Source: Scilla litardierei (lineage: Eukaryota > Streptophyta > Magnoliopsida > Asparagales > Asparagaceae). Taken from it: 64,000 nucleotides of DNA. The stretch lies in contig CM061140.1 in assembly GCA_030789695.1 (NCBI GenBank), positions 83,514,422 through 83,578,421 of the forward strand, in the 5' to 3' direction. A program made the translations under genes and the position numbers. The notes beneath the pieces were generated by a model. That model made no database searches. It was not told where the DNA came from and saw only the letters and a program-made list of their open reading frames with translations. Each line of letters starts with the position of its first letter. Position 1 is the stretch's first letter. This document shows positions 1 to 64,000 of this stretch, one piece after another.

Positions 1-879
1 ATGCTGATGATGTAGCTGGCTAAGGGATTATGATGAGGATTAAGGGGATAACAAAGTTGATATTTTTACTTGGTTAGGATTTTTGGATAAGGTTAGGGTT
101 TCTGTCAGGGTTGGTTCAGCTGGTAAAAGATAAACAATGAAAATTATGATTTTTTTTTGAAACATTTAGGGATAGGGGTTGGGCTGGGGTTCAACAGGGT
201 TTCAGATTTTTTTTTTTCAAATATCTAAACTAATGTGATAGGGTTACAGGTAGGTTTTAAGGTTTCAAGCACTTTTTTGGTTGGGATCCAATTGAGAGGT
301 CAAAAATTAGATTTTGTTTGGAAATGGATGTTAGTTCTGTTATGCTCTGTTGCCAAATTTGATGTAGAATGGAAGTAATTAGGGATATGTTAAAAGGATT
401 TAGGAATAAATCTAGAGATTTGGGGTAGACATTAAGCTTTTGATAACGAAACAGATATGATTTGGACTTCACATCTAGGTACCTCATGCACACTCTCAAC
501 TCGCATGGGAAGAGATTTATGAATAAAACTAAGGTTCACAAACTAATTTAAAATTTCTCTCAACCAAACATATCGTCCGCTTCACTCATTATCATCTTAG
601 CCTTCATCCTATATCTTCATATTCATTACTAAGCATAAAAGTTTTTAGTACATCCATATTTATTGGCAAAGATACGTGCATAACATGTGCAACTCATAAA
701 TCAGCTAAAAATACAAGAAAAACTCCAAACTGAAAGCATGTGTGTAACACGTAAAACTCAAAAAAGTTAGTAGAAGTCAAAATGAGCGACAGTTTGCAAT
801 GTTAGGTTTTCTTTCTTGACATGATTATGAGTAATCTACTTCTTATGCCGACTGATTTTTTGGGATTTTCTATAAACAG
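1..879 (+). other. Upstream intron of the PATROL1-like gene
   Basis: No coding exon can be supported here. The stretch is AT-rich with T-runs and ends in a polypyrimidine/AG acceptor (AG at 878-879) directly before the first exon seen. Because that exon starts in phase 0 with a mid-protein sequence, this is the 3' part of an intron whose 5' exon lies before the window. Confidence 0.6.
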
Positions 880-961
880 TATGCAATTACTCAGCTGAGT
901 AAACTCGAAGACAGCATTCATGAGCGGTGGATAAGGAAAAAGCACGAGAACTTTAACATTA
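880..961 (+). CDS. PATROL1: PATROL1-like exon a
   Basis: 82 nt encoding YAITQLSKLEDSIHERWIRK and a few more residues, after acceptor AG 878-879. It ends at donor GTATGT (962). It matches the Arabidopsis segment HYAVSQLSKLEDSMWLRW. One base of a split codon is carried over to the next exon. Confidence 0.88.
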
Positions 962-3900
962 GTATGTGCCCCTAACTCCTCCTTTTCAATGTATTTTTTA
1001 CTTGTCTAGTCAACTATCCTCGGTCTTTATGTGGAAGTTGCATCTATTCAATGATCCTGACTGTGGGAAGATTGGTTTAATGAGTGAACCAACACATATA
1101 TTTCAGATTGTATTATATGCTAAAATATATGCATTCCATTCATTTTGTATAGTAATCTTGCAACAATCTTTTATTTTGAGAAGGGTTTACATATAATTTT
1201 CTGTGTCAAAGATAATTTGTTTGTATTTTGTTCATCACGTGGGACATTAAAAGTACCACCAGAATACTGGATTAAAGGTAACACAGCATTTCTCAGTTAT
1301 TTTATATTCAATGCTGATTTAGAATGTATGAAAAAAAATTCCCCCTTTGAACGAGAAAAGATACTGGATGGGCAGGAAGAAAGGGAAAGAAGTGAATTCG
1401 ATCATGATTAAGTGCGCTATGCTGACAGATAAGCAACTTGACAACTAAAACCTTTTTGTAGAACTGCTTTGTTGCTGCAAGCTTGTTACCATTTTCAGAT
1501 ATTTCTTTAAAATATTCTTGTTTTATGTAACGATTGTTTCAGACGGTGGTGACAGACAGACAGACAACAATTGTTAGAACTCTTTTTTAAAAGATTGAAT
1601 GTTTCTTTTAGCATGTGTGGAGAGACGAAGTTCACAAATTACTCTGCCTGTGAACCTAACTATTTCTTGACCTCAGGAGCCAAAGTTTTTTCTGTTTTCT
1701 GTTTACTGTTTTTTTTGTTTTTGTTTTGTTTTGTTTTGTTTTGTTTTGTTTTGTTTGTTTGTTTGTTTGTTTGTTTGTTTGTTTGTTTTTTTTTTTTTTT
1801 GGGGGGGGGGAGATTGTGGCTTGTCTATATTTATGGTTGTTCCTAACGGGGTTTAGCATAAGTGAAGGTGCTTCCCAACAATGCCAACCTGCATTCTAGT
1901 TGCTGTCTGCTGCTTCTTTGTTTTTAAAGATGTGTGTTACCCTACCCAAGGCATACTACAATTGTGCATAACGTGGCATACTATAATTGCAAAATTCTTT
2001 GAGGATAATTATTATGGAAGGACTTTCCAGAAGTCGTGTTCTTTTCCTTCGACTTCAGCTTACATGATGTAATGTCAGATCGTGGTTAAAACTTAAACTA
2101 ATTATAAATGCAAATTTCTTCCAGAGGTATCAGTCCAGTCTTCTCCTAAACTCTGTTCAGATCAGATTAAATCAGCCTGTTCTTGTATATTTGCAGACCA
2201 AATTACTGAACTAGCTGAATGGTGTATTCTGTAACGCCCCGCTCCTCGGGTGTCGCCACAATTGAAACAAGTGTATGCAGGTCTCGCATCTGCGAGTGAA
2301 GTCAATGTGGCACAGTGCAGAAAATAAGGAAATACTCGTAACAAAGTAGGTAAGAACAATAAAAACTACGCTACTATTGCTGAAACGTAAATAGAGCGCT
2401 CACCTGCCGCTGGCTCAAGTCTCAAAAAGTCATGCACTTGAAGTATGACTCCTCGTGCTCAAGTGTCTCCGTATGATCCTGCGCGTTGTACCTAGTGGGC
2501 AACAAAGGTCGCATCATGCTCAATATAGTAGACAATATCTAAACAAGAGGCAGAAAAGTAAAGGTCAACAAAAAGAAGATATGACAGCCACAGATATGAA
2601 AGTAGTGAAGAAAGAAGTAACATGATATGATAATTAAAAGTCCACAACTACTATAAGATGGTACTTACTAAAGTGAACAAATCCTATGTCATGACTTATG
2701 AATTGGAGCACGTGTGCAATTGGGAGCTACCTGGACCGCTAGGGTGCGACATTGGGCCGAGTCGAAAAGAAGAAAGTACCGAGTTGTAACACTGTGACAT
2801 GTGACCGGGGCTCCAGGACCTATCAGGATGGTCGTCCCTGTCTGCCCTCCAGACTTAGGACCCATCTGAATGATAGCCGTCCTCCCTAACATGAGGGCTG
2901 TAGATCAGGTCCCAGTCGCTCCTGCACTCCCTCGATTATAAGTTTTCCGAAACCCGGTGAGTCGAGTAGAAATTAACCTTTTATTAATTTTAGTGTTGTG
3001 CCGTGTGTCAAGTTTAATACTAGCTAAATTGCGTAGTCAAGTCATGAGTTAACCTGTCATGAGTCAAGAAAGTCCACTGCCATAGTAACATGTTACGTCA
3101 AGAGCCGACATCAAGATAATCAACTGCGGTACATGTAATAACCCATGGACTACGTAATTTAATCACAATATTAAACTTCATGGTACTAGTAAGCTCTCGA
3201 GACAACATGATAATGAAACTGGCATGTGATAAAGTGAAGGCATGGATGTTTCTCATGACATGATATTTCAAACTGAACTGATAATAGAACACTCAACTGT
3301 TTCATGCACCCAACCAAGAAACGAAGAAAACATAGTAATTGCTTGATAATGAAAAACCTAAAAGTCAAACATATGATGGCTCTAGAGGCTCTAGGCCATT
3401 GGGATCAGACTCCAAGTAACCCACACCGAAACCCCAAACAAGCGAGGAAACCAGCCGAGCCCAACAATAATCCAGAGAACCAAGACAACATGCGAGAGAA
3501 GCTCCAAATTTAACAACAAGCAAGAAACCCAAAACAGTAAGCAGTAGAAAGCCAACCATAACTCACAACAAGTAAAGAGCCCAAATCCACAAGCAAGGAA
3601 AACCAACAAACTCCGCAACAGCAAGAAAACCCCAAACACGTAAGCAAGGGAAGTCACCGAACCTCAAACCAGCAAGGTAAGCCCAACCTGCAAGCCGAAG
3701 ACGCCACTGAATCAAAACAGCGAGGGAAGCTCAAAATGTAATCAAGGGAAGCCCCAAAACCCCCAATAGCACGCAAGAAAACCCAAATAAGCAAGCATGA
3801 GACAACCCAAACCCAATTCAGCAAGCAATAGACATCCAAACCCCAACATAGCCCTATATGAGGAAACAAATGAACCGAATCGTAAGGGGAGATAGAGTCT

Positions 3901-6900
3901 ACCTGGAGATCGAAGCCGAGGAACCGAGAGAATTAAGAACTGAAGCCCAAGCAGCAAACAAAGGATTCAGCTGAACCCCAACATCAACGGAGAAAGCCAG
4001 TCGCAACCTTCAGTTAGCAAGGAGGCCACGGCCATAAGCAAGGGGACCACCAAACCTCTGTCCAAGCCAAGAAGGGACAGACTGCAAGCAAGGAAAAGCC
4101 ACGAACCCAACACAAGCAAAGAAGGGTCAGATCGCAGGCAAAGGGAGCCACGAACAGTAAGGAAGTGACAGACTGTAAGCGAGAGGAGCCATCGTACCTC
4201 AATCAGCGAGGGAGGGACAGTTCGCAAGCGAGGGAAGCCACGAACTACAAATCAGCGAGTAAGGGAGAGCCACGAACCCAACTGAAGCATAGGGAGCCAC
4301 CGAACTCAAGCAAGGAGCCACCGGAATTAAGCAGCAAGCAAGGGGAGGTCGTCGGGCTCCAACATCGAACCAACACCGACGGGAAGAAGACAGAGGTGGT
4401 GGCAAGGGGAGCTGCTGAACTCAACTCAAGCAAAGAGGGGCCTGTCGCAACCCTAAACAGTAAGAAAGCCCCAACCAACAAGCAAGGGTGAGGAGAGGGG
4501 TTTATAGGGGGGTCGGAGGAGAGGACAAGAGAGAAGGGATGGGGTGTGTCGTGCTCGTCGCGTTGCTGTCGCTCGGGAGAAAGGACGGAGAGGCGCGTGG
4601 GGTGCAGCACGTCGAGGAGAGGGGCTCGATTGCCTTGTGTCGAAGCCTTAGGGCTTTTCGCTGTTGTCGCGAGCATGCGAAAAAGGGAAGACGCGATCGG
4701 GGGCCCTTGAGGGCTTGCAGGCGTTCGCTGCAAGCGTGTGAGGGAAAGGGGAACCGCGACGAGCCCTTAGGGCTTCTCGTCGAGTGAAATTGGGGGGGGG
4801 TGAAGGGCACTGAGCGAAACGAAGCCCATGGCTGGGCTTGGGCCTGCTGAGTGGGTCGATGAGAAAACAAAAAGAAAAAAAGACAAAGAAAGAGAAAAGG
4901 GAGGGGCCGTTACATTCTACACACCTTAGAAAAATTTCATCCTCAGAATTCTAAAACAATATAATATTAATAGTACACAAAAGAAATCCAACAACTGAAT
5001 ACAACAAAATGAAAATCAGTTCAAACAACTAATAGCATAAGCTAAGAGTCGGGGGTGTCCATCTCCACCGCCTCAATGGTGAAAGTCTTTCGCCTCTGAG
5101 GTGGTAGTGGTGGCCGTCGCTCTTGCTGACTGGCACCGGCAAGCGTCGGCTTCTCAATTCGTCTTGGACAGCTTTCCGTGGAGTGCTCTGATGCACCGCA
5201 GATCTGACAGAGGTAGTTTCAGCGGCGACAATCTCTCTTCATGTGTCCGGGTCGGTGACTGTAGTCGCATATCACAGGGCGTCGAGTGTTGGTCTATGCT
5301 CAGTTCCTCTTGAATGGTGTAGTATGCTCTGTCTGCATAGTACCTCTCCTGTTCTCCGATGTGAGCGTGTACTGGTGACGCAGAAGGTCGTCGGCTTTGC
5401 TCTGTAGCAATGGTCGGTGGTGGTCGTCTCGAAGGGACTACTGTATGTCGTCCTCGTTTCCGCTCCCGCTGTACGTACTCACTCTCGAGTTGTGGAGTGT
5501 ACGTCAGCATGGATCGTTAACCTGAACCCCCCCAGCTTGTCGTGAAAATCGATGGGTGGACACCGCGTCCTTAGCGAACCTGAAACACCAATGATTAGTA
5601 AACACAAAGTATGGTTAGTGGTAACACATCAAGTTATGCACATACTGAGTTTAGAACACAAAGTATGGTTAGTGGTAACACATCAAGTTATGCACCTACT
5701 GAGTTTAGAAAACTCAGAGGCGTACTCCTCTCCAGTCATGGAGCCTTGCTTCAGGTCCATGAACCGTGCCTTCAACTGCAATTGCACCGCAAATGAGAAG
5801 TACTGGGCATTGAACTCCTCCTTAAACGTAGCCCAAGAGAGTGGCTGGTAGTCGGTCCTCTGTAGTAGCCCACCAGTTTTCGGCCTCTCTAGTCAGCTGC
5901 AGCTTTGCCATGCTGACCCACAAAGCTGGATGTGCCTCTGTTGCCTTCAGCATGTCGGTGATCGAGCGCAGCCACTCCTCTGCAGCCAGAGCATTGTAGT
6001 GACCCTGTGCTATGAGGAACAAACACTAGAGGGGGTTGAATAGTGTTTTATAGAATTATAAGGAATTTACGCCAAATAAAACCCTAATTAACCAACAAAT
6101 GCGGAATGAAAGAAGTGAACAACATCACAAGCAAGAATGCAATGCAAACATGAAAAGTACCCTGGTTCGGTGCCACCCAAGTCTCCCCGACTTGTTACCG
6201 GTGCCCTAATCCAGCAACACCTGGATCCCCTCCGGATACTCTAGTAAAACCACTAGAGCTTTCCTTTAGCCCACTTGTGGAAACCCCACAAGTGCAATCG
6301 ACCTACAATCGATGTCCGTGTATCTCACAACCCGGGAACACGCAAAAACTTTAATCCCACAACTAGGCACTGAGCACACTCTCACAAACCGAGAGCAAAA
6401 CGAAATCTTGACTCCCACAACTTGGGATCAAGCCAAGCCTCTCACCACCGTGAGAATACAACAAATATGAAGTATAAAGAATGAAATATAAAACTTCTTA
6501 CCACAAAATCCTATGCCTTGAGAAATACTTACCAATATATGGCAAGAATGGATTTTGAGGAAGATGAGATCACCAAACCCTAGCTCCACCAAGATGAGGA
6601 GCAATAGATGGCTAGAGAGAAGTTGGTGACTTGGATTCAAGCTCTTAGCTTGAGAAGCTCACAAGGAATGAGAATCTCTCTTGAGGAATTAGGCTCAAAG
6701 AGTAATAGAGAGATTCTTGTGAGATGAGAGAGCTTGAAAATAGAGTTGAATGGCTCTTCTCTTGGATGTGAAAATGTGTCTAATTTCAGCCTTGGATTAC
6801 TGGTTTGAAGCACTCAAACTTATATAGAGAAGAGAGAAAACAGTCACAAAAATCGTGGCAATAAATATGCCCCAACGGCTCTATTTTTGAAGCGTTTAAT

Positions 6901-9900
6901 CGTTCTAAGAAGGATCACTGACCGATTAGTTTTGCAACTAGTCGGTCGGTGAACCTTCTTGGACCGACAAGAAGGAAGACAACGAAATCAAGATATGAAG
7001 AACTAGTCGGTCTAAGAAAAGACGCCAACCGACTAGTTTGACAACTAGTCGGTCGGTGAACCTTCTTGGACCGACTAGAAGGTTGACAGCAAAGATATTG
7101 AAATCAAGAGATAGAAGAACTAGTCGGTCTAAGAAGAAACATCAACCGACTAGTTTGACAACTAGTCAGTCGGTGAGTCTTCTTGGACCGACTAATAGGT
7201 CAACAGTAAAGAAGTCGAATTTCACTAGGAGAACTAGTCGGTCTGAGAAGAGATACCAACCGACTAGATCATTATTTAGTCGATCGGAGAGTTATGAAGA
7301 TATCTAGGCAAGTACTACTCAAGGCTTAACATTCTACTAAACCGAAGCTAGAAGACAATATAAATACCATGACGAACCGTCTTCAAAGCTTCAATATGAA
7401 GATTCTGAATCCCTTGACTTCATTAATTCTCCTTGACCTTCAACGAAGCTTCAGGCACACGATCACGCGATCTGAGGAAGTCATGGGACGTCGCTTGAGA
7501 TGAACGAAGTACTTTGGCGACGATCTCCATAATTCTTCAAGATCTTGAGTCTTTTAGTTGAATGACTTGAAAATATCCAACGTCATAGTCTTCGAAGCTT
7601 TTGACTCATCAATTCCTTTCTTCTCTTTAGATTGAATCTCCGTTCATTTGTTGATGCCATTGGCTTGAGGTTTGAGGTAGCCTTTGAGTTCTTCAAGCCA
7701 ATGCTTCACCTTTGTTGATCTACCAAGTTCTCCACTTGAATCAACACGTGTAGTCACTTTTGATCTTCTTGAATCTAATTGGTGAATTTTTAGCTAACTG
7801 CAATCCCAAGAGTTAGTCACAATGATTTGGGTTTGATCATCATCAAAATCAAGGTGGAGAGTCCAATACTCAAATAAACATGCAAATGAGCATTAGTTCT
7901 AACATGAAAATTTTTAAACCACATGTTATAAATAATCCTCAAATAAACATATGAGTAAGGATTATGAATACACAATGCACATCAGTCAAGAATTTGACAC
8001 ACGTGAAATACATAGACATGAATGACATACAAGACATATAAAATGCAAACATAGGATATGCATGAGATAGTCTCAAACACAAAGTGACATCTACATGCAT
8101 CCAACACACATGGATACCAAATTTAAGAATATACTTACAACATTAAGCTCCTTCTACTTTGGTGCATCACTTAAGCACCATCAACTCCATTTGAATGAAA
8201 ATCTTTGCCAATCAAGGAATTGGTAGGGTTGGTATCCCAAAGTGGATTGAACCTAGAAAACATAATTTTGGTATCCAAAAACCTTTTTGGATCCTATGGG
8301 TTAGGCAATAAATTTAAAATACTAAATTCAAATAGTTGTAACCAAGGATTAAGGTTTCGGCCGAAACCGATAGGTTTCGGCCGTTTCGGATCGGTCTGGG
8401 AGGGGACCGATCCGAAACCCTCCCCTTTTCTCGGAATCGGCCGAAACCGGCGAGTTTCGGCCAGTTTCGGCCGAAACTGGCCGAAACTCGCCGGTTTCGG
8501 CCGATACCGGCGAGCTGCGACCAAAAAAAGGAAGAAAATTCAAAAAATGAAGAAGAAAAGGAAGAGGAGAGGAAGAAGAGAGTGAGGACTTACCCGAGTC
8601 TCCAGCTCGTCGCCCGTCTCCGGCCCTAATCATGTCCTCAAAAAGAAGAAAATGGAGTGGAAGAAGATGAAGAAGATAGATAAGGGGGCTTACCTTGCCC
8701 GCCGCCCTCACGCCCTCCCCCCGCCTGCTCGTCGCCCTCAGAAAGTGTAACGTGCGTTGCTGCACTTGTAAATAAATGAGTGTGTTAAGGAAAACACCCT
8801 CAGATATTTATTCACTTCAATGGCCAACTTGTAAATAAATGGCATGGTTTAGCAAAATGTGACTGTGAGTTGCAGCACGCATATCATATATTACTAAGAT
8901 ATTTCAAAAGCACCCTTCAATTCAAAGCACCCTTCAAGTCAATGTCAAGCCTGTAAATAACTGAAGTGGGGTTTAGCAAAATGTGTAATGTGAGTAGCAA
9001 CAATCAGATATTTTGGGAATTGCTATGCAAACAGACCATTTTGCTCCGTTTACGGACCAACTTATTTATAAATTTTTCATTTGTTCTTTACATGTAATAT
9101 ATATAGCAAAATTTATTTAGCAAAAAATTGTAATATATTTTTATATATTTCGCAAAATATATAACTTGGAAAAAAAGTATTTGATACTTTAGTATTTGAT
9201 AGCATTTAATATGGTTTTAAGTATTTAAAACCACCGATACGGACGAACCGAAACTCCCTTCCGAAACCGCCGAAACGGACGATACCGATACCGAAACCTA
9301 AATTTTCGGAAGAGCGATACCGAGACCGAAACCGAGACCTCAAACCTTGGTTGTAACCCATATCCTAATGTAATCATACACAATTTTGTATGATACATGT
9401 AATCATGTCACTTGATAAATATTTAACCATATACATGCATGTACCAAATGTACCAAAAGTAAATATGTATATTAATCCAAAAGCATGACATGCGTCACTT
9501 GCAACAAAACTTAAATATAAACCAAAGCATGTGTTGCATAAAAATATTCAATATTTTAGACATGAAAATCATAAACACAATGATTTACTAATAAACATGC
9601 AATGGAAATCAAATTCAATATGAATTTACGTTTCTAACAAACATGAGCATCTAAGACCAAAATGCAAACAAAAGAGTAAATCAATTCTTAACACAAATGC
9701 TTTGGTACCCATAAAATGAAAATAAACTTATGGTACCAAGCAATGAAGGGTCAACGGAAACTAACCCTGTGGAAACCAAGTCCAAGAGGACCGTGATTTC
9801 CCAACATAATCATCATTCATAATAATATCATTAATATAAGATTGCACATACATATCCTTAGCATGAATGCTAGTGTTCTTATGACCTCAAATAGTGTATG

Positions 9901-12900
9901 ATTTGGGTATCCTCTTCCTAGTGGTTGCATGCACAAAATGTTGATCTCTACGTGGTGCATGTGGCCTAGGAACATGAGATCTAGCAAGAGCATGAGGAAA
10001 TGTGTATGGAACATTGTAGTGAGCTAAAGCATTATGATGGGCATATGGTCTATGGTGTGGTGTTGCATACATACGTGGATGAATATGAGGTGCGTATGCA
10101 TGAAGATGATCATGAGAATAAGCATGCACATGTGGATGTGATGTGTGATCATAAGCATGTGAAGGTACATGAGCATGAGTACGTGCTTGAGAGTGTCTCA
10201 AATGAGTGTTTGCACGTGCTCGTAGGTGTGGAACATAAAAACCAACATTAGTATGAACATGTGGGGTAGGATGTGTGTTCCTACGTGGCATAGTATTGGT
10301 GTACATAAATGCAAGACCCTCCTTTGGAGGTCCACCCAAAGTGGGTTTCTTTCCAAAGGAGGGAGGAATAGGAGTGGTGGTTTACTTAGTAGTAGAACTA
10401 CACAAGTTGTTATAGACACCACTCGTGGATGCACCGGAGGATGGCCTCACAAAATCTATAGTTACTTCACTATAGGAGGTGCATGCATTGGATGCACTTG
10501 CCTTAGAATAACCAAGGCCAACACGATGGTTTGTCGGAAGTTGATTCTTTAGCAAATCATCCAAATTGTCCTTTCCCTTATTGAATCTCTCAACAATGGA
10601 GGACATGAGCTCATATTTCTTCGAAATTGAAGAAATAGTGGCATTCGAGGTGGATGCAAGTGTGGTGAGCTCGTGCACTTGGGATTTGAGATCCTCATTC
10701 TCAATGCCCAAACACGTGTTTTGGGATTGAAGATTTTCAATCTCAAGATCGTTACTATCCACAATGGAAACACGATCAAGTTGAGATTTGAGGGACTCCA
10801 CCTCATTTCTCAACATGCCATTTTGAGTAAGCAAACGTGCTTTCTCAATAGCGAGTGTCTCAACAATGGTGTCATTGTTAGAGGTGCTACATGTAGATGT
10901 GTTAGTGAGACTAGCAATCATATTCTTAGCATCACAATATTTATGCGTAAGCTTTTGATATTTATCAAATAATTGTTTAAGTTCAATTCTAAGCTCATCC
11001 ATTGTTACCTCTTCATCGTCGCTATCGTTTTCACTTGAATCGCTTGATTCGTCACTAGAGTCGTCCTCTCATGCCATCAAACCCATTAGTGAATCCCTTT
11101 CATCATTGGAGGAAGAACACTCCGAGGTGGACTCTTCTTGCTCCGCTAGCATGTGCCATATTTGATATGCCGTTGTTGCCTTGGACACACGCATAAGAAT
11201 GTCATAAGTTAAAAAATCAAGCAAGATATTCATTACCTCTTCATGTTTCTTCACCAATTCTTTTTGCTCATGTGTCCATTTATGTACGGAAGTGGTAGGT
11301 GCGCGAAAGGGCTTCTCCACAAGCTTTCAATAATACTCATCGATGGATTGAATATAGGCCTTCATCTTTACACTCCAAATTTGATAGTTGGGCCCAAGGA
11401 GATATGAGGGAAAAGGGCTTCGTGTGTTATTGTTGGTTGCCATAGCTATAACCTTGCTCTGGTACCAATTGTAGTGACTCTGTGCTATAAGGAACAAACA
11501 CTAGATGGGGCGAATAGTGTTTTATAGAATTATAAGGAATTTACACCAAATAAAACCCTAATTAACCAACAAATGCGGAATGAAAGAAGTGAACAACAAC
11601 CTAAGCAAGAATGCAATGCAAACATGCAAAGTACCTTGGTTCGGTGCCACCCAAGTCTCCCCGACTTGTTACCGGTGCCCTAATCCAGCAACACCCGGAT
11701 CCCCTCCGGATACTCTAGTAAAACCACTAGAGCTTTCCTTTAGCCCACTTGCAGAAACACCACAAGTGCAATCGACCTACAATCGATGTCCGTGTATCCC
11801 ACAACCCGGGAACACGCAAAAACCTTAATCCCACAACTAAGGACTAAGCACACTCTCACAAACCGAGAGCAAAACGAAATCTTGACTCCCACAACTTGGG
11901 ATCAAGCCAGACCTCTCACCACTGTGAGAATACAACAAATATGAAGTATAAAGAATGAAATATAAAACTTCTTACCACAAAATCCTATGCCTTGAGAAAT
12001 ACTTACCAATATATGGCAAGAATGGATTTTGAGGAAGATGAGATCACCAAACCCTAGCTCCACCAAGATGAGGAGCAATAGATGGCTAGAGAGAAGTTGG
12101 TGACTTGGATTCAAGCTCTTAGCTTGAGAAGCTCACAAGGAATGAGAATCTCTCTTGAGGAATTAGGCTCAAAGAGTAATAGAGAGATTCTTGTGAGATG
12201 AGAGAGCTTGAAAATAGAGTTGAATGGCTCTTCTCTTGGATGTGAAAATGTGTCTAATTTCAGCCTTGGATTACTGGTTTGAAGCATTCAAACTTATATA
12301 GAGAAGAGAGAAAACGGTCACAAAAATCGTGGCAATAAATGCCCCAACGGCTCTATTTCTGAAACGTTTAATCGGTCTAAGAAGGATCACTGACCGATTA
12401 GTTTTGCAACTAGTCGGTCGGTGAACCTTCTTGGACCGACTAGAAGGAAGACATCGAAATCAAGATATGAAGAACTAGTCGATCTAAGAAAAGACGCCAA
12501 CCGACTAGTTTGACAACTAGTCGGTCGGTGAACCTTCTTGGACCAACTAGAAGGTTGACAGCAAAGATAGTGAAATCAAGAGATAGAAGAACTAGTCGGT
12601 CTAAGAAGAAACATCAACCGACTAGTTTGACAACTAGTCAGTCGGTGAGCCTTCTTGGACCGACTAATAGGTCAACAGTAAAGAAGTCGAATTTCACTAG
12701 GAGAACTAGTCGGTCTGAGAAGAGATACCAACCGACTAGATCATTATTTAGTCAATCGGAGAATCTTCTTGGACCGACTAATTGGTCAACAAATAGTCTT
12801 GAAAATATTAGGATAACTAGTCGGTCTGAGAAGGATTTTCAACCGACTAGATCGTCATCTAGTCGGTCGGTGAACCTTCTTGGACCGACTAATTGATCAA

Positions 12901-15900
12901 CAGTGAATGGGCTGAATTTAACTAGGATGTCTAGTCGGTTCAAGAAGAATTTCCAACCGACTAGATCGTCATCTAGTCGGTTGGTTCTTCTACTTGAACC
13001 AACTAAGATGCAAACGAAGCCGTGAAAAGAAGCGAAAAGCTTCGGGAAAGTTTCTAATGGCTTCTAAGGCAATCCTAGAGACACGATATGAGAGTTATGA
13101 AGATATCTAGGCAAGTACTACTCAAGGCTTAACATTCTACTAAACCGAAGCTAGAAGACAATATAAATACCATGACGAACCGTCTTCAAAGCTTCAATAT
13201 GAAGATTCTGAATCCCTTGATTTCATTAATTCTCCTTGAGCTTCAACGAAGCTTCAGGCACACGATCACGCGATCTGAGGAAGTCATGGGACGTCGCTTG
13301 AGATGAACGAAGTACTTTGGCGACGATCTCCATAATTCTTCAAGGTCTTGAGTCTTTTAGTTGAATGACTTGAAAATCGCCAACGTCATAGTCTTCGAAG
13401 CTTTTGACTCATCCATTCCTTTCTTCTCTTTGGATTGAATCTCCATTCATTTGTTGATGCCATTGGCTTGAGGTTTGAGGTAGCCTTTGAGTTCTTCAAG
13501 CCAATGCTTCACTTTTGTTGATCTACCAAGTTCTCCACTTGAATCAACACGTGTAGTCACTTTTGATCTTCTTGAATCTAATTGGTGACTTTTTAGCTAA
13601 CTGCAATCCCAAGAGTTAGTCACAATGATTTGGGTTTGATCATCATCAAAATCAAGGTGGAGAGTCCAATACTCAACAAGCATCTCCTCGTCTATTAAAG
13701 ACAGTCGGCCATATTATCGGAACTGTTGCACTCATCCATCCTGCCTGGGTTCTTCCCGTATAGTCTGGAGCAACTCTCGCAACGCCTGGTCTGAAATCTG
13801 ATGCACGGTGTTCGATCCAGAGTTGTTGCCCGTCCCTGATCCTGAAGGGTTCATAGCCATATTCGGTCCATTAGACGATCTACGTCTTTTGCGTATGAAA
13901 ACTTTTATACACATGTATCCACAAGGCAAAGTTGAGTCAATCGAGCATCGTACTTTTCGCCTACTCTACACTGTTTATGAGGTGTTTGTGCTGATCTACA
14001 TGTGCCACCACTTGTAACGCCCCGCTCCCTTGGTGTCGCCACAATTGAAATAAGTGTGTGCATGTCCCATATGCACCAGTGAAGTCAATGTGGAGCAGTG
14101 CAAAAAATAAGGAAATACTCATAACAAAGTAGGTAAGAACAATTAAAACTACACTACTGCTGAAACGTAAATAGAGCACTCATTTGTCGTTGGCTCAAGT
14201 CTCAAAAAGTCCTGGAAGTCTGACTCCTCGTGCTCAAGCGTCTCCGTATGATCCTGTGCATCGTACCTAGTGGACAACAGAGGTCGCACCATGCTCAATA
14301 GAGTAGACAATATCTAAACAAGAGATAAAAAAGTAAGTGTGCACAAAAAGAAGATAGGACAGCCACTGATATAATAGTACTGAACAAAGAAGTAACATGC
14401 TATAATAATTAAATGTCCACAACTACTGTAAGATGGTACTCACTAAAGTGAACCAATCCTAGGCCGTGACTTATGAAGGGGAGCACAGTGTGCAACTGGG
14501 AGCTACCTGGACCGCAAGGGTTGACGTGCGTTTATATTTCATATATTCACGCACGTTTTCTTTTGTGTTTTTCTGTTATTTTCCGCCGTCTCGTATCCGT
14601 TTTCTCGTATTTTCTTGTTTTCTTTCACTTCTCCGTGTTTTTATGTGTTTGCAGGAGTTTTCCAGCGTAGGGGACATATAACGACGATATCATAAGTCCC
14701 TAGAGCAACGGGAGGAGTCACGCCTGATCCAGGGGGTCAAACGACAAAGATCTCCATCTTTCAGCCCCCCACCCGATCGGTTGGATACGCCAACCGATCG
14801 GGTGATGCACGCGTGCACGACCCAGACAGCCGCTGAAGCAACGAGAGTGTCAACCGACCGGGTCGGAGACCGGTTCAGCCCGACTGTTCTCTCTGGAAAA
14901 TTGGAGCTGAAATCCAACCGATCGGATGATCTTCACCCGATCGGTTCATCTGTACCCGTTTCCTCGAAGAGATGACCCGGAGAGCTCACCCGACCGCCAG
15001 CAGACCGTGCCAAAACGTCCGAAGTTTATGTCTTTTTGGGCGACAATTCCAACCGATCGGTTGATTTATTAACCGATCGGTTCACCCGACGACGCCAAGA
15101 TCCAAACGGCTAGAAGCTTCCGCCAACCGACCGTGTCGCCTGACCGGGTGAAGTCCTGAAGATCGCTGTCGAAGTTCGCAGCATGTCACCCGATCGGGTG
15201 ATTCTTCACCCGATCGGGTGATCTCGTTTTCTATATATAGAAGCCCTAGGTTTTCAGAAACGAGAGAGTTGTAATTTTTTACTGTTTTTCTCTCTTGTGA
15301 CGGCTGTAATTTCTTTGGTATTTGTAAGTGTTCTGATCTTAACCAAACTTTGATATTATCTTAATTGCATTACTACTACCGCATTTCTATTGCCCGATTA
15401 TGTTTTTAACGGTTGATTTTCATTTAGATTGCTTTTTAGCAAATATGTGTGAGTAGTTCCCAAATCTGGGATTTTGGTGGAAACCCCTTCGTGGGTTCTC
15501 CCTAATGCGTCCATAGGACTAGGAAATCGATAGGGATTGGGAATCTATCGGTTATGCGGGGTGTTTCATTGTCATCGGCGGGAAAAAGACCGCCTTTGAC
15601 TGTTGGGCCAAGGTGGAATAAACTTGGCGGTTGACTCCCTAGCCATAGCTCACGCCCTTAGCGTAGACGTCGAATCCTAGCGCGCCAGAGCGGCATGATG
15701 AGATGTTGGCAGTTATCGTTGCGAGCTTAGTGCTCCCGGAGTCGGTCAGTGTTAATGGACATGGGAATGCCCACTGACCGAAACCGGAAAGTCCGGCGTA
15801 TCATCCTGGGCACCGACCGGAATATCGGGCCCATGGGACGCTTGTATCACTTATAGAGGCAACGTCTCACCATTAGACCCCAATTCCGATCGTTATCCTA

Positions 15901-18900
15901 TCCGTCGGCCGTGTTAGCGAGAATCACATGATAGGGTGGAAACCGAAGTTCAGGGTTTCCCTTTATATTGTGTATCCCTCACATTCTATTTCCGTGACAA
16001 CCCATCTACCGATTCGGGCTAGCTCACCCATGGGGTGAATTTGGTCTTTTTTGACACAAGCACAACCACGCCTCCCTGAGTTCGACCTCCAAGCCACATT
16101 ACAACACCGTGCGCTTGCGGTTATAAATATTTAAATCTCACGCCCCCAATCTTATATTGCACACATAAAAAAACGCGCGCAAACGAGGTGGACGTCAAGG
16201 GTGCGACTTCGGACTGAGTTCAAAAGAAGAAAATACCGTACTGTACGAGATGTAATACTGTGACCTGTGACGGGGGCTCCAGGACCCATCAGGATGGTCG
16301 TCCTTGTCTGCCCCTGGACTCAGGACCTGTAAAGGCCCATTGTTTTAAAAGCCCAAGCCTACATCCTATTAATAAATAAACCCCCACCCACTCACACTCT
16401 CTCTCCCCCACTCTCATTTTCACCCACCGAGCCCGTTTCTTTTCCATCTCTCGTTCGAAGCTCTCGCAAGGCGACGACGGCGAAAGATAAGGGTTTCGAA
16501 AACCCGATCGTATCATTCGACGCGTGATTTTCTCGTGATGAGATCCCGACGGTTTTTGGCATCCGATCTTCGCGCGATAAGCCCCATCTCCCCTCTATTT
16601 TATTTAAGATGATCTCTAGGGGGTTTTTTACGCGAAAAATTGTTTTGCTCTTCAAAATTTTCGATTTCTGCTCTAGAATCTTCGGCTTGATCCTAAACTT
16701 TTCGATTTTGGCTTCTGAGTTTCGGATTTTCCTCTTGGGGTTCCAATCTCGCTCCGAGAGGCTTCGATTTTGCTCCTTGGTTTCGGATCTGCTCTTGGTT
16801 CTTTTGGTTCTACTCTGTCGGCTTCGGATCTTTATTGTATTTTTGCAATCTTCGATTTCAGGTAGATTCGAATCCTATTTAAACTTCTAATTATTTATTT
16901 TTTGGATGAAAATGATGATTCATGGATTTTCTTGAGGGGACTACTCCCCGATGAATACTTTTTGGCACCAACCCTAGTTCGCACGGCGCCTTAGCCATTG
17001 TTTGTTTTAGTCCCTTGTGCTAATAATTAATTGTGGTCGGCCGCCGAGGTGGAAGGCTTGGCCGTAGGTTGCTACCATGTTTGCTTGTTTTCGTTTCATT
17101 TTTCCTTGCTATCATACTCCCAATTGCTTGCTTGGGTTTGGATATTGTGGGTTCTGTTTACATGGTGATGTTGGGTCTCTTTACATCAGGTGGGTTCTGT
17201 TGGCGTGGTGTTGCTTGGGTCTGTTTACATCACTTGGGCTATTATTCGCATGTAGTTATAAATTAATGGTTGTAAACTAGTTGCTGCCCTGTTTTGCATA
17301 CTGATATGCCCTTTATACACGCGGTCCAGTTTTCAGTTCGTGTGCCGTTTGGGTCCATGTCTGCATTGCTAAAAATCGGCATTCCTACTCCCATAATTTC
17401 GACATAATCCAATATTTTTCTCCTTTATGCAATCAACTATTCGAGCAACCCCTCTAGGCAGGTAGATCACAACCCATAAAGGTGCCAACATGAATCTGAT
17501 TGATTCATAGAATCTTCTTTATCTTTCCAATTACATTTTCATATATTTTTTCCTTTTCTTGTTACTTCCGCCATTTACATTTCGTCTTTTAACTATGTGC
17601 TTTAAAGTGTTTCGGTAATTGTTGGACTGATTTGATAAATGGATGATTATCTCTGAATGTTAATTGGACAAGCGTATCTAATTGTCAATTCCACAAAATT
17701 ATATGTTTAGGAGTTATACAATGAGATTATACGATATTATTGGTACGCCTGATTTTCTCGCACCAGACATGACAACCTGAACATAGATTTTGCATAACTA
17801 TCTAAATATATAATTTAGAGAACAACTACATGAACAAGATACCTGACACCCTAGAATTAGAACTACACATGACATCACGGGTATGTGGTCACTTATAAAT
17901 TGAGATGGTGCTGGAGTGATTGAAGCCATGTTTATAGCCCCTATCTGGGAGGATTTCCTTTATATGGATCCTGAGTTCTCGGTACAGTTTGACCTTATGT
18001 TCGGCCCGGGATAGGACCCCGCGGTCCAAGGTGGACTTCATGTTGCACATCGTGCCCTCTTATAAGTCACAACACAACAATTCTTTTGGTTAATTGCTTA
18101 TTTCTTATTGTCACTTAAATCATGTCAGGTCAGTAACTTTTCTTTACAATTCTTTGGATATCTTTTAACTTCCTACAAAATAAATCAATTAAATGTTTAA
18201 TATGGTTTGCAATCTACTTTATTAATGGTGGTTCAAATCCATCAGGTAATACTCAGCTTGAAGAGGAGGCTCTGCAGTACGGAGAGTCCGATTTTCCTGT
18301 TGACGACGCGGACTTTTGAGCTTCTGTGTTATCAGGAGAGTGTTTACTTTACCCTTAGTCGTTTTCCTTTCAGTATTGTTTTAGTTTGAGCTGTAGTTTT
18401 CTCTTTTGCCTAGACAATGTAATTCCTTTCAAAGTTTAATAAAATGAGTATTTCCTTTATATTTGTCTTCAATATTTCCTGTTTAAAACTATATTGACTC
18501 CACTGGTACCTGCAAGATCTGCAAATTATTGTGAGTGTGGCGGCTCCCGCTTATGTGGCGTTACAGGACCCTCTGAATGATGGATGTCCCTCATAACCTG
18601 TGGGCTGTAGATCAGGTCCCAGTCACTCCCGTACTCCGTCGATCATAAGTTTCCCGAAACCCGGTGAGTCAAGCAAAAATTGACCTTTTATTAATTTTAG
18701 TGTCGTGCTGTGTGTTAAGTTTAATACTAGCTAAACTACGTAGTCAAGTCACGAGTCAACCTGTCACGAGTCAAGAAAGTCTACTGCCATAGTAACATGT
18801 CACGTCAAGAGTCAACCTCAAGATAGTCCACTGTTGTACATGTAATAACCCATGGATTACACAATTTAATCACAATATTAAACTTCATGGTACTAGCAAG

Positions 18901-21900
18901 CTCAAGAGACGTGATAATGAAACTGGCATGTGATAAAGTAAAGGCATAAATGTTTCTCATGACATGATATTCCAAACTAAAATTATAATATAACACCCAA
19001 CCAAGAAAACGTAGTAATTACTTGATAATGAAAACCCCAAAAGTCAAACCCATGATGGCTCTAGATGCTCTAGGCCATTGGGATCCGACTCCAAGTAACC
19101 TATACTGAAACACCAAACAACAAGCGAGTAAACCAGCCGAGCCCACCAATAATTTAGGGAACCAAGACAACATGGAAGAGAAGCTCCAAACCTAACAATA
19201 AGGAACCCAAAACAGTAAGCAGTAGAAAGCCAACCACAACTCACAACAAGTAAGGAGCTCAAAGTCGCAAGCAAGGGAAACCAACGAACACCATAACATC
19301 AAGAAACCCCAAACACGTAAGTAAGGGAAGTCACCGAACCCAACACAAGCAAAGACGCAACGGGAGCCACGAATAGCAAGGAAGGGACAGACTGTAAGTG
19401 AGAGGAGCCACCACACCTCAAATCCGCGACGGATGAACAGATCCCAAGCGAGGGAAACCACGAACTACAAATCGACGAGCAAGAGAAAGCCACGAACCCA
19501 ACTGAAGCATAGGGAGCACCAAATTCCAGCAAGGAGCCACCAGACTCAACCAGCAAGCATGGGGAGGTCGCCTCCAGAACCGCAGCGAACCAACACCGAC
19601 GGTAAGAAGACATATGTGGTGGCAAGGGGAGCTGCCGAACTCAACTCAAGCAAAGAGGGGCCATCCAAAACCCTAAACAGCAAGAAAACCCCAACCAACA
19701 AGTAAGGGTGAGGAGAGGGTTTATAGCAAGGTTTGAGGTTTCGGCCGATACCCATGCGTATCACCCGTATCGTATCGGTATCGGTGGGTAACGATACCGA
19801 AACTAGAGGTTAGTTTCGGTATCGGCCGATACTGAATGGTACCGTTCAGTTTCTGCCGATACCGGCCGATACTAGCCGATACCGTTCAGTTTCGGCCGAA
19901 ACAGACAGATACCGTTCAATATCAGACGAAGACGAAGGAAGAAGAATGTGTAATTAAACAAAAATTCTCTAAAAAACCCAAAAAATTTCGTGACCCAAGA
20001 TGTTACAAAGAAAGCTCGGTTAAAAGAGAGGAGAAACCCATAGGGGTTCGACTTGAAAATGTTGAAGAATTAGGCGAAGAAGAGGCAAAACCAAGAACAA
20101 ATCGCTGAAAAAAAGAAGAAAAAGGAAAAAAGGAAGATGAAAAAATTGAACTCACCGCATCGCGTCGTCGCCTCGCCGAACCCGCCTCCTGCCTCGTCGA
20201 ACACGCCTCTTGTCTCGCGCCCCACCTCGACCATCTAGCGTGAGAGAGACAGAGAGCGAAGAGAGAGAAAGAGTGGCCCGAGTCGCCTTTCAGGAGAGGC
20301 TGCGTTTTTTAAAAGGCAAACTTGTAAATAAGTGATATGTGCGTAGAGTGAAACAGTCGATGCACATAGCAAGCGGATTTTTTGTGGCAACCCTGTAAAT
20401 AAGTGGTATGTGCGCAAAACAAAATGGTGGGTGCGCAAAGCAATGCCCATCGATTTTTTAGCAAACTTGTAAATAAGTGGTTTGTGCGCAAGGTAAAACG
20501 GTGGGTGCGCAAGGTAAGCTTTATGATCTATTCATTTTTCTAATATTTAGTATTTAAGTACCAAACTTTAGGTATTTAGTATTTGATATGATTGCGAACT
20601 CAAATTTAGTTTATCTATTTAGTATGTAGTATTTGATAGTATATGACTAATATTTTAGTTTGTTAAGTATTTAATAGTATTTGATAGATTTAGATTTAAG
20701 AATATCCAAAATCATCACTATGTCTATATATTATATACATATTTAAAGTATCATCGAAACCGATACCGATACCCGAAACGAAACTGTCGAAACTGGCGAT
20801 ACGGACGAAACCGAAACTTGCTTCCGAAACCGCCGAAACGGACGATACCGAAACCGAAACCTAAATTTTGGAAAGAACGATACCGAGACCGAAACCGAGA
20901 CCTAAAACCTTGGTTTATAGCAAGGTTTGAGGTTTCGGCAGATACCCATGCGTAACGCCCGTATCGTATCGGTATCGGTGGGTAACGATATCGAAACTAG
21001 AGATTAGTTTCGGTATCGGCCGATACTGAATGGTACCGTTCAGTTTCGGTCGATACCGGTCGATACTGACCGATACCGTTCAGTTTCGGCCGAAACAGAC
21101 CGATACCGTTCAATATTAGACGAAGACGAAGGAAGAAGAATGTGTAATTAAACAAAAATTCTCTTAAAAACCCAAAAAATTTCGTGAATCAAGATGTTAC
21201 AAAGAAAGCTCGGTTAAAGAGAGGAGAAAACCCTAGGGGTTCGACTTGAAAATGATGAAGAATTAGACGAAGAAGAAGCAAAACCAAGAACAAATCGCTG
21301 AAAAAAGAAGAAAAAGGAAAAAAGGAAGATGAAAAATTGAACTCACCGCATCGTGTCGTCGCCTCGCCGAACCCGCCTCCTGCCTCGTCGAACACGCCTC
21401 TTGCCTCGCGCCCCACCTCGACCATCTAGCGTGAGAGAGACGGAGAGCAAAGAGAGAGAAAGAGAGGCCCGAGTCGCCTTTCAGGAGAGGCTGCGTTTTT
21501 TAAAAGGCAAACTTGTAAATAAGTGAAATGTGCGTAGAGTAAAACAGTCGATGCACATAGCAAGCAGATTTTTTGTGGCAACCCTGTAAATAAGTGGTAT
21601 GTGCGCAAAACAAAATGGTGGGTGCGCAAAGCAATGCCCATCGATTTTTTTGGCAAACTTGTAAATAAGTGGTTTGTGCGCAAGGTAAAACGGTGGGTGC
21701 GCAAGGTAAGCTGTATGATCTATTCATTTTTCTAATATTTAGTATTTAAGTACCAAACTTTAGGTATTTAGTATTTGATATGATTGCTAACTCAAATTTA
21801 GTTTATCTATTTAGTATGTAGTATTTGATAGTATATGATTAATATTTTAGTTTGTTAAGTATTTAATAGTATTTGATAGGTTTAGATTTAAGAATATCCA

Positions 21901-24900
21901 AAACCATCACTATGTCTATATATTATATACATATTTAAAGTATCTCCGAAACCGATACCGATACCCGAAACGAAACTGTCGAAACTGGCGATACAGACGA
22001 AACCGAAACTTGCTTCCGAAACCGCCGAAACGGGCGATACCGATACCGAAACCTAAATTTTGGAAAGGACGATACCGAGACCGAAACCGAGACCTAAAAC
22101 CTTGGTTTATAGGGGGGTTAGAGGAGAGGACAATAGAGAAGGGATGGGGTGCGGCGTTCTCGCCGCGTAGCTGTCGCTCAGGGGAAAGGACGGAAGGGTG
22201 CATGGGGTGCAGCGCGTCGAGGAGAGGGGCTCGATTGCCTCGTGTCGAAGCCTTAGAAGCTTTCCGCCGTTGTCACAAGCGTGCGAAAGAGGGAAGACGC
22301 GATCGGGGGCCCTCATGGGCTTGCGGGTGTTCGCTGCGAGCGTGTGAGTGAAGGGGAACTGCGTCGAGCCCTTAAGGCTTCTCGTCAAGTGAAATGGGGG
22401 GGAGGGGCACTGAGCGAAACGAAGCCCATAACTGGGCTTGGGCCTGCTGAGTGGACCGAGGAGAAAACAAAACGAAAAAAAGAAAAAGAAAGAGAAAAGA
22501 GAGGGGGCTGTTACATATTCCCTCCACCTCCTCCTTCCTTCCCTTTCTATTGCTAATTGAGGATGGAAAAAACACCCATTGAATTGTAGTTTTCAGTGGG
22601 TACTACTCTGGTGATGGAGATATGTACGGTGGGAAGAGAGGACAAGAAGGCTTAGGAATCACCGTGGGCTTATCAAATACAATTGATCACATGGCCTCCT
22701 TAAAAGGATATAGCTTTATTAATCATCTACAAGATGGAGTGAGAAGCACTTCTTGTTGTGCTATCTTGTTGTGCTATCCTCTCACCAGTTCGTACATCAA
22801 ACCTAAGTTGGGGAAACGATGCTGGAAGAGTGTAGAAGAAAATTTAGGAAAAAGCAGGAACAGAAGAAAAATCCAGAAGAAAGGAGAGAACCTAATAGAA
22901 TGTTGAGAAGTTAAACGTCTGATATCATTGTTCTAATTTTAAGGTGGTCTGTGTGTTTGAGCCTTTTCTGGGGGCTTTTGATGGTAAAGTAATTGTGTTA
23001 ATGTAGAAAAATTGCAATAAATACCATCTCCAATAGTAGAAATGAACAAAAGAAGCAATTATGTAAAATTATAATAGTACAAAATGGTTATTATTCCTAC
23101 TCAGAGAGGAGGTCTCAATTTTATGGGGCAGCCACATGCTTAGCCATATCATCAATCTTTAATTGCAATGCAAAGTTAGCTGACTAATGGCATTATATCC
23201 ATCATATCTGTCGTTACATCCTTATAATCTGTGTGACGGATAGAAATGTGTGGCGGCCTGGTATATGTTATATGTTTCATTCTCTGTGACTGAGAGAAAT
23301 TTTTGGCCACCCAATATATGTTATATGTTAAGTGCAACATTTGAATATTATTGAAGACAACATACGTTCTTTTGCTATTCAGAACTCTCGGAAGAAATAT
23401 TTTTTGATGTTGTATGCTCTTACTGAGCTGTTTTTTACTTGTAAAGGAGTAAGCAATGTTGTCTCGGCATCAGAGCTATATGGGAATGTCTATTATTTCT
23501 TTGTTTGTTTCTTTCCAATTTTCACAAAGGTTTGATGTATTGCAAATTATTTTCCCATTAATAGCTAGATACAAGCTTCTTGAATTTAGCATAAGTTTTC
23601 AACATGTGTGCTCTACTTCTATTTGAATTCAGAGCGCTCTATGAATGAGAAATTGAAAAGCTTGGACTCACTCCAGAAGAATGCATTTGATGGGAGTAGA
23701 AAAGATATAAATTCGGCTATTGACAAAATATGTGAGTTTACAGGTAAGTAATTTTTGCTCCTTGAGATAAAACTTGAGCAGTTTGACTAGTACCAAATTT
23801 GGCATATCATTTTTGCGCTGCAGGAACAAAGATCATTTTTTGGGACTTAAGGGAACCATTTTTAGACAATCTATACAAACACAGTGTATCTCAGACTAGG
23901 TTGGAATCTCTTATTGAAGAACTTGATGTGGTAAGCTGTTTTTATGCGTTATTGACTAAGAAAATTTTACATTAGAAGAGACCAAGACTGATACTTATAA
24001 AACCTCTCTTCTAATTCTACTCTTTCTATATATTTCCCTTATGTTGGGTAAGCAGTTATTTAGATATATTAACTTGCCTGATACCTCCCATGTCTAAATT
24101 TTGGTGGTTAACATCATTCACAGTTTTCCAAGGCTTTTTGGGTATGAAGTCTAATATATTTGAGCAATAAACAGTTGAAGTGTAAGTTACTCTACTAACA
24201 ATAGTCTTTTCGATTTTGGTTTTTGCTCACAAACCAGGATGGCAAAAGTCAGGAAGGTTCCTTTAATATTTACCCTAACACAAAAAGCTCAGAAATTGCC
24301 AGCCTAGATGTTAAAAAATGTAGCGTAACAAAGAAAAGACAAAATTACCTTCTACTTCTAGTTGCTTACCAAAGAAGACTGATGTGTTAGCATGCTGTTG
24401 ATGATGAATGAAGTTGGAAGCACATGAAGTAATCTCATTGTGTAGCTTGTAATTTTAAGGGTCCATCTGTGTTTTCACCCACCTGCACATGCATGATTGT
24501 GTCTATTACATCCCGAAACAGATATCAAATAATTCCCTTATTTTCCCTTGTCCTTTTTACCTTTGATCTAGTTGTAAGCATGGAGTCTCTGATATTGGAG
24601 TTGTATGCAGGTTTTAAATCAACTTTGTGATATCATTGTTGAGCCTCTCAGGGATCGCATAGTGACAGGGCTTCTTCAATCTTCCTTGGTAAGGAACCGT
24701 GCAGGTTTTCAAAGTATAATATTACTTTTTATGCACCATTATTTAGTAATTCTTTTTATAGGATGGCCTACTTCGGGTGATACTTAATGGGGGTTCATCA
24801 CGTATCTTCTTCCCAAGTGATGCTAAGCTACTTGAAGATGATCTTGAAAATTTAAAGGTATTTTAATGAGACTTTTTAAATGCTGAATGCATACTTGCAG

Positions 24901-26308
24901 TTGCCACCTGTTCCTAAATTTATGTTAGCTTTATCTTTGCATAATTAGTTCTGCATCAAACATATCATGTTAATTAGTAATTCATATTATCCACAAAAAT
25001 TTTTATTGCTTCAATGATTTTCTGTGTTAATGCTCATACAGTTACTAAGCTGGTTAATTTTCCCAATCTACAAATGTGTTAGATCTACTAGCTTTTTTGT
25101 ATGTGTAAGTGCATGTGCAGTTAAAATGAAAATGTATAAATTTCAACGAAGTGAAAATATTAAGCAATAAAAGAATAATATTTATAGCATTTTACAAACT
25201 TAGCTTTATAAAAACAAATATAAAATCAAAAGTCATGAATTTCAATTATGGACTTGTTCCTGCTAAATGTAAATCTATAGATGGCTAAAAACATGCTTTT
25301 ATTTATTTATTTATTAGGTAAAAATTTGGTGTTTTCGTAAGTGTTCAAATTTGAATAGATGTTTTAAATTAATTTGATGTGTAATGTTAAATGTAATTTC
25401 TGATTTTTAGGCATAACACACCACTTAATATCTGTATATAATTAGATACATACATGTGTAAATTTTTGTGGAAGAAGAATGAAGTAAAAAACACATGGCA
25501 AAACTGTAATGAGATTTGAAGTGGGTCATTTTGCCTTGATGAACATCCACTGCTCATGCGAGTTATTTGTGAGGATTCAAGGTAATCAGTTGTTACAGCG
25601 GGCCTCACTTCAAAATTCAACCAACGCATATTGTCGTTTTTTTCTTTCTAATTCTTGTTTTTATATCTTCTCTTTTAGCAGCCAGTTATTCAGGGAGCCT
25701 GCTTGTATAAAGCCAGACATCTATTTTCCAAAATGAAAAATGCAATATTCATGTATAATACAAAAGGATAATTCAAGATGAAGGACTACAGTTGAGCAAC
25801 GACGGTCTTAAAAAAATGCTGATAATAAAGTATATTTTTGCAGGACTTTTTTATATCTGGCGGGGATGGATTACCTCGAGGAACCGTTGAAAACTTGGTG
25901 GCGCGTGTGCGCCCAGTTATAAATTTAATCAGCTTGGAGGTATGCTGTCTTGTTTCCTTTTTATTCAAAAAAGCAGTTGAAGCAACCAGAAAGGACATGA
26001 TTCTGCAAGTATAATCACTGATAAAAATATTCCATTGAATGGCAGAGGATATTTGATGTCTGCCTCTAATTTGTTGTGATTGGCTGGGACCATTATCTTT
26101 TTCGTGTTCCACGCTTTTTCTTCTTCTTTTTCTCTCTACAATTACCTGAGCTCATGCATGCCATGATAGTGTTTTATGGTATACCATAGATAATGATCTT
26201 TTGAAAATTCTAATGAATATAAGAAATTTAAGGATCATCATAGGATTTTCGGCCTCTGACTAGTTATCACCATGAACCCAAGCCAGCAGGGGCGGACCCA
26301 AGCAGGAG

Positions 26309-26351
<43 letters not shown>

Positions 26352-27403
26352 CTTTTTTCAAAATTTAGGGGGGGACCCTATCGGCCTCCTGACTTCAACT
26401 CCCGATAGGCACTAAAATTATTAGATTATTTTTTTGTGGCAGCCAACACAAAAATGATGAAATGATGCTGACTTATATTCAAAAACTATTCTCATAATGA
26501 TGGATCTTTTTCAGGCCAGGTTCATTTATTTTTTGGATGCATGTATATGTATCGTTAACTACATCTAGCTTGTGGGTGCATTGAATTTTCTGGCAATCTC
26601 ACAAACAGTAGATGATGAGAATTTGATGGATTGCTAAGAAACCAAGATGCGTAGAATCTATCACATTCTTTTGGATCAGTTCGTCAAAGAGCATTTAAAT
26701 ATTGTTGCTACATTCTGTATTTAAATTATACTGGGGAAAGATAACATGTGTTACGTGTGTTCTTTCAAGTTTTTATGGCACTTAAATGATTACCTAACTT
26801 AAACGTAGTAGAAAACACATCCTTTATCTTTTTAGACTCGTCAACTTGAACACTTTCACGTCTATATACTTTACAAATATAGTTTGTATGCCTTCTTTCA
26901 CTGCCGCCCGGCCCCCCCGGTCATGTAATCCTGGTTCCGCCCCTGCAAGCCAGTACCATCCTCCCTGCTACACAAGAAAAAATTGCACCACAGAAGAAAA
27001 CAATTAAATCTATTTGTTCATTCATGTTTTTATAAATATTAAAAAAGCTTACCTTAGTCATATTTCTTTTAGATTCTTTTATCTTTATATTCTAAAACTC
27101 ATATATATCTAATATCTAATGAACCCAATGTGTTTTTGGCACTTTTGCTCATTCATCTAGCCGTTGCAAAAAAAGTTCTATTACTATGAAATCGTTAAAC
27201 TTGCAATTAGTAATTAGTGGAGAACAAGCAAAACACATTTGGTTCACTAGATATTAGGCATATTTGAGTTTTAGACTATGAAGATCAAAGTCCGATCATC
27301 AAAAAAATAGTGGAGGGTGGACTTTTCAAGTGCGCATATGCGGCCTAGCCACATATGTCATCTACTTCTCATTATTCTCATAAAAAATTCATTCATTCAT
27401 GCA

Positions 27404-27461
<58 letters not shown>

Positions 27462-27583
27462 AAGTAGTTACATTGTCTAGCTTTAAATTCCACTTGGATG
27501 GATCCACATGTTTGATCCATCCGAATGGATCCTAGTCAACCTCTATATATATATATAGTGCGAAATGTTCTCATGTAAAGATT

Positions 27584-27646
<63 letters not shown>

Positions 27647-29736
27647 ATTATACATTTGACAATGTTTTTTGAATTCTAGGGCTGACTAGGACAAGATAAT
27701 GAGTGGCTGAGATTTGATCTTTGGTAAATCAATGATTGAGATTGGATTTTGTGAAAATTTTAGTGGGAAAACTTAAATTTTAGTGGGAAAAGTGTCTTGG
27801 AAACCAAAACTTTGAAATGAGAAAATGCCTTGGAAACCTAAACTTTGAAATTACAAGTGCCTTGGGAAAGATTGTGGAGATTAAATTTGGGAGGAAGTGC
27901 CTTGGAAACCTAAACTTTGAAATTACAAGTGCATTGGTAAAGATTGTGGAGATTAAATTTGGGGGAAAAAGTGCCTTGGTAACCTAAATTTTGAAATTAC
28001 AAGTGCATTGGAAAAGATTGTAGAGAAGCATGATCCATTAAATTAAACAAAATAAAAAATTTAGCGTAAAACAATTTAGCGGAACAACAAATTAGCGTAA
28101 AAAACCCTGAAGTTTGTTGTTCCGCGCCGAAGGCGCCCGCTAAATTTTTTTACGCTAATTTGTTGTTCCGCGCCAAAGGCGCGGGCGCCAAATTTGTTGT
28201 TTGACGCTGAATTTGTTGTTCCGCGCCGAAGGCGCCTGCGCCAAAGACGCACGTGCCGCTAAATATTTTTACGCTAATTTATTTTCTGTTAAATTTTGGC
28301 TAAATTTTGGCTGTGAAAATAATTTTTTGGGGAATAAAGATTTCGCGAGGGAAATCTTAAATGAACCGTGCCCACGGGCACGGATTATGACTAGTATATA
28401 TATAAAAGCTAACAAATTGAATTTATATTTTTGAAAAACAGAAGGTCTGGAATACAGATACTAGTTGTCGGCATTGATTTATCATCGGCTATCAAAATTT
28501 ATTCCAGAATGCATCCTTTAGGAAATTAAATATTGTGCCAAAACGATTCAGTGTTTCTTCATTTTAATTTTAGAAATTTTATTTTTCTTTTAGTTTTATG
28601 TGATTCTAATGCCCTAAATCTGATTATCGTGATATGCCGAAACTGCAAATGCCATTTCCTTGTAGAGGATTCCGGTATTGATACCCAGCCAGAGTTGTAG
28701 ACCTTTTAATAAAGTTATTTTGAAGGATACATTTTATAAATGTAGGATTTTCTGCATGTAGGATTTTATGCATGTATGATTGTTCTGCACATTCAGGGGT
28801 GAGTATATCACATAATCATGATTGTTCTTTATGTTGGTGTACTGTGTAAAGTGTTTTTGAACCGAAGGAAAAACATTGAAAAAGTTTCTGCCTTGTTTTT
28901 TTATTGATCTCTTTTGGGGAAGCGAAGGAGGGAAAACAATTGCTTGGATGGCTTACATTTTTCATTAGTTTTGGAAGTTTGAGCATCCAAAGAGACTCAT
29001 TCACGAGGGTTAGGCATACCTGCAGCTTTCACACTGTCAATATATGATACAAAGGTGGTCCCAGGGTACTTCTAGCACTCTACTGAATGATCATTGGATT
29101 TCATTTGAAGGCAGATCTCATTTTGATATTGAGATAGAATGGTTTTTTCAACATCGTTTGCAAATAGGTAAATATAACATATTTGGTTTTCCATAAACCA
29201 CGCCAAATAGTGAGTCAATAGCGCAGAACTTCAGGCGATCAAGTTGTTAAAATGCTGTACTGCATTATGTTACACATGGTGAGCAGGGCACTGGGAAGGA
29301 TCTGAAGTCTGTATATAAATTTCTCAAGTCTAGTTGGTAGGAAATTCGTTGCTTGTCATCACTAGATAAGCTGGTGCAAATGTAGTACAGCCAACCTTAG
29401 AGCTTATGTAGGTTAACATATTTCTTGCTCGTCATGTTTATCTAATCAGTATTGTTCAAGTTCCCAAGGTTAATATCACATGTTTATTTCTTTTTTTAAA
29501 GAAACCCCCCCTGGTAGATTGACCTTCTAGATTATTTTTGATTGGCTACAAAGGCTGTCGTATGAATTATGCAGACACGCATACTGATCGAAGATTTGAA
29601 AGAGGTCCGTCAAGAAAACAGAAGCAGATTTGGTGCTAATGCAGAGACGCTTTTGAGAGTGTTGTGCCATAGGGGTGATTCCGAAGCATCACAGTACGTC
29701 AAGAAGCAATTCAAGATACCAAAGTCAGTTGCCTGA
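880..29736 (+). CDS. PATROL1: PATROL1-like UNC13/MUN-domain protein, C-terminal part (spliced, 7 exons)
   Basis: Exons 880-961, 23633-23743, 23824-23930, 24611-24688, 24762-24857, 25844-25939 and 29575-29736 total 732 nt and join in frame to 243 residues plus TGA. Every junction is GT-AG. The product matches the C-terminus of Arabidopsis PATROL1 as I remember it: QLSKLEDS in the first exon, GSRKDIN and ICEFTGTKIIF across exons 2-3, PLRDRIVT in exon 4, FFISGGDGLPRG in exon 6 and VLCHRGDSEASQ in exon 7. In Arabidopsis PATROL1 is a roughly 1100-residue Munc13-like trafficking factor that controls delivery of plasma-membrane H+-ATPase, notably in guard cells; it acts at endosome/plasma-membrane traffic. 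About the first 850 residues are encoded before the window. No stop or frameshift is seen, so the gene looks intact despite a 22.7-kb intron. The extreme C-terminus differs slightly from Arabidopsis. Function is inferred by homology only. Confidence 0.9.
962..2229 (+). other. Host intron sequence left of element E1
   Basis: No exon, RNA gene or repeat family recognised apart from the simple-repeat tract at 1710-1810. Small open frames here have no recognisable product. The last five bases (TATTC, 2225-2229) are the target duplication of E1. Confidence 0.6.
1710..1810. repeat. Simple repeat (TTTTG)n-(TTTG)n-T-run-G10
   Basis: A compound microsatellite: pentamers TTTTG, then tetramers TTTG, a T run and ten G. 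It creates spurious Phe/Val/Cys-rich and Lys/Thr-rich open frames on the two strands. Confidence 0.95.
2230..4914 (-). repeat. E1 3' LTR (left copy)
   Basis: 2685 bp, TGTAACGCCCC to GGGGCCGTTACA. It contains a long A/G/C-rich stretch (about 3420-4490) of degenerate short repeats (variants of AGCAAGGGAAGCCACGAACC). Position 4500-4507 carries a single GTTTATAG, the unoccupied equivalent of the site filled by two hAT-like elements in the right LTR. ORFs read across it on both strands are compositional. Confidence 0.85.
4915..4960 (-). other. E1 polypurine tract and pol-end remnant
   Basis: On the minus strand this reads GAATTCTGAGGATGAAATTT, then TTCTAAGGTGTGTAGAA up to the LTR. In Tekay/Del elements a very similar segment ends the pol frame and forms the primer for plus-strand DNA. 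Here it survives without the rest of pol. Confidence 0.55.
5045..5994 (-). pseudogene. E1 gag, central and C-terminal part (degenerate)
   Basis: Minus-strand frames give the retrotransposon gag core (AAEEWLRSITDMLKA, then ATFKEEFNAQYFSF and GEEYASEFSKLSR), typical of plant Ty3 capsid proteins. About 400 codons later come two CX2CX4HX4C zinc knuckles: the first (CDYSHRPGHMKRDC) has Ser for its second Cys, the second (CQICGASEHSTESC) is perfect. The frame ends at a TAG at 5045-5047, 130 nt before the LTR, so nothing of pol follows. The core and knuckles are in different frames, and about 53 bp is tandemly duplicated near 5598-5705. Gag would package element RNA into particles; this copy cannot do so. 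Confidence 0.75.
6165..6455 (-). repeat. Array of stem-loops near the A LTR end (left copy)
   Basis: Successive hairpins: CAAGTC/TCCCC/GACTTG; ATCCAG/CAACAC/CTGGAT (6209-6226); CTCTAGT/AAAACC/ACTAGAG (6239-6258); CACTTGTGG/AAACC/CCACAAGTG (6272-6294); ATCGA/CCTACAA/TCGAT (6297-6313); CTCTC/ACAAACC/GAGAG; TCCCA/CAACT/TGGGA, itself flanked by CTTGA and TCAAG; CTCAC/CACC/GTGAG. Loops are almost only A and C on +, hence G/U in element RNA. The array lies downstream of the LTR TATA box on the element's strand. Confidence 0.7.
6819..6827 (-). promoter_or_regulatory. A LTR TATA box (left copy)
   Basis: Minus strand CTATATAAG, about 60 bp downstream of the palindromic repeat cluster. The copy in the right LTR is at 12293-12301. 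Confidence 0.65.
6890..7295 (-). repeat. Palindromic tandem repeats in A U3 (left copy)
   Basis: Three to four units of about 110 bp built from CTAGTCGGT and ACCGACTAG. A typical core is CCGACTAGTT-TGAC-AACTAGTCGG, a 10-bp perfect inverted repeat. ACCGAC also fits the plant DRE/CRT core. Confidence 0.85.
8343..9349. mobile_element. hAT-like non-autonomous element, copy 1
   Basis: Termini CAAGG...CCTTG, flanked by the 8-bp duplication GTTGTAAC (8335-8342 and 9350-9357). The ends are rich in the words TTTCGGCC, CCGAAACC and CGATACCG and form long imperfect inverted repeats (AAGGTTTCGGCCGAAACC at the left, CCGAAACCGAGACC near the right). The centre is AT-rich. No transposase. The 8-bp duplication indicates hAT-type mobilisation. 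Confidence 0.82.
9761..11443 (-). pseudogene. Element A gag with histidine-rich C-terminus (four in-frame stops)
   Basis: One minus-strand frame of 560 codons starts with ATG 11443-11441 (MATNNNTRSPFPSYLLGPNY) and ends at TAG 9761-9763. It holds four in-frame stops: TGA 11327-11329, TGA 11069-11071, TAA 10382-10384 and TGA 9887-9889. The N-terminal third resembles the plant copia gag domain (TTAYQIWHMLAEQ). An acidic Ser/Asp/Glu stretch and a coiled coil (about codons 125-300, Leu-rich heptads) follow. Instead of CCHC knuckles the C-terminal 150 codons are exceptionally His-rich (repeated HAH, HPH, HVH; about one residue in five is His). Gag packages element RNA; whether the His-rich part replaces the knuckle's RNA or metal binding is unknown. 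The shared frame despite the stops suggests recent decay. Confidence 0.75.
11456..11467 (-). other. A primer-binding site
   Basis: Minus strand TGGTACCAGAGC, two bases from the right LTR. It is one mismatch from the TGGTATCAGAGC complementary to initiator-Met tRNA, and fixes the element's orientation. Confidence 0.85.
12293..12301 (-). promoter_or_regulatory. A LTR TATA box (right, promoter copy)
   Basis: Minus strand CTATATAAG, placed just downstream of the palindrome cluster and upstream of the hairpin array. This LTR would drive transcription of gag. Confidence 0.68.
12360..13020 (-). repeat. Palindromic tandem repeats in A U3 (right copy)
   Basis: Six to seven units of about 110-115 bp, each with CTAGTCGGTC, a short spacer, CAACCGACTAG and CTTGGACCGACTA. 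About three units more than in the left LTR, so the block expanded here or contracted there after insertion. Confidence 0.87.
13684..13929 (-). pseudogene. E1 gag N-terminal fragment
   Basis: A minus-strand frame contains NTVHQISDQALRELLQTIRE, a plausible start of the Ty3 gag whose body lies at 5045-5994. The two parts are separated by copia element A (5995-13678), and the duplication AGCAT of that insertion flanks the break. A TGA at 13732 and a frame change follow the readable part. Confidence 0.5.
14765..15225 (+). repeat. CCGATCGG palindrome cluster in F
   Basis: Repeated ACCGATCGGT, CCCGATCGGG and related ACCGACCGGGT words, about a dozen, in an otherwise non-repetitive U3. The last copy ends about 10 bp before the TATA box. 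Confidence 0.85.
15232..15239 (+). promoter_or_regulatory. F TATA box
   Basis: TATATATA in TTTTCTATATATAGAAG, directly downstream of the palindrome cluster; transcription would begin near 15265. Confidence 0.65.
15458..16050 (+). repeat. Stem-loop series downstream of the F TATA box
   Basis: TCCCA/AATC/TGGGA (15458-15471), AACCC/CTTCGT/GGGTT (15482-15497), GTCC/ATA/GGAC, CGATAG with CTATCG (15528-15550), GGCGG/GAAAAAGA/CCGCC (15577-15594), GTCAGTG with CACTGAC further on. Some may be chance; the density and position mirror the arrays in A and H. Confidence 0.5.
16328..18565 (+). mobile_element. Solo LTR G
   Basis: TGTAAAGGCCC to GGCGTTACA, 2238 bp, flanked by GGACC (16323-16327 and 18566-18570), inside the E1 right LTR. 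TA-rich AATAAATAAAC near 16368 could be a TATA box, followed by a CT-rich leader-like stretch. No ORF with a recognisable product. Orientation uncertain. Confidence 0.8.
19727..20912. mobile_element. hAT-like non-autonomous element, copy 2
   Basis: CAAGGTTTGAGG to CTAAAACCTTG, 1186 bp, flanked by GTTTATAG (19719-19726 and 20913-20920). Ends rich in TTTCGGCCGATACC and CGATACCGAGACC; middle has short GTAAATAAGTGG repeats and AT-rich DNA. Nearly identical to copy 3. No transposase. Confidence 0.85.
20921..22104. mobile_element. hAT-like non-autonomous element, copy 3 (tandem with copy 2)
   Basis: Same termini and about the same length (1184 bp) as copy 2, flanked by GTTTATAG (20913-20920 shared with copy 2, and 22105-22112). 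The structure is duplication-element-duplication-element-duplication. Confidence 0.85.
22516..23632 (+). other. Host intron right of E1
   Basis: Starts with the TATTC duplication and ends at the acceptor before exon b. A 94-codon frame (22622-22906, starting MYGGKRGQEGLGITVGL) has no recognised relative and no exon signals I can support; it may be a gene fragment or chance. Confidence 0.5.
23633..23743 (+). CDS. PATROL1: PATROL1-like exon b
   Basis: 111 nt after acceptor CAG, ending ACAG before GTAAGT. Encodes RSMNEKLKSLDSLQKNAFDG and SRKDINSAIDKICEFT, matching the Arabidopsis protein. Confidence 0.9.
23824..23930 (+). CDS. PATROL1: PATROL1-like exon c
   Basis: 107 nt between CAG 23821-23823 and GTAAGC. 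Encodes GTKIIFWDLREPFLDNLYKH then SVSQTRLESLIEELDV. Confidence 0.92.
24611..24688 (+). CDS. PATROL1: PATROL1-like exon d
   Basis: 78 nt, VLNQLCDIIVEPLRDRIVTG then LLQSSL; acceptor GCAG, donor GTAAGG. Confidence 0.92.
24762..24857 (+). CDS. PATROL1: PATROL1-like exon e
   Basis: 96 nt, DGLLRVILNGGSSRIFFPSD then AKLLEDDLENLK; acceptor TATAG, donor GTATTT. Confidence 0.92.
24858..25843 (+). other. Intron between exons e and f
   Basis: 986 bp, AT-rich, with T-rich acceptor TTTTTGCAG. I see no element termini or gene in it. Confidence 0.7.
25844..25939 (+). CDS. PATROL1: PATROL1-like exon f
   Basis: 96 nt, DFFISGGDGLPRGTVENLVA then RVRPVINLISLE; donor GTATGC. Confidence 0.92.
26287..26945. mobile_element. 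hAT-type MITE with 41-G tract
   Basis: CAGGGGCGGACCCA to TGGTTCCGCCCCTG, an imperfect terminal inverted repeat, flanked by the 8-bp duplication CAAGCCAG (26279-26286 and 26946-26953). 659 bp, non-coding. A run of 41 G occupies 26311-26351 and C-runs sit near the other end. Confidence 0.92.
27079..27290. mobile_element. Palindromic MITE-like element
   Basis: About 210 bp whose two halves are inverted copies over roughly 50 bp. Left CTAATATCTAATGAACCCAA and TGTGTTTTTG pair with right CAAAACACATTTGGTTCACT and AGATATTAGG; TCTAAAACTCA pairs with TGAGTTTTAGA further out. Exact ends and duplication not determined. Confidence 0.7.
27401..27459. repeat. AT microsatellite
   Basis: (AT)n with a few interruptions. 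Confidence 0.95.
27583..27644. repeat. AT microsatellite
   Basis: (AT)n of about 30 units, abutting the 5' end of a Helitron. Confidence 0.95.
27644..28394 (+). mobile_element. Non-autonomous Helitron 1
   Basis: Starts A|TCTATTATAC (27644) and ends with hairpin CGTGCCC-AC-GGGCACG then GATTATGACTAG|T, the canonical 3' signal of plant Helitrons inserted between A and T. 751 bp. Contains three units of about 70 bp (GTGCCTTGGAAACCTAAAC ...) at 27826-28020 and four hairpins of type GCGCC-GAA-GGCGC at 28110-28250. No Rep/helicase. Confidence 0.8.
29575..29736 (+). CDS. PATROL1: PATROL1-like last exon
   Basis: 162 nt from acceptor GCAG to TGA 29734-29736. Encodes TRILIEDLKEVRQENRSRFG, then ANAETLLRVLCHRGDSEASQ and YVKKQFKIPKSVA, the conserved end of the family. 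Confidence 0.93.
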   Translation, partial: TRILIEDLKEVRQENRSRFGANAETLLRVLCHRGDSEASQYVKKQFKIPKSVA

Positions 29737-30000
29737 AGAATCAAAGAGTCACAAAATAAAATGTTTGGTTTGTAGAAATGTCTTGTCTGGAGAATCCGCA
29801 GAAAACATGTCTGACGAATCATGTAAATACGTCTAACCATTCTATTCATTCATTAACATGTAATGTAAAACAGTACAAGTCAGCCCATGTATTGTTTCCT
29901 GTGTTTCTTCTCAACTTCCGGAGTTCTACAGCAGCTTGTCTCTATACTAATTGTGGTATAAATACAAGCAGATTCTTCCGTTAAATGTGGTGTGATGCAT
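29737..30000 (+). terminator. PATROL1: PATROL1-like 3' UTR and poly(A) region
   Basis: AATAAA at 29755-29760 and T/G-rich sequence follow the stop codon. The polyadenylation point is not visible from sequence; extent is a guess. Confidence 0.45.
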
Positions 30001-30617
30001 ACCATGGATTGTTATCCTAAAAGCCCTGCTGGGATTGTTTATCGATTCGACTTTGTAACCTGGGACAACATTGTGGAAATGAGTAGAGCTGGTCCACATT
30101 TGGTAGGTGCATCATTAAAATCAACTTGGAAGTGCCTGCATTCTTGATGCTTTCTGCAGTAGCTTATATATGTATTATGGATTTGGGTGAGTTAGATCGT
30201 TGGCATCAACGAAGGCTAGCCATTTAGCCACACTGAATTTATCCCTAGTGTCTTGGGTTTTGGAGTTCGATTTTGGATCTATTAAATTTATTATATATTT
30301 TAAAACATATCTTATATCTGTTAACCTAGACGTGGGGAGTCAATCCAGCGCTTAGGTGTGGGATTTTTGCATTTTTTTTTTGGGCAGGGGACTGTTATTT
30401 GGGCAGGTTACTGTAATTTAGTTGCGTTGGTGGTCGGAGTAGTTTCGTCTGGTGATGAGAGCCGGTACAATAAGTTAGTTTCTAGATGGCTTCTTTCTAT
30501 TAACGAGGGAGCCTAAGAAATGTCGAGTCAGAATATCCAACGGACGGTATCAGTAAGACAAATGGAATCATTTGATGTTGTCGATAGTGGAAGAAGAAAT
30601 AAATATGCTTCGAGACA
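30001..30617. other. Intergenic, nothing recognised
   Basis: AT-rich DNA with no supportable ORF, RNA or element termini. Confidence 0.5.
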
Positions 30618-31675
30618 TCTAAAATATATTTGAGGACTTTTTTTTTTGAATTGTCTTACTGACTAAGATAAGTTGATGTTATGCTGATCTTTATGCTGAT
30701 GTATAAAGATGTTGATAGAAAAATGGTTAGGATTTAATCTTGGTAAAAAAAGCGTTGAGATGAGTGTTTGGAAAAACCAAAAAACCTCAGCACATTGATC
30801 GCTGACGTGGCTATATTCAATGAGATCTGATCACATGGATCGATGACGTGGTAGAAATCTCATCCATAAATTAAAACAGCTGGATCCCACCCAACAATTT
30901 GAATCCACCCATGTTCCCAAGAAAAGAAACTTTAACACCTCTCACTCGCATTAACTCTCCCTCGTCAAAACCCCCCACACACCGTCTCTCTCACCCATGT
31001 CTCTCCCATGCGGCAAAAAACTCCCATCCCGAGTTTTCCTCTCTCTCCCCCCCTGTGTTTTCCTCCATGTGTTTTCATCTGTGTCTCCCCCTACTCCATC
31101 GAGCTTCTCCGACCCCCCGAGCCTCTTCCCGTCAATCGCCTCCTCCGAGTGCCCCTCCGATCAGCTGAGATCGCAAAGCTCCAGTCGCCGTCGCCGCGAG
31201 ACCCTCCGACGAGCTTCCACAGCCATTCTCTGACTGCAGTCCAACCACCGTGGAGCTCGAGTCCCCGCCGCTCACCACCACAACCTTCACCGTCGAGCTG
31301 CGTCGCTCGCCGAGATCCACCGTTACTCCATCGACCCCGCATCTTCCACCATGCCTTTCGTCAACTCTCGACAGCTCCACCGTCGAGGTCACAACAACCC
31401 TATCATCGCCGCCGAGCAGCACATCCCCAAGCTCCTCGAGCAGCCGGCAACCACGTCACGTCGTCGCCGTCCGACCTCCTCCGCGTTCCTGCCGACTGTC
31501 GCACACCGCTGCAGACTCTGTTGCGTCGGCACAACCCCACGCCATCGTCCACCAAGCTCTGCTATGGCGTCTCACCTTATGTAGCGGAGAACGAACGAAA
31601 GAAGACGACGAACATAAGAGATGGAGATGAGAGAAGATGATGAGAGATTTTCATGTGCATGGAGTTATATTCTGT
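30618..31675 (+). mobile_element. Putative Helitron 5 carrying a C/T- and GC-rich segment
   Basis: Sequence from A|TCTAAAATATATTTGAGG with TTTTTGAATTG...CTGACTAAGATAAG aligns by eye with the first 60 bp of Helitron 1. A CATG-TG-CATG motif and GGAGTTATATTCTGTAA near 31650-31675 may be a decayed 3' end. Between them, 30930-31630 is GC-rich and Pro/Ser/Arg-coding in three frames (up to 210 codons at 31008-31640), unlike its surroundings; possibly captured host DNA. Product not recognised. Confidence 0.4.
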
Positions 31676-31693
31676 AAGTATTATATATATTAA

Positions 31694-32146
31694 CTAGAAA
31701 TAACCCGTGCACATGGTGCACGTGGAACAAAAAAACCCACACACAAGATGCAGGACCCGCGCAAAGTGGCAAAGGAGAGAGAAGAGTGGGTGTGCGTGGG
31801 TATCGTCTGGAAGGCAAAAGGGGAAAAGGCATGGGCTAATGTGCAAAATACGTTGGGGGCAAAGTGGAAGAAAGCCAATGGGTGGCATGTAAAATAGGGG
31901 GAAGAGAGGGCCTTAATGGTCAATAGCAAGCATGCAAGTAATTGGAATGTATGGGTCTTTTCTTTGGGGGTGCCAAAAAAACACCCAACATCACACACAA
32001 ACACTCACCCACGTCCAAGTGGGCTCCCTATAATGAGGTGGCCAATATAGAGAGGTGGCCAAATATTGGCAATCACTCTATCCACCATTTTGTCCTAGTA
32101 GGACAAAGTCCTCAAATGTAACATAAATATATATTATATTATATGA
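31694..32146 (-). mobile_element. Non-autonomous Helitron 2
   Basis: On minus, 3' end CGTGCAC-CAT-GTGCACG GGTTATTTCTAG|T (CTAG at 31694-31697) and 5' end A|TCATATAATA at 32146, with TTACATTTGAGGACTTTGTC shared with other family members. 453 bp. Confidence 0.7.
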
Positions 32147-32990
32147 TGCTACCAAAGAGAGGGGGATGAGGTTTTAGTTTAAATAATATTAATACTATAT
32201 ATACCTATGTGCAAACAGTAAAGAGATGAGAGAGTAGGTAATTTGATTGTAATTATTATATTTTAAAAGAGGAATTTAGCCACTGTCTTTTTCCTGTGAG
32301 TGGGGGCCCCCGGGGGGAGAGATAAAAAGTGGACAGAATTCATTCTCAAAATTTATCCAACAGTCATAAAACGCCCTCCCAAAAAATATGGAGTGGAGTA
32401 TTTAAAGCAGTGCATGGGGCCCACCACTAGCGTGGTTCGCAAGAAAAAAAGGGGCCCACCACTCTACGCGAGAAAAAAAAACGTTCCTGAGCACGGAACA
32501 CGAGAAGAACACGCGCCCATTGAAGAAACAACAAAGCAGAGTTTGTCGAGTGAAAACGTTCCTGAGCACGAAACACGAGAAAAAAATCGATGCCTCTCGA
32601 CTTTATTGAAGAGAGAGAAACAACAAAGCAGAGTTTCTTCTCTGAGCACGGAACGCGAAAAGCCAGTCACCTGCACTTTTAAAAATTCAAGAGGTAGCGA
32701 AATTAATCCTTAGGCCAAGAAATGTGGCTGCCAACAAATTCAATGTCACCTGCACTTCTATAAATTTAATGTGGCTGCCAACAAATCTCTTGAGGAGAGT
32801 ACAAATTCAAAAGAGAGAGATGGCTATCATATTTAATTGAAAGATAGAAGGTGCTGGTGAGTCAAAGATTAAAGAGCCTGACTTCCTCAATCATTGAGAA
32901 ATATAGTTAACTATTTGTGGAATTACTTATGGGAAAGAATTAATTATGTAGAATGAGTTAATTACATGGAATTAATTAATTATGTGTCCG
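32147..32990. other. Intergenic DNA with short direct repeats
   Basis: Apart from the repeat at 32479-32655 and duplicated GTGGCTGCCAACAAAT (about 32720 and 32770) nothing is recognised. It probably includes the 5' part of Helitron 3, whose start I could not place. Confidence 0.4.
32479..32655. repeat. Tandem repeat of about 75-85 bp
   Basis: Two and a partial third unit: AACGTTCCTGAGCACGGAAC ... AAACAACAAAGCAGAGTTT, then TCTGAGCACGGAACGCGAA. The open frame over it is a by-product. Confidence 0.75.
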
Positions 32991-33136
32991 CGTTTGTCGA
33001 AGGCGCCGGCTAAATTTTTGTTATTTTAAATTGTGAAGTGGAATAGTATTTGTCCCAAAATTTTGGAAGGGAAAATAATTTTTGGGGAAACAAATGTTTT
33101 AAATGAAACGTGTCCGAGGGCACGAGTTATGACTAT
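32991..33136 (+). mobile_element. Helitron 3, 3' end
   Basis: Shares GGCGCCGGCTAAATTTTT and AAAATAATTTTTGGGGAA with Helitron 1 and ends with hairpin CGTGTCC-GA-GGGCACG then AGTTATGACTAT. The last base differs from the usual CTAG. Confidence 0.6.
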
Positions 33137-33300
33137 TCTATATTACAAATGAGGGATGGTATGGGATGTTTGTCTTATTAGACAAACCCACTAGGACAAA
33201 CCATTGGACTAGAGTTTGCCACCGAAGGATTGTGGGTGCCCCTTGGGTGTGGGTGGGAGAGTGTGCTTGCTTTGGGGTGAGGTGGTGGGGATTTGTGTTA
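33137..33300 (+). mobile_element. Helitron 4, 5' end
   Basis: TCTATATTACAAATGAGGGA followed by TTTGTCTTATTAGACAAAC and ACTAGGACAAACC, the same 5' motif as Helitron 2. It abuts Helitron 3's 3' end. No 3' end found; extent approximate. Confidence 0.5.
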
Positions 33301-33304
33301 AATG

Positions 33305-33305
33305 C

Positions 33306-33336
<31 letters not shown>

Positions 33337-33344
33337 ACACACAC
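33305..33344. repeat. C18 followed by (AC)11
   Basis: Homopolymer and dinucleotide tract. Confidence 0.95.
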
Positions 33345-33432
33345 ATCTTCATTAATTGCAACCTTGTCATTCAGATTGCATTTTGATCCTGCAAGGTTTT
33401 TCGCAATTTAACCCTTGATTTTCCACCATTTA

Positions 33433-33455
33433 CCCCCCCCCCCCCCCCCCCCCCC
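33433..33455. repeat. C23 homopolymer
   Basis: Uninterrupted run of C. Confidence 0.95.
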
Positions 33456-33800
33456 GACGATGCCCACACACAAACCCACACTTCTCACTCTTTCTTGGTT
33501 TCGCGCGTGCACCACAGCCTTTTCATGGAGAATTTTTTTGTCGTCGTGTACTGTGTGCATATGTTATTTCTATTCTATCATACAAAAGAGGGCATTTGTC
33601 TTACTTGGGTAAGGACCCATCTTTTTAATGGAATTATTTCAGATTTTGCTACAATTTTTTTAAATTTAATTTATTCTTTTATTTCCCCTTCAAATCAACC
33701 CACTATCCACAAGCCCAGGGGCTGCACCCAACTCTATCCACTGTAAAAACAAAGAGCCAACAGATCACATTTGCCCCACTTAAAATCTCTATGCACATCC

Positions 33801-34391
33801 TTTATAAACTTTCCTTGGCCCAAGCCCATACCCTTTTAATTAATTCCCAAGCTTCCCATCTTTACTTCTCTTCTCTTTCTAATTTCTCTCTCTTTTCCTT
33901 AGTTTTAGTAAAGCCCAAGAAACGGCCCGCATCTCCCCTGTCTTAATCACTTTCTTTATTTTGAATAAGCCCAGAGACAAAACTCAACCCAACACTCACT
34001 AGAGCTTAGGGCTTATTTGTTCGTTGGCCTTCTCCTTAAGCGAAAGAATCCAGCCACCCCCTCGAGCGAAAGAAATACGATCGCCGCTCCAATTCAAAAC
34101 CCTAGCCGCCTTCGACGCATCCGCGAGCCGCCCCTATTCTTGGGTTCAAAAAGCCTAGCTGATAAAATCAGCAAGAGTTTCTATCCGATACGAACTCGAT
34201 CTTCTCAAGCGTTTTCCTCCCTATTTATGTTCGATGGTTTTTAGGGTTTTCATACGAAATCCTCTTTCTCATCTGTCTAAATTTTTGATCTCAATTTGGG
34301 TTTTTTGATTCTCTTTGAGTTGGGATTTTGTAGGTTTTGACTCATTTCGATTACATCCCCTTTGTTTTGGGGTGTTTTCTCACCACTGATT
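33801..34391 (+). promoter_or_regulatory. Possible promoter and 5' leader of a gene cut by element D
   Basis: TTTATAAAC at 33801 as TATA box, several AGCCCA/GGCCC motifs of the plant site-II type (near 33822, 33912, 33966), a CT-rich leader, and AAAACCCTAGCCG at about 34100. The sequence is typical of a plant housekeeping gene's 5' region with a leader intron-like T-rich stretch. No convincing start codon or protein; the 75-codon frame at 34017-34244 is not recognised. D begins at 34392. Confidence 0.4.
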
Positions 34392-35196
34392 TGTTGACTG
34401 GAGGGCTGGAGGTCAACGCGATCACGAGGGACGCATGTGGCCTCCGGGGGACGGGCGCATCTGGTTCGGCTCGGCGAAGAGCGCGTGAGTCCGTGCGTCG
34501 GCTTGCCGAAGGAGGATTCTCGGCAAGGCGACGACCTCCGTAGGGGTGGAGATGAACAGGCTCAGAGGCGAGCGCGTTCGGCTCCGAGCTGGTTGAGCGC
34601 CGAACGGTAGTCTCGTGTGGCTGGGTCTACCTGACCAGAACAGACGAGAAAGCTCGTCAGGGGGGTCGGACCTTGGTTCCGACCAAGTCCCCTCCGATGC
34701 CTAAGTCAAAACGGATCTGAAGGATGCTCGGTGGGATCAGTACGGCTCACGGGGAGGCCGATATGAGAGTCCTCAGGCCGAGCTATGAAGGAAAATTATA
34801 AGGTGGAAGAGAAGGTCATTATAGAGGAATACCTCAGTGTTTTGGGTATCCAGGAGGTGATCCCTTTGCATGTTGTTCTTTGTGTCGCTTTATAAGAGTC
34901 TTCCCCGGCCACATCTCCTTAACGTCCCCCCCATCACGCCTCGATCATCCGCCACCTTGATGGCGCCTTCATGGGTCATGAAGGTGGACGTAATGGGCCC
35001 CCTTAATGGTGATTAAGGGGGCACATTTTATGGGGAGCAGTTAACTCCTTCGGGCGTTGGTCGGCGGTTGCGTCTGCTTCGGTGTGAGGCCGGCCCGACC
35101 CTGATTCTTCGCGGGGGCCTCATTCTCCCAAGCCCGTGGGTTTGCGACACAGGCTTGGGATGTTCGGTCTTGGCCCATCCTAGAAGGGCCATATCA
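34392..35196 (-). repeat. D 3' LTR
   Basis: TGTTGACTGG to GGGCCATATCA, about 805 bp. The right edge is fixed by the adjoining polypurine tract. The left edge (34392 or 34395) is chosen from the TG terminus; no duplication can be checked. Confidence 0.7.
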
Positions 35197-35212
35197 ATTG
35201 CCCCCATCACTC
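35197..35212 (-). other. D polypurine tract
   Basis: Minus strand GTGATGGGGGCAAT directly before the LTR's TGATATGG, typical for plant Tat elements. Confidence 0.7.
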
Positions 35213-35427
35213 GGACCGTTCGAATTCTGACGGTTCGGTACGAGTGACGTGATCCGTGTGGAGTTGACAGGTGCATCAGTCGAGGCAATGTCATTGAATG
35301 GGAGCCATCATGACGCCGCCTGGTTGGAATTCTCTTGCAATTGGGGGAGGAATTCGAAGCGTCGCCGGTTCCTGGATGTCGCCACGCGTCCTCCCTCGAA
35401 CGGCCTAGATTCTGAGATCGTCCCTTG

Positions 35428-35434
35428 TATAAAA
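35428..35434 (+). promoter_or_regulatory. TATA box of the D antisense ORF
   Basis: TATAAAA in CCCTTGTATAAAATCGCC, about 140 bp before the antisense coding region and pointing toward it, opposite to element transcription. Confidence 0.55.
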
Positions 35435-35571
35435 TCGCCGCCCTTTCAGATTTCTCGTTCGCGCTTCCTAATCTGATCTTGCTCCTCTGAGAGCCAACGA
35501 ATTCCCCTTCGTCTTTCCTCTTCCAATCTTCTCCAATGTAATCTCCATCTTCCTCTTCTGCTTTATTCGAT

Positions 35572-36330
35572 TTGTCACATGCTGCATTGAGGATAGGAAA
35601 TTCCACTCTTGGGTCTGGTAATCCTCTGGTTCCTGGGTCTGGTAATCCTCCGGTTCCTAGGTCTGGTAATCCTCCAGCTCCTCAGTCGGCCCTTGACAAA
35701 GGGAAGGGTCTGCTGTTTGAGGATCCGGCCCGCCGAGATGATGCCTATGCGGCGGAGGAGTTCGATGTTCCTTCGGTGATCTTTGGGTCGTCATTCGTTG
35801 TTCCTTACTCCACAGCCGAGGAGACCAGGGCAAAGTACCTTTGCCACCCGTATGACGTTCAGATTCCCTTCGCCGACGAGAGGATTTGTTTCCCAGGGAG
35901 CCGCGAGGTTGGTGTGTATTAGGAGATGTTCCGCATGGGGCTTTGCTTCCCCCTCCACCCTTTCGTTATCCAGGTCCTGGAGTTTTCAGCTGACCCCGCA
36001 CTCGTTCGCAGAATTGGTCGGATTCATCATGATCTGCAATGTGCATGGGTTGGGGCCGACCTTGCCCCTTTTCTTTTATTATTTCCGGGTTCAAATGGTC
36101 GGCCAGGGGTCGTGGCAGCACATCCACACCCAAGCGGGGAGGGAGTGTCTGCTGGGTCTACCCCGCTGGGTTGACGACTAGAGTAGAGATTATGTTTTCG
36201 TCACTTTGCCGGGAGACGCTGTGATTCTGACCGGTTGGGGAAGCTTGTGTCGATATGACCTGACATTGTCCCTTTCCGACGCCGATCAAGCTGCGATCAG
36301 ACTTTTGTCATCGTTGCCGCTGGTGGAGAG
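35572..36330 (+). pseudogene. D antisense ORF, first part (putative gypsy-type transposon protein domain)
   Basis: After a Pro-rich 27-bp repeat, residues such as VQIPFADERICFPG and MGLCFPLHPFVIQVLEF match the plant gypsy-type domain of unknown role (Pfam PF04195, 'putative gypsy type transposon'). It is broken: TAG at 35920-35922, a frame change near 35980, and TAG at 36179-36181. The matching frame continues to the B insertion at 36330 and resumes at 57164. No ATG in frame near the start; the left limit is where the open frame begins. The role of this protein is unknown; in Retand-like elements such an ORF lies antisense between pol and the 3' LTR. Confidence 0.65.
35617..35694 (+). repeat. 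27-bp tandem repeat in the antisense ORF
   Basis: Three units of GGTCTGGTAATCCTCCGGTT plus CCTA/CCTG, encoding GSGNPPVPR-like nonapeptides. Confidence 0.85.
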
Positions 36331-38716
36331 TGTTGGATCTGGATCCTAGCCTAGAGGGGGGGGGGAATAGGCTTTTAAAAATAATTCGTGCAACCCACGA
36401 ATAAGCACACGTAGTTATAACAGCAACATGGTAAATAAAAAAAACAGACACAGAGTACGCAGCAGATTTACCCTGGTTCGGTCGTCCCAACGACCTACTC
36501 CAGCCCCCAAAGCAGAACTAGTATTGAATAGCGCAATAGGTACAAAACCACAAGTTAGAGCACGCTCAGAGCACCCTCTACGTCTCTACACTCGCCAGGC
36601 TCTCAGTACCCCACACATTGTGTTTTCTCTCACTATCAATCCTAGTAACGCTTTCTACCAGCTAGTCCCAAACTAGCTGGGTCCCACTTGTCTAGCCCCA
36701 ACTAGACAAGTCCTAAAATAGTCACAGATAATATGTAAAGTTTCCCCTACGAAGATCTAACAAAAACACTACACAAAATAATAATAAGAGTTTTGAAAGC
36801 TCAGATCATGTAGTAATGTCGTCTTCGTCAATTGGCGCGGGCCAGATGTGTCTGACAAGTAGTAGTAGTCTCTCGGCAACTCAATCAACAAGATACTGCC
36901 TGGTGTTCAATGTTTTGTGCCTGCACAAAAAGAGACAAGCATGTGAACTCTATTCAAATAAAGAAACTTAACTGCCTCTTCAAATAATGGAATCTCCTTG
37001 GGAGATATCTGCCGCAATTTGTAGATTTGAAGGCATGTGTCTTCTTTTATTGGCCTTTGCTTGATGGCTTGTGTGCAAGGCTTAGTGGGGCCGGCCTGTA
37101 CCTTGGCCTTGAGGAATCACGTCAGCTAAGCAAGTGAGGTTTGTCCCCTAGTCAAATAGTGTAGCCTGCAACAACAGTAAATATGAGCAAGTAATGAGTA
37201 CAAAGATTCAACCAAGTCAAACAACATTAAATGTAAAGTAATTTTTGGTCTCCCTTTTGATTTTTGCACTGCAGGCTGATTTCTAAAGACCAATCTTTCA
37301 ATTGTTGCGGCAAGCTCGATGACTAATAATTGGGGTATTCTGTTGGACCTCTTGGCTGTGGGCATGCAAGGGAATGTTGCGGCTACAGGTGGTGATGCTT
37401 CAACAGCAGGGTCGCAATAGCTTGGCTCGCTGAAATTTGTAATTCACGGCTCAAAGGAACATGTGGCTGGGCTTTGGGATGATTGAGGATTTCTTTTAAT
37501 GCTTGAAGGTTGATTGAACGTTGAGCCCCCCACGTGATGATGTCGGCCTAGGCTTGTTTCGTTTTTGTTGCTTGCAAGATCAAAAGTACAAGTTACAAGA
37601 AAACAAAGGGGAACTAAAAAATTGCTTGTGTTGCTTCCCTTTTCATTGTGCCTGTTGAGCTTTTGGTTGGCCTCTTGTTTGGTGCGGCTTCTCCCTGATT
37701 GATATCGTGCGCCCAAAAAAAGCACTCAAATTTTTTTTCGGCTTCCTCTAGAAATAGATTTTTCTTATAAGATGCGGCACCCCTTTGACTGTAGAAACAC
37801 ACAGAGAACCGGCCCTTTTGCAAAACAAAAATGCACAGGCTTGCGCCTTTGAGAAGAACTTGGGAATTGATTTATCCAAGCACGCACAAAAAAAACTCCA
37901 CCTTCTCTAAGTCACGGCACAAATATTTGTGAAGGCCGGCCTTCAAAAAATCCTTGTGCACACAAAAACATCAAAAAAAAAATCACAGCTTGAATCCTTG
38001 TGCACACAAAAAAAAGGCTTGAAATGTTTGTGATAGGAGATTTCTGTTTGAATAAAAATCACAGCTTGAAATGATTGTGCACACAAAAAGAAAGGCTTGA
38101 ATCCTTGCGTGGTTTTCAAAACATGTTATGAAAAACAAAACACAGAGGCAAGAGGCATGAGAGTTCTGTAGCCGTGAGAAAACTTTGAGGATCCTTTGAT
38201 TTTTTAGGAGTAGCTGCACTCTTTGAAAAATTTTAATTGCCATGGGTGTGCTCCTCTTGACACATTGATTATATATAAGAAGAGTACAAGGGTTTTGTGC
38301 AAGAGAGAATCCCTAGAGAATTGGGATTGGGAATTTCAAAAATGATTTGGTTCTATCACTTTGCATCATAGATAGGAGATTTGATTTGATCAAGTTGGGA
38401 TTTGATCTCTAATTGGGATTTGATCAAGTTGGGATTTGATCTTAGATAGCAATTCAAATTGAATATGAAATTGAAATTAATCTCTAATTGATTTGGCCAC
38501 ATCCCAAATAGATTCCATCTCTCTCCACATTGACCAAGTCAAATCTTCTTTGTGCACACACACTCCCTCTCTCCCAATATGCTATACGAATAGCAATTCC
38601 GCCAAATGGTGCAAATATATTGTTTCGCCAAGCCTGAAACACACTAAGCACACACGTTAGATATAACGACACGTTTGTCATCATCAAACCAAGAGCCTAG
38701 ATCGTTGCTTCCAACA
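36331..38716 (-). repeat. B 3' LTR (left copy)
   Basis: 2386 bp. A G10 run at 36356-36365 stands in the motif CTAGAG(G)nAATAGG. TATA-like TTATATATAAT at about 38266. Repeats of CACAGCTTGAA and TGTGCACACAAAA at 37950-38100. Confidence 0.9.
36480..36711 (-). repeat. B LTR stem-loops with CCCAA-type loops
   Basis: GGTCGT/CCCA/ACGACC (36480-36495), CCAGCTAGT/CCCAA/ACTAGCTGG (36658-36680), ACTTGTCTAG/CCCCAA/CTAGACAAGT (36686-36711). Three different perfect stems of 6, 9 and 10 bp around nearly the same loop. Confidence 0.8.
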
Positions 38717-38735
38717 ATCTCCCCCTTTGGTGATG
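38717..38735 (-). other. B polypurine tract
   Basis: Minus strand CACCAAAGGGGGAGAT abutting TGTTGG of the 3' LTR. Similar C-rich blocks at 38870-38940 suggest duplicated tracts. Confidence 0.85.
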
Positions 38736-40036
38736 ACAAACCCATAAAAGATTTGAGCAATGAGTATGGGTGTGTGAAGTGTGTTGAAGGGTGTAAAGCA
38801 ATATGATGTATGGATGAGTCATTCAAACATTACAAAGCATGCACAACAACTAGTAAATACAAAAGTATGCTCCCCCTTCTCTCAAGCTCCCCCTTCAACA
38901 AATAATACCGACAAATCTTTTTTTTCTTTCTCCCCCTTTGTAATCACCAAAAGTGGAGTAATGAAGTCACAAAAATATTCCATGCAAAAATAAATCATTA
39001 TTAAATGTAGCGTGCAAGTTGCATGAGTTTTCCAAATAATAGACAATTCAAGTTCATAGAATTTCAAAACAAGACTTCTCCACCTTTGTGTAAGTGAAAT
39101 GATATAGACGATAAAGTGCAAGAGGAGATTCAATATTAGAAAATCAACCAAATCAATCCGCATTTTCCAATTTTCATGAATATCGCTAGGATTGATTTTT
39201 GCCACCTCATCAAAGATGAGTTCAAGTTACCGAACCCCAAAAACATAGCCTAAAAGGACTTTTAAATGTGGGGTGGCATTGCTTGACGAGTTATATACAC
39301 CAACGCTAATGATTACCCATTTAACACAAGTTGGATACTCGTGGGTTGTGTATTAGCCATGAAGTGTATCCATTTTTCATACGGAGCAATTTTCATATAT
39401 ATTTTTTCATTTGCAATTCTTTTGTGCTCAATTTTTATTCATGGCTAAACACTTAATATCCCTTAGAAAATTCAGAAATTAATCATTCTTACATTCACTT
39501 TCCATTATTCTTCAAAAGAATCTCCAAAAGCACTAAAAAGTCAATTATCGTGAAAGTGCAAATGTAGGTGTAGAAGTCAAGTTTAAAACTTATGAGACAT
39601 GTCATGGCTACTAAAAAGAATAACATCATGTTCATGTAGCTACACCAATAATGAATTGACATCTACAAGGGATAGATTGATCATTCATACAATACCACTT
39701 AAGAGATTCATAAGAGGATAATCAATAAGCACAATTTTTTTGATTATTGGTTTTTCATTTTTTTTCAGAAATAAAAAACATTTAAAAAATCATGCATGCA
39801 AGCACACAAATCAAAATAAATCAAGCACACAAACAAATCTATGAAGGTATGCAATGAAATGCAAAGAGGGATAAAAATTATACCTTCTCGTCGCTTTTTG
39901 ACGAATGAGCTAAAAGAATGAGACATTGAATTTAACGTTCCTCGCCAAAACTCCATCACACCTACATGAAAGGTGTTAAGTGTGACCTTGGAATCCAACA
40001 AGGTCCACTAGTGTTAGCCAATATAGTTTTAGGAAC
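38736..40036 (-). other. B internal region where pol is missing
   Basis: 1.3 kb between gag and the polypurine tract, AT-rich, with no integrase, RT or RNase H motif in any frame. Confidence 0.75.
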
Positions 40037-41833
40037 TCACACTTGTTTAAACTTGATATTTGTGTTCCTAAATTTACAATAATATGAAGTGTGGCCTACA
40101 CTATCACAAGTAAAGAACTTTGCATATTTGTTCTTTGCAATAGAGGGTGAATTGTGGAATTTCTTGAATTTTGGCTTTTCGACATTTTCCAAACCAAATC
40201 CAAGTCCTCTTCTGTTATTGCCATATAGTTGATTCTCTAAAATAGTATCCAACGATTGTTTTCCCATAGAGAATTTCTTAATGGCCAGTTCAAGATTAGA
40301 GACTTTGGATTTCAACAATTTATTTTCTTCCACAAGCAATGTGCATTTACTTATAAAAGCTCTCTTGTTTTCCTCTTCCTTCTTTTCAAATTCAATCATT
40401 TTTCTTTTAAAATCATTATCCAACATGCAAAATTTATCATTAAGCTCTCTAATCACATAGTCTTTTTCAGTTTCGAGCTTAATCAAATCAAGTTTAAGCA
40501 TGCTAATATTATTCATCAAGGAAGGACAAGAGAGGCAAGGTGCTTCATCATTAAAACTGGACTTTTCCTTTTTCAAAGTGTCAATAGTAGAGTCACGAGC
40601 AACAATATCAATTTTGAGTTTTTCAATCTCTTTAGACATTTCATATTCAGATTGTTGCATTTCAAAGTTCTCATTTTGATAATCATCTATAGTGGATTCA
40701 AGCTCTACTATTTTATCTTGCATTTCTTTACAAAGAGTAAGGAGTTCAGTTTTACTACCAGAAATTACCTCATCGTGTATTCCCATCAATGCCATGCATG
40801 AGTGGGCTTCATGTTCTTCCTCCTCACTCTCAACTTCGTTGTCCATATCCCAAGTTAGCACCTTGGATTTTCCCTTTTCTTTAGCTACCTGAGCTGTCTC
40901 ATGTGGGCAATCCCTCATTCGATGTCCTCTTTTCTTGCATTTAAAACAAGTCATTCTATTAGTAGCATTCTGATCATAAGTTTGCTTAGAAGACTGAAAA
41001 AAGTTAGAGCGATTAAACCTGGGTGCCATTTCTGTTCTTCCTTGCTTGGTCTGGACATACTTTCTGAAGTTTCTGACCATTAGCGCTATGTCATCATCAT
41101 CATCTTCACTTTCGTCAGCTTTCAGAGCAAGTGGCTTGGTAGCTTTCTCCTTCTCCTCAGGTTTCTCCCTTTTATCCACGTTTTGCAATTCAAGCTCGTG
41201 GGACATTAGATTACCTATCAAGTCCTCCACCCTCATCTGCGATAGATCCTTCGCTTCTTGGATGACAGTAACTTTAGGCCTGAAAGAGCTTGGCAGTGCT
41301 CTTAATATCTTTCTCACCTGCTCAAGGCTAGAATATGGCTTACCGAGCGAACTAGACTTGTAGACAATGTTGGTGAACCTCGTAAACATTTCTGATATGG
41401 TCTCTGATGGTAGCATGTGAAATCCCTCGTATTCCGTGCTCAGAAGTGCAAGTCTAGACTCCTTCACCTGTGACGTTCCCTCGTGCGTCACCTCCAAAGT
41501 ATGCCATATTTCCTGCGCAGTTAAACAATGTGAGATGCGATTGAATTCAGATTTATCTAATGCACAAATGAGAGCATTCATAGCTTTAGCATTAAGAGAA
41601 TAAAGCTTCCAATCATTATCATCCCATTTATCATCAGGTTTAAGCATCTAAGTGTTTTCAATTTTAATAACAGGTGATTTATAGCCTTTTTCAACAATTT
41701 ACCAAGCTTTATAATCAATAGAAATCAAGTAGATTCTCATATGATTTTTCCAATAAGCATAGTCTACTCCATTAAATCTAGGTGGTCGGGAAATAGACTG
41801 ACCCTCAGCAAAAGCACTATCAATGTGGTCCAT
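40037..41833 (-). pseudogene. Element B gag (copia, UBN2-like) with two early stops
   Basis: ATG at 41833-41831 opens MDHIDSAFAEGQSISRPPRF; the frame has TAA at 41699-41701 (codon 45) and TAG at 41648-41650 (codon 62), then is open for 536 codons to 40037. It contains the copia gag domain (LTAQEIWHTLEVTHEGTSQV, EQVRKILRALPSSF), a perfect CX2CX4HX4C knuckle (CFKCKKRGHRMRDC), a long coiled coil, the motif ENQLYGNNRRGLGFG, and a second knuckle lacking its first Cys. Length is normal for such gags. Downstream initiation at 41647 would lose about 60 N-terminal residues. Gag forms the particle and binds RNA. Confidence 0.82.
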
Positions 41834-41860
41834 GGTCAAACTAGGCTAGATCTACTAACT

Positions 41861-41873
41861 GGCTCTGATACCA
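41861..41873 (-). other. B primer-binding site
   Basis: Minus strand TGGTATCAGAGCC, exact complement of the initiator-Met tRNA end, two bases from the 5' LTR. Confidence 0.93.
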
Positions 41874-41875
41874 CT

Positions 41876-42101
41876 TGTTGGATCTGGATCCTAGCCTAGA
41901 GGGGGGGGGGGGGGGGGGGGGGGTGAATAGGCTTTTAAAAATAATTCGTGCAATCCACGAATAAGCACACGCAGTTATAACAGCAACAGGGTAAATAAAA
42001 AAACAGACACTAAGTACGCAGCAGATTTACCCTGGTTCGTCGTCCCAACGACCTACTCCAGCCCCCAAAGCAGAACTAGTATTGAATAGCGCAATAGGTA
42101 C
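41876..42101 (-). repeat. B 5' LTR, end segment
   Basis: Colinear with 36331-36555. Its G run is 23 long (41901-41923) against 10 in the other LTR. Ends in GGTAC, the target duplication of H. Confidence 0.9.
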
Positions 42102-42466
42102 TGATCGCGCCCGGGTGTACACCCTAAAGAGCGACCGTGTAGTTTTACCGCAAGCGCACGGTGTAGTGGTGAGCGGGTATCGAACACAAGGAGACGTATG
42201 ATAGTGCCTTCTCCGAATAACCTGGGTATAGGGACAGAAGAGTAGGAAAGTGCCTTTCGGCGATGTTGTCATAGTTGTCAAACAAATTATAGAGATATAA
42301 AATCAATTAAAGACGCCTAGGGAATAGGGAATCCCCGCTACTCACCGTATCTCGTCATTGTGATTCATCGGTCTCACAATTGCTAGGGTAGAATGTCGGG
42401 TGAACTAGTTGCAACTGAATGTAAAACCTAGCTCACGCTCTCGCGTTGTTGCCGGTCTATAGCGAA

Positions 42467-42770
42467 CCTAGGTTTGGGTCCAATCTCTTGCAAACCCTAG
42501 CCTAGGCAAGCTAGCATTAGGATCAACATCATTGTTCAATCGCATCCCGAGCTCACTCTCGTGCAAACTCGGGCCACGACCTAGGTTGGGGTAATTCCTA
42601 CCCGTCCAATCTCTTGCAAACGGGTATTGGTATAGAATTGCAGCCGAGAACCCTAGTATCGGTCCAATCTCTTGCAAACCGATACTACGGAAACTCAATT
42701 TCAACCCAATTCGGATTTCTAGGGTTTCCTATCGAATTGGGATCCAATCTCTTGCAAATCCCAATCGATA
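42467..42770 (-). repeat. Five stem-loops sharing one 16-nt loop (left H LTR)
   Basis: Loop TCCAATCTCTTGCAAA (variant CTCACTCTCGTGCAAA in the second) between different complementary arms: CCTAGGTTTGGG/CCCTAGCCTAGG (42467-42506, 10 of 12 paired), CCCGAG/CTCGGG (42546-42573), TACCCG/CGGGTA (42599-42626), TAGTATCGG/CCGATACTA (42654-42687), TATCGAATTGGGA/TCCCAATCGATA (42730-42770). On the element's RNA strand the loop reads TTTGCAAGAGATTGGA. Confidence 0.9.
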
Positions 42771-43252
42771 TGAACACCTAGCTATCCGTAATATATCGAT
42801 CCCAAACTAACCCTAATAGCAATTCTAGCAATAGTTCTACCAAATCATCACAAATCGGAAATTGGGCTCGTAGGGTTCATCCCCACGCCCTAAGACGTTA
42901 AGATTACTCACAAATCATATTGCTAATGAAAGAATAATCAATATAAATAGCAATGGAATTCATAGCAATAATCAAAATAACAACAATAAAAATAGGATTT
43001 TTAATAGAGAGGGAGACAAACCAATATAGCTTTCCAAGAATCCAACAAAATAACACTTTTCTCTCCTCTCCAATCACAAGAATAAAACTCTAAAAAGTCT
43101 AATCTAAAAAGGCTGCCAAAAGCAATAGAAAAGCTCTCCAAACTAGGTTAGAATCTGGGGTTAAATACCCCCCAAAACCGCCCAAAAATTCGTGACCAAA
43201 CTGCCCCTGCGTAGCTCCAAAATCGTGATTTCCGCTACAGGCAGCGCTGCTC

Positions 43253-43635
43253 ACTCGACCGAGTGACAAAAGTCGCTCGGCCGAGTGAGAGAACCTGAGA
43301 ATTTACAGTAAGTCCGGGGTCTTGGGGGTCTTCACTTCGGGCGTCACTCGGCCGAGTGAGTTGTCGTCACTCGGCCGATGGGCTTATCTTCACTCGGGCG
43401 GTCGGCCATTGCCACTCGGTCGAGTCGGGCTTCTGCTGCTCAGACTGACGAAAAACAGTAAGTTGGCTCTTTTTGAGGGGCGTCGTCTGAGTGCCGCTCG
43501 GGCGGACGGGATACGTCACTCGGCCGAGGCGGCTTCTGATGCTCGGCCGAGTGCACACTTGAAGCGTGTCCGATTTGGCCGGCCGAGCGGGGTCTCGCTG
43601 GTCGGCCAAGTGACTCCTTCACTCGGCCGAGTGAG
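43253..43635 (-). repeat. CTCGGCCGAG palindrome cluster (left H LTR)
   Basis: About a dozen copies and near-copies of CACTCGGCCGAGTG at irregular spacing. Confidence 0.9.
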
Positions 43636-43925
43636 ACACTGAAAATGCCCATTCTGAGTGTTTTGCCTCATCGCTCCTACAACGTTCTTTCTTCTTCCGC
43701 TCCTCTCCAATCTCAAAATACCCCTCAGGGAAGTCTTTGGTGACACTCCGGAGTGGGTGTATCTTGGAATCACTCCAAATCGCTCCAAATCTCCTGAAAT
43801 ACGACAAAAACAACAAATCGTGAAGAGTATCGCAATATTGTCGATAAACTGTGGAAAACATGATTTGAGCAATCTAAATGGCATGCAAACATGCGGGAAA
43901 AAAGGTGTAAAATACGGAGTGATCA

Positions 43926-43942
43926 AAATCCCCCAAGCTTAC
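43926..43942 (-). other. H polypurine tract
   Basis: Minus strand AAGCTTGGGGGATTT before TGATCACTCC of the LTR. Confidence 0.75.
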
Positions 43943-45875
43943 CTCTTACTCGTCCTCGAGGAAGATAAGTAAAAGGTGAACCCGGTGAATTTAGAAAATG
44001 AAAACGATGGAAAAACGGAAAACGAAAAACGAGGAAGAAAGAAGAAAGCGAAGAGGGAAGCTGCTAGATCATTTTTCTTAGGACGTGGGTTTTGCTTACG
44101 CATATAGCTTGCACCGAATGTAAAACACATGTCAAAGACTTTTATTTCGATATCATAGTATAATGGTGCAAATAGAAATAGAAAACCCAAGAATATTGAT
44201 ATAGCATGAAGAACGGAATAATTCTAAGATTAGCATCGTCTGCATCATTTAAAGCGGTATACAATATCGCAGATCACACACTTTTCAATTGAATACTTTC
44301 TATGAGGAGTATAAGAATATCACGCAATAGAATAGAAAGAATAGAAAAGCGTGGATTTCATGAAATGAGTGCTAGGCGTAGATTTCTGGATTTCGTGAAG
44401 CTAAAACAATCTCACCGAGTATAGAATATTACTTAGCCTAGGTTGTCATGCACCGCCAGGTAGTCACTCTCTCACACATCATTGGATTCTCTCCCCCAAG
44501 TTTATCTATAAGCGTGGTGGCATATACAAAACTGTATTTACATTCCCCATTTCTTTTGAAACTCCAAATGCAAAAGAAAATAAAAATAAAAACGAAAAGA
44601 GGGAAGAAAGAGAGAGAGTATATGAGATGGGTTCGTTTATTGAGATTCTTTTCTCTTTTCTTTTCTTTTTCTCAAATCTTTTTCTTTTCTTTTCTTTCTT
44701 TCTTTAATAGCAATATATACACAAATGATCCCAAATCAAAAGAGAGAGAAGGATGTACAAGAATTTTCTTTTTCTTTTTGGTTTTGGGAAATTTGGATCT
44801 AGGATATTAATAACGGGGGAAATGCCAAATACTAGAGTCGCTAAGTGGAGATTCACCAATGATTTTAAAATAGAGAATTAATGTTCAAGATATGTGGAGA
44901 AAGAAATAAATATGTCTCTCAGTTCACTCTATAAGACGTGCATAACAACTTCAGCAGGGTAATCTAATCTACTCGGTTTCGATCACAAAAAAGCTAACTA
45001 ATCCAGATTCATCATAGCTAACATCATTCAATCATCCTGAAGTGAAGTGTACAAGTCATGCAAATAGAAGTGATATAGGAAAAGAAAACGGTACTCCAGA
45101 TATAAGCATCCAATGCGTGAATCTTCGTGTGTTTTCTACGATAGCATACATATGAATATTCAGACTCAGCTAATCATAGAATTTCATCCATTTTTATACG
45201 GAAAAAGTGTGGGTTACTATCTCTGAATGCAAGGCAAATCATAGCATATGATATCGGAAATAAAAGCTAAGACATGACAAATAAAGCATACATATAGAGA
45301 AAGCTAACTCCACGTCATCATCATCACAGAAAAGTCATCTCTAGCATGAGATGAAAGAAATAAAGATAAAGAGGGAAAAATAAAACTATTTACAATGCGG
45401 CACACGAAGAAAATAAGAAAAACGTGATGCATGGTAAAAAGAGGAAAAAGTGATGAAAGTGCGTGCAAATGCGGAAAATGGCATGAAAAAACTAAAAATA
45501 AAGGTGGTAAATCGAAAAAGCGTGAGACCTCACTCCCCCAAGCTAAAGTGCACAGTGTCCTCAATGTGCAAAGTGTGGCACACCGAGAGACGTGTAATGG
45601 TAGGGGTATGTGAGGATGCATGCATGATGAAAAATAAAAAAATAAATAAAAACAACAAAAAGAAAATATGATGCGGACATGATGCATGCAGATATAAGAG
45701 TGAATCAGATATAAGGGTGTCACACCAAAAAGACTCTCCCTCTCTCCCAAAAATGATATAGAAAGATGTGATCAAAATGTGGGCCCAAAACAGTGAGGGG
45801 AGGGGGGGGGGGGGGGCAAAAATCATCAGGACCAAGCAGAGACGGGCAGCATGACGGCAAAAAAGATCAATGGCA
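43943..45875 (-). other. H spacer between env-like ORF and 3' LTR
   Basis: 1.9 kb, AT-rich, low-complexity CT-rich patches near 44640-44700 and G15 at 45802-45816. No supportable gene; such long spacers are usual in Athila. Confidence 0.6.
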
Positions 45876-48017
45876 TCAAGGGTGCCTAAGAGGGTGGTGC
45901 TGCGCCGTCTCCGTCCTGAGGCGGAGGTGGAGGAGGAGGAGGTGGTGGCTGGGGGACAGTCTGCTGGGTGGGTGGGGGTGTGTGTGTGTGGGTGTAGGAG
46001 CAGGCTGGGTAGGTGTGGGAGTGGGTGTGGGTACCTGCTGGGTGGGTGTGGGAGCGGTCGGTACGCGAGGAAGCCGCTCGAGAATCTGAGTGAGACAATA
46101 GTGAATGCCCGGAAGTAGGTCGAAGCGGCTGGCCATAGCGGTGATGGTGGCAGACATGGTCCTGAGGTCACCTCTGAGGGCACTCACCGCCCCCTCAAGA
46201 GCACGAATGCTCTGAAGTACAGTGTCGGGGGGAGGTGGTGCAGAGGGACGCACGTGTCTGTGCTGTGCAGGACGAGGCTGGCGGACTCGGGTGGTGTAGT
46301 GGATGGGCTCAGCAGGCATGTGGAGGAAGGGTGCTGTGCTCACAAGTGGGGGCCCAGCCTCAGGGCGAGGCTGGGGCGCAGGCTGGTGTGAGGTGGAAGC
46401 AGCAGCAGCGGAAGTGGAATATAAGAGTGGCGACGAGGTGACAAGAGAGGTCAGTGACACAGACGTGGGAGCAGACGTCACGACACTCTCAGATAGTACG
46501 GCTGTGGTGGAGACAAAGGTGACAACCGCTGGGGAGGCAGTGTGGGGTCTGAAAGGTGAAATCCCAGCGGAGATCATACTGGCCATGGTCTCCATGACCG
46601 CAGCGAAAGAAGGCTCTCCGCTCTCAACAAAAGTAGGTGGGCGCTCGGGCAGTGCGGAGCAGAGGGGCTCAACGGACAGAGGGCCAGCTGGGGTGGGAGT
46701 GGTGGTAGTGGAGGCGGTCTCAGCAAGTGTACTCCCGACACCGTAAGAAGTGTGGACAGTGGTGGCGGGAGTAGCAGAAATATCAGGGATAGGCTGAGGG
46801 GCCACGGGGTCAACGGGTGCAGCGTGTGCAGCGTGGGCCTGCTCAGCCTGCTCGGCCTCCTCGGCCTCAAGCACGTAGGCGGCGGGGATCAGGAGATCCA
46901 TCGCCGGAAGCCAGTCCACCTGTGCTGATGCTATCTGTGTCTGAGCTGGGCTCGGAAGGATCATGTAATCAGCACCGTAGGGACCGTGCAACCAAACCCA
47001 GTGCCGCTGGCCGTGCGGACGAAGCATCTTCATCCGGGCCATGACGTCTATAGACAGAGAAGTGGGGCCCGGTGCTCGTCGCAGGTCAGCCGGAAGGTCC
47101 TCGTCGGTCATCAGGGCGATCAGGGTGATCAGACCGTCGCAACATAACGGTGAGCGAGCGCCCACCGATACGATGATGCGGTCCAAAAACCAGCTCGCGA
47201 TATCAATCACGACGGCGGGGACCAACTCGTCACTCCCCCTAGCTAGAGCTCTGGGGCACGTCATCGCGTAGAGCATATAAAGCTCCGGCGTGGACATCGT
47301 CTCAGGCTCATACCTCGCCAAAAAGGTAGTCGCCATGAGGCGCTGAGCTATGCGGAGGCAGGGGTGGACGATCGCCGAGGCCTTGGCCCTACTAGGGTCA
47401 AAGGCAGCTGGTAAACCCGTGATCCGGGCCCAGAAAGAGTGGGAATCGAAGGAAGATGGGGGAATGTGAGTGGGGGTGTAACCACGGTCGGCCCCGGGGA
47501 CATCGGGCCACGAAAAGAATGCTCTCATCATACCAAGAGTGACCTGGCACTCTCGATCCATAAACCTAAACGAGCATCCCTCGTCGGTCCGGGCTATAGA
47601 ACTCAGCACCTCAAGTGTCGGACGGACGAAGGTGTCCGCCGACACTTGGAAAAAATCTCGCCAACCCACGTTGTCATACAACGTGAGCATCCCCTCAAGT
47701 ACCCCCAGGCGTCCTAGGTCTGCAAGGTGTGCGAACCTGGAGGGTACAATCGAGCGCTGGGAAATGCGCTCAAAAACGACGCGGTGTGCGTCGTCCCGGA
47801 ACGTAATCCCCAGCGACCCGACAAGTGGAGCCGTGGTGGCAGTGGGTCGGCAGGGAGTGGCTGTGCGGGGGTGAACGGGGACTGCAGGCTGTGGCTGTGC
47901 GGGGTGAGGTGGTGTAGGCAGAGGAGAGTCCTCCATCTCGTGGGAGGGGCCGGGCTCATCTGGCCGCTTCCGCTTGGCGGAAGCTCTCCTGGTGCGTGGC
48001 CGTGTCCGGGGCGGCAT
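45876..48017 (-). CDS. Athila env-like / ORF-1-type protein
   Basis: 713 codons uninterrupted on minus. Basic N-terminus with a nuclear-signal-like stretch (RTRPRTRRASAKRKRPD), then a globular domain of about 300 residues (FERISQRSIVPSRF, LYDNVGWRDFF, LGMMRAFFSWPDVPG) as in the ORF that follows pol in Athila elements, then a Pro/Thr/Ser-rich tail. No clear signal peptide or strong transmembrane segment, so a true envelope role is doubtful; function unknown. It is the only intact long ORF of H and is preceded by its own TATA box at 48404. Confidence 0.75.
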   Translation of the reverse strand: MPPRTRPRTRRASAKRKRPDEPGPSHEMEDSPLPTPPHPAQPQPAVPVHPRTATPCRPTATTAPLVGSLGITFRDDAHRVVFERISQRSIVPSRFAHLADLGRLGVLEGMLTLYDNVGWRDFFQVSADTFVRPTLEVLSSIARTDEGCSFRFMDRECQVTLGMMRAFFSWPDVPGADRGYTPTHIPPSSFDSHSFWARITGLPAAFDPSRAKASAIVHPCLRIAQRLMATTFLARYEPETMSTPELYMLYAMTCPRALARGSDELVPAVVIDIASWFLDRIIVSVGARSPLCCDGLITLIALMTDEDLPADLRRAPGPTSLSIDVMARMKMLRPHGQRHWVWLHGPYGADYMILPSPAQTQIASAQVDWLPAMDLLIPAAYVLEAEEAEQAEQAHAAHAAPVDPVAPQPIPDISATPATTVHTSYGVGSTLAETASTTTTPTPAGPLSVEPLCSALPERPPTFVESGEPSFAAVMETMASMISAGISPFRPHTASPAVVTFVSTTAVLSESVVTSAPTSVSLTSLVTSSPLLYSTSAAAASTSHQPAPQPRPEAGPPLVSTAPFLHMPAEPIHYTTRVRQPRPAQHRHVRPSAPPPPDTVLQSIRALEGAVSALRGDLRTMSATITAMASRFDLLPGIHYCLTQILERLPRVPTAPTPTQQVPTPTPTPTQPAPTPTHTHPHPPSRLSPSHHLLLLHLRLRTETAQHHPLRHP

Positions 48018-48403
48018 GTATGCCCCGGGTGCTCACCAAAAATGAAATAAATGCGGCGTGCGAAAATGAGTGGAGCGAATATACCAGAACACACCGCGAG
48101 AGCAAAATGGTGGATGCGTGTGAAGACGCCGCCTCCACGAAGCCAAAAACCCTCCCCGGAAGCTCCCCTAGGCTCCCCTAAGCTCCCCAATATACCTGGA
48201 GGTTGGCCGGCGGCAAGGGAGTCGCCGGCGACTCGGGCGGTGTGGAGGGGTCGTCGGCCGGCGGTGGTCGGCCGAGCGCGGCGGTGGGCAAGGCGGTCGG
48301 GTGAGTGGGGGGGGGATCGCAGCGGTCGTAGGAGCGATCGGGCACGAGCTCGGGTGAGAAATCGATAAATAACTCTTCGAATTTCGCGCCGAGCCCGCAG
48401 CGC

Positions 48404-48413
48404 CTTATATAAG
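48404..48413 (-). promoter_or_regulatory. Possible internal promoter of the env-like ORF
   Basis: Minus strand CTTATATAAGG about 390 bp upstream of the ORF's ATG and about 10 bp downstream of the CTCGGCCGAG cluster. The LTR has the same order: cluster, then TATTTAA. Confidence 0.6.
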
Positions 48414-48423
48414 AAAAAGTTAC

Positions 48424-48760
48424 GACTCGGCCGAGTGACTAAGTCGCTCGGCCGAGTGAACGTAACGGAAATATTTTTGAAAATTCCTCCCCGCTTACGA
48501 CTCGGCCGAGTGGCCTTGCCACCCTCGGCCGAGTGGAAAAAGTCCATTCGGCCGAGTGGCTCAAGCTACTCGGCAATACTCGCCCTAGGAGCGTATCAGT
48601 TTCACTCGGCCGAGTGAAGATTTATACTCGGCCGAGTGGCAATTATACTGAAATCAAAAAAAGAAACAGAGAGTTGGGTACAGCAGACTTCCCTCGTTGG
48701 TGCGCCGCTCGGGCGGACGAACTTATGTGCTCGGCCGAGTGGCTAGTGTACTCGGTCGAG
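48424..48760 (-). repeat. CTCGGCCGAG palindrome cluster upstream of the env-like ORF
   Basis: At least nine copies of CTCGGCCGAGTG or close variants, the same word as in the LTRs, although this DNA is internal. Confidence 0.9.
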
Positions 48761-49093
48761 TGAATCCTGTTTTCTGCTGTTTGGCTCCGTTTGGGCTCTA
48801 ATCTCTGTTTTTCTTCCTCCAGTCGATTTCATCCTCCTCCTAAGCATCGAGCGCATTCCTGGAGCACTCCTCATCGCCTTGTTCATCCTCCTAATGATAG
48901 GTATCCCTTTCTCCTCTCCTGTCAAAGAAAAATAGGACCCGTTATCACGAAATTTTCAGGCAAACGACTCAAAACACTAATAATTTCTAAAACAAAAATA
49001 AAGGAAAAAGTGAAAATAAAGCGATAACCGTCGGGTTGCCTCCCGACAAGCGCTCGTTTAAGGTCTTGAGCTCGACCCCCTTTAATTTTCAAT
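48761..49093 (-). other. H spacer between integrase and env-like region
   Basis: No gene seen; AT-rich with a poly-A-rich patch. Confidence 0.55.
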
Positions 49094-50107
49094 TTAATGC
49101 GGGATATTGGGTGCGTATGAGATGCACCCGTCGAACTTATTTGGAAGAGCGCTGGGATTTGGATGTTGTGGCGGTGTGTTCTTCCTCAGTGCTCCTTCGC
49201 CTCGGGCAGTGTTGGGGGGTGGCTCCCCCAAGCTTGTGCTTGCTCTGGGCCTCGGCTTCACCGGTAACACCGATTTTCGTATCGATGGGGCTTTCTTTGG
49301 AGTCTTCATTTTTGAGAACTTACAGAGCTCTCGTATTCTCGCGACATCAGCGTCGCTTTCGTCAATTTCCATGGAGGGGTCGGGGGAATTCTCCATCTTT
49401 TCTTCTTGGCCCAAGTCCGGCCCTTCCTCAAAATCTTCCTCGAATAGTGTGCCGAGGGAATGGGGGATCGCCTCCTCAATAACCTCGTCAAGGAGGTATG
49501 AAAGATCATCCGGCCGTCCCTTAAGCAGATATATTCTGCTTATTTCTCCCATAGGGACTCCATCGGAATAATGCTTGAGCCTTTGTCCATTCACTTTGAA
49601 TGTGGCTCCGTCGTTGCCTTCCAACTCAAAAGCTCCTCCCGGTTGTATGTGCTTGATGGTGAAAGGTCCGGACCACCTTGACCTCAATTTGCCAGGAAAT
49701 AGTCGGAGCCGGGAGTTATATAGCAAGACCTTGTCTCCGACTTTGAAGTCCGTAACAGTTATGCGTGCATCGTGGAGAATCTTGGTCCTTTCTTTGTAAA
49801 TCCTCGAGCTCTCGTATGCATCTCTTCTAATCTCATCAAGCTCGTTGATGTCCAAGAGTCGCCTCACCGCTGCACTCTTATAATCGTAGTTGAGGGTCTT
49901 GATGGCCCAATACGCGCGGTGTTCCAGCTCTACCGGAAAGTGACAAGCTTTCCCATAAACAAGTCGGAACGGTGTGGTGCCGATGGGAGTGCGAAAGGCT
50001 GTGCGATATGCCCAAAGAGCATCGTTTAACTTCATTGACCAATCCTTTCTAGATCGATCTACGGTCTTCTCAAGGATTTGCTTGATCTCTCTATTCGAGA
50101 CCTCCAC
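49094..50107 (-). pseudogene. H integrase C-terminal part
   Basis: Continues the integrase frame after the TAA at 50108-50110: [16 protein letters not shown], then [37 protein letters not shown] and the C-terminal [11 protein letters not shown] typical of Athila integrases. The catalytic Glu of the D,D-35-E core lies just after the stop, so the upstream product would lack it. The last 110 residues are a Pro/acidic tail. Confidence 0.85.
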
Positions 50108-51316
50108 TTAGCCGCTCGTTTGGGGGTGATATGCCATGCCAACTCTATGGTTTACCCCGTACTTCTTCAGCATGGTTTCGAACTTGTTTTCTATGAAGTG
50201 ACTCCCCCCGTCACTTATCAAGGTACGAGGCACCCCGAAGCGTGGGAAGATATTCTGCTTGAAAAATTTAGAAACAACCCTTGCATCATTGGTAGGGGTA
50301 GCGATTGCTTCCACCCATTTGGAGACGTAGTCAACGGCCAATAGGATATACTTGTTACCGTTGCTTGACGGAAATGGTCCCATGAAGTCCACTCCCCAAC
50401 AATCAAAAAGCTCAATTTCTTGGATGGTCCTCATCGGCATCTCATTACGTTTGGAAATATTCCCGGTCCGTTGGCACCTGTTACACCCCTTCACAATGTC
50501 GTGGGTGTCTCTGAACATTGTTGGCCAGAAGAATCCGCTCTGCAAAATTTTAGCGGTTGTCTTAGAGGCGGCATGATGTCCCCCGCATGGTATACCGTGG
50601 CAATGCAAAATGATAGACGTTGCCTCCTCTTTAGAAACACACCTCCGAATAACACTATCTTTGCATATCTTGAAGAGGTATGGATCTTCCCAAAAATAGC
50701 TACGGACCTCATACAAAAATCTCCTCTTTTGATGCGTGGGCATCCCATGCGGTTTAATTCCACAAGCCAAGTAATTGACGAAGTCCGCGTACCAAGGTAC
50801 TTCCCCGGGCCTTATGGCGTATAGCCTCTCATCCACGAATGTGTCGTCGATAGGTAAACTCTCATCCTCCTTGTCGCGAATAAGCCTAAACAAATGATCC
50901 GCCACAACATTGTCCGTACCTTTCTTGTCTCTGATCTCCAAATCGAATTCTTGCAACAAGAGTATCCACCTAATTAACCGAGGTTTGGCATCCTTCTTGT
51001 TTAAAAGATATTTCAATGCCGCATGATCGGTGTGGACAATCATCTTGGAACCAAGGAGGTAGGAGCGAAACTTCTCGATGGAATAGACGACCGCTAGAAG
51101 CTCTTTTTCGGTAGTTGTATAGTTTTTCTGCGCGTCATCCAATGTCTTGCTCGCATAGAATATTGCATGAAGCTTCCTATCTTTCCTTTGTCCCAATACC
51201 GCTCCAATGGCTTGGTCGCTAGCATCACACATTAGCTCAAAGGGAAGGCTCCAATCCGGTGGTTGTATGATGGGTACAGAAATTAGTGCTTCCTTCAAGG
51301 TATTGAAGGCTTGCAA
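50108..51316 (-). pseudogene. H RNase H and integrase N-terminal/core
   Basis: 402 codons. RNase H with the Asp in [15 protein letters not shown], Glu in [11 protein letters not shown] and Asp in [11 protein letters not shown]. Then the integrase zinc-binding HHCC region ending CNRCQRTG, and core residues [10 protein letters not shown] and ISDGGSHF. Terminated by TAA 50108-50110 immediately before the catalytic Glu. Out of frame with RT by one base near 51320. Integrase inserts element DNA; this copy is inactive. Confidence 0.9.
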
Positions 51317-52956
51317 GCATTCGCCTGAAAAATAAAAGGAGTATCTTTAGCAAGCAAGAAAGTAAGCGGTCGGACAATCGAGGCAAAATCCTTGATAAAG
51401 CGACGGTAAAACCCCGCATGACCAAGAAAGCCTCTAATGCCCTTGACATTAATAGGAGGAAGGAGTTTCTCGATTACCTCAATCTTTGCTTTATCTACCT
51501 CAATTCCTCTCGAGGAGACAAGGTGCCCAAGAACTATACCTTCCGTGACCATGAAGTGACATTTCTCCCAATTTAGAGTGAGATTATTTTGTTGGCACCT
51601 TTTAAGGACTTTAGTAAGATTGGCCAAACAAGAGTCAAACTCACTTCCATAAACCGAAAAATCATCCATAAAAACTTCCATAATATTTTCAATGTAATCG
51701 GAAAATATGGATGTCATACACCTCTGAAAGGTGGCGGGAGCATTACAAAGACCAAACGGCATCCTACGGTAGGCATATGTACCATAGGGACACGTAAAAG
51801 TGGTCTTTTCTTGGTCATCTTCGTGCAAAGGGATTTGGAAGAACCCCGAATACCCATCTAAATAACAAAAGTATTTATGTTTAGCTAGGCGTTCAAGCAT
51901 TTGATCAATGAAGGGCAATGGGTAATGGTCCTTTCGGGTCGCTTTATTTAGTTTCCTATAATCAATGCACATTCGCCATCCTATGACGGTGCATGTAGAA
52001 ATGGGCTTTCCTTTATCATTTTTTATAACAGTCATCCCCCCTTTCTTGGGGACGACGTGAACGGGGCTAACCCATCTACTATCAGAGATCGGATAGATAA
52101 TTCCAGCATCAAGCAATTTTAGGATTTCCTTTTTCACTACCTCTTTCATATTCGGGTTCAACCGCCTTTGAGGCTCAATAGAAGAGGCTTCAGTGTTTTT
52201 CAAGTGGATCCTGTGCGTGCATAGCCTAGGGCTTATTCCCTTAAGATCAGAGATTGTGTAACCAAGGACATCCTTGTGATCCCTAAGGACTTCTAATAAT
52301 TTTTCAAGTTGGTCTTGACCGAGGTGGGCATTTACAATCACCGGGAAGGTCAATTTACTACCCAAGAAAGCATACCTTAGATTCGACGGTAGTTGTTTAA
52401 GCTCTACCTCAAAGGGTGCCGCACCCTCTGCTTCGTCACCTTGTGTGAATTTGACTTCTCCTTCAACATCTGAATTTAGCTCACTCTCGAATGGGGGCTC
52501 AGATTCGCTTCCTAGTGAGGACGGTGCATCGGAATAGACGCTCTCCGATTCTGCGCCTGCATCGATAGGACCACCACCTTGCTCCGGTTCATTCCTGAGA
52601 TCAAGATATACGTCAGAAGATTCATAAATGCAAGAGTGAGGGTCATAGAGTGTATCTCCCTGAGTATCTGTTTGTTCGAAGTGTTCCTCGGGAGTGTAGC
52701 ACTCTTCGACACATGTTCTATCGCCTTCAAAATATAGCTTGTCGTCCCTCACATCAACTCTGATATCGCCCCCAATAGTCCCATCCGGGGAGATTTGATC
52801 CATCACGAAGCTAGCAAACAGTTGTTCGACGGGGTCCTCTATATTAATAGCAAAAGCTCCGGTAGCGTAGACCTCATCAATAAGTTCCTTGAGGAGCTCC
52901 GCAAAAGATTCATCATCTCCCTGGTCAGACTCAGTCATTGGAATTGCATCCCCCAT
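51295..52956 (-). pseudogene. H reverse transcriptase with acidic N-terminus; gag and protease absent
   Basis: 553 codons. Residues 1-190 are acidic and unrecognised (MTESDQGDDESFAELLKELI). From about 195 the Athila RT begins: KGISPRLCTHRIHL, VVKKEILKLLDAGIIYPISD, WRMCIDYRKLNKATRKDHYP, YLDGYSGFFQIPLHED, FGLCNAPATFQRCM and the catalytic VFMDDFSVYG. A one-base frameshift near 51320 ends the frame early, and RNase H follows in another frame. Neither a capsid, a zinc knuckle nor a protease active site precedes it; only about 145 bp separate its ATG from the primer site. Confidence 0.92.
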
Positions 52957-53100
52957 TTTGCCTGTTAAGATTTCGTGGAGAATTTCGAGAGGGATTGCAA
53001 AATAGGGCTGTAAACAGAGTTAGAAAAGAATGAAGCAATAAAGAAAGAGATTGGAGAGAAATAACCGGGTGATCCAAATCAAACTCTGTCAAAACGCCGC

Positions 53101-53118
53101 TCCCCGGCAACGGTGCCA
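53101..53118 (-). other. H primer-binding site
   Basis: Minus strand TGGCACCGTTGCCGGGGA, one change from the Athila consensus TGGCGCCGTTGCCGGGGA (tRNA-Asp). Confidence 0.88.
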
Positions 53119-53490
53119 AAAACTTGATCGTGCCCGGGCGTACACCCTAAAGAGCGACCGTGTAGTTTTACTGCAAGCGCACGGTATAGCGGCGAGCGGG
53201 TATCGAACACAGGGAGGACGTATGACAGTGCCTTCTCCGAACAACCTGGCTATAGGGACAGAAGAGTAGGAAAGTGCCTTTCGGCGATGTTGTCACAGTT
53301 GTCAAACAAATTATAGAGATATAAAATCAATTAAAGACGCCTAGGGAATAGGGAATCCCCGCTACTCACCGTATCTCGTCATTGTGATTCATCGGTCTCA
53401 CAATTGCTAGGGTAGAATGTCGGGTGAACTAGTTGCAACTGAATGTAAAACCTAGCTCACGCTCTCGCGCTGTTGCCGGTCTATAGCAAA

Positions 53491-53794
53491 CCTAGGTTCG
53501 GGTCCAATCTCTTGCAAACCCTAGCCGAGGCAAGCTAGCATTAGGATCAACATCATTGTTCAATCGCATCCCGAGCCCACTCTCGTGCAAACTCGGGCCA
53601 CGACCTAGGTTGGGGTAATTCCTACCCGTCCAATCTCTTGCAAACGGGTATCGGTATAGAATTGCAACCGAGAACCCTAGTATCGGTCCAATCTCTTGTA
53701 AACCGATACTACGGAAACTCAATTTCAACCCAATTTGAATTTCTAGGGTTTCCTATCGAATTGGGATCCAATCTCTTGCAAATCCCAATCGATA
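53491..53794 (-). repeat. Five stem-loops sharing one 16-nt loop (right H LTR)
   Basis: Same five hairpins as in the left LTR. Stems 2-5 are unchanged. Loop 4 has CTTGTAAA, loop 2 starts CCC, and stem 1 has changed in both arms without restored pairing. Confidence 0.9.
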
Positions 53795-54274
53795 TGAACA
53801 CCTAGCTATCCGTAATATATCGATCCCAAACTAACCCTAATAGCAATTCTAGCAATAGTTCTACCAAATCATCACAAATCGGAAATTAGGCTCGTAGGGT
53901 TCATCCCCACGCCCTAAGACGTTAAGACTACTCGCAAATCATATTGCTAATGAAAGAATAATCAATAGAAATAGCAATGGAATTCATAGCAATAATCAAA
54001 ATAACAACAATAAAAATAGGATTTTTAATAGAGAGGGAGACAAACCAATATAGCTTTCCAAGAATCCAACAAAATAACACTTTTCTCTCCTCTCCAATCA
54101 CAAGAATAAAACTCTAAAAAGTCTAATCTAAAAAGGCTGCGAAAAACAATAGAAAAGCTCTCCAAACTAGGTTAGAATCTGGGGTTAAATACCCCCCAAA
54201 ACTGCCCAAAAATTCGTGACCAAACTGCCCCTGCGTAGCTCCAAAATCGTGATTTCCGCTACAGGCAGCGCTGC

Positions 54275-54660
54275 TCACTCGGCCGAGTGACAAAAGTCGC
54301 TCGGCCGAGTGAGAGACCCTGAGAATTTACAGTAAGTCCGGGGTCTTGGGGGTCTTCACTTCGGGCGTCACTCGGCCGAGTGAGTTTTCGTCACTCGGCC
54401 GATGGGCTTATCTTCACTCGGGCGGTCGGCCATTGCCACTCGGCCGAGTCGGGCTTCTGCTACTCAGACTGACGAAAAACAGTAAGTTGGCTCTTTTTGA
54501 GGGGCGTCGTCTGAGTGCCGCTCGGGCGAACGGGATACGTCACTCGGCCGAGGCGGCTTCTGATGCTCGGCCGAGTGCACACTTGAAGCGTGTCCGATCT
54601 GGCCGGCCGAGCGGGGTCTCGCTGGTCGGCCGAGTGACTCCTTCACTCGGCCGAGTGAGA
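54275..54660 (-). repeat. CTCGGCCGAG palindrome cluster (right H LTR)
   Basis: Same cluster as in the left LTR, slightly less mutated (for example 54277 reads CTCGGCCGAG where 43254 has CTCGACCGAG). Confidence 0.9.
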
Positions 54661-54958
54661 CACTGAAAATGCCCATTCTGAGTGTTTTTGCCTCATCGTC
54701 GCTCCTACGACGTTCTTTCTTCTTCCGCTCCTCTCCAATCTCAAAATACCCCTCAGGGAAGTCTTTGGTGACACTCCAGAGTGGGTGTATCTCGGAATCA
54801 CTCCAAATCGCTCCAAATCTCCTGAAATACGACAAAAACAACAAATCGTGAAGAGTATCGCAATATTGTCGATAAACCGTGGAAAACATGATTTGAGCGA
54901 TCTAAATGGCATGCAAACATGCGGGAAAAAAGGTGTAAAGTACGGAGTGATCGGGTAC

Positions 54959-57158
54959 AAAACCACAAGTTAGAGCATGCTCAGAGCACCCTCTACGTCT
55001 CTACACTCGCCAGGCTCTCAGTATCCCACACACTGTGTTTTCTCTCGCTATCAATCCTAGTAACGCTTTCTACCAGCTAGTCCCAAACTAGCTGGGTCCC
55101 ACTTGTCTAGCCCCAACTAGACAAGTCCCAAAATAGTCACAGAAAATATGTAAAGTTTCCCCTACGAAGATCTAACAAAAACACTGCACAAAATAATAAA
55201 AAGAGTTTTGAAAGCTCAGATCATGTAGTAATGTCGACTTCGTCAATTGGCACGGGCCAGATGTGTCTGGCAAGTAGTAGTAGTCTCTCGGTAACTCAAT
55301 CAACAAGATACTGCCTGGTGTTCAATGTTTTGTGCCTGCACAAAAAGAGACGAGCATGTGAACTCTATTCAAATAAAGAAACTTAACTGCCTCTTCAAAT
55401 AATGGAATCTCCTTGGGAGATATCTGCCGCAATTTGTAGATTTGAAGGCCAGTGTCTTCTTTTATTGGCCTTTGCTTGATGGCTTGTGTGCAAGGCTTAG
55501 TGGGGCCGGCCTGTCCCTAGGCCTTGAGGAATCACGTCAGCTAAGCAAGTGAGGTTTGTCCCCTAGTCAAATAGTGTAGCCTGCAACAACAGTAAATATG
55601 AGCAAGTAATGAGTACAAAGATTCAACCAAGTCAAACAACATTAAATGTAAAGTAATTTTTGGTCTCCCTTTTGATTTTTGCACTGCAGGCTGATTTCTA
55701 AAGACCAATCTTTCAATTGTTGCGGCAAGCTCGATGACTAATAATTGGGGTACTCTGTTGGACCTCTTGGCTGTGGGCATGCAAGGGAATGTTGCGGCTA
55801 TAGGTGGTGATGCTTCAACAGCAGGGTCGCAATAGCTTGGCTCGCTGAAATTTGTAATTCACGGCTCAAAGGAACATGCGGCTGGGCTTTGGGATGATTG
55901 AGGATTGCTTTTAATGCTTGAAGGTTGATTGAACGTTAAACCCCCCACGTGATGATGTCGGCCTAGGCTTGTTTCGTTTTTGTTGCCTGCAAGATCAAAA
56001 GTACAAGTTACAAGAAAACAAATGGGAATTAAAAAATTGCTTGTGTTGCTTCCCTTTTCATTGTGCCTGTTGAGCTTTTGGTTGGCCTCTTGTTTGGTGC
56101 GGCTTCTCCTTGATTGATATCGTGCGCCCCAAAAAAAGCACTCAAAAATTTTTTCGGCTTCATCTAGAAATAGATTTTTCTTATAAGATGCGGCACCCCT
56201 TTGACTGTAGAAACACACAGAGAACCGGCCCTTTTGCAAAACAAAAATGCACAGGCTTGCGCCTTTGAGAAGAACTTGGGAATTGATTTATCCAAGCACG
56301 CACAAAAAAAACTCCACCTTCTCTAAGTCACGACACAAATATTTGTGAAGGCCGGCCTTCAAAAAATCCTTGTGCACACAAAAACATCAAAAAAAAATCA
56401 CAGCTTGAATCCTTGTGCACACAAAAAAAGGCTTGAAATGTTTGTGATAGGAGATTTCTGTTTGAAAAAAAATCACAGCTTGAAATGATTGTGCACACAA
56501 AAAGAAAGGCTTGAATCCTTGCGTGGTTTTCAAAACATGTTATGAAAAACAAAACACAGAGGCAAGAGGCATGAGAGTTCTGTAGCCGTGAGAAAACTTT
56601 GAGGCTCCTTTGATTTTAAGGTGTTGCCGCACTCTTTGAAAAATTTTAATTGCCGTGGGTGTGCTCCTCTTGACACATTGATTATATATAAGAAGAGTAC
56701 AAGACATTGATTATATATAAGAAGAGTACAAGGGTTTTGTGCAAGAGAGAATCCCTAGAGAATTGGGATTGAGAATTTCAAAAATGATTTGGTTCTATCA
56801 CTTTGCATCATAGATAGGAGATTTGATTTGATCAAGTTGGGATTTGATCTCTAATTGGGATTTGATCAAGTTGGGATTTGATCATAGATAGCAATTCAAA
56901 TTGAATATGAAATTGAAATTAATCTCTAATTGATTTGGCCACATCCCAAATAGATTCCATCTCTCTCCACATTGACTAAGTCAAATCTTCTTTGTGCACA
57001 CACACTCCCTCTCTCCCAATATGCTATACGAATAGCAATTCCGCCAAATGGTGCAAATATATTGTTTCGCCAAGCCTGAAACACACTAAGCACACACGTT
57101 AGATATAACGACACGCTTGTCATCATCCAACCAAGAGCCTAGATCGTTGCTTCCAACA
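54959..57158 (-). repeat. B 5' LTR, main segment
   Basis: Colinear with 36541-38716. It has a 31-bp tandem duplication near 56676-56735 (ACATTGATTATATATAAGAA plus GAGTACAAG) covering the TATA-like site, single in the other LTR. Confidence 0.9.
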
Positions 57159-57163
57159 GAGAG

Positions 57164-57793
57164 ATCGGTCTGGCCTTTGCTGGACGACCTCATCCTCAAG
57201 AATATCATGTGGTCCCCTGGACCGAGGCCCCAGTTTGTGCTGGGGAGCTTGGCAGAAGCATAACTTTGAACCAGTTGTTGATGCGAGACTCTTCGCCATA
57301 GAGCATTTTCCTATTTCCGCTCTTCTCTTTTGCTTAACCTGATCTTCTTTCCTTCTTCAGAGATGGCGGGCCAATGTTCAGCCGTGACGTACGCGAGCTC
57401 ATTCGTCGGTGGGCCAATAGTGGGCACAGAAACCCTTCTGACCACGCACCTCGGCACACGATGAAGGAAGATATCCGTGTGGCTGACGTTACGGTGGGGA
57501 CGGTGGAGCCGGTGGTCATCCCCACGCCGTCGCCCCAAGTCGTCGTCGATTCCCCCGCGGCGGGGAACTTGACAGGCGATAACCTCGACCCCGCCCGTGC
57601 CGAGGGGGTCGTCGGGGGTGCCGGGTAGGGCTCCTGAACATCGATCGGGAACCGTTGGGGAGAAATGAAGTGCTCCCATTCGGAGTCTAGAGGAACCGAA
57701 GAGAAGAAGAAGAAGAAAATGGGGGAGAGCAGGCTCCCGACGGTGCCTGCCTCGTCGATCATTTCTGGGGCGATCCTTCTGCTGGTGGAGGTG
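57164..57793 (+). pseudogene. D antisense ORF, middle part
   Basis: Resumes the frame after B (SVWPLLDDLILKNIMWSPGP). After TAA, a T-rich stretch and CAG at about 57360 look like an intron acceptor, followed by FSRDVRELIRRWANSGHRNP. Ends at the C insertion. No recognised domain in this part. Confidence 0.5.
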
Positions 57794-58608
57794 TGTCACG
57801 CCCCGCTTCCTAAAATGGACGGAAGCGAGACGTGACGAGGCCCGCTTAGGCCAGAGCTTTAGAAGCTCGGACCCAATAAGCGTCTGTAGAGGTACCATTT
57901 TAAAAGAATTTCAGGTTCTTGCATTTTTATAGTTCGAAACAACAAAAGTACGGAAAAGATATTGCATTCATTAAATTAGAGTTATGATATCCAACAAGTA
58001 CCAAGTCTAAAAGAAGCCTAAGCATGGCAACAAAAGTTTAAAGACAAACCGAAAAGTAGTGACCTCTGAAGTGGCGACTAAAAGACCACAAGGTCTTGTC
58101 CTTGACAGGTACGTACTCTGATGACGACGTCCTCGGCTCCACGTACTCCAGCGAGTCTGCCTTGTCCATGATCTCTGGCTGAACACCTGACGTACAGCAC
58201 CCAAGAAAAGGAACTGTACGTCAGGTAAAGTCTACAAGAAGGGTTAGACTTTACTGCAAGTGCACCGAACTTTAAACAACGGTTTACTGGTTGATTAGCA
58301 TGCTGAGGTTCTTTTACACAACAGTTTACTGGTTGATTAGCATGCTGTGGTTATAACAGAGTAACACGACAGGAAGTAACGCAGCAGGAAAGTAAAACGA
58401 GACAAGTAGTAGTCGTAGCGTGTGCTACCAACTACGGGACTAGCCTACAGGTGTCAAGACAAGACGTGACGTGACGGAAGCAAGGCAGGACATGACAAGT
58501 GAGACACGAAAGGGTTCACGCCTTACGGTTCGAGGGGGATCAGACCCTCTTGCCGTGCGCACGCTCAACCCAACCCCAAACCCCAAGACAAGACAAGACA
58601 TGACACCA

Positions 58609-58834
58609 GTACAAGGGATCACTCGCTCTAGCTTGGCAAGTGCCCTATTGCCCGCAGGCTGAGAATCCGTACAAGGGATCACTCTCTCTAGCTTGGAGAG
58701 TGCCCTATTGCCCTCGGGCTATGTAACAGTACAAGGGATCACCCTCTCAACTTGGAGAGTGCCCTATTGCCCGCAGGCTGTGAATCAGTACAAGGGATCA
58801 CTCGGCGAGTGCCCTATTGCCCAGCGGGCTGTGC
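58609..58834. repeat. 60-bp tandem repeat in C
   Basis: Units start at 58609, 58669, 58729 and 58788 with GTACAAGGGATCAC. Each carries a short inverted repeat (ACTCTC...GAGAGT) and ends near GCAGGCT/CGGGCT. Confidence 0.92.
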
Positions 58835-59734
58835 AAGACGGGACGTGACGTGACAAGACGGGAAGGGTTATTCTAGGGTGTCCACACACACGCACACACA
58901 TGATAGCCCTACAGCATTAAAAAGTTGTTGTTGTCAGGCTCAGACTTCGTCGTCAAGTCTGAGCCGTCAGGAGTCGTCCCGGACGCTATCATTTCACGTC
59001 CGGTTCTATTTGTTCACAGTTAACAATTCTAACCAACTAAGGCCTAAACACGGCCAAAAGTGCAAGTGGATACACTTGCCTGCGATGGCGAGTGTGTCGT
59101 CCTCCCGAAGCGTCTCGTCCAGTCGTCGCGTCCGCGTTAGTCCGTCTGAAATATCGCCACGGCGACGATGTCAGGTCTCAAATTTATCAAATCCTATTAG
59201 GTTTCATTTCTAGGTTTTCGGGACTATCCTATTTGTCAAGAGTCACTTTTTGATGTATCAACCTAATCGACGATCTATCCTATGTGCACAGTCAAATTAG
59301 TCCGTTCGTCGATTTTCTATGTTCAAACAACATTTTACAGGAGCTGGAAAGTAAATTTAGTTCAAGTTGACGGTTTTTAGTTTGGGGTTCAGTCAGCTAT
59401 TGTGGGGGTTTCTACGAGTTTCGGGGAACCAACCTGAACCGGAGTTTGCTGTAGATTGGATGTCGGGTCTGATCGGAGAACTCCTCAGCTTCAGATCTGG
59501 TCCTCGCACGTCTCTCCAAAAGTTTGAACTTGCGACGAAGGCCTACGACGTGTCGCAACGTCGTAGACGGCAAATCCGCGAAGTGGCACGTCCAAGTGGG
59601 GCCCACAGCAGTGCTAGGGGTCCAAGGGGGCCCACAACACCTCAGGAGCACTTGGAGGGCCCACCACAGAAGTTGGTGTGGGAGAAACCCACTTGTGACG
59701 AAGTTCTGTCGGTCGTTCACCCTTGGTGCGAGGG

Positions 59735-60015
59735 TTTCTCTCGGTCAGACCGAGAGAAGCTCTCGGTCGTGCACTGGCGATGCGGGGGGCTCGGGCACAG
59801 CGTCGGTGCGAGGGAATTCGTCGGTCAGACCGACAGATCCCGTCGGTCGTGCGCTGCGGGTGCGGGCGAAGCGGCAGTGCGATGCAGCGGGGCGGCCTCT
59901 CGGTCAGACCGACAAAGCGGGTCGGTCGGGCGCTGGCGATGCGGAGCGGTGCGGTGCGGGCGGCTGTGCGAGGAAGTCTCTCGGTCAGACCGAGAGAGAG
60001 CCTCGGTCGGAGCGG
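59735..60015. repeat. 80-bp repeat with TCGGTCAGACCGA palindrome in C
   Basis: Four copies of CTCGGTCAGACCGAG or GTCGGTCAGACCGAC about 80 bp apart, each followed by TCGGTCGTGCGCTG-like DNA. Confidence 0.88.
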
Positions 60016-60023
60016 GCGACAGC

Positions 60024-60050
60024 GGGGGGGGGGGGGGGGGGGGGGGGGGG
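60024..60050. repeat. G27 homopolymer
   Basis: Uninterrupted run of G inside solo LTR C. Confidence 0.95.
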
Positions 60051-60827
60051 TGATGCAGCGGGCGATGCAAGCGGCGATGCGGGGGCTTGCTCCGGTCGTG
60101 CGTTGGGAATTGCGGGGGTGAGCTCCGGTCGTGCACGTTGCGATCGTCGCAACGTTGCGACGAAGCTTTGGAAGAGGAAACGGCGGCTAGGGTTTTGAGC
60201 AATGACGAAATAACTTTGCCTAGGGCTAATTTAAATAGCTTAGAGCTAGGGTTAGGGTTAGGGTTCGGAAAAACTTTATTAAAATAATTTAAAATAATTA
60301 ATTTAGTTAAAATTACTCTCCTCTCCCTCACGCGAAATGGGTGCGGCCAAAAATTCTAAAATTTTTCCTAAAAATTCCTTAATACGTTATTATAATATAG
60401 GAATTTTATTGTAATTAAAACTTTTATAAAAATAGGTTTTAAAATTATTTAAAACTTTCAAAAAAATGGAAAATAGGTTAAATTAAGTCCAAAAATTGTG
60501 AAATAATTCTGGGGTGTTCGGGACGACTAAAGAAAGAGAGTGGAGAAGACGGATATAAATTTCGACGTCGAGAGACGAAACTAAAATTCGAAACGTCTCG
60601 CGTCAAAACAGAAAGTCGCGACGTCACGTCAAATAAGTTAGTATCGCGGAAGAACGACTCGAGATATGTCGTTCCCAAGTTATTCCACAATCTAATACTT
60701 TCAGAGACGATCACGACGACATATCACACAAAAACGTTCAAAAACAAATAAAGTCTAAAATAAACACGTGCACGATCAAAAGCACGTGCACGAAGAAGGT
60801 ACGATAGAAACAGGCCGTTACAAGGTG

Positions 60828-61735
60828 GCCACCTCTACCAGCCTCGCTGAGCAGTCTTTGATTGGTGTGGGGCATGCCCCACCCGTGTTTGAGGCTGGCC
60901 CAGAGGTCCCATCGGGAGGGTCGGTCTTCACCGACCAGGAGGGTCGGTCCCATCGGGAGGGTCGGTCTTCACCGACCAGGAGGGTCGGTCCCATCGGGAG
61001 GGTCGGTCATTCCTAGGGACCGCTCTTTTGCTGGAGGGGGTCCGCTCCGATCGCTTGGCAAACTCCCTGGTGTGGCAGATCTATCAGGTCGGTTTTTTCC
61101 TTGCTTCCAACTCCATTTTCCCTCGGTCTTTGATTATCCCTTCTGGCCTGCAGGTTGCCACGATGGCCGTGGAGGCACAGTGCCACTTGGAGCGGGTGGA
61201 CGGTCTCGAGGCGGCCCTGGCCCAGGAGCGCCTGCCCAGGCGGCCGAGAAGATAGCCAAAGAGTCCTGTTCGGAGGCTTGTTGTTCGTGGCGTCGGGTCG
61301 ACGAGCTCACCTCCGAGGTGAGGAGCCTGATGGAGGCTCAGGCAGCCACCAAGAGGTCCGCTCAGGAGGCGGAGGAGGCGTTCCGCTGGGAAAGGAATGG
61401 GCTCTGGGCCGAGCTGGGCGCCCTGCGACAAGTGGACCCTGCTTGACTTGTCGAGGAGGTGGAGAGGGGCACGAGGAGGTCCTGGCACCTAGGATCGCGA
61501 AATCCCACTGGGGGCCTTCCAGTCCTACGAGGACATCCTGGCCCCGAGGATTGTGGGGGCCTTTAGGGATGGGTTCCTGAGGTTCGAGGAGTGGGGTCCG
61601 GTAGATGCTTCCCCGTCCTCCAGCTGGCCCCGAGGAGCCCATTTGATTAGGGCAAGGCGAGGCTCCCGGGGATGCCTCTTCCCAGGCCCCAGTGCCATAG
61701 ACGATGTATCCCCGTTTTTGTCCCCCTCCTTGTAA
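60828..61735 (+). pseudogene. D antisense ORF, last part (coiled coil, short intron)
   Basis: RSDRLANSLVWQIYQ is followed by a 66-bp GT-AG segment (61088-61153). After it comes VATMAVEAQCHLERVDGLEA and, after a frame change near 61235, a coiled coil (EKIAKESCSEACCSWRRVDE, LTSEVRSLMEAQAATKRSAQ). This matches the coiled-coil tail usual after the gypsy-type domain. A 45-bp direct repeat with GGTCGGTCTTCACCGACC lies at 60913-61014. Broken by frameshifts. Confidence 0.5.
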
Positions 61736-61920
61736 AAACAAAGAAATATTTTGAATGTAAGAGATAACTCTCTTTCCTTGAATCTTTTACATTTTTCTGC
61801 GCTGCTGTACTTGTTGTACTTTTATCGAGTGTTTCGCCCTCCCGCTGTTCATACCGAGGTGGTTCACTGGTCTAGGTAGCAGGAGGTTTTTCTTTTCATC
61901 GGCGGAGTCATCGCCATATC
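61736..61920 (+). other. Segment between antisense ORF and minisatellite
   Basis: AT-rich 3'-UTR-like DNA after the coiled-coil frame; no poly(A) signal that stands out. Confidence 0.4.
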
Positions 61921-61922
61921 GA

Positions 61923-63172
61923 GGTGATTGGCCTACTGGGGGAGTGGCCCCCAGCCTTATGGGCGATCGGAGTGATCGGTCGGCTGGAGGAGTTGCCCCT
62001 AGCCTTATGGATGATCGTAGTGATCAGCCTGCTGGGGGAGTTGCCCCTAGCCTTACGGACGATCATTGTGATCGGCCTGCCGGGGGAGTCTCCCCTGCCT
62101 TATGGTCGATTGTAGTGATCGGCCTGCTGGGGGAGTCGCCTCCAGCCTTATGGTCGATCGTAGTGATCGACCTGTTGGGGGACTCGCCCCCAGCCTTACG
62201 GTCGATCCCAGCCTTACGGACGATTGTTGCGATCAGCCTGCTGGGGGGTTGCCCCAGCCTTACTGACGATCGTTGTGATCGGCCTGCTGGGGGAGTTGCC
62301 CCCAGCCTTACGTGCGATCATTGGGATCAGCATGCTGGGAGAGTTGCCCCCAGCCTTACGGACGATCGTTACGATCGGTCTGCTAGGGGAGTTGTCCTCA
62401 GCCTTACAGAAGATCGTTGCGATCGGCCCGCTGAGGGAGTTGTCCCCAGCCTTACGGACGATCATTGTGATTGGCCTGATGGGGGAGTTGCCCCCAGCCT
62501 TATATTCGATCAGAGTGATTGGCCTGCTGGGGGAGCTGCCCCTAGCCTTATGGTCGATCGGGGTGATCGACCCACTGGGAGAGTTGCCCCCAGACTTATG
62601 GTCGATCGTTGTGATCGGCCTACTGGGAGAGTTGCCCCCAGCCTTACGGCCGATCATTGAGATCGGCCTGCTGGGGGAGTTGCCCCCAGCCTTACGGGCG
62701 ATTGTTGCGATCGACCCACTGGGGGAGTTGCCCCCAGCCTTACGGGCGATCGTTGCGATCGGCCCGCTAGGGGAGTTGCCCCAGCCTTACGGATGATCGT
62801 TGTGATCGGCCTACTGAGGGAGTTTCCCCCAGCCTTATAGTCGATCAGAGTGATCTACATGCTGGGGGGCTCCCCCAGCCTTATAGTCGATCAGAGTGAT
62901 CGGCCTGCTTGGGGGAGCTGCCTCCAGCCTTATGGTCGATCGGGGTGATCGGCCCGCTGGGGGAGTTTCCCCAGCCTTATGATCGATCGTTGTGTTTGGC
63001 CTGTGGGGGAGTTGCCCCCAGCCTTACGGGTGATCGTTGCGATCGGCCTGCTGGGGGGTTGCCTCCAACCGTACGGATGATCGTTGTGATCGACCTGCTT
63101 GGGGAGTTGCCCCAGCCTTACGGGCGATCGGAGTGATCGGCCTGCTGGGGGAGCTGCCCCCAACCTTACAGG
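61923..63172. repeat. 48-bp minisatellite, about 26 units
   Basis: Consensus roughly GATCGGCCTGCTGGGGGAGT plus TGCCCCCAGCCTTACGG plus ACGATCGTTGT. Each unit holds a hairpin CTGGGGG/AGTTG/CCCCCAG. Because 48 is a multiple of 3, long repetitive frames arise on both strands (AGGVAPSLTDDRCDR; LLGELPPALRTIV); I do not count them as genes. Confidence 0.93.
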
Positions 63173-63338
63173 TGACCATGAGGTCTGGTGTAGTGGAGCG
63201 GGAGGAAACACGATTGTTTTGGTGCGAACTTGAATTTCATTCTCTGAACTGGGGGTACATTCGAAAGGAAAAAAGCAGGGAAGATAATGGTGAGCTAATC
63301 TCGCCTGGGGAGGAGTCTCAGTTGATTGACCCGCCTTA

Positions 63339-64000
63339 TCAATCGATGATGCGTAGAGCGGTCTGGACAACGTTCACCTTTTTTCCTTTGTCCATCTGTT
63401 TGGACGTTCTTTCTCCGGAGGTGGTATTTAGGGCATCAAAAAAGTTCTTTAGGTGTCCGCGACTAATCAGCTGGTCGATGTCTTTCTTCAGGTGCCAGCA
63501 TTCATCGGTGTCGTGGCCATTGTCTTTGTGGTATCCACAGTACTTTTCCTCGTCCCTTCTGCCACCCTTCATCTTTGGGGACAGCTTGCCGATGTGGTCC
63601 TATTTCTGAGCCTGAGTTAGGACAGTGTCCTGAGTAGCATTCAGCCTGGGGACGCGCTTCCTCCTTACGTTGCCTCCCCCTCGCCTTCTTCTCCCGCAGG
63701 TGGTCTTCCAGCTCGCGACGCTCACTTTCGTCTCATTTAGAGCCCCGTTGGCTCCTGACGGGTGACCTCCTTCCTCGGTTGCAAAAGCCCCTTCCGTCAG
63801 CATGTAACGCTCCGCCCGGGTTTTTACATCGACAAGGTCTTTCGCGGGTTCGTTGTGCAGTGACTTATTTAGGCCCCTGTGTCGAAGCCCTTTTTTCAGG
63901 GCCGTTTTCACGACCATCTCGGGGCTGGTCTCCCTCGACGTTGAAGCATCGCATGTAGCTTCTCAGGGATTCACCCGGCCTTTGTATCACGTTGAACAGA
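63339..64000 (-). pseudogene. D gag (Tat-lineage), C-terminal part
   Basis: Minus strand: PGESLRSYMRCFNVE at 63920-63990, then after a frame change MVVKTALKKGLRHRGLNKSL, and the Tat-type zinc finger CGYHKDNGHDTDEC with LKKDIDQLISRGHLKNFF. TAG at 63600-63602 and TGA at 63339-63341 interrupt the frame. The N-terminal part lies outside the window. Beyond the stop the minisatellite begins, so protease and RT are absent. Confidence 0.8.

What the first reader, a model, noticed from the sequence alone, without database searches (positions are those of the whole stretch)
42467..53794. Five hairpins with different stems but one constant 16-nt loop in the Athila LTRs
In both H LTRs (42467-42770 and 53491-53794) TCCAATCTCTTGCAAA, or one close variant, recurs five times within 300 bp. 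Each time it is bracketed by arms complementary to each other but unlike the arms of the other copies (CCCGAG/CTCGGG, TACCCG/CGGGTA, TAGTATCGG/CCGATACTA, TATCGA-TTGGGA). Ordinary tandem duplication would copy the arms too. A fixed loop with re-paired stems suggests selection for RNA structure or a mechanism that makes new inverted arms around a fixed word. On the element's strand the array lies about 360-660 nt after the TATTTAA box, i.e. in the RNA leader. It could serve in packaging, dimerisation or translation control. I know of no described equivalent.
Basis: partly seen in the sequence, partly recalled or inferred. Interest (0 to 1): 0.86.

Follow-up and report, generated by a model that had tools for sequence, protein, structure and literature searches.

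The report
Hairpin array in plant retrotransposon leader
A plant Athila-type jumping gene carries five hairpins in a row that share one word at the tip but have unrelated stems, most likely a multi-site signal for packing its RNA, though no relatives could be checked.

Summary
In both LTRs of a 12.85-kb minus-strand Athila-type element (42102-54953), one 16-nt word recurs five times in ~300 bp. Four copies sit on perfect 6-9 bp stems of unrelated sequence. The fifth (H1) has only 3 bp, then an interrupted stem. With words fixed and flanks permuted, 0 of 80,000 trials came near (total stem 31; maximum 13). The same word at 118 unrelated prokaryote sites never has a stem above 3 bp. A covariance model finds these ten sites; nothing else in the window scores below E 0.1. 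The 'loop' is not simply open: on the element's RNA strand the stem continues weakly (U-A, U·G) to a purine-rich tip whose exact fold is undecided. The words lie at +379 to +643 of a predicted 1.2-kb leader. Mutation alone would not spare the word while replacing the arms, so selection on a hairpin-presented word is my reading. The leading mechanism is a multi-site Gag/nucleocapsid packaging signal, resembling virus packaging-signal arrays. This function is inferred. No gag domain was found in the element, so a helper's Gag would be needed. All evidence comes from one ancestral LTR; the own-genome search did not complete (25 tries), so family conservation is untested.

The parts
42102..54953 (-). 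Athila-type Ty3/gypsy LTR retrotransposon (sense = minus strand), 5-bp target duplication GGTAC at 42097-42101 and 54954-54958
   Evidence: LTR pair 97.4% identical; pol and ATHILA domains; flanks joined with one TSD copy match the empty copy at 36504-36583, 79 of 80 bases
53125..54953 (-). 5' LTR (upstream in element sense)
42102..43925 (-). 3' LTR
53100..53118 (-). primer binding site next to the 5' LTR (looks like the tRNA-Asp type of Athila; attribution recalled)
   Evidence: sequence
54185..54191 (-). TATTTAA box of the 5' LTR; RNA start assumed 31 nt after its first base
53755..53794 (-). hairpin H5 (first in the RNA, word at +379)
53675..53714 (-). hairpin H4 (word at +459; one base of the word changed in this LTR)
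53617..53656 (-). hairpin H3 (word at +517)
53564..53603 (-). hairpin H2 (word variant, +570)
53491..53530 (-). hairpin H1 (word at +643; only 3 bp next to the word, then an interrupted stem)
42731..42770 (-). hairpin H5, 3' LTR copy
42651..42690 (-). hairpin H4, 3' LTR copy
42593..42632 (-). hairpin H3, 3' LTR copy
42540..42579 (-). hairpin H2, 3' LTR copy
42467..42506 (-). hairpin H1, 3' LTR copy
51295..52956 (-). first long ORF after the leader: reverse transcriptase (PF00078); no gag domain found in it

Best explanation
The array is a set of five selected RNA hairpins in the leader (R-U5) of the element's genomic RNA. Each stem is only a scaffold; what is kept is the tip, a 16-nt word with weak U-A/U·G pairs under a purine-rich loop. 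Five copies in about 300 nt would let several molecules of one RNA-binding protein bind next to each other. The most likely ligand is the Gag/nucleocapsid protein of the element family, so that the array acts as (part of) the packaging signal. Shown: the inverted arms, their excess over chance, their place downstream of the TATA box. Predicted: the RNA start and the folds. Inferred: selection at RNA level. Conjectured: the ligand and packaging.
For: Stems are re-paired while the word stays, unlike the same word elsewhere (0 of 118 sites with a stem above 3 bp). The model finds 10 of 10 known sites at E 2.9e-12 to 1.1e-10; the next best, E 0.11, is the antisense of H4. All five stems form in the modelled 1,204-nt sense leader, only 2 of 5 strongly in the antisense. 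Downstream of the RNA start the array gives the strongest fold excess (z down to -4.3 in 100-nt windows); the other structured island is the U3 palindromes upstream of it. The U2·G15 pair of the tip exists only on the sense strand (an A·C mismatch on the other). Flanks between units show almost no homology (p<0.01 in 2 of 20 comparisons), so recent tandem duplication does not explain the shared word. By analogy: the HIV-1 packaging signal holds more than two dozen nucleocapsid sites, the strongest in a labile [UUUU]:[GGAG] stem; MMTV uses a purine loop; BARE2 RNA, without its own Gag, is packaged.
Against: No protein-binding or expression evidence. No gag domain found in this element, so its own Gag is unlikely to be the ligand. 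Effective sample is five hairpins of one LTR. After insertion the core changed at the neutral rate, 3 of 140 positions against 3.2 expected, as in a dead copy. Fold excess is as strong on the antisense strand (z -5.27 and -5.14, against -5.19 and -4.19 sense), and in the local LTR1 antisense fold 4 of 5 form. Array windows are uneven: the H3 and H1 windows alone are near z -0.8 and -0.5. The six inner stem pairs hold no G·U, unexpected if only RNA pairing is selected. The tip fold is undecided, with tip pairs 5-14, 6-13 and 7-12 at p 0.21-0.62 in the leader. In HIV-1, replacing the GGAG tip loop did not significantly affect packaging, so a tip need not be decisive.
Confidence: 0.42

Rival explanations
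1. The same RNA hairpins bind a host RNA-binding protein or steer translation or export of a very long leader with many upstream AUGs (shunt, internal entry, repression), not packaging.
For: Predicted 1,204-nt leader with 10 upstream ATGs before the first long ORF's ATG; same structural evidence as for packaging.
Against: No known RNA family over the array: Rfam gave three weak hits in 42000-55000, all far below gathering score and none over the array. The first ORF here is pol, not gag, so the native start is unknown.
Confidence: 0.25
2. The palindromes act as DNA: repeated inverted-arm sites for a DNA-binding protein, or cruciform or stalling sites in reverse transcription.
For: Antisense fold excess equals sense; the six inner stem pairs are purely Watson-Crick.
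Against: Arms are unrelated, so there is no common DNA site outside the word; the U·G pairs and stable leader stems favour the sense RNA; the array lies downstream of the TATA box.
Confidence: 0.12
3. Mutational origin without selection on structure: template switching in reverse transcription turns imperfect palindromes into perfect ones, so arms stay complementary as they drift.
For: Perfect arms with no G·U in the six inner pairs; almost no flank homology between units.
Against: Does not explain why the 16-nt word stays the same in 4 of 5 hairpins while the arms differ; H1 was not perfected.
Confidence: 0.1
4. The hairpins are small-RNA precursors or targets (compare siRNA854 of Athila6).
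For: Athila6 makes regulatory siRNAs, and fold-back structure was one proposed trigger (PMC3276544, passages).
Against: Inner stems of 6-12 bp are too short for a Dicer-like product (general knowledge); no miRNA family over the array.
Confidence: 0.06

Closest known systems
Packaging-signal arrays of ssRNA viruses and hepatitis B virus (several stem-loops with one coat-protein motif in the loops)
   Same: Several stem-loops show one purine-rich motif; HBV's motif is RGAG (passages of PMC7612645) and the tips here hold AGAG. The AGAG match is short and may be chance.
   Different: Here the hairpins are clustered in 300 nt of an LTR leader and keep a 16-nt word, and no capsid protein binding is known; the virus sites are described as dispersed.
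Retroviral packaging signal (psi) in the 5' leader
   Same: Position in the leader upstream of the first gene; weak U·G pairs and a purine-rich loop, compare the labile nucleocapsid site of HIV-1 (passages of PMC7599994) and the purine loop of MMTV (abstract of PMC8096270).
   Different: Five copies of one long word, all before the PBS; the GAGA tip is not self-complementary, so no kissing-loop dimer through it.
BARE1/BARE2 of barley
   Same: Plant LTR retrotransposon whose Gag-less form is said to keep conserved dimerisation and packaging signals and to be packaged (passages of PMC3735527).
   Different: Copia superfamily; the passages read mention no array of equal-tip hairpins (I saw passages only).
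Sirevirus repeated-motif boxes
   Same: Repeated inverted arms in plant LTRs (PMC2829016, passages). The U3 CTCGGCCGAG palindromes of this element resemble them.
   Different: There the CGG-CCG core is constant, upstream of the TATA box, and compared to transcriptional activators; in the array the arms vary, the centre is constant and it lies downstream of the TATA box.

Membership tests
Athila lineage of Ty3/gypsy retrotransposons | pol order RT - RNase H - integrase | tested here: met
   PF00078, then PF17917/PF17919, PF17921, PF00665 in sense order over two ORFs in different frames
Athila lineage of Ty3/gypsy retrotransposons | Athila-specific ORF | tested here: met
   PF03078 ATHILA ORF-1, E 2e-10, at 45876-48017, 3' of integrase
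Athila lineage of Ty3/gypsy retrotransposons | LTRs with a target duplication and tRNA primer site | tested here: met
   GGTAC duplication; primer site at 53100-53118 read by eye, tRNA type recalled
Athila lineage of Ty3/gypsy retrotransposons | gag gene between primer site and pol | tested here: not met
   No gag domain in the six minus-strand ORFs of 150 aa or more in the element, nor in 44000-45700; 168 nt from the LTR end to the RT ORF's ATG. Described as Athila-type and gag-less, not as an intact member
Retroviral-type packaging signal | structured region in the 5' leader of the genomic RNA | tested here: met
   (predicted fold; RNA start assumed)
Retroviral-type packaging signal | binds Gag/nucleocapsid and is needed for packaging | not testable with these tools
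   needs binding and packaging assays
Retroviral-type packaging signal | self-complementary dimerisation loop | tested here: not met
   array tips GAGA or CAAGAGAU (ACGAGA in H2) are not self-complementary (sequence); other parts of the leader not examined for this
Multi-site packaging-signal arrays | several stem-loops with one loop motif on different stems | tested here: met
   one of five (H1) weakly
Multi-site packaging-signal arrays | sites dispersed over the genome | tested here: not met
   no further sense-strand match in the element below E 7
Multi-site packaging-signal arrays | conserved in relatives | not tested
   own-genome search unanswered in 25 tries; the searches that answered gave no relative of the array

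The most novel reading that the evidence does not exclude
A modular RNA assembly signal in a plant Ty3/gypsy lineage: one 16-nt recognition word has been set again and again on independently evolved stems, so that five equal binding tips stand in a row in the leader. It would be a packaging element of array type, new for an LTR retrotransposon as far as my searches show, and kept by a gag-less, trans-mobilised member.
Probability: 0.3. Interest if true: 0.75.

Novelty: new variant of a known kind. Interest (0 to 1): 0.6.

Why it matters
Little seems to be known of packaging signals in plant LTR retrotransposons (general knowledge; the one paper that the search returned is on BARE). An array of five separable, predictable hairpins in an Athila leader would make packaging, and the parasitism of gag-less copies on intact ones, directly testable by binding and deletion assays. 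It would also suggest that the packaging-signal logic of RNA viruses (same tip, free stem) is used by retrotransposons.

Tried and rejected
Recent tandem duplication: rejected. The arms and flanks are not shared; 2 of 20 flank comparisons reach p<0.01 (H1/H3 3' side, H3/H5 5' side), which may be traces of old duplication.

Comparison of the two LTRs as evidence of constraint: rejected. They were one sequence at insertion and the core changed at the neutral rate.

GNRA tetraloop as a proven tip: held open. The H2 variant fits it (A-U to C-G) but prefers another fold by 1.1-1.9 kcal/mol. Of all triple changes of the word, 13.6% keep the five tip pairs and 2.9% do so with a two-sided change, as H2 does: weak evidence.

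Kissing-loop dimerisation through the tips: rejected on sequence. Known RNA family: none over the array.

Relatives: the 10 viral contigs stretches with two copies of the 11-nt core have stems of 0-1 bp at all 21 cores. These serve as a control. The pol protein found no viral contigs relative. A reading frame through the array found no protein: 5 candidates, none at E up to 1. The ATHILA-type ORF found no protein at E 0.001 among 7,994 candidates scored. The host species is therefore not identified; among the 120 best of 7,973 pol hits the named ones are plants, save one labelled Salmonella, at up to 76% identity.

Papers: nine searches. Four listed nothing; 60 looked for the word itself. In the listings of the others, and in the six papers of which I saw passages or an abstract, I saw no such array. 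The library lacks most subscription journals.
Full report
WHAT IS THERE. The window holds an LTR retrotransposon on the minus strand, 42102-54953 (12,852 bases), with LTRs 97.4% identical, a GGTAC target duplication and an empty-site match at 36504-36583, 79 of 80 bases. Domains in sense order are reverse transcriptase, RNase H, integrase, then the ATHILA ORF-1 family. No gag domain was found. The RT ORF starts 168 nt after the LTR and pol is split between two frames, so this copy looks defective.

THE ARRAY. TTTGCAAGAGATTGGA (sense strand) or a variant occurs five times per LTR. In sense order (H5, H4, H3, H2, H1) the perfect Watson-Crick stems directly beside the word are 7, 9, 6, 6 and 3 bp in LTR1. 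H5 continues after a one-base bulge. H1 is interrupted after GGG/CCC and resumes with CCTAGG/CCTAGG, with one mismatch in LTR2.

IS IT MORE THAN CHANCE. Own-arm pairing (28 of 30) is the best of 120 arrangements in each LTR, the next best being 26. With words fixed and flanks permuted within each gap, total stem reaches at most 13 in 80,000 trials against 31 observed, and no trial has four stems of 6 bp. With flanks dinucleotide-shuffled, 0 of 960 fold as well, z -5.15. At 118 prokaryote sites that hold the exact word, the stem is 0, 1, 2 or 3 bp at 86, 21, 6 and 5 sites: four of the five hairpins are far outside this range, and H1's inner stem is not. Whole 316-nt array z: LTR1 -5.19 sense and -5.27 antisense; LTR2 -4.19 and -5.14 (200 shuffles each).

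PAIR COUNTS. On 10 hairpins (9 distinct rows), 96.0% of 99 cells pair (shuffled 74.1%), 21 cells have changes on both sides (shuffled 7.0) and the covariation score is 0.641 (0.219), with 0 of 500 shuffles reaching these three. Seven of 11 pairs have a two-sided change (6 of 500 shuffles as high). The number of further pair types is not unusual (174 of 500). Sliding the partner by one column halves pairing. These are paralogous hairpins of one LTR, so this is covariation among five units, not among species. The structure was also read from these same sequences.

THE TIP. On the sense strand the stem continues with U1-A16 and U2·G15 (U·G and U-A or U·G in H2). Above it either C5-G14, A6-U13, A7-U12 close a GAGA tetraloop with a two-base bulge (UG; UA in the LTR2 copy of H4), or pairs 3-14 and 4-13 continue to an 8-nt loop CAAGAGAU. 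The first fold is better by 0.4 kcal/mol in H5, H3 and the LTR1 copy of H4. The LTR2 copy of H4 prefers the second by 0.9, and H2 prefers a third, with loop ACGAGA, by 1.1-1.9 (H1 not evaluated there, its best fold is the first). I therefore claim a purine-rich tip with labile U·G pairs, not a proven GNRA loop. The U2·G15 pair would be A·C on the other strand.

POSITION. With the RNA start assumed 31 nt after the first base of TATTTAA, the words begin at +379, +459, +517, +570 and +643 of a 1,204-nt leader with 10 upstream ATGs. In the modelled sense leader the three innermost stem pairs have p 0.87-1.00 in all five hairpins; in the antisense they are near 1 in two of five and 0.17-0.32 in three (LTR2 sequence). 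In the local antisense fold of LTR1 four of five form, by eye, so strand preference is moderate. Scanning the 5' LTR in 100-nt windows shows two structured islands: the U3 palindromes (z down to -5.8 sense, -7.2 antisense) and this array (down to -4.3 sense, -4.4 antisense), with weak stretches inside the array.

SEARCH FOR FURTHER COPIES. A covariance model of the ten hairpins, run without filters over the window, returns the ten (E 2.9e-12 to 1.1e-10), then the antisense of H4 twice (E 0.11), then 12 matches at E 0.71-7.9: 24 in all at E up to 10.

MECHANISM. Three facts must be explained: the word is kept, the arms are replaced but stay complementary, and the units sit close together downstream of the promoter. 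Plain tandem duplication fails on the second; palindrome correction by template switching fails on the first. Selection on a tip carried by a free stem explains all three. A row of equal tips suggests several copies of one protein side by side. In an LTR element's leader, Gag/nucleocapsid is the obvious candidate. Known parallels are the RGAG stem-loops of hepatitis B virus and, in the same passages, the packaging signals of ssRNA viruses (PMC7612645; further papers listing only), the labile [UUUU]:[GGAG] nucleocapsid site of HIV-1 among more than two dozen (passages of PMC7599994), and the purine loop of MMTV (abstract of PMC8096270). Against the analogy, replacing the HIV-1 GGAG tip loop did not significantly affect packaging, and the murine virus protein binds a linker, not a tip. 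BARE2 shows that a Gag-less plant element's RNA can be packaged (passages of PMC3735527). Steps not shown: expression, the real RNA ends, any protein bound, any effect on packaging.

LIMITS. The decisive comparison, other members of the family, could not be made: the own-genome search was unanswered in all 25 tries, and the searches that answered gave no relative of the array. The host plant is not identified. The lack of G·U in the six inner pairs of nine rows keeps the DNA-level and mutational rivals alive.

VERDICT. A real and unusual structure, probably selected at RNA level, most likely a multi-site binding array for packaging; a new variant of a known kind. Confidence in a selected RNA hairpin array about 0.75; in the packaging role about 0.42.

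Noticed in passing
43276-43631, 54278-54655 and 48426-48760: CTCGGCCGAG palindromes cluster in U3 upstream of the TATA box and again between pol and the ATHILA-type ORF. Sirevirus CGG-CCG boxes lie in the same two kinds of place in HOPIE and Inga (PMC2829016, passages), so an Athila-type element may share this layout.
   Followed up: partly
52957-53124: No gag domain was found in the element: only 168 nt separate the LTR from the RT ORF's ATG. Possibly a trans-mobilised, gag-less family like BARE2, or a later deletion.
   Followed up: partly
36331-38716 and 41876-57158: The Athila-type element sits inside the right-hand copy of a repeat pair that looks like the LTRs of an outer element with a copia-type gag (PF14223, 40037-41647); a run of 23 G lies at 41901-41923.
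   Followed up: partly
6896-7290, 12368-13006 and 61918-63175: Tandem arrays; in the first two, near-constant arms (CTAGTCGGT/ACCGACTAG) enclose differing centres, the reverse of the pattern studied here.
   Followed up: no
52957-54160: 10 upstream ATGs in the predicted 1.2-kb leader, none between about +289 and +591, which covers most of the array.
   Followed up: no
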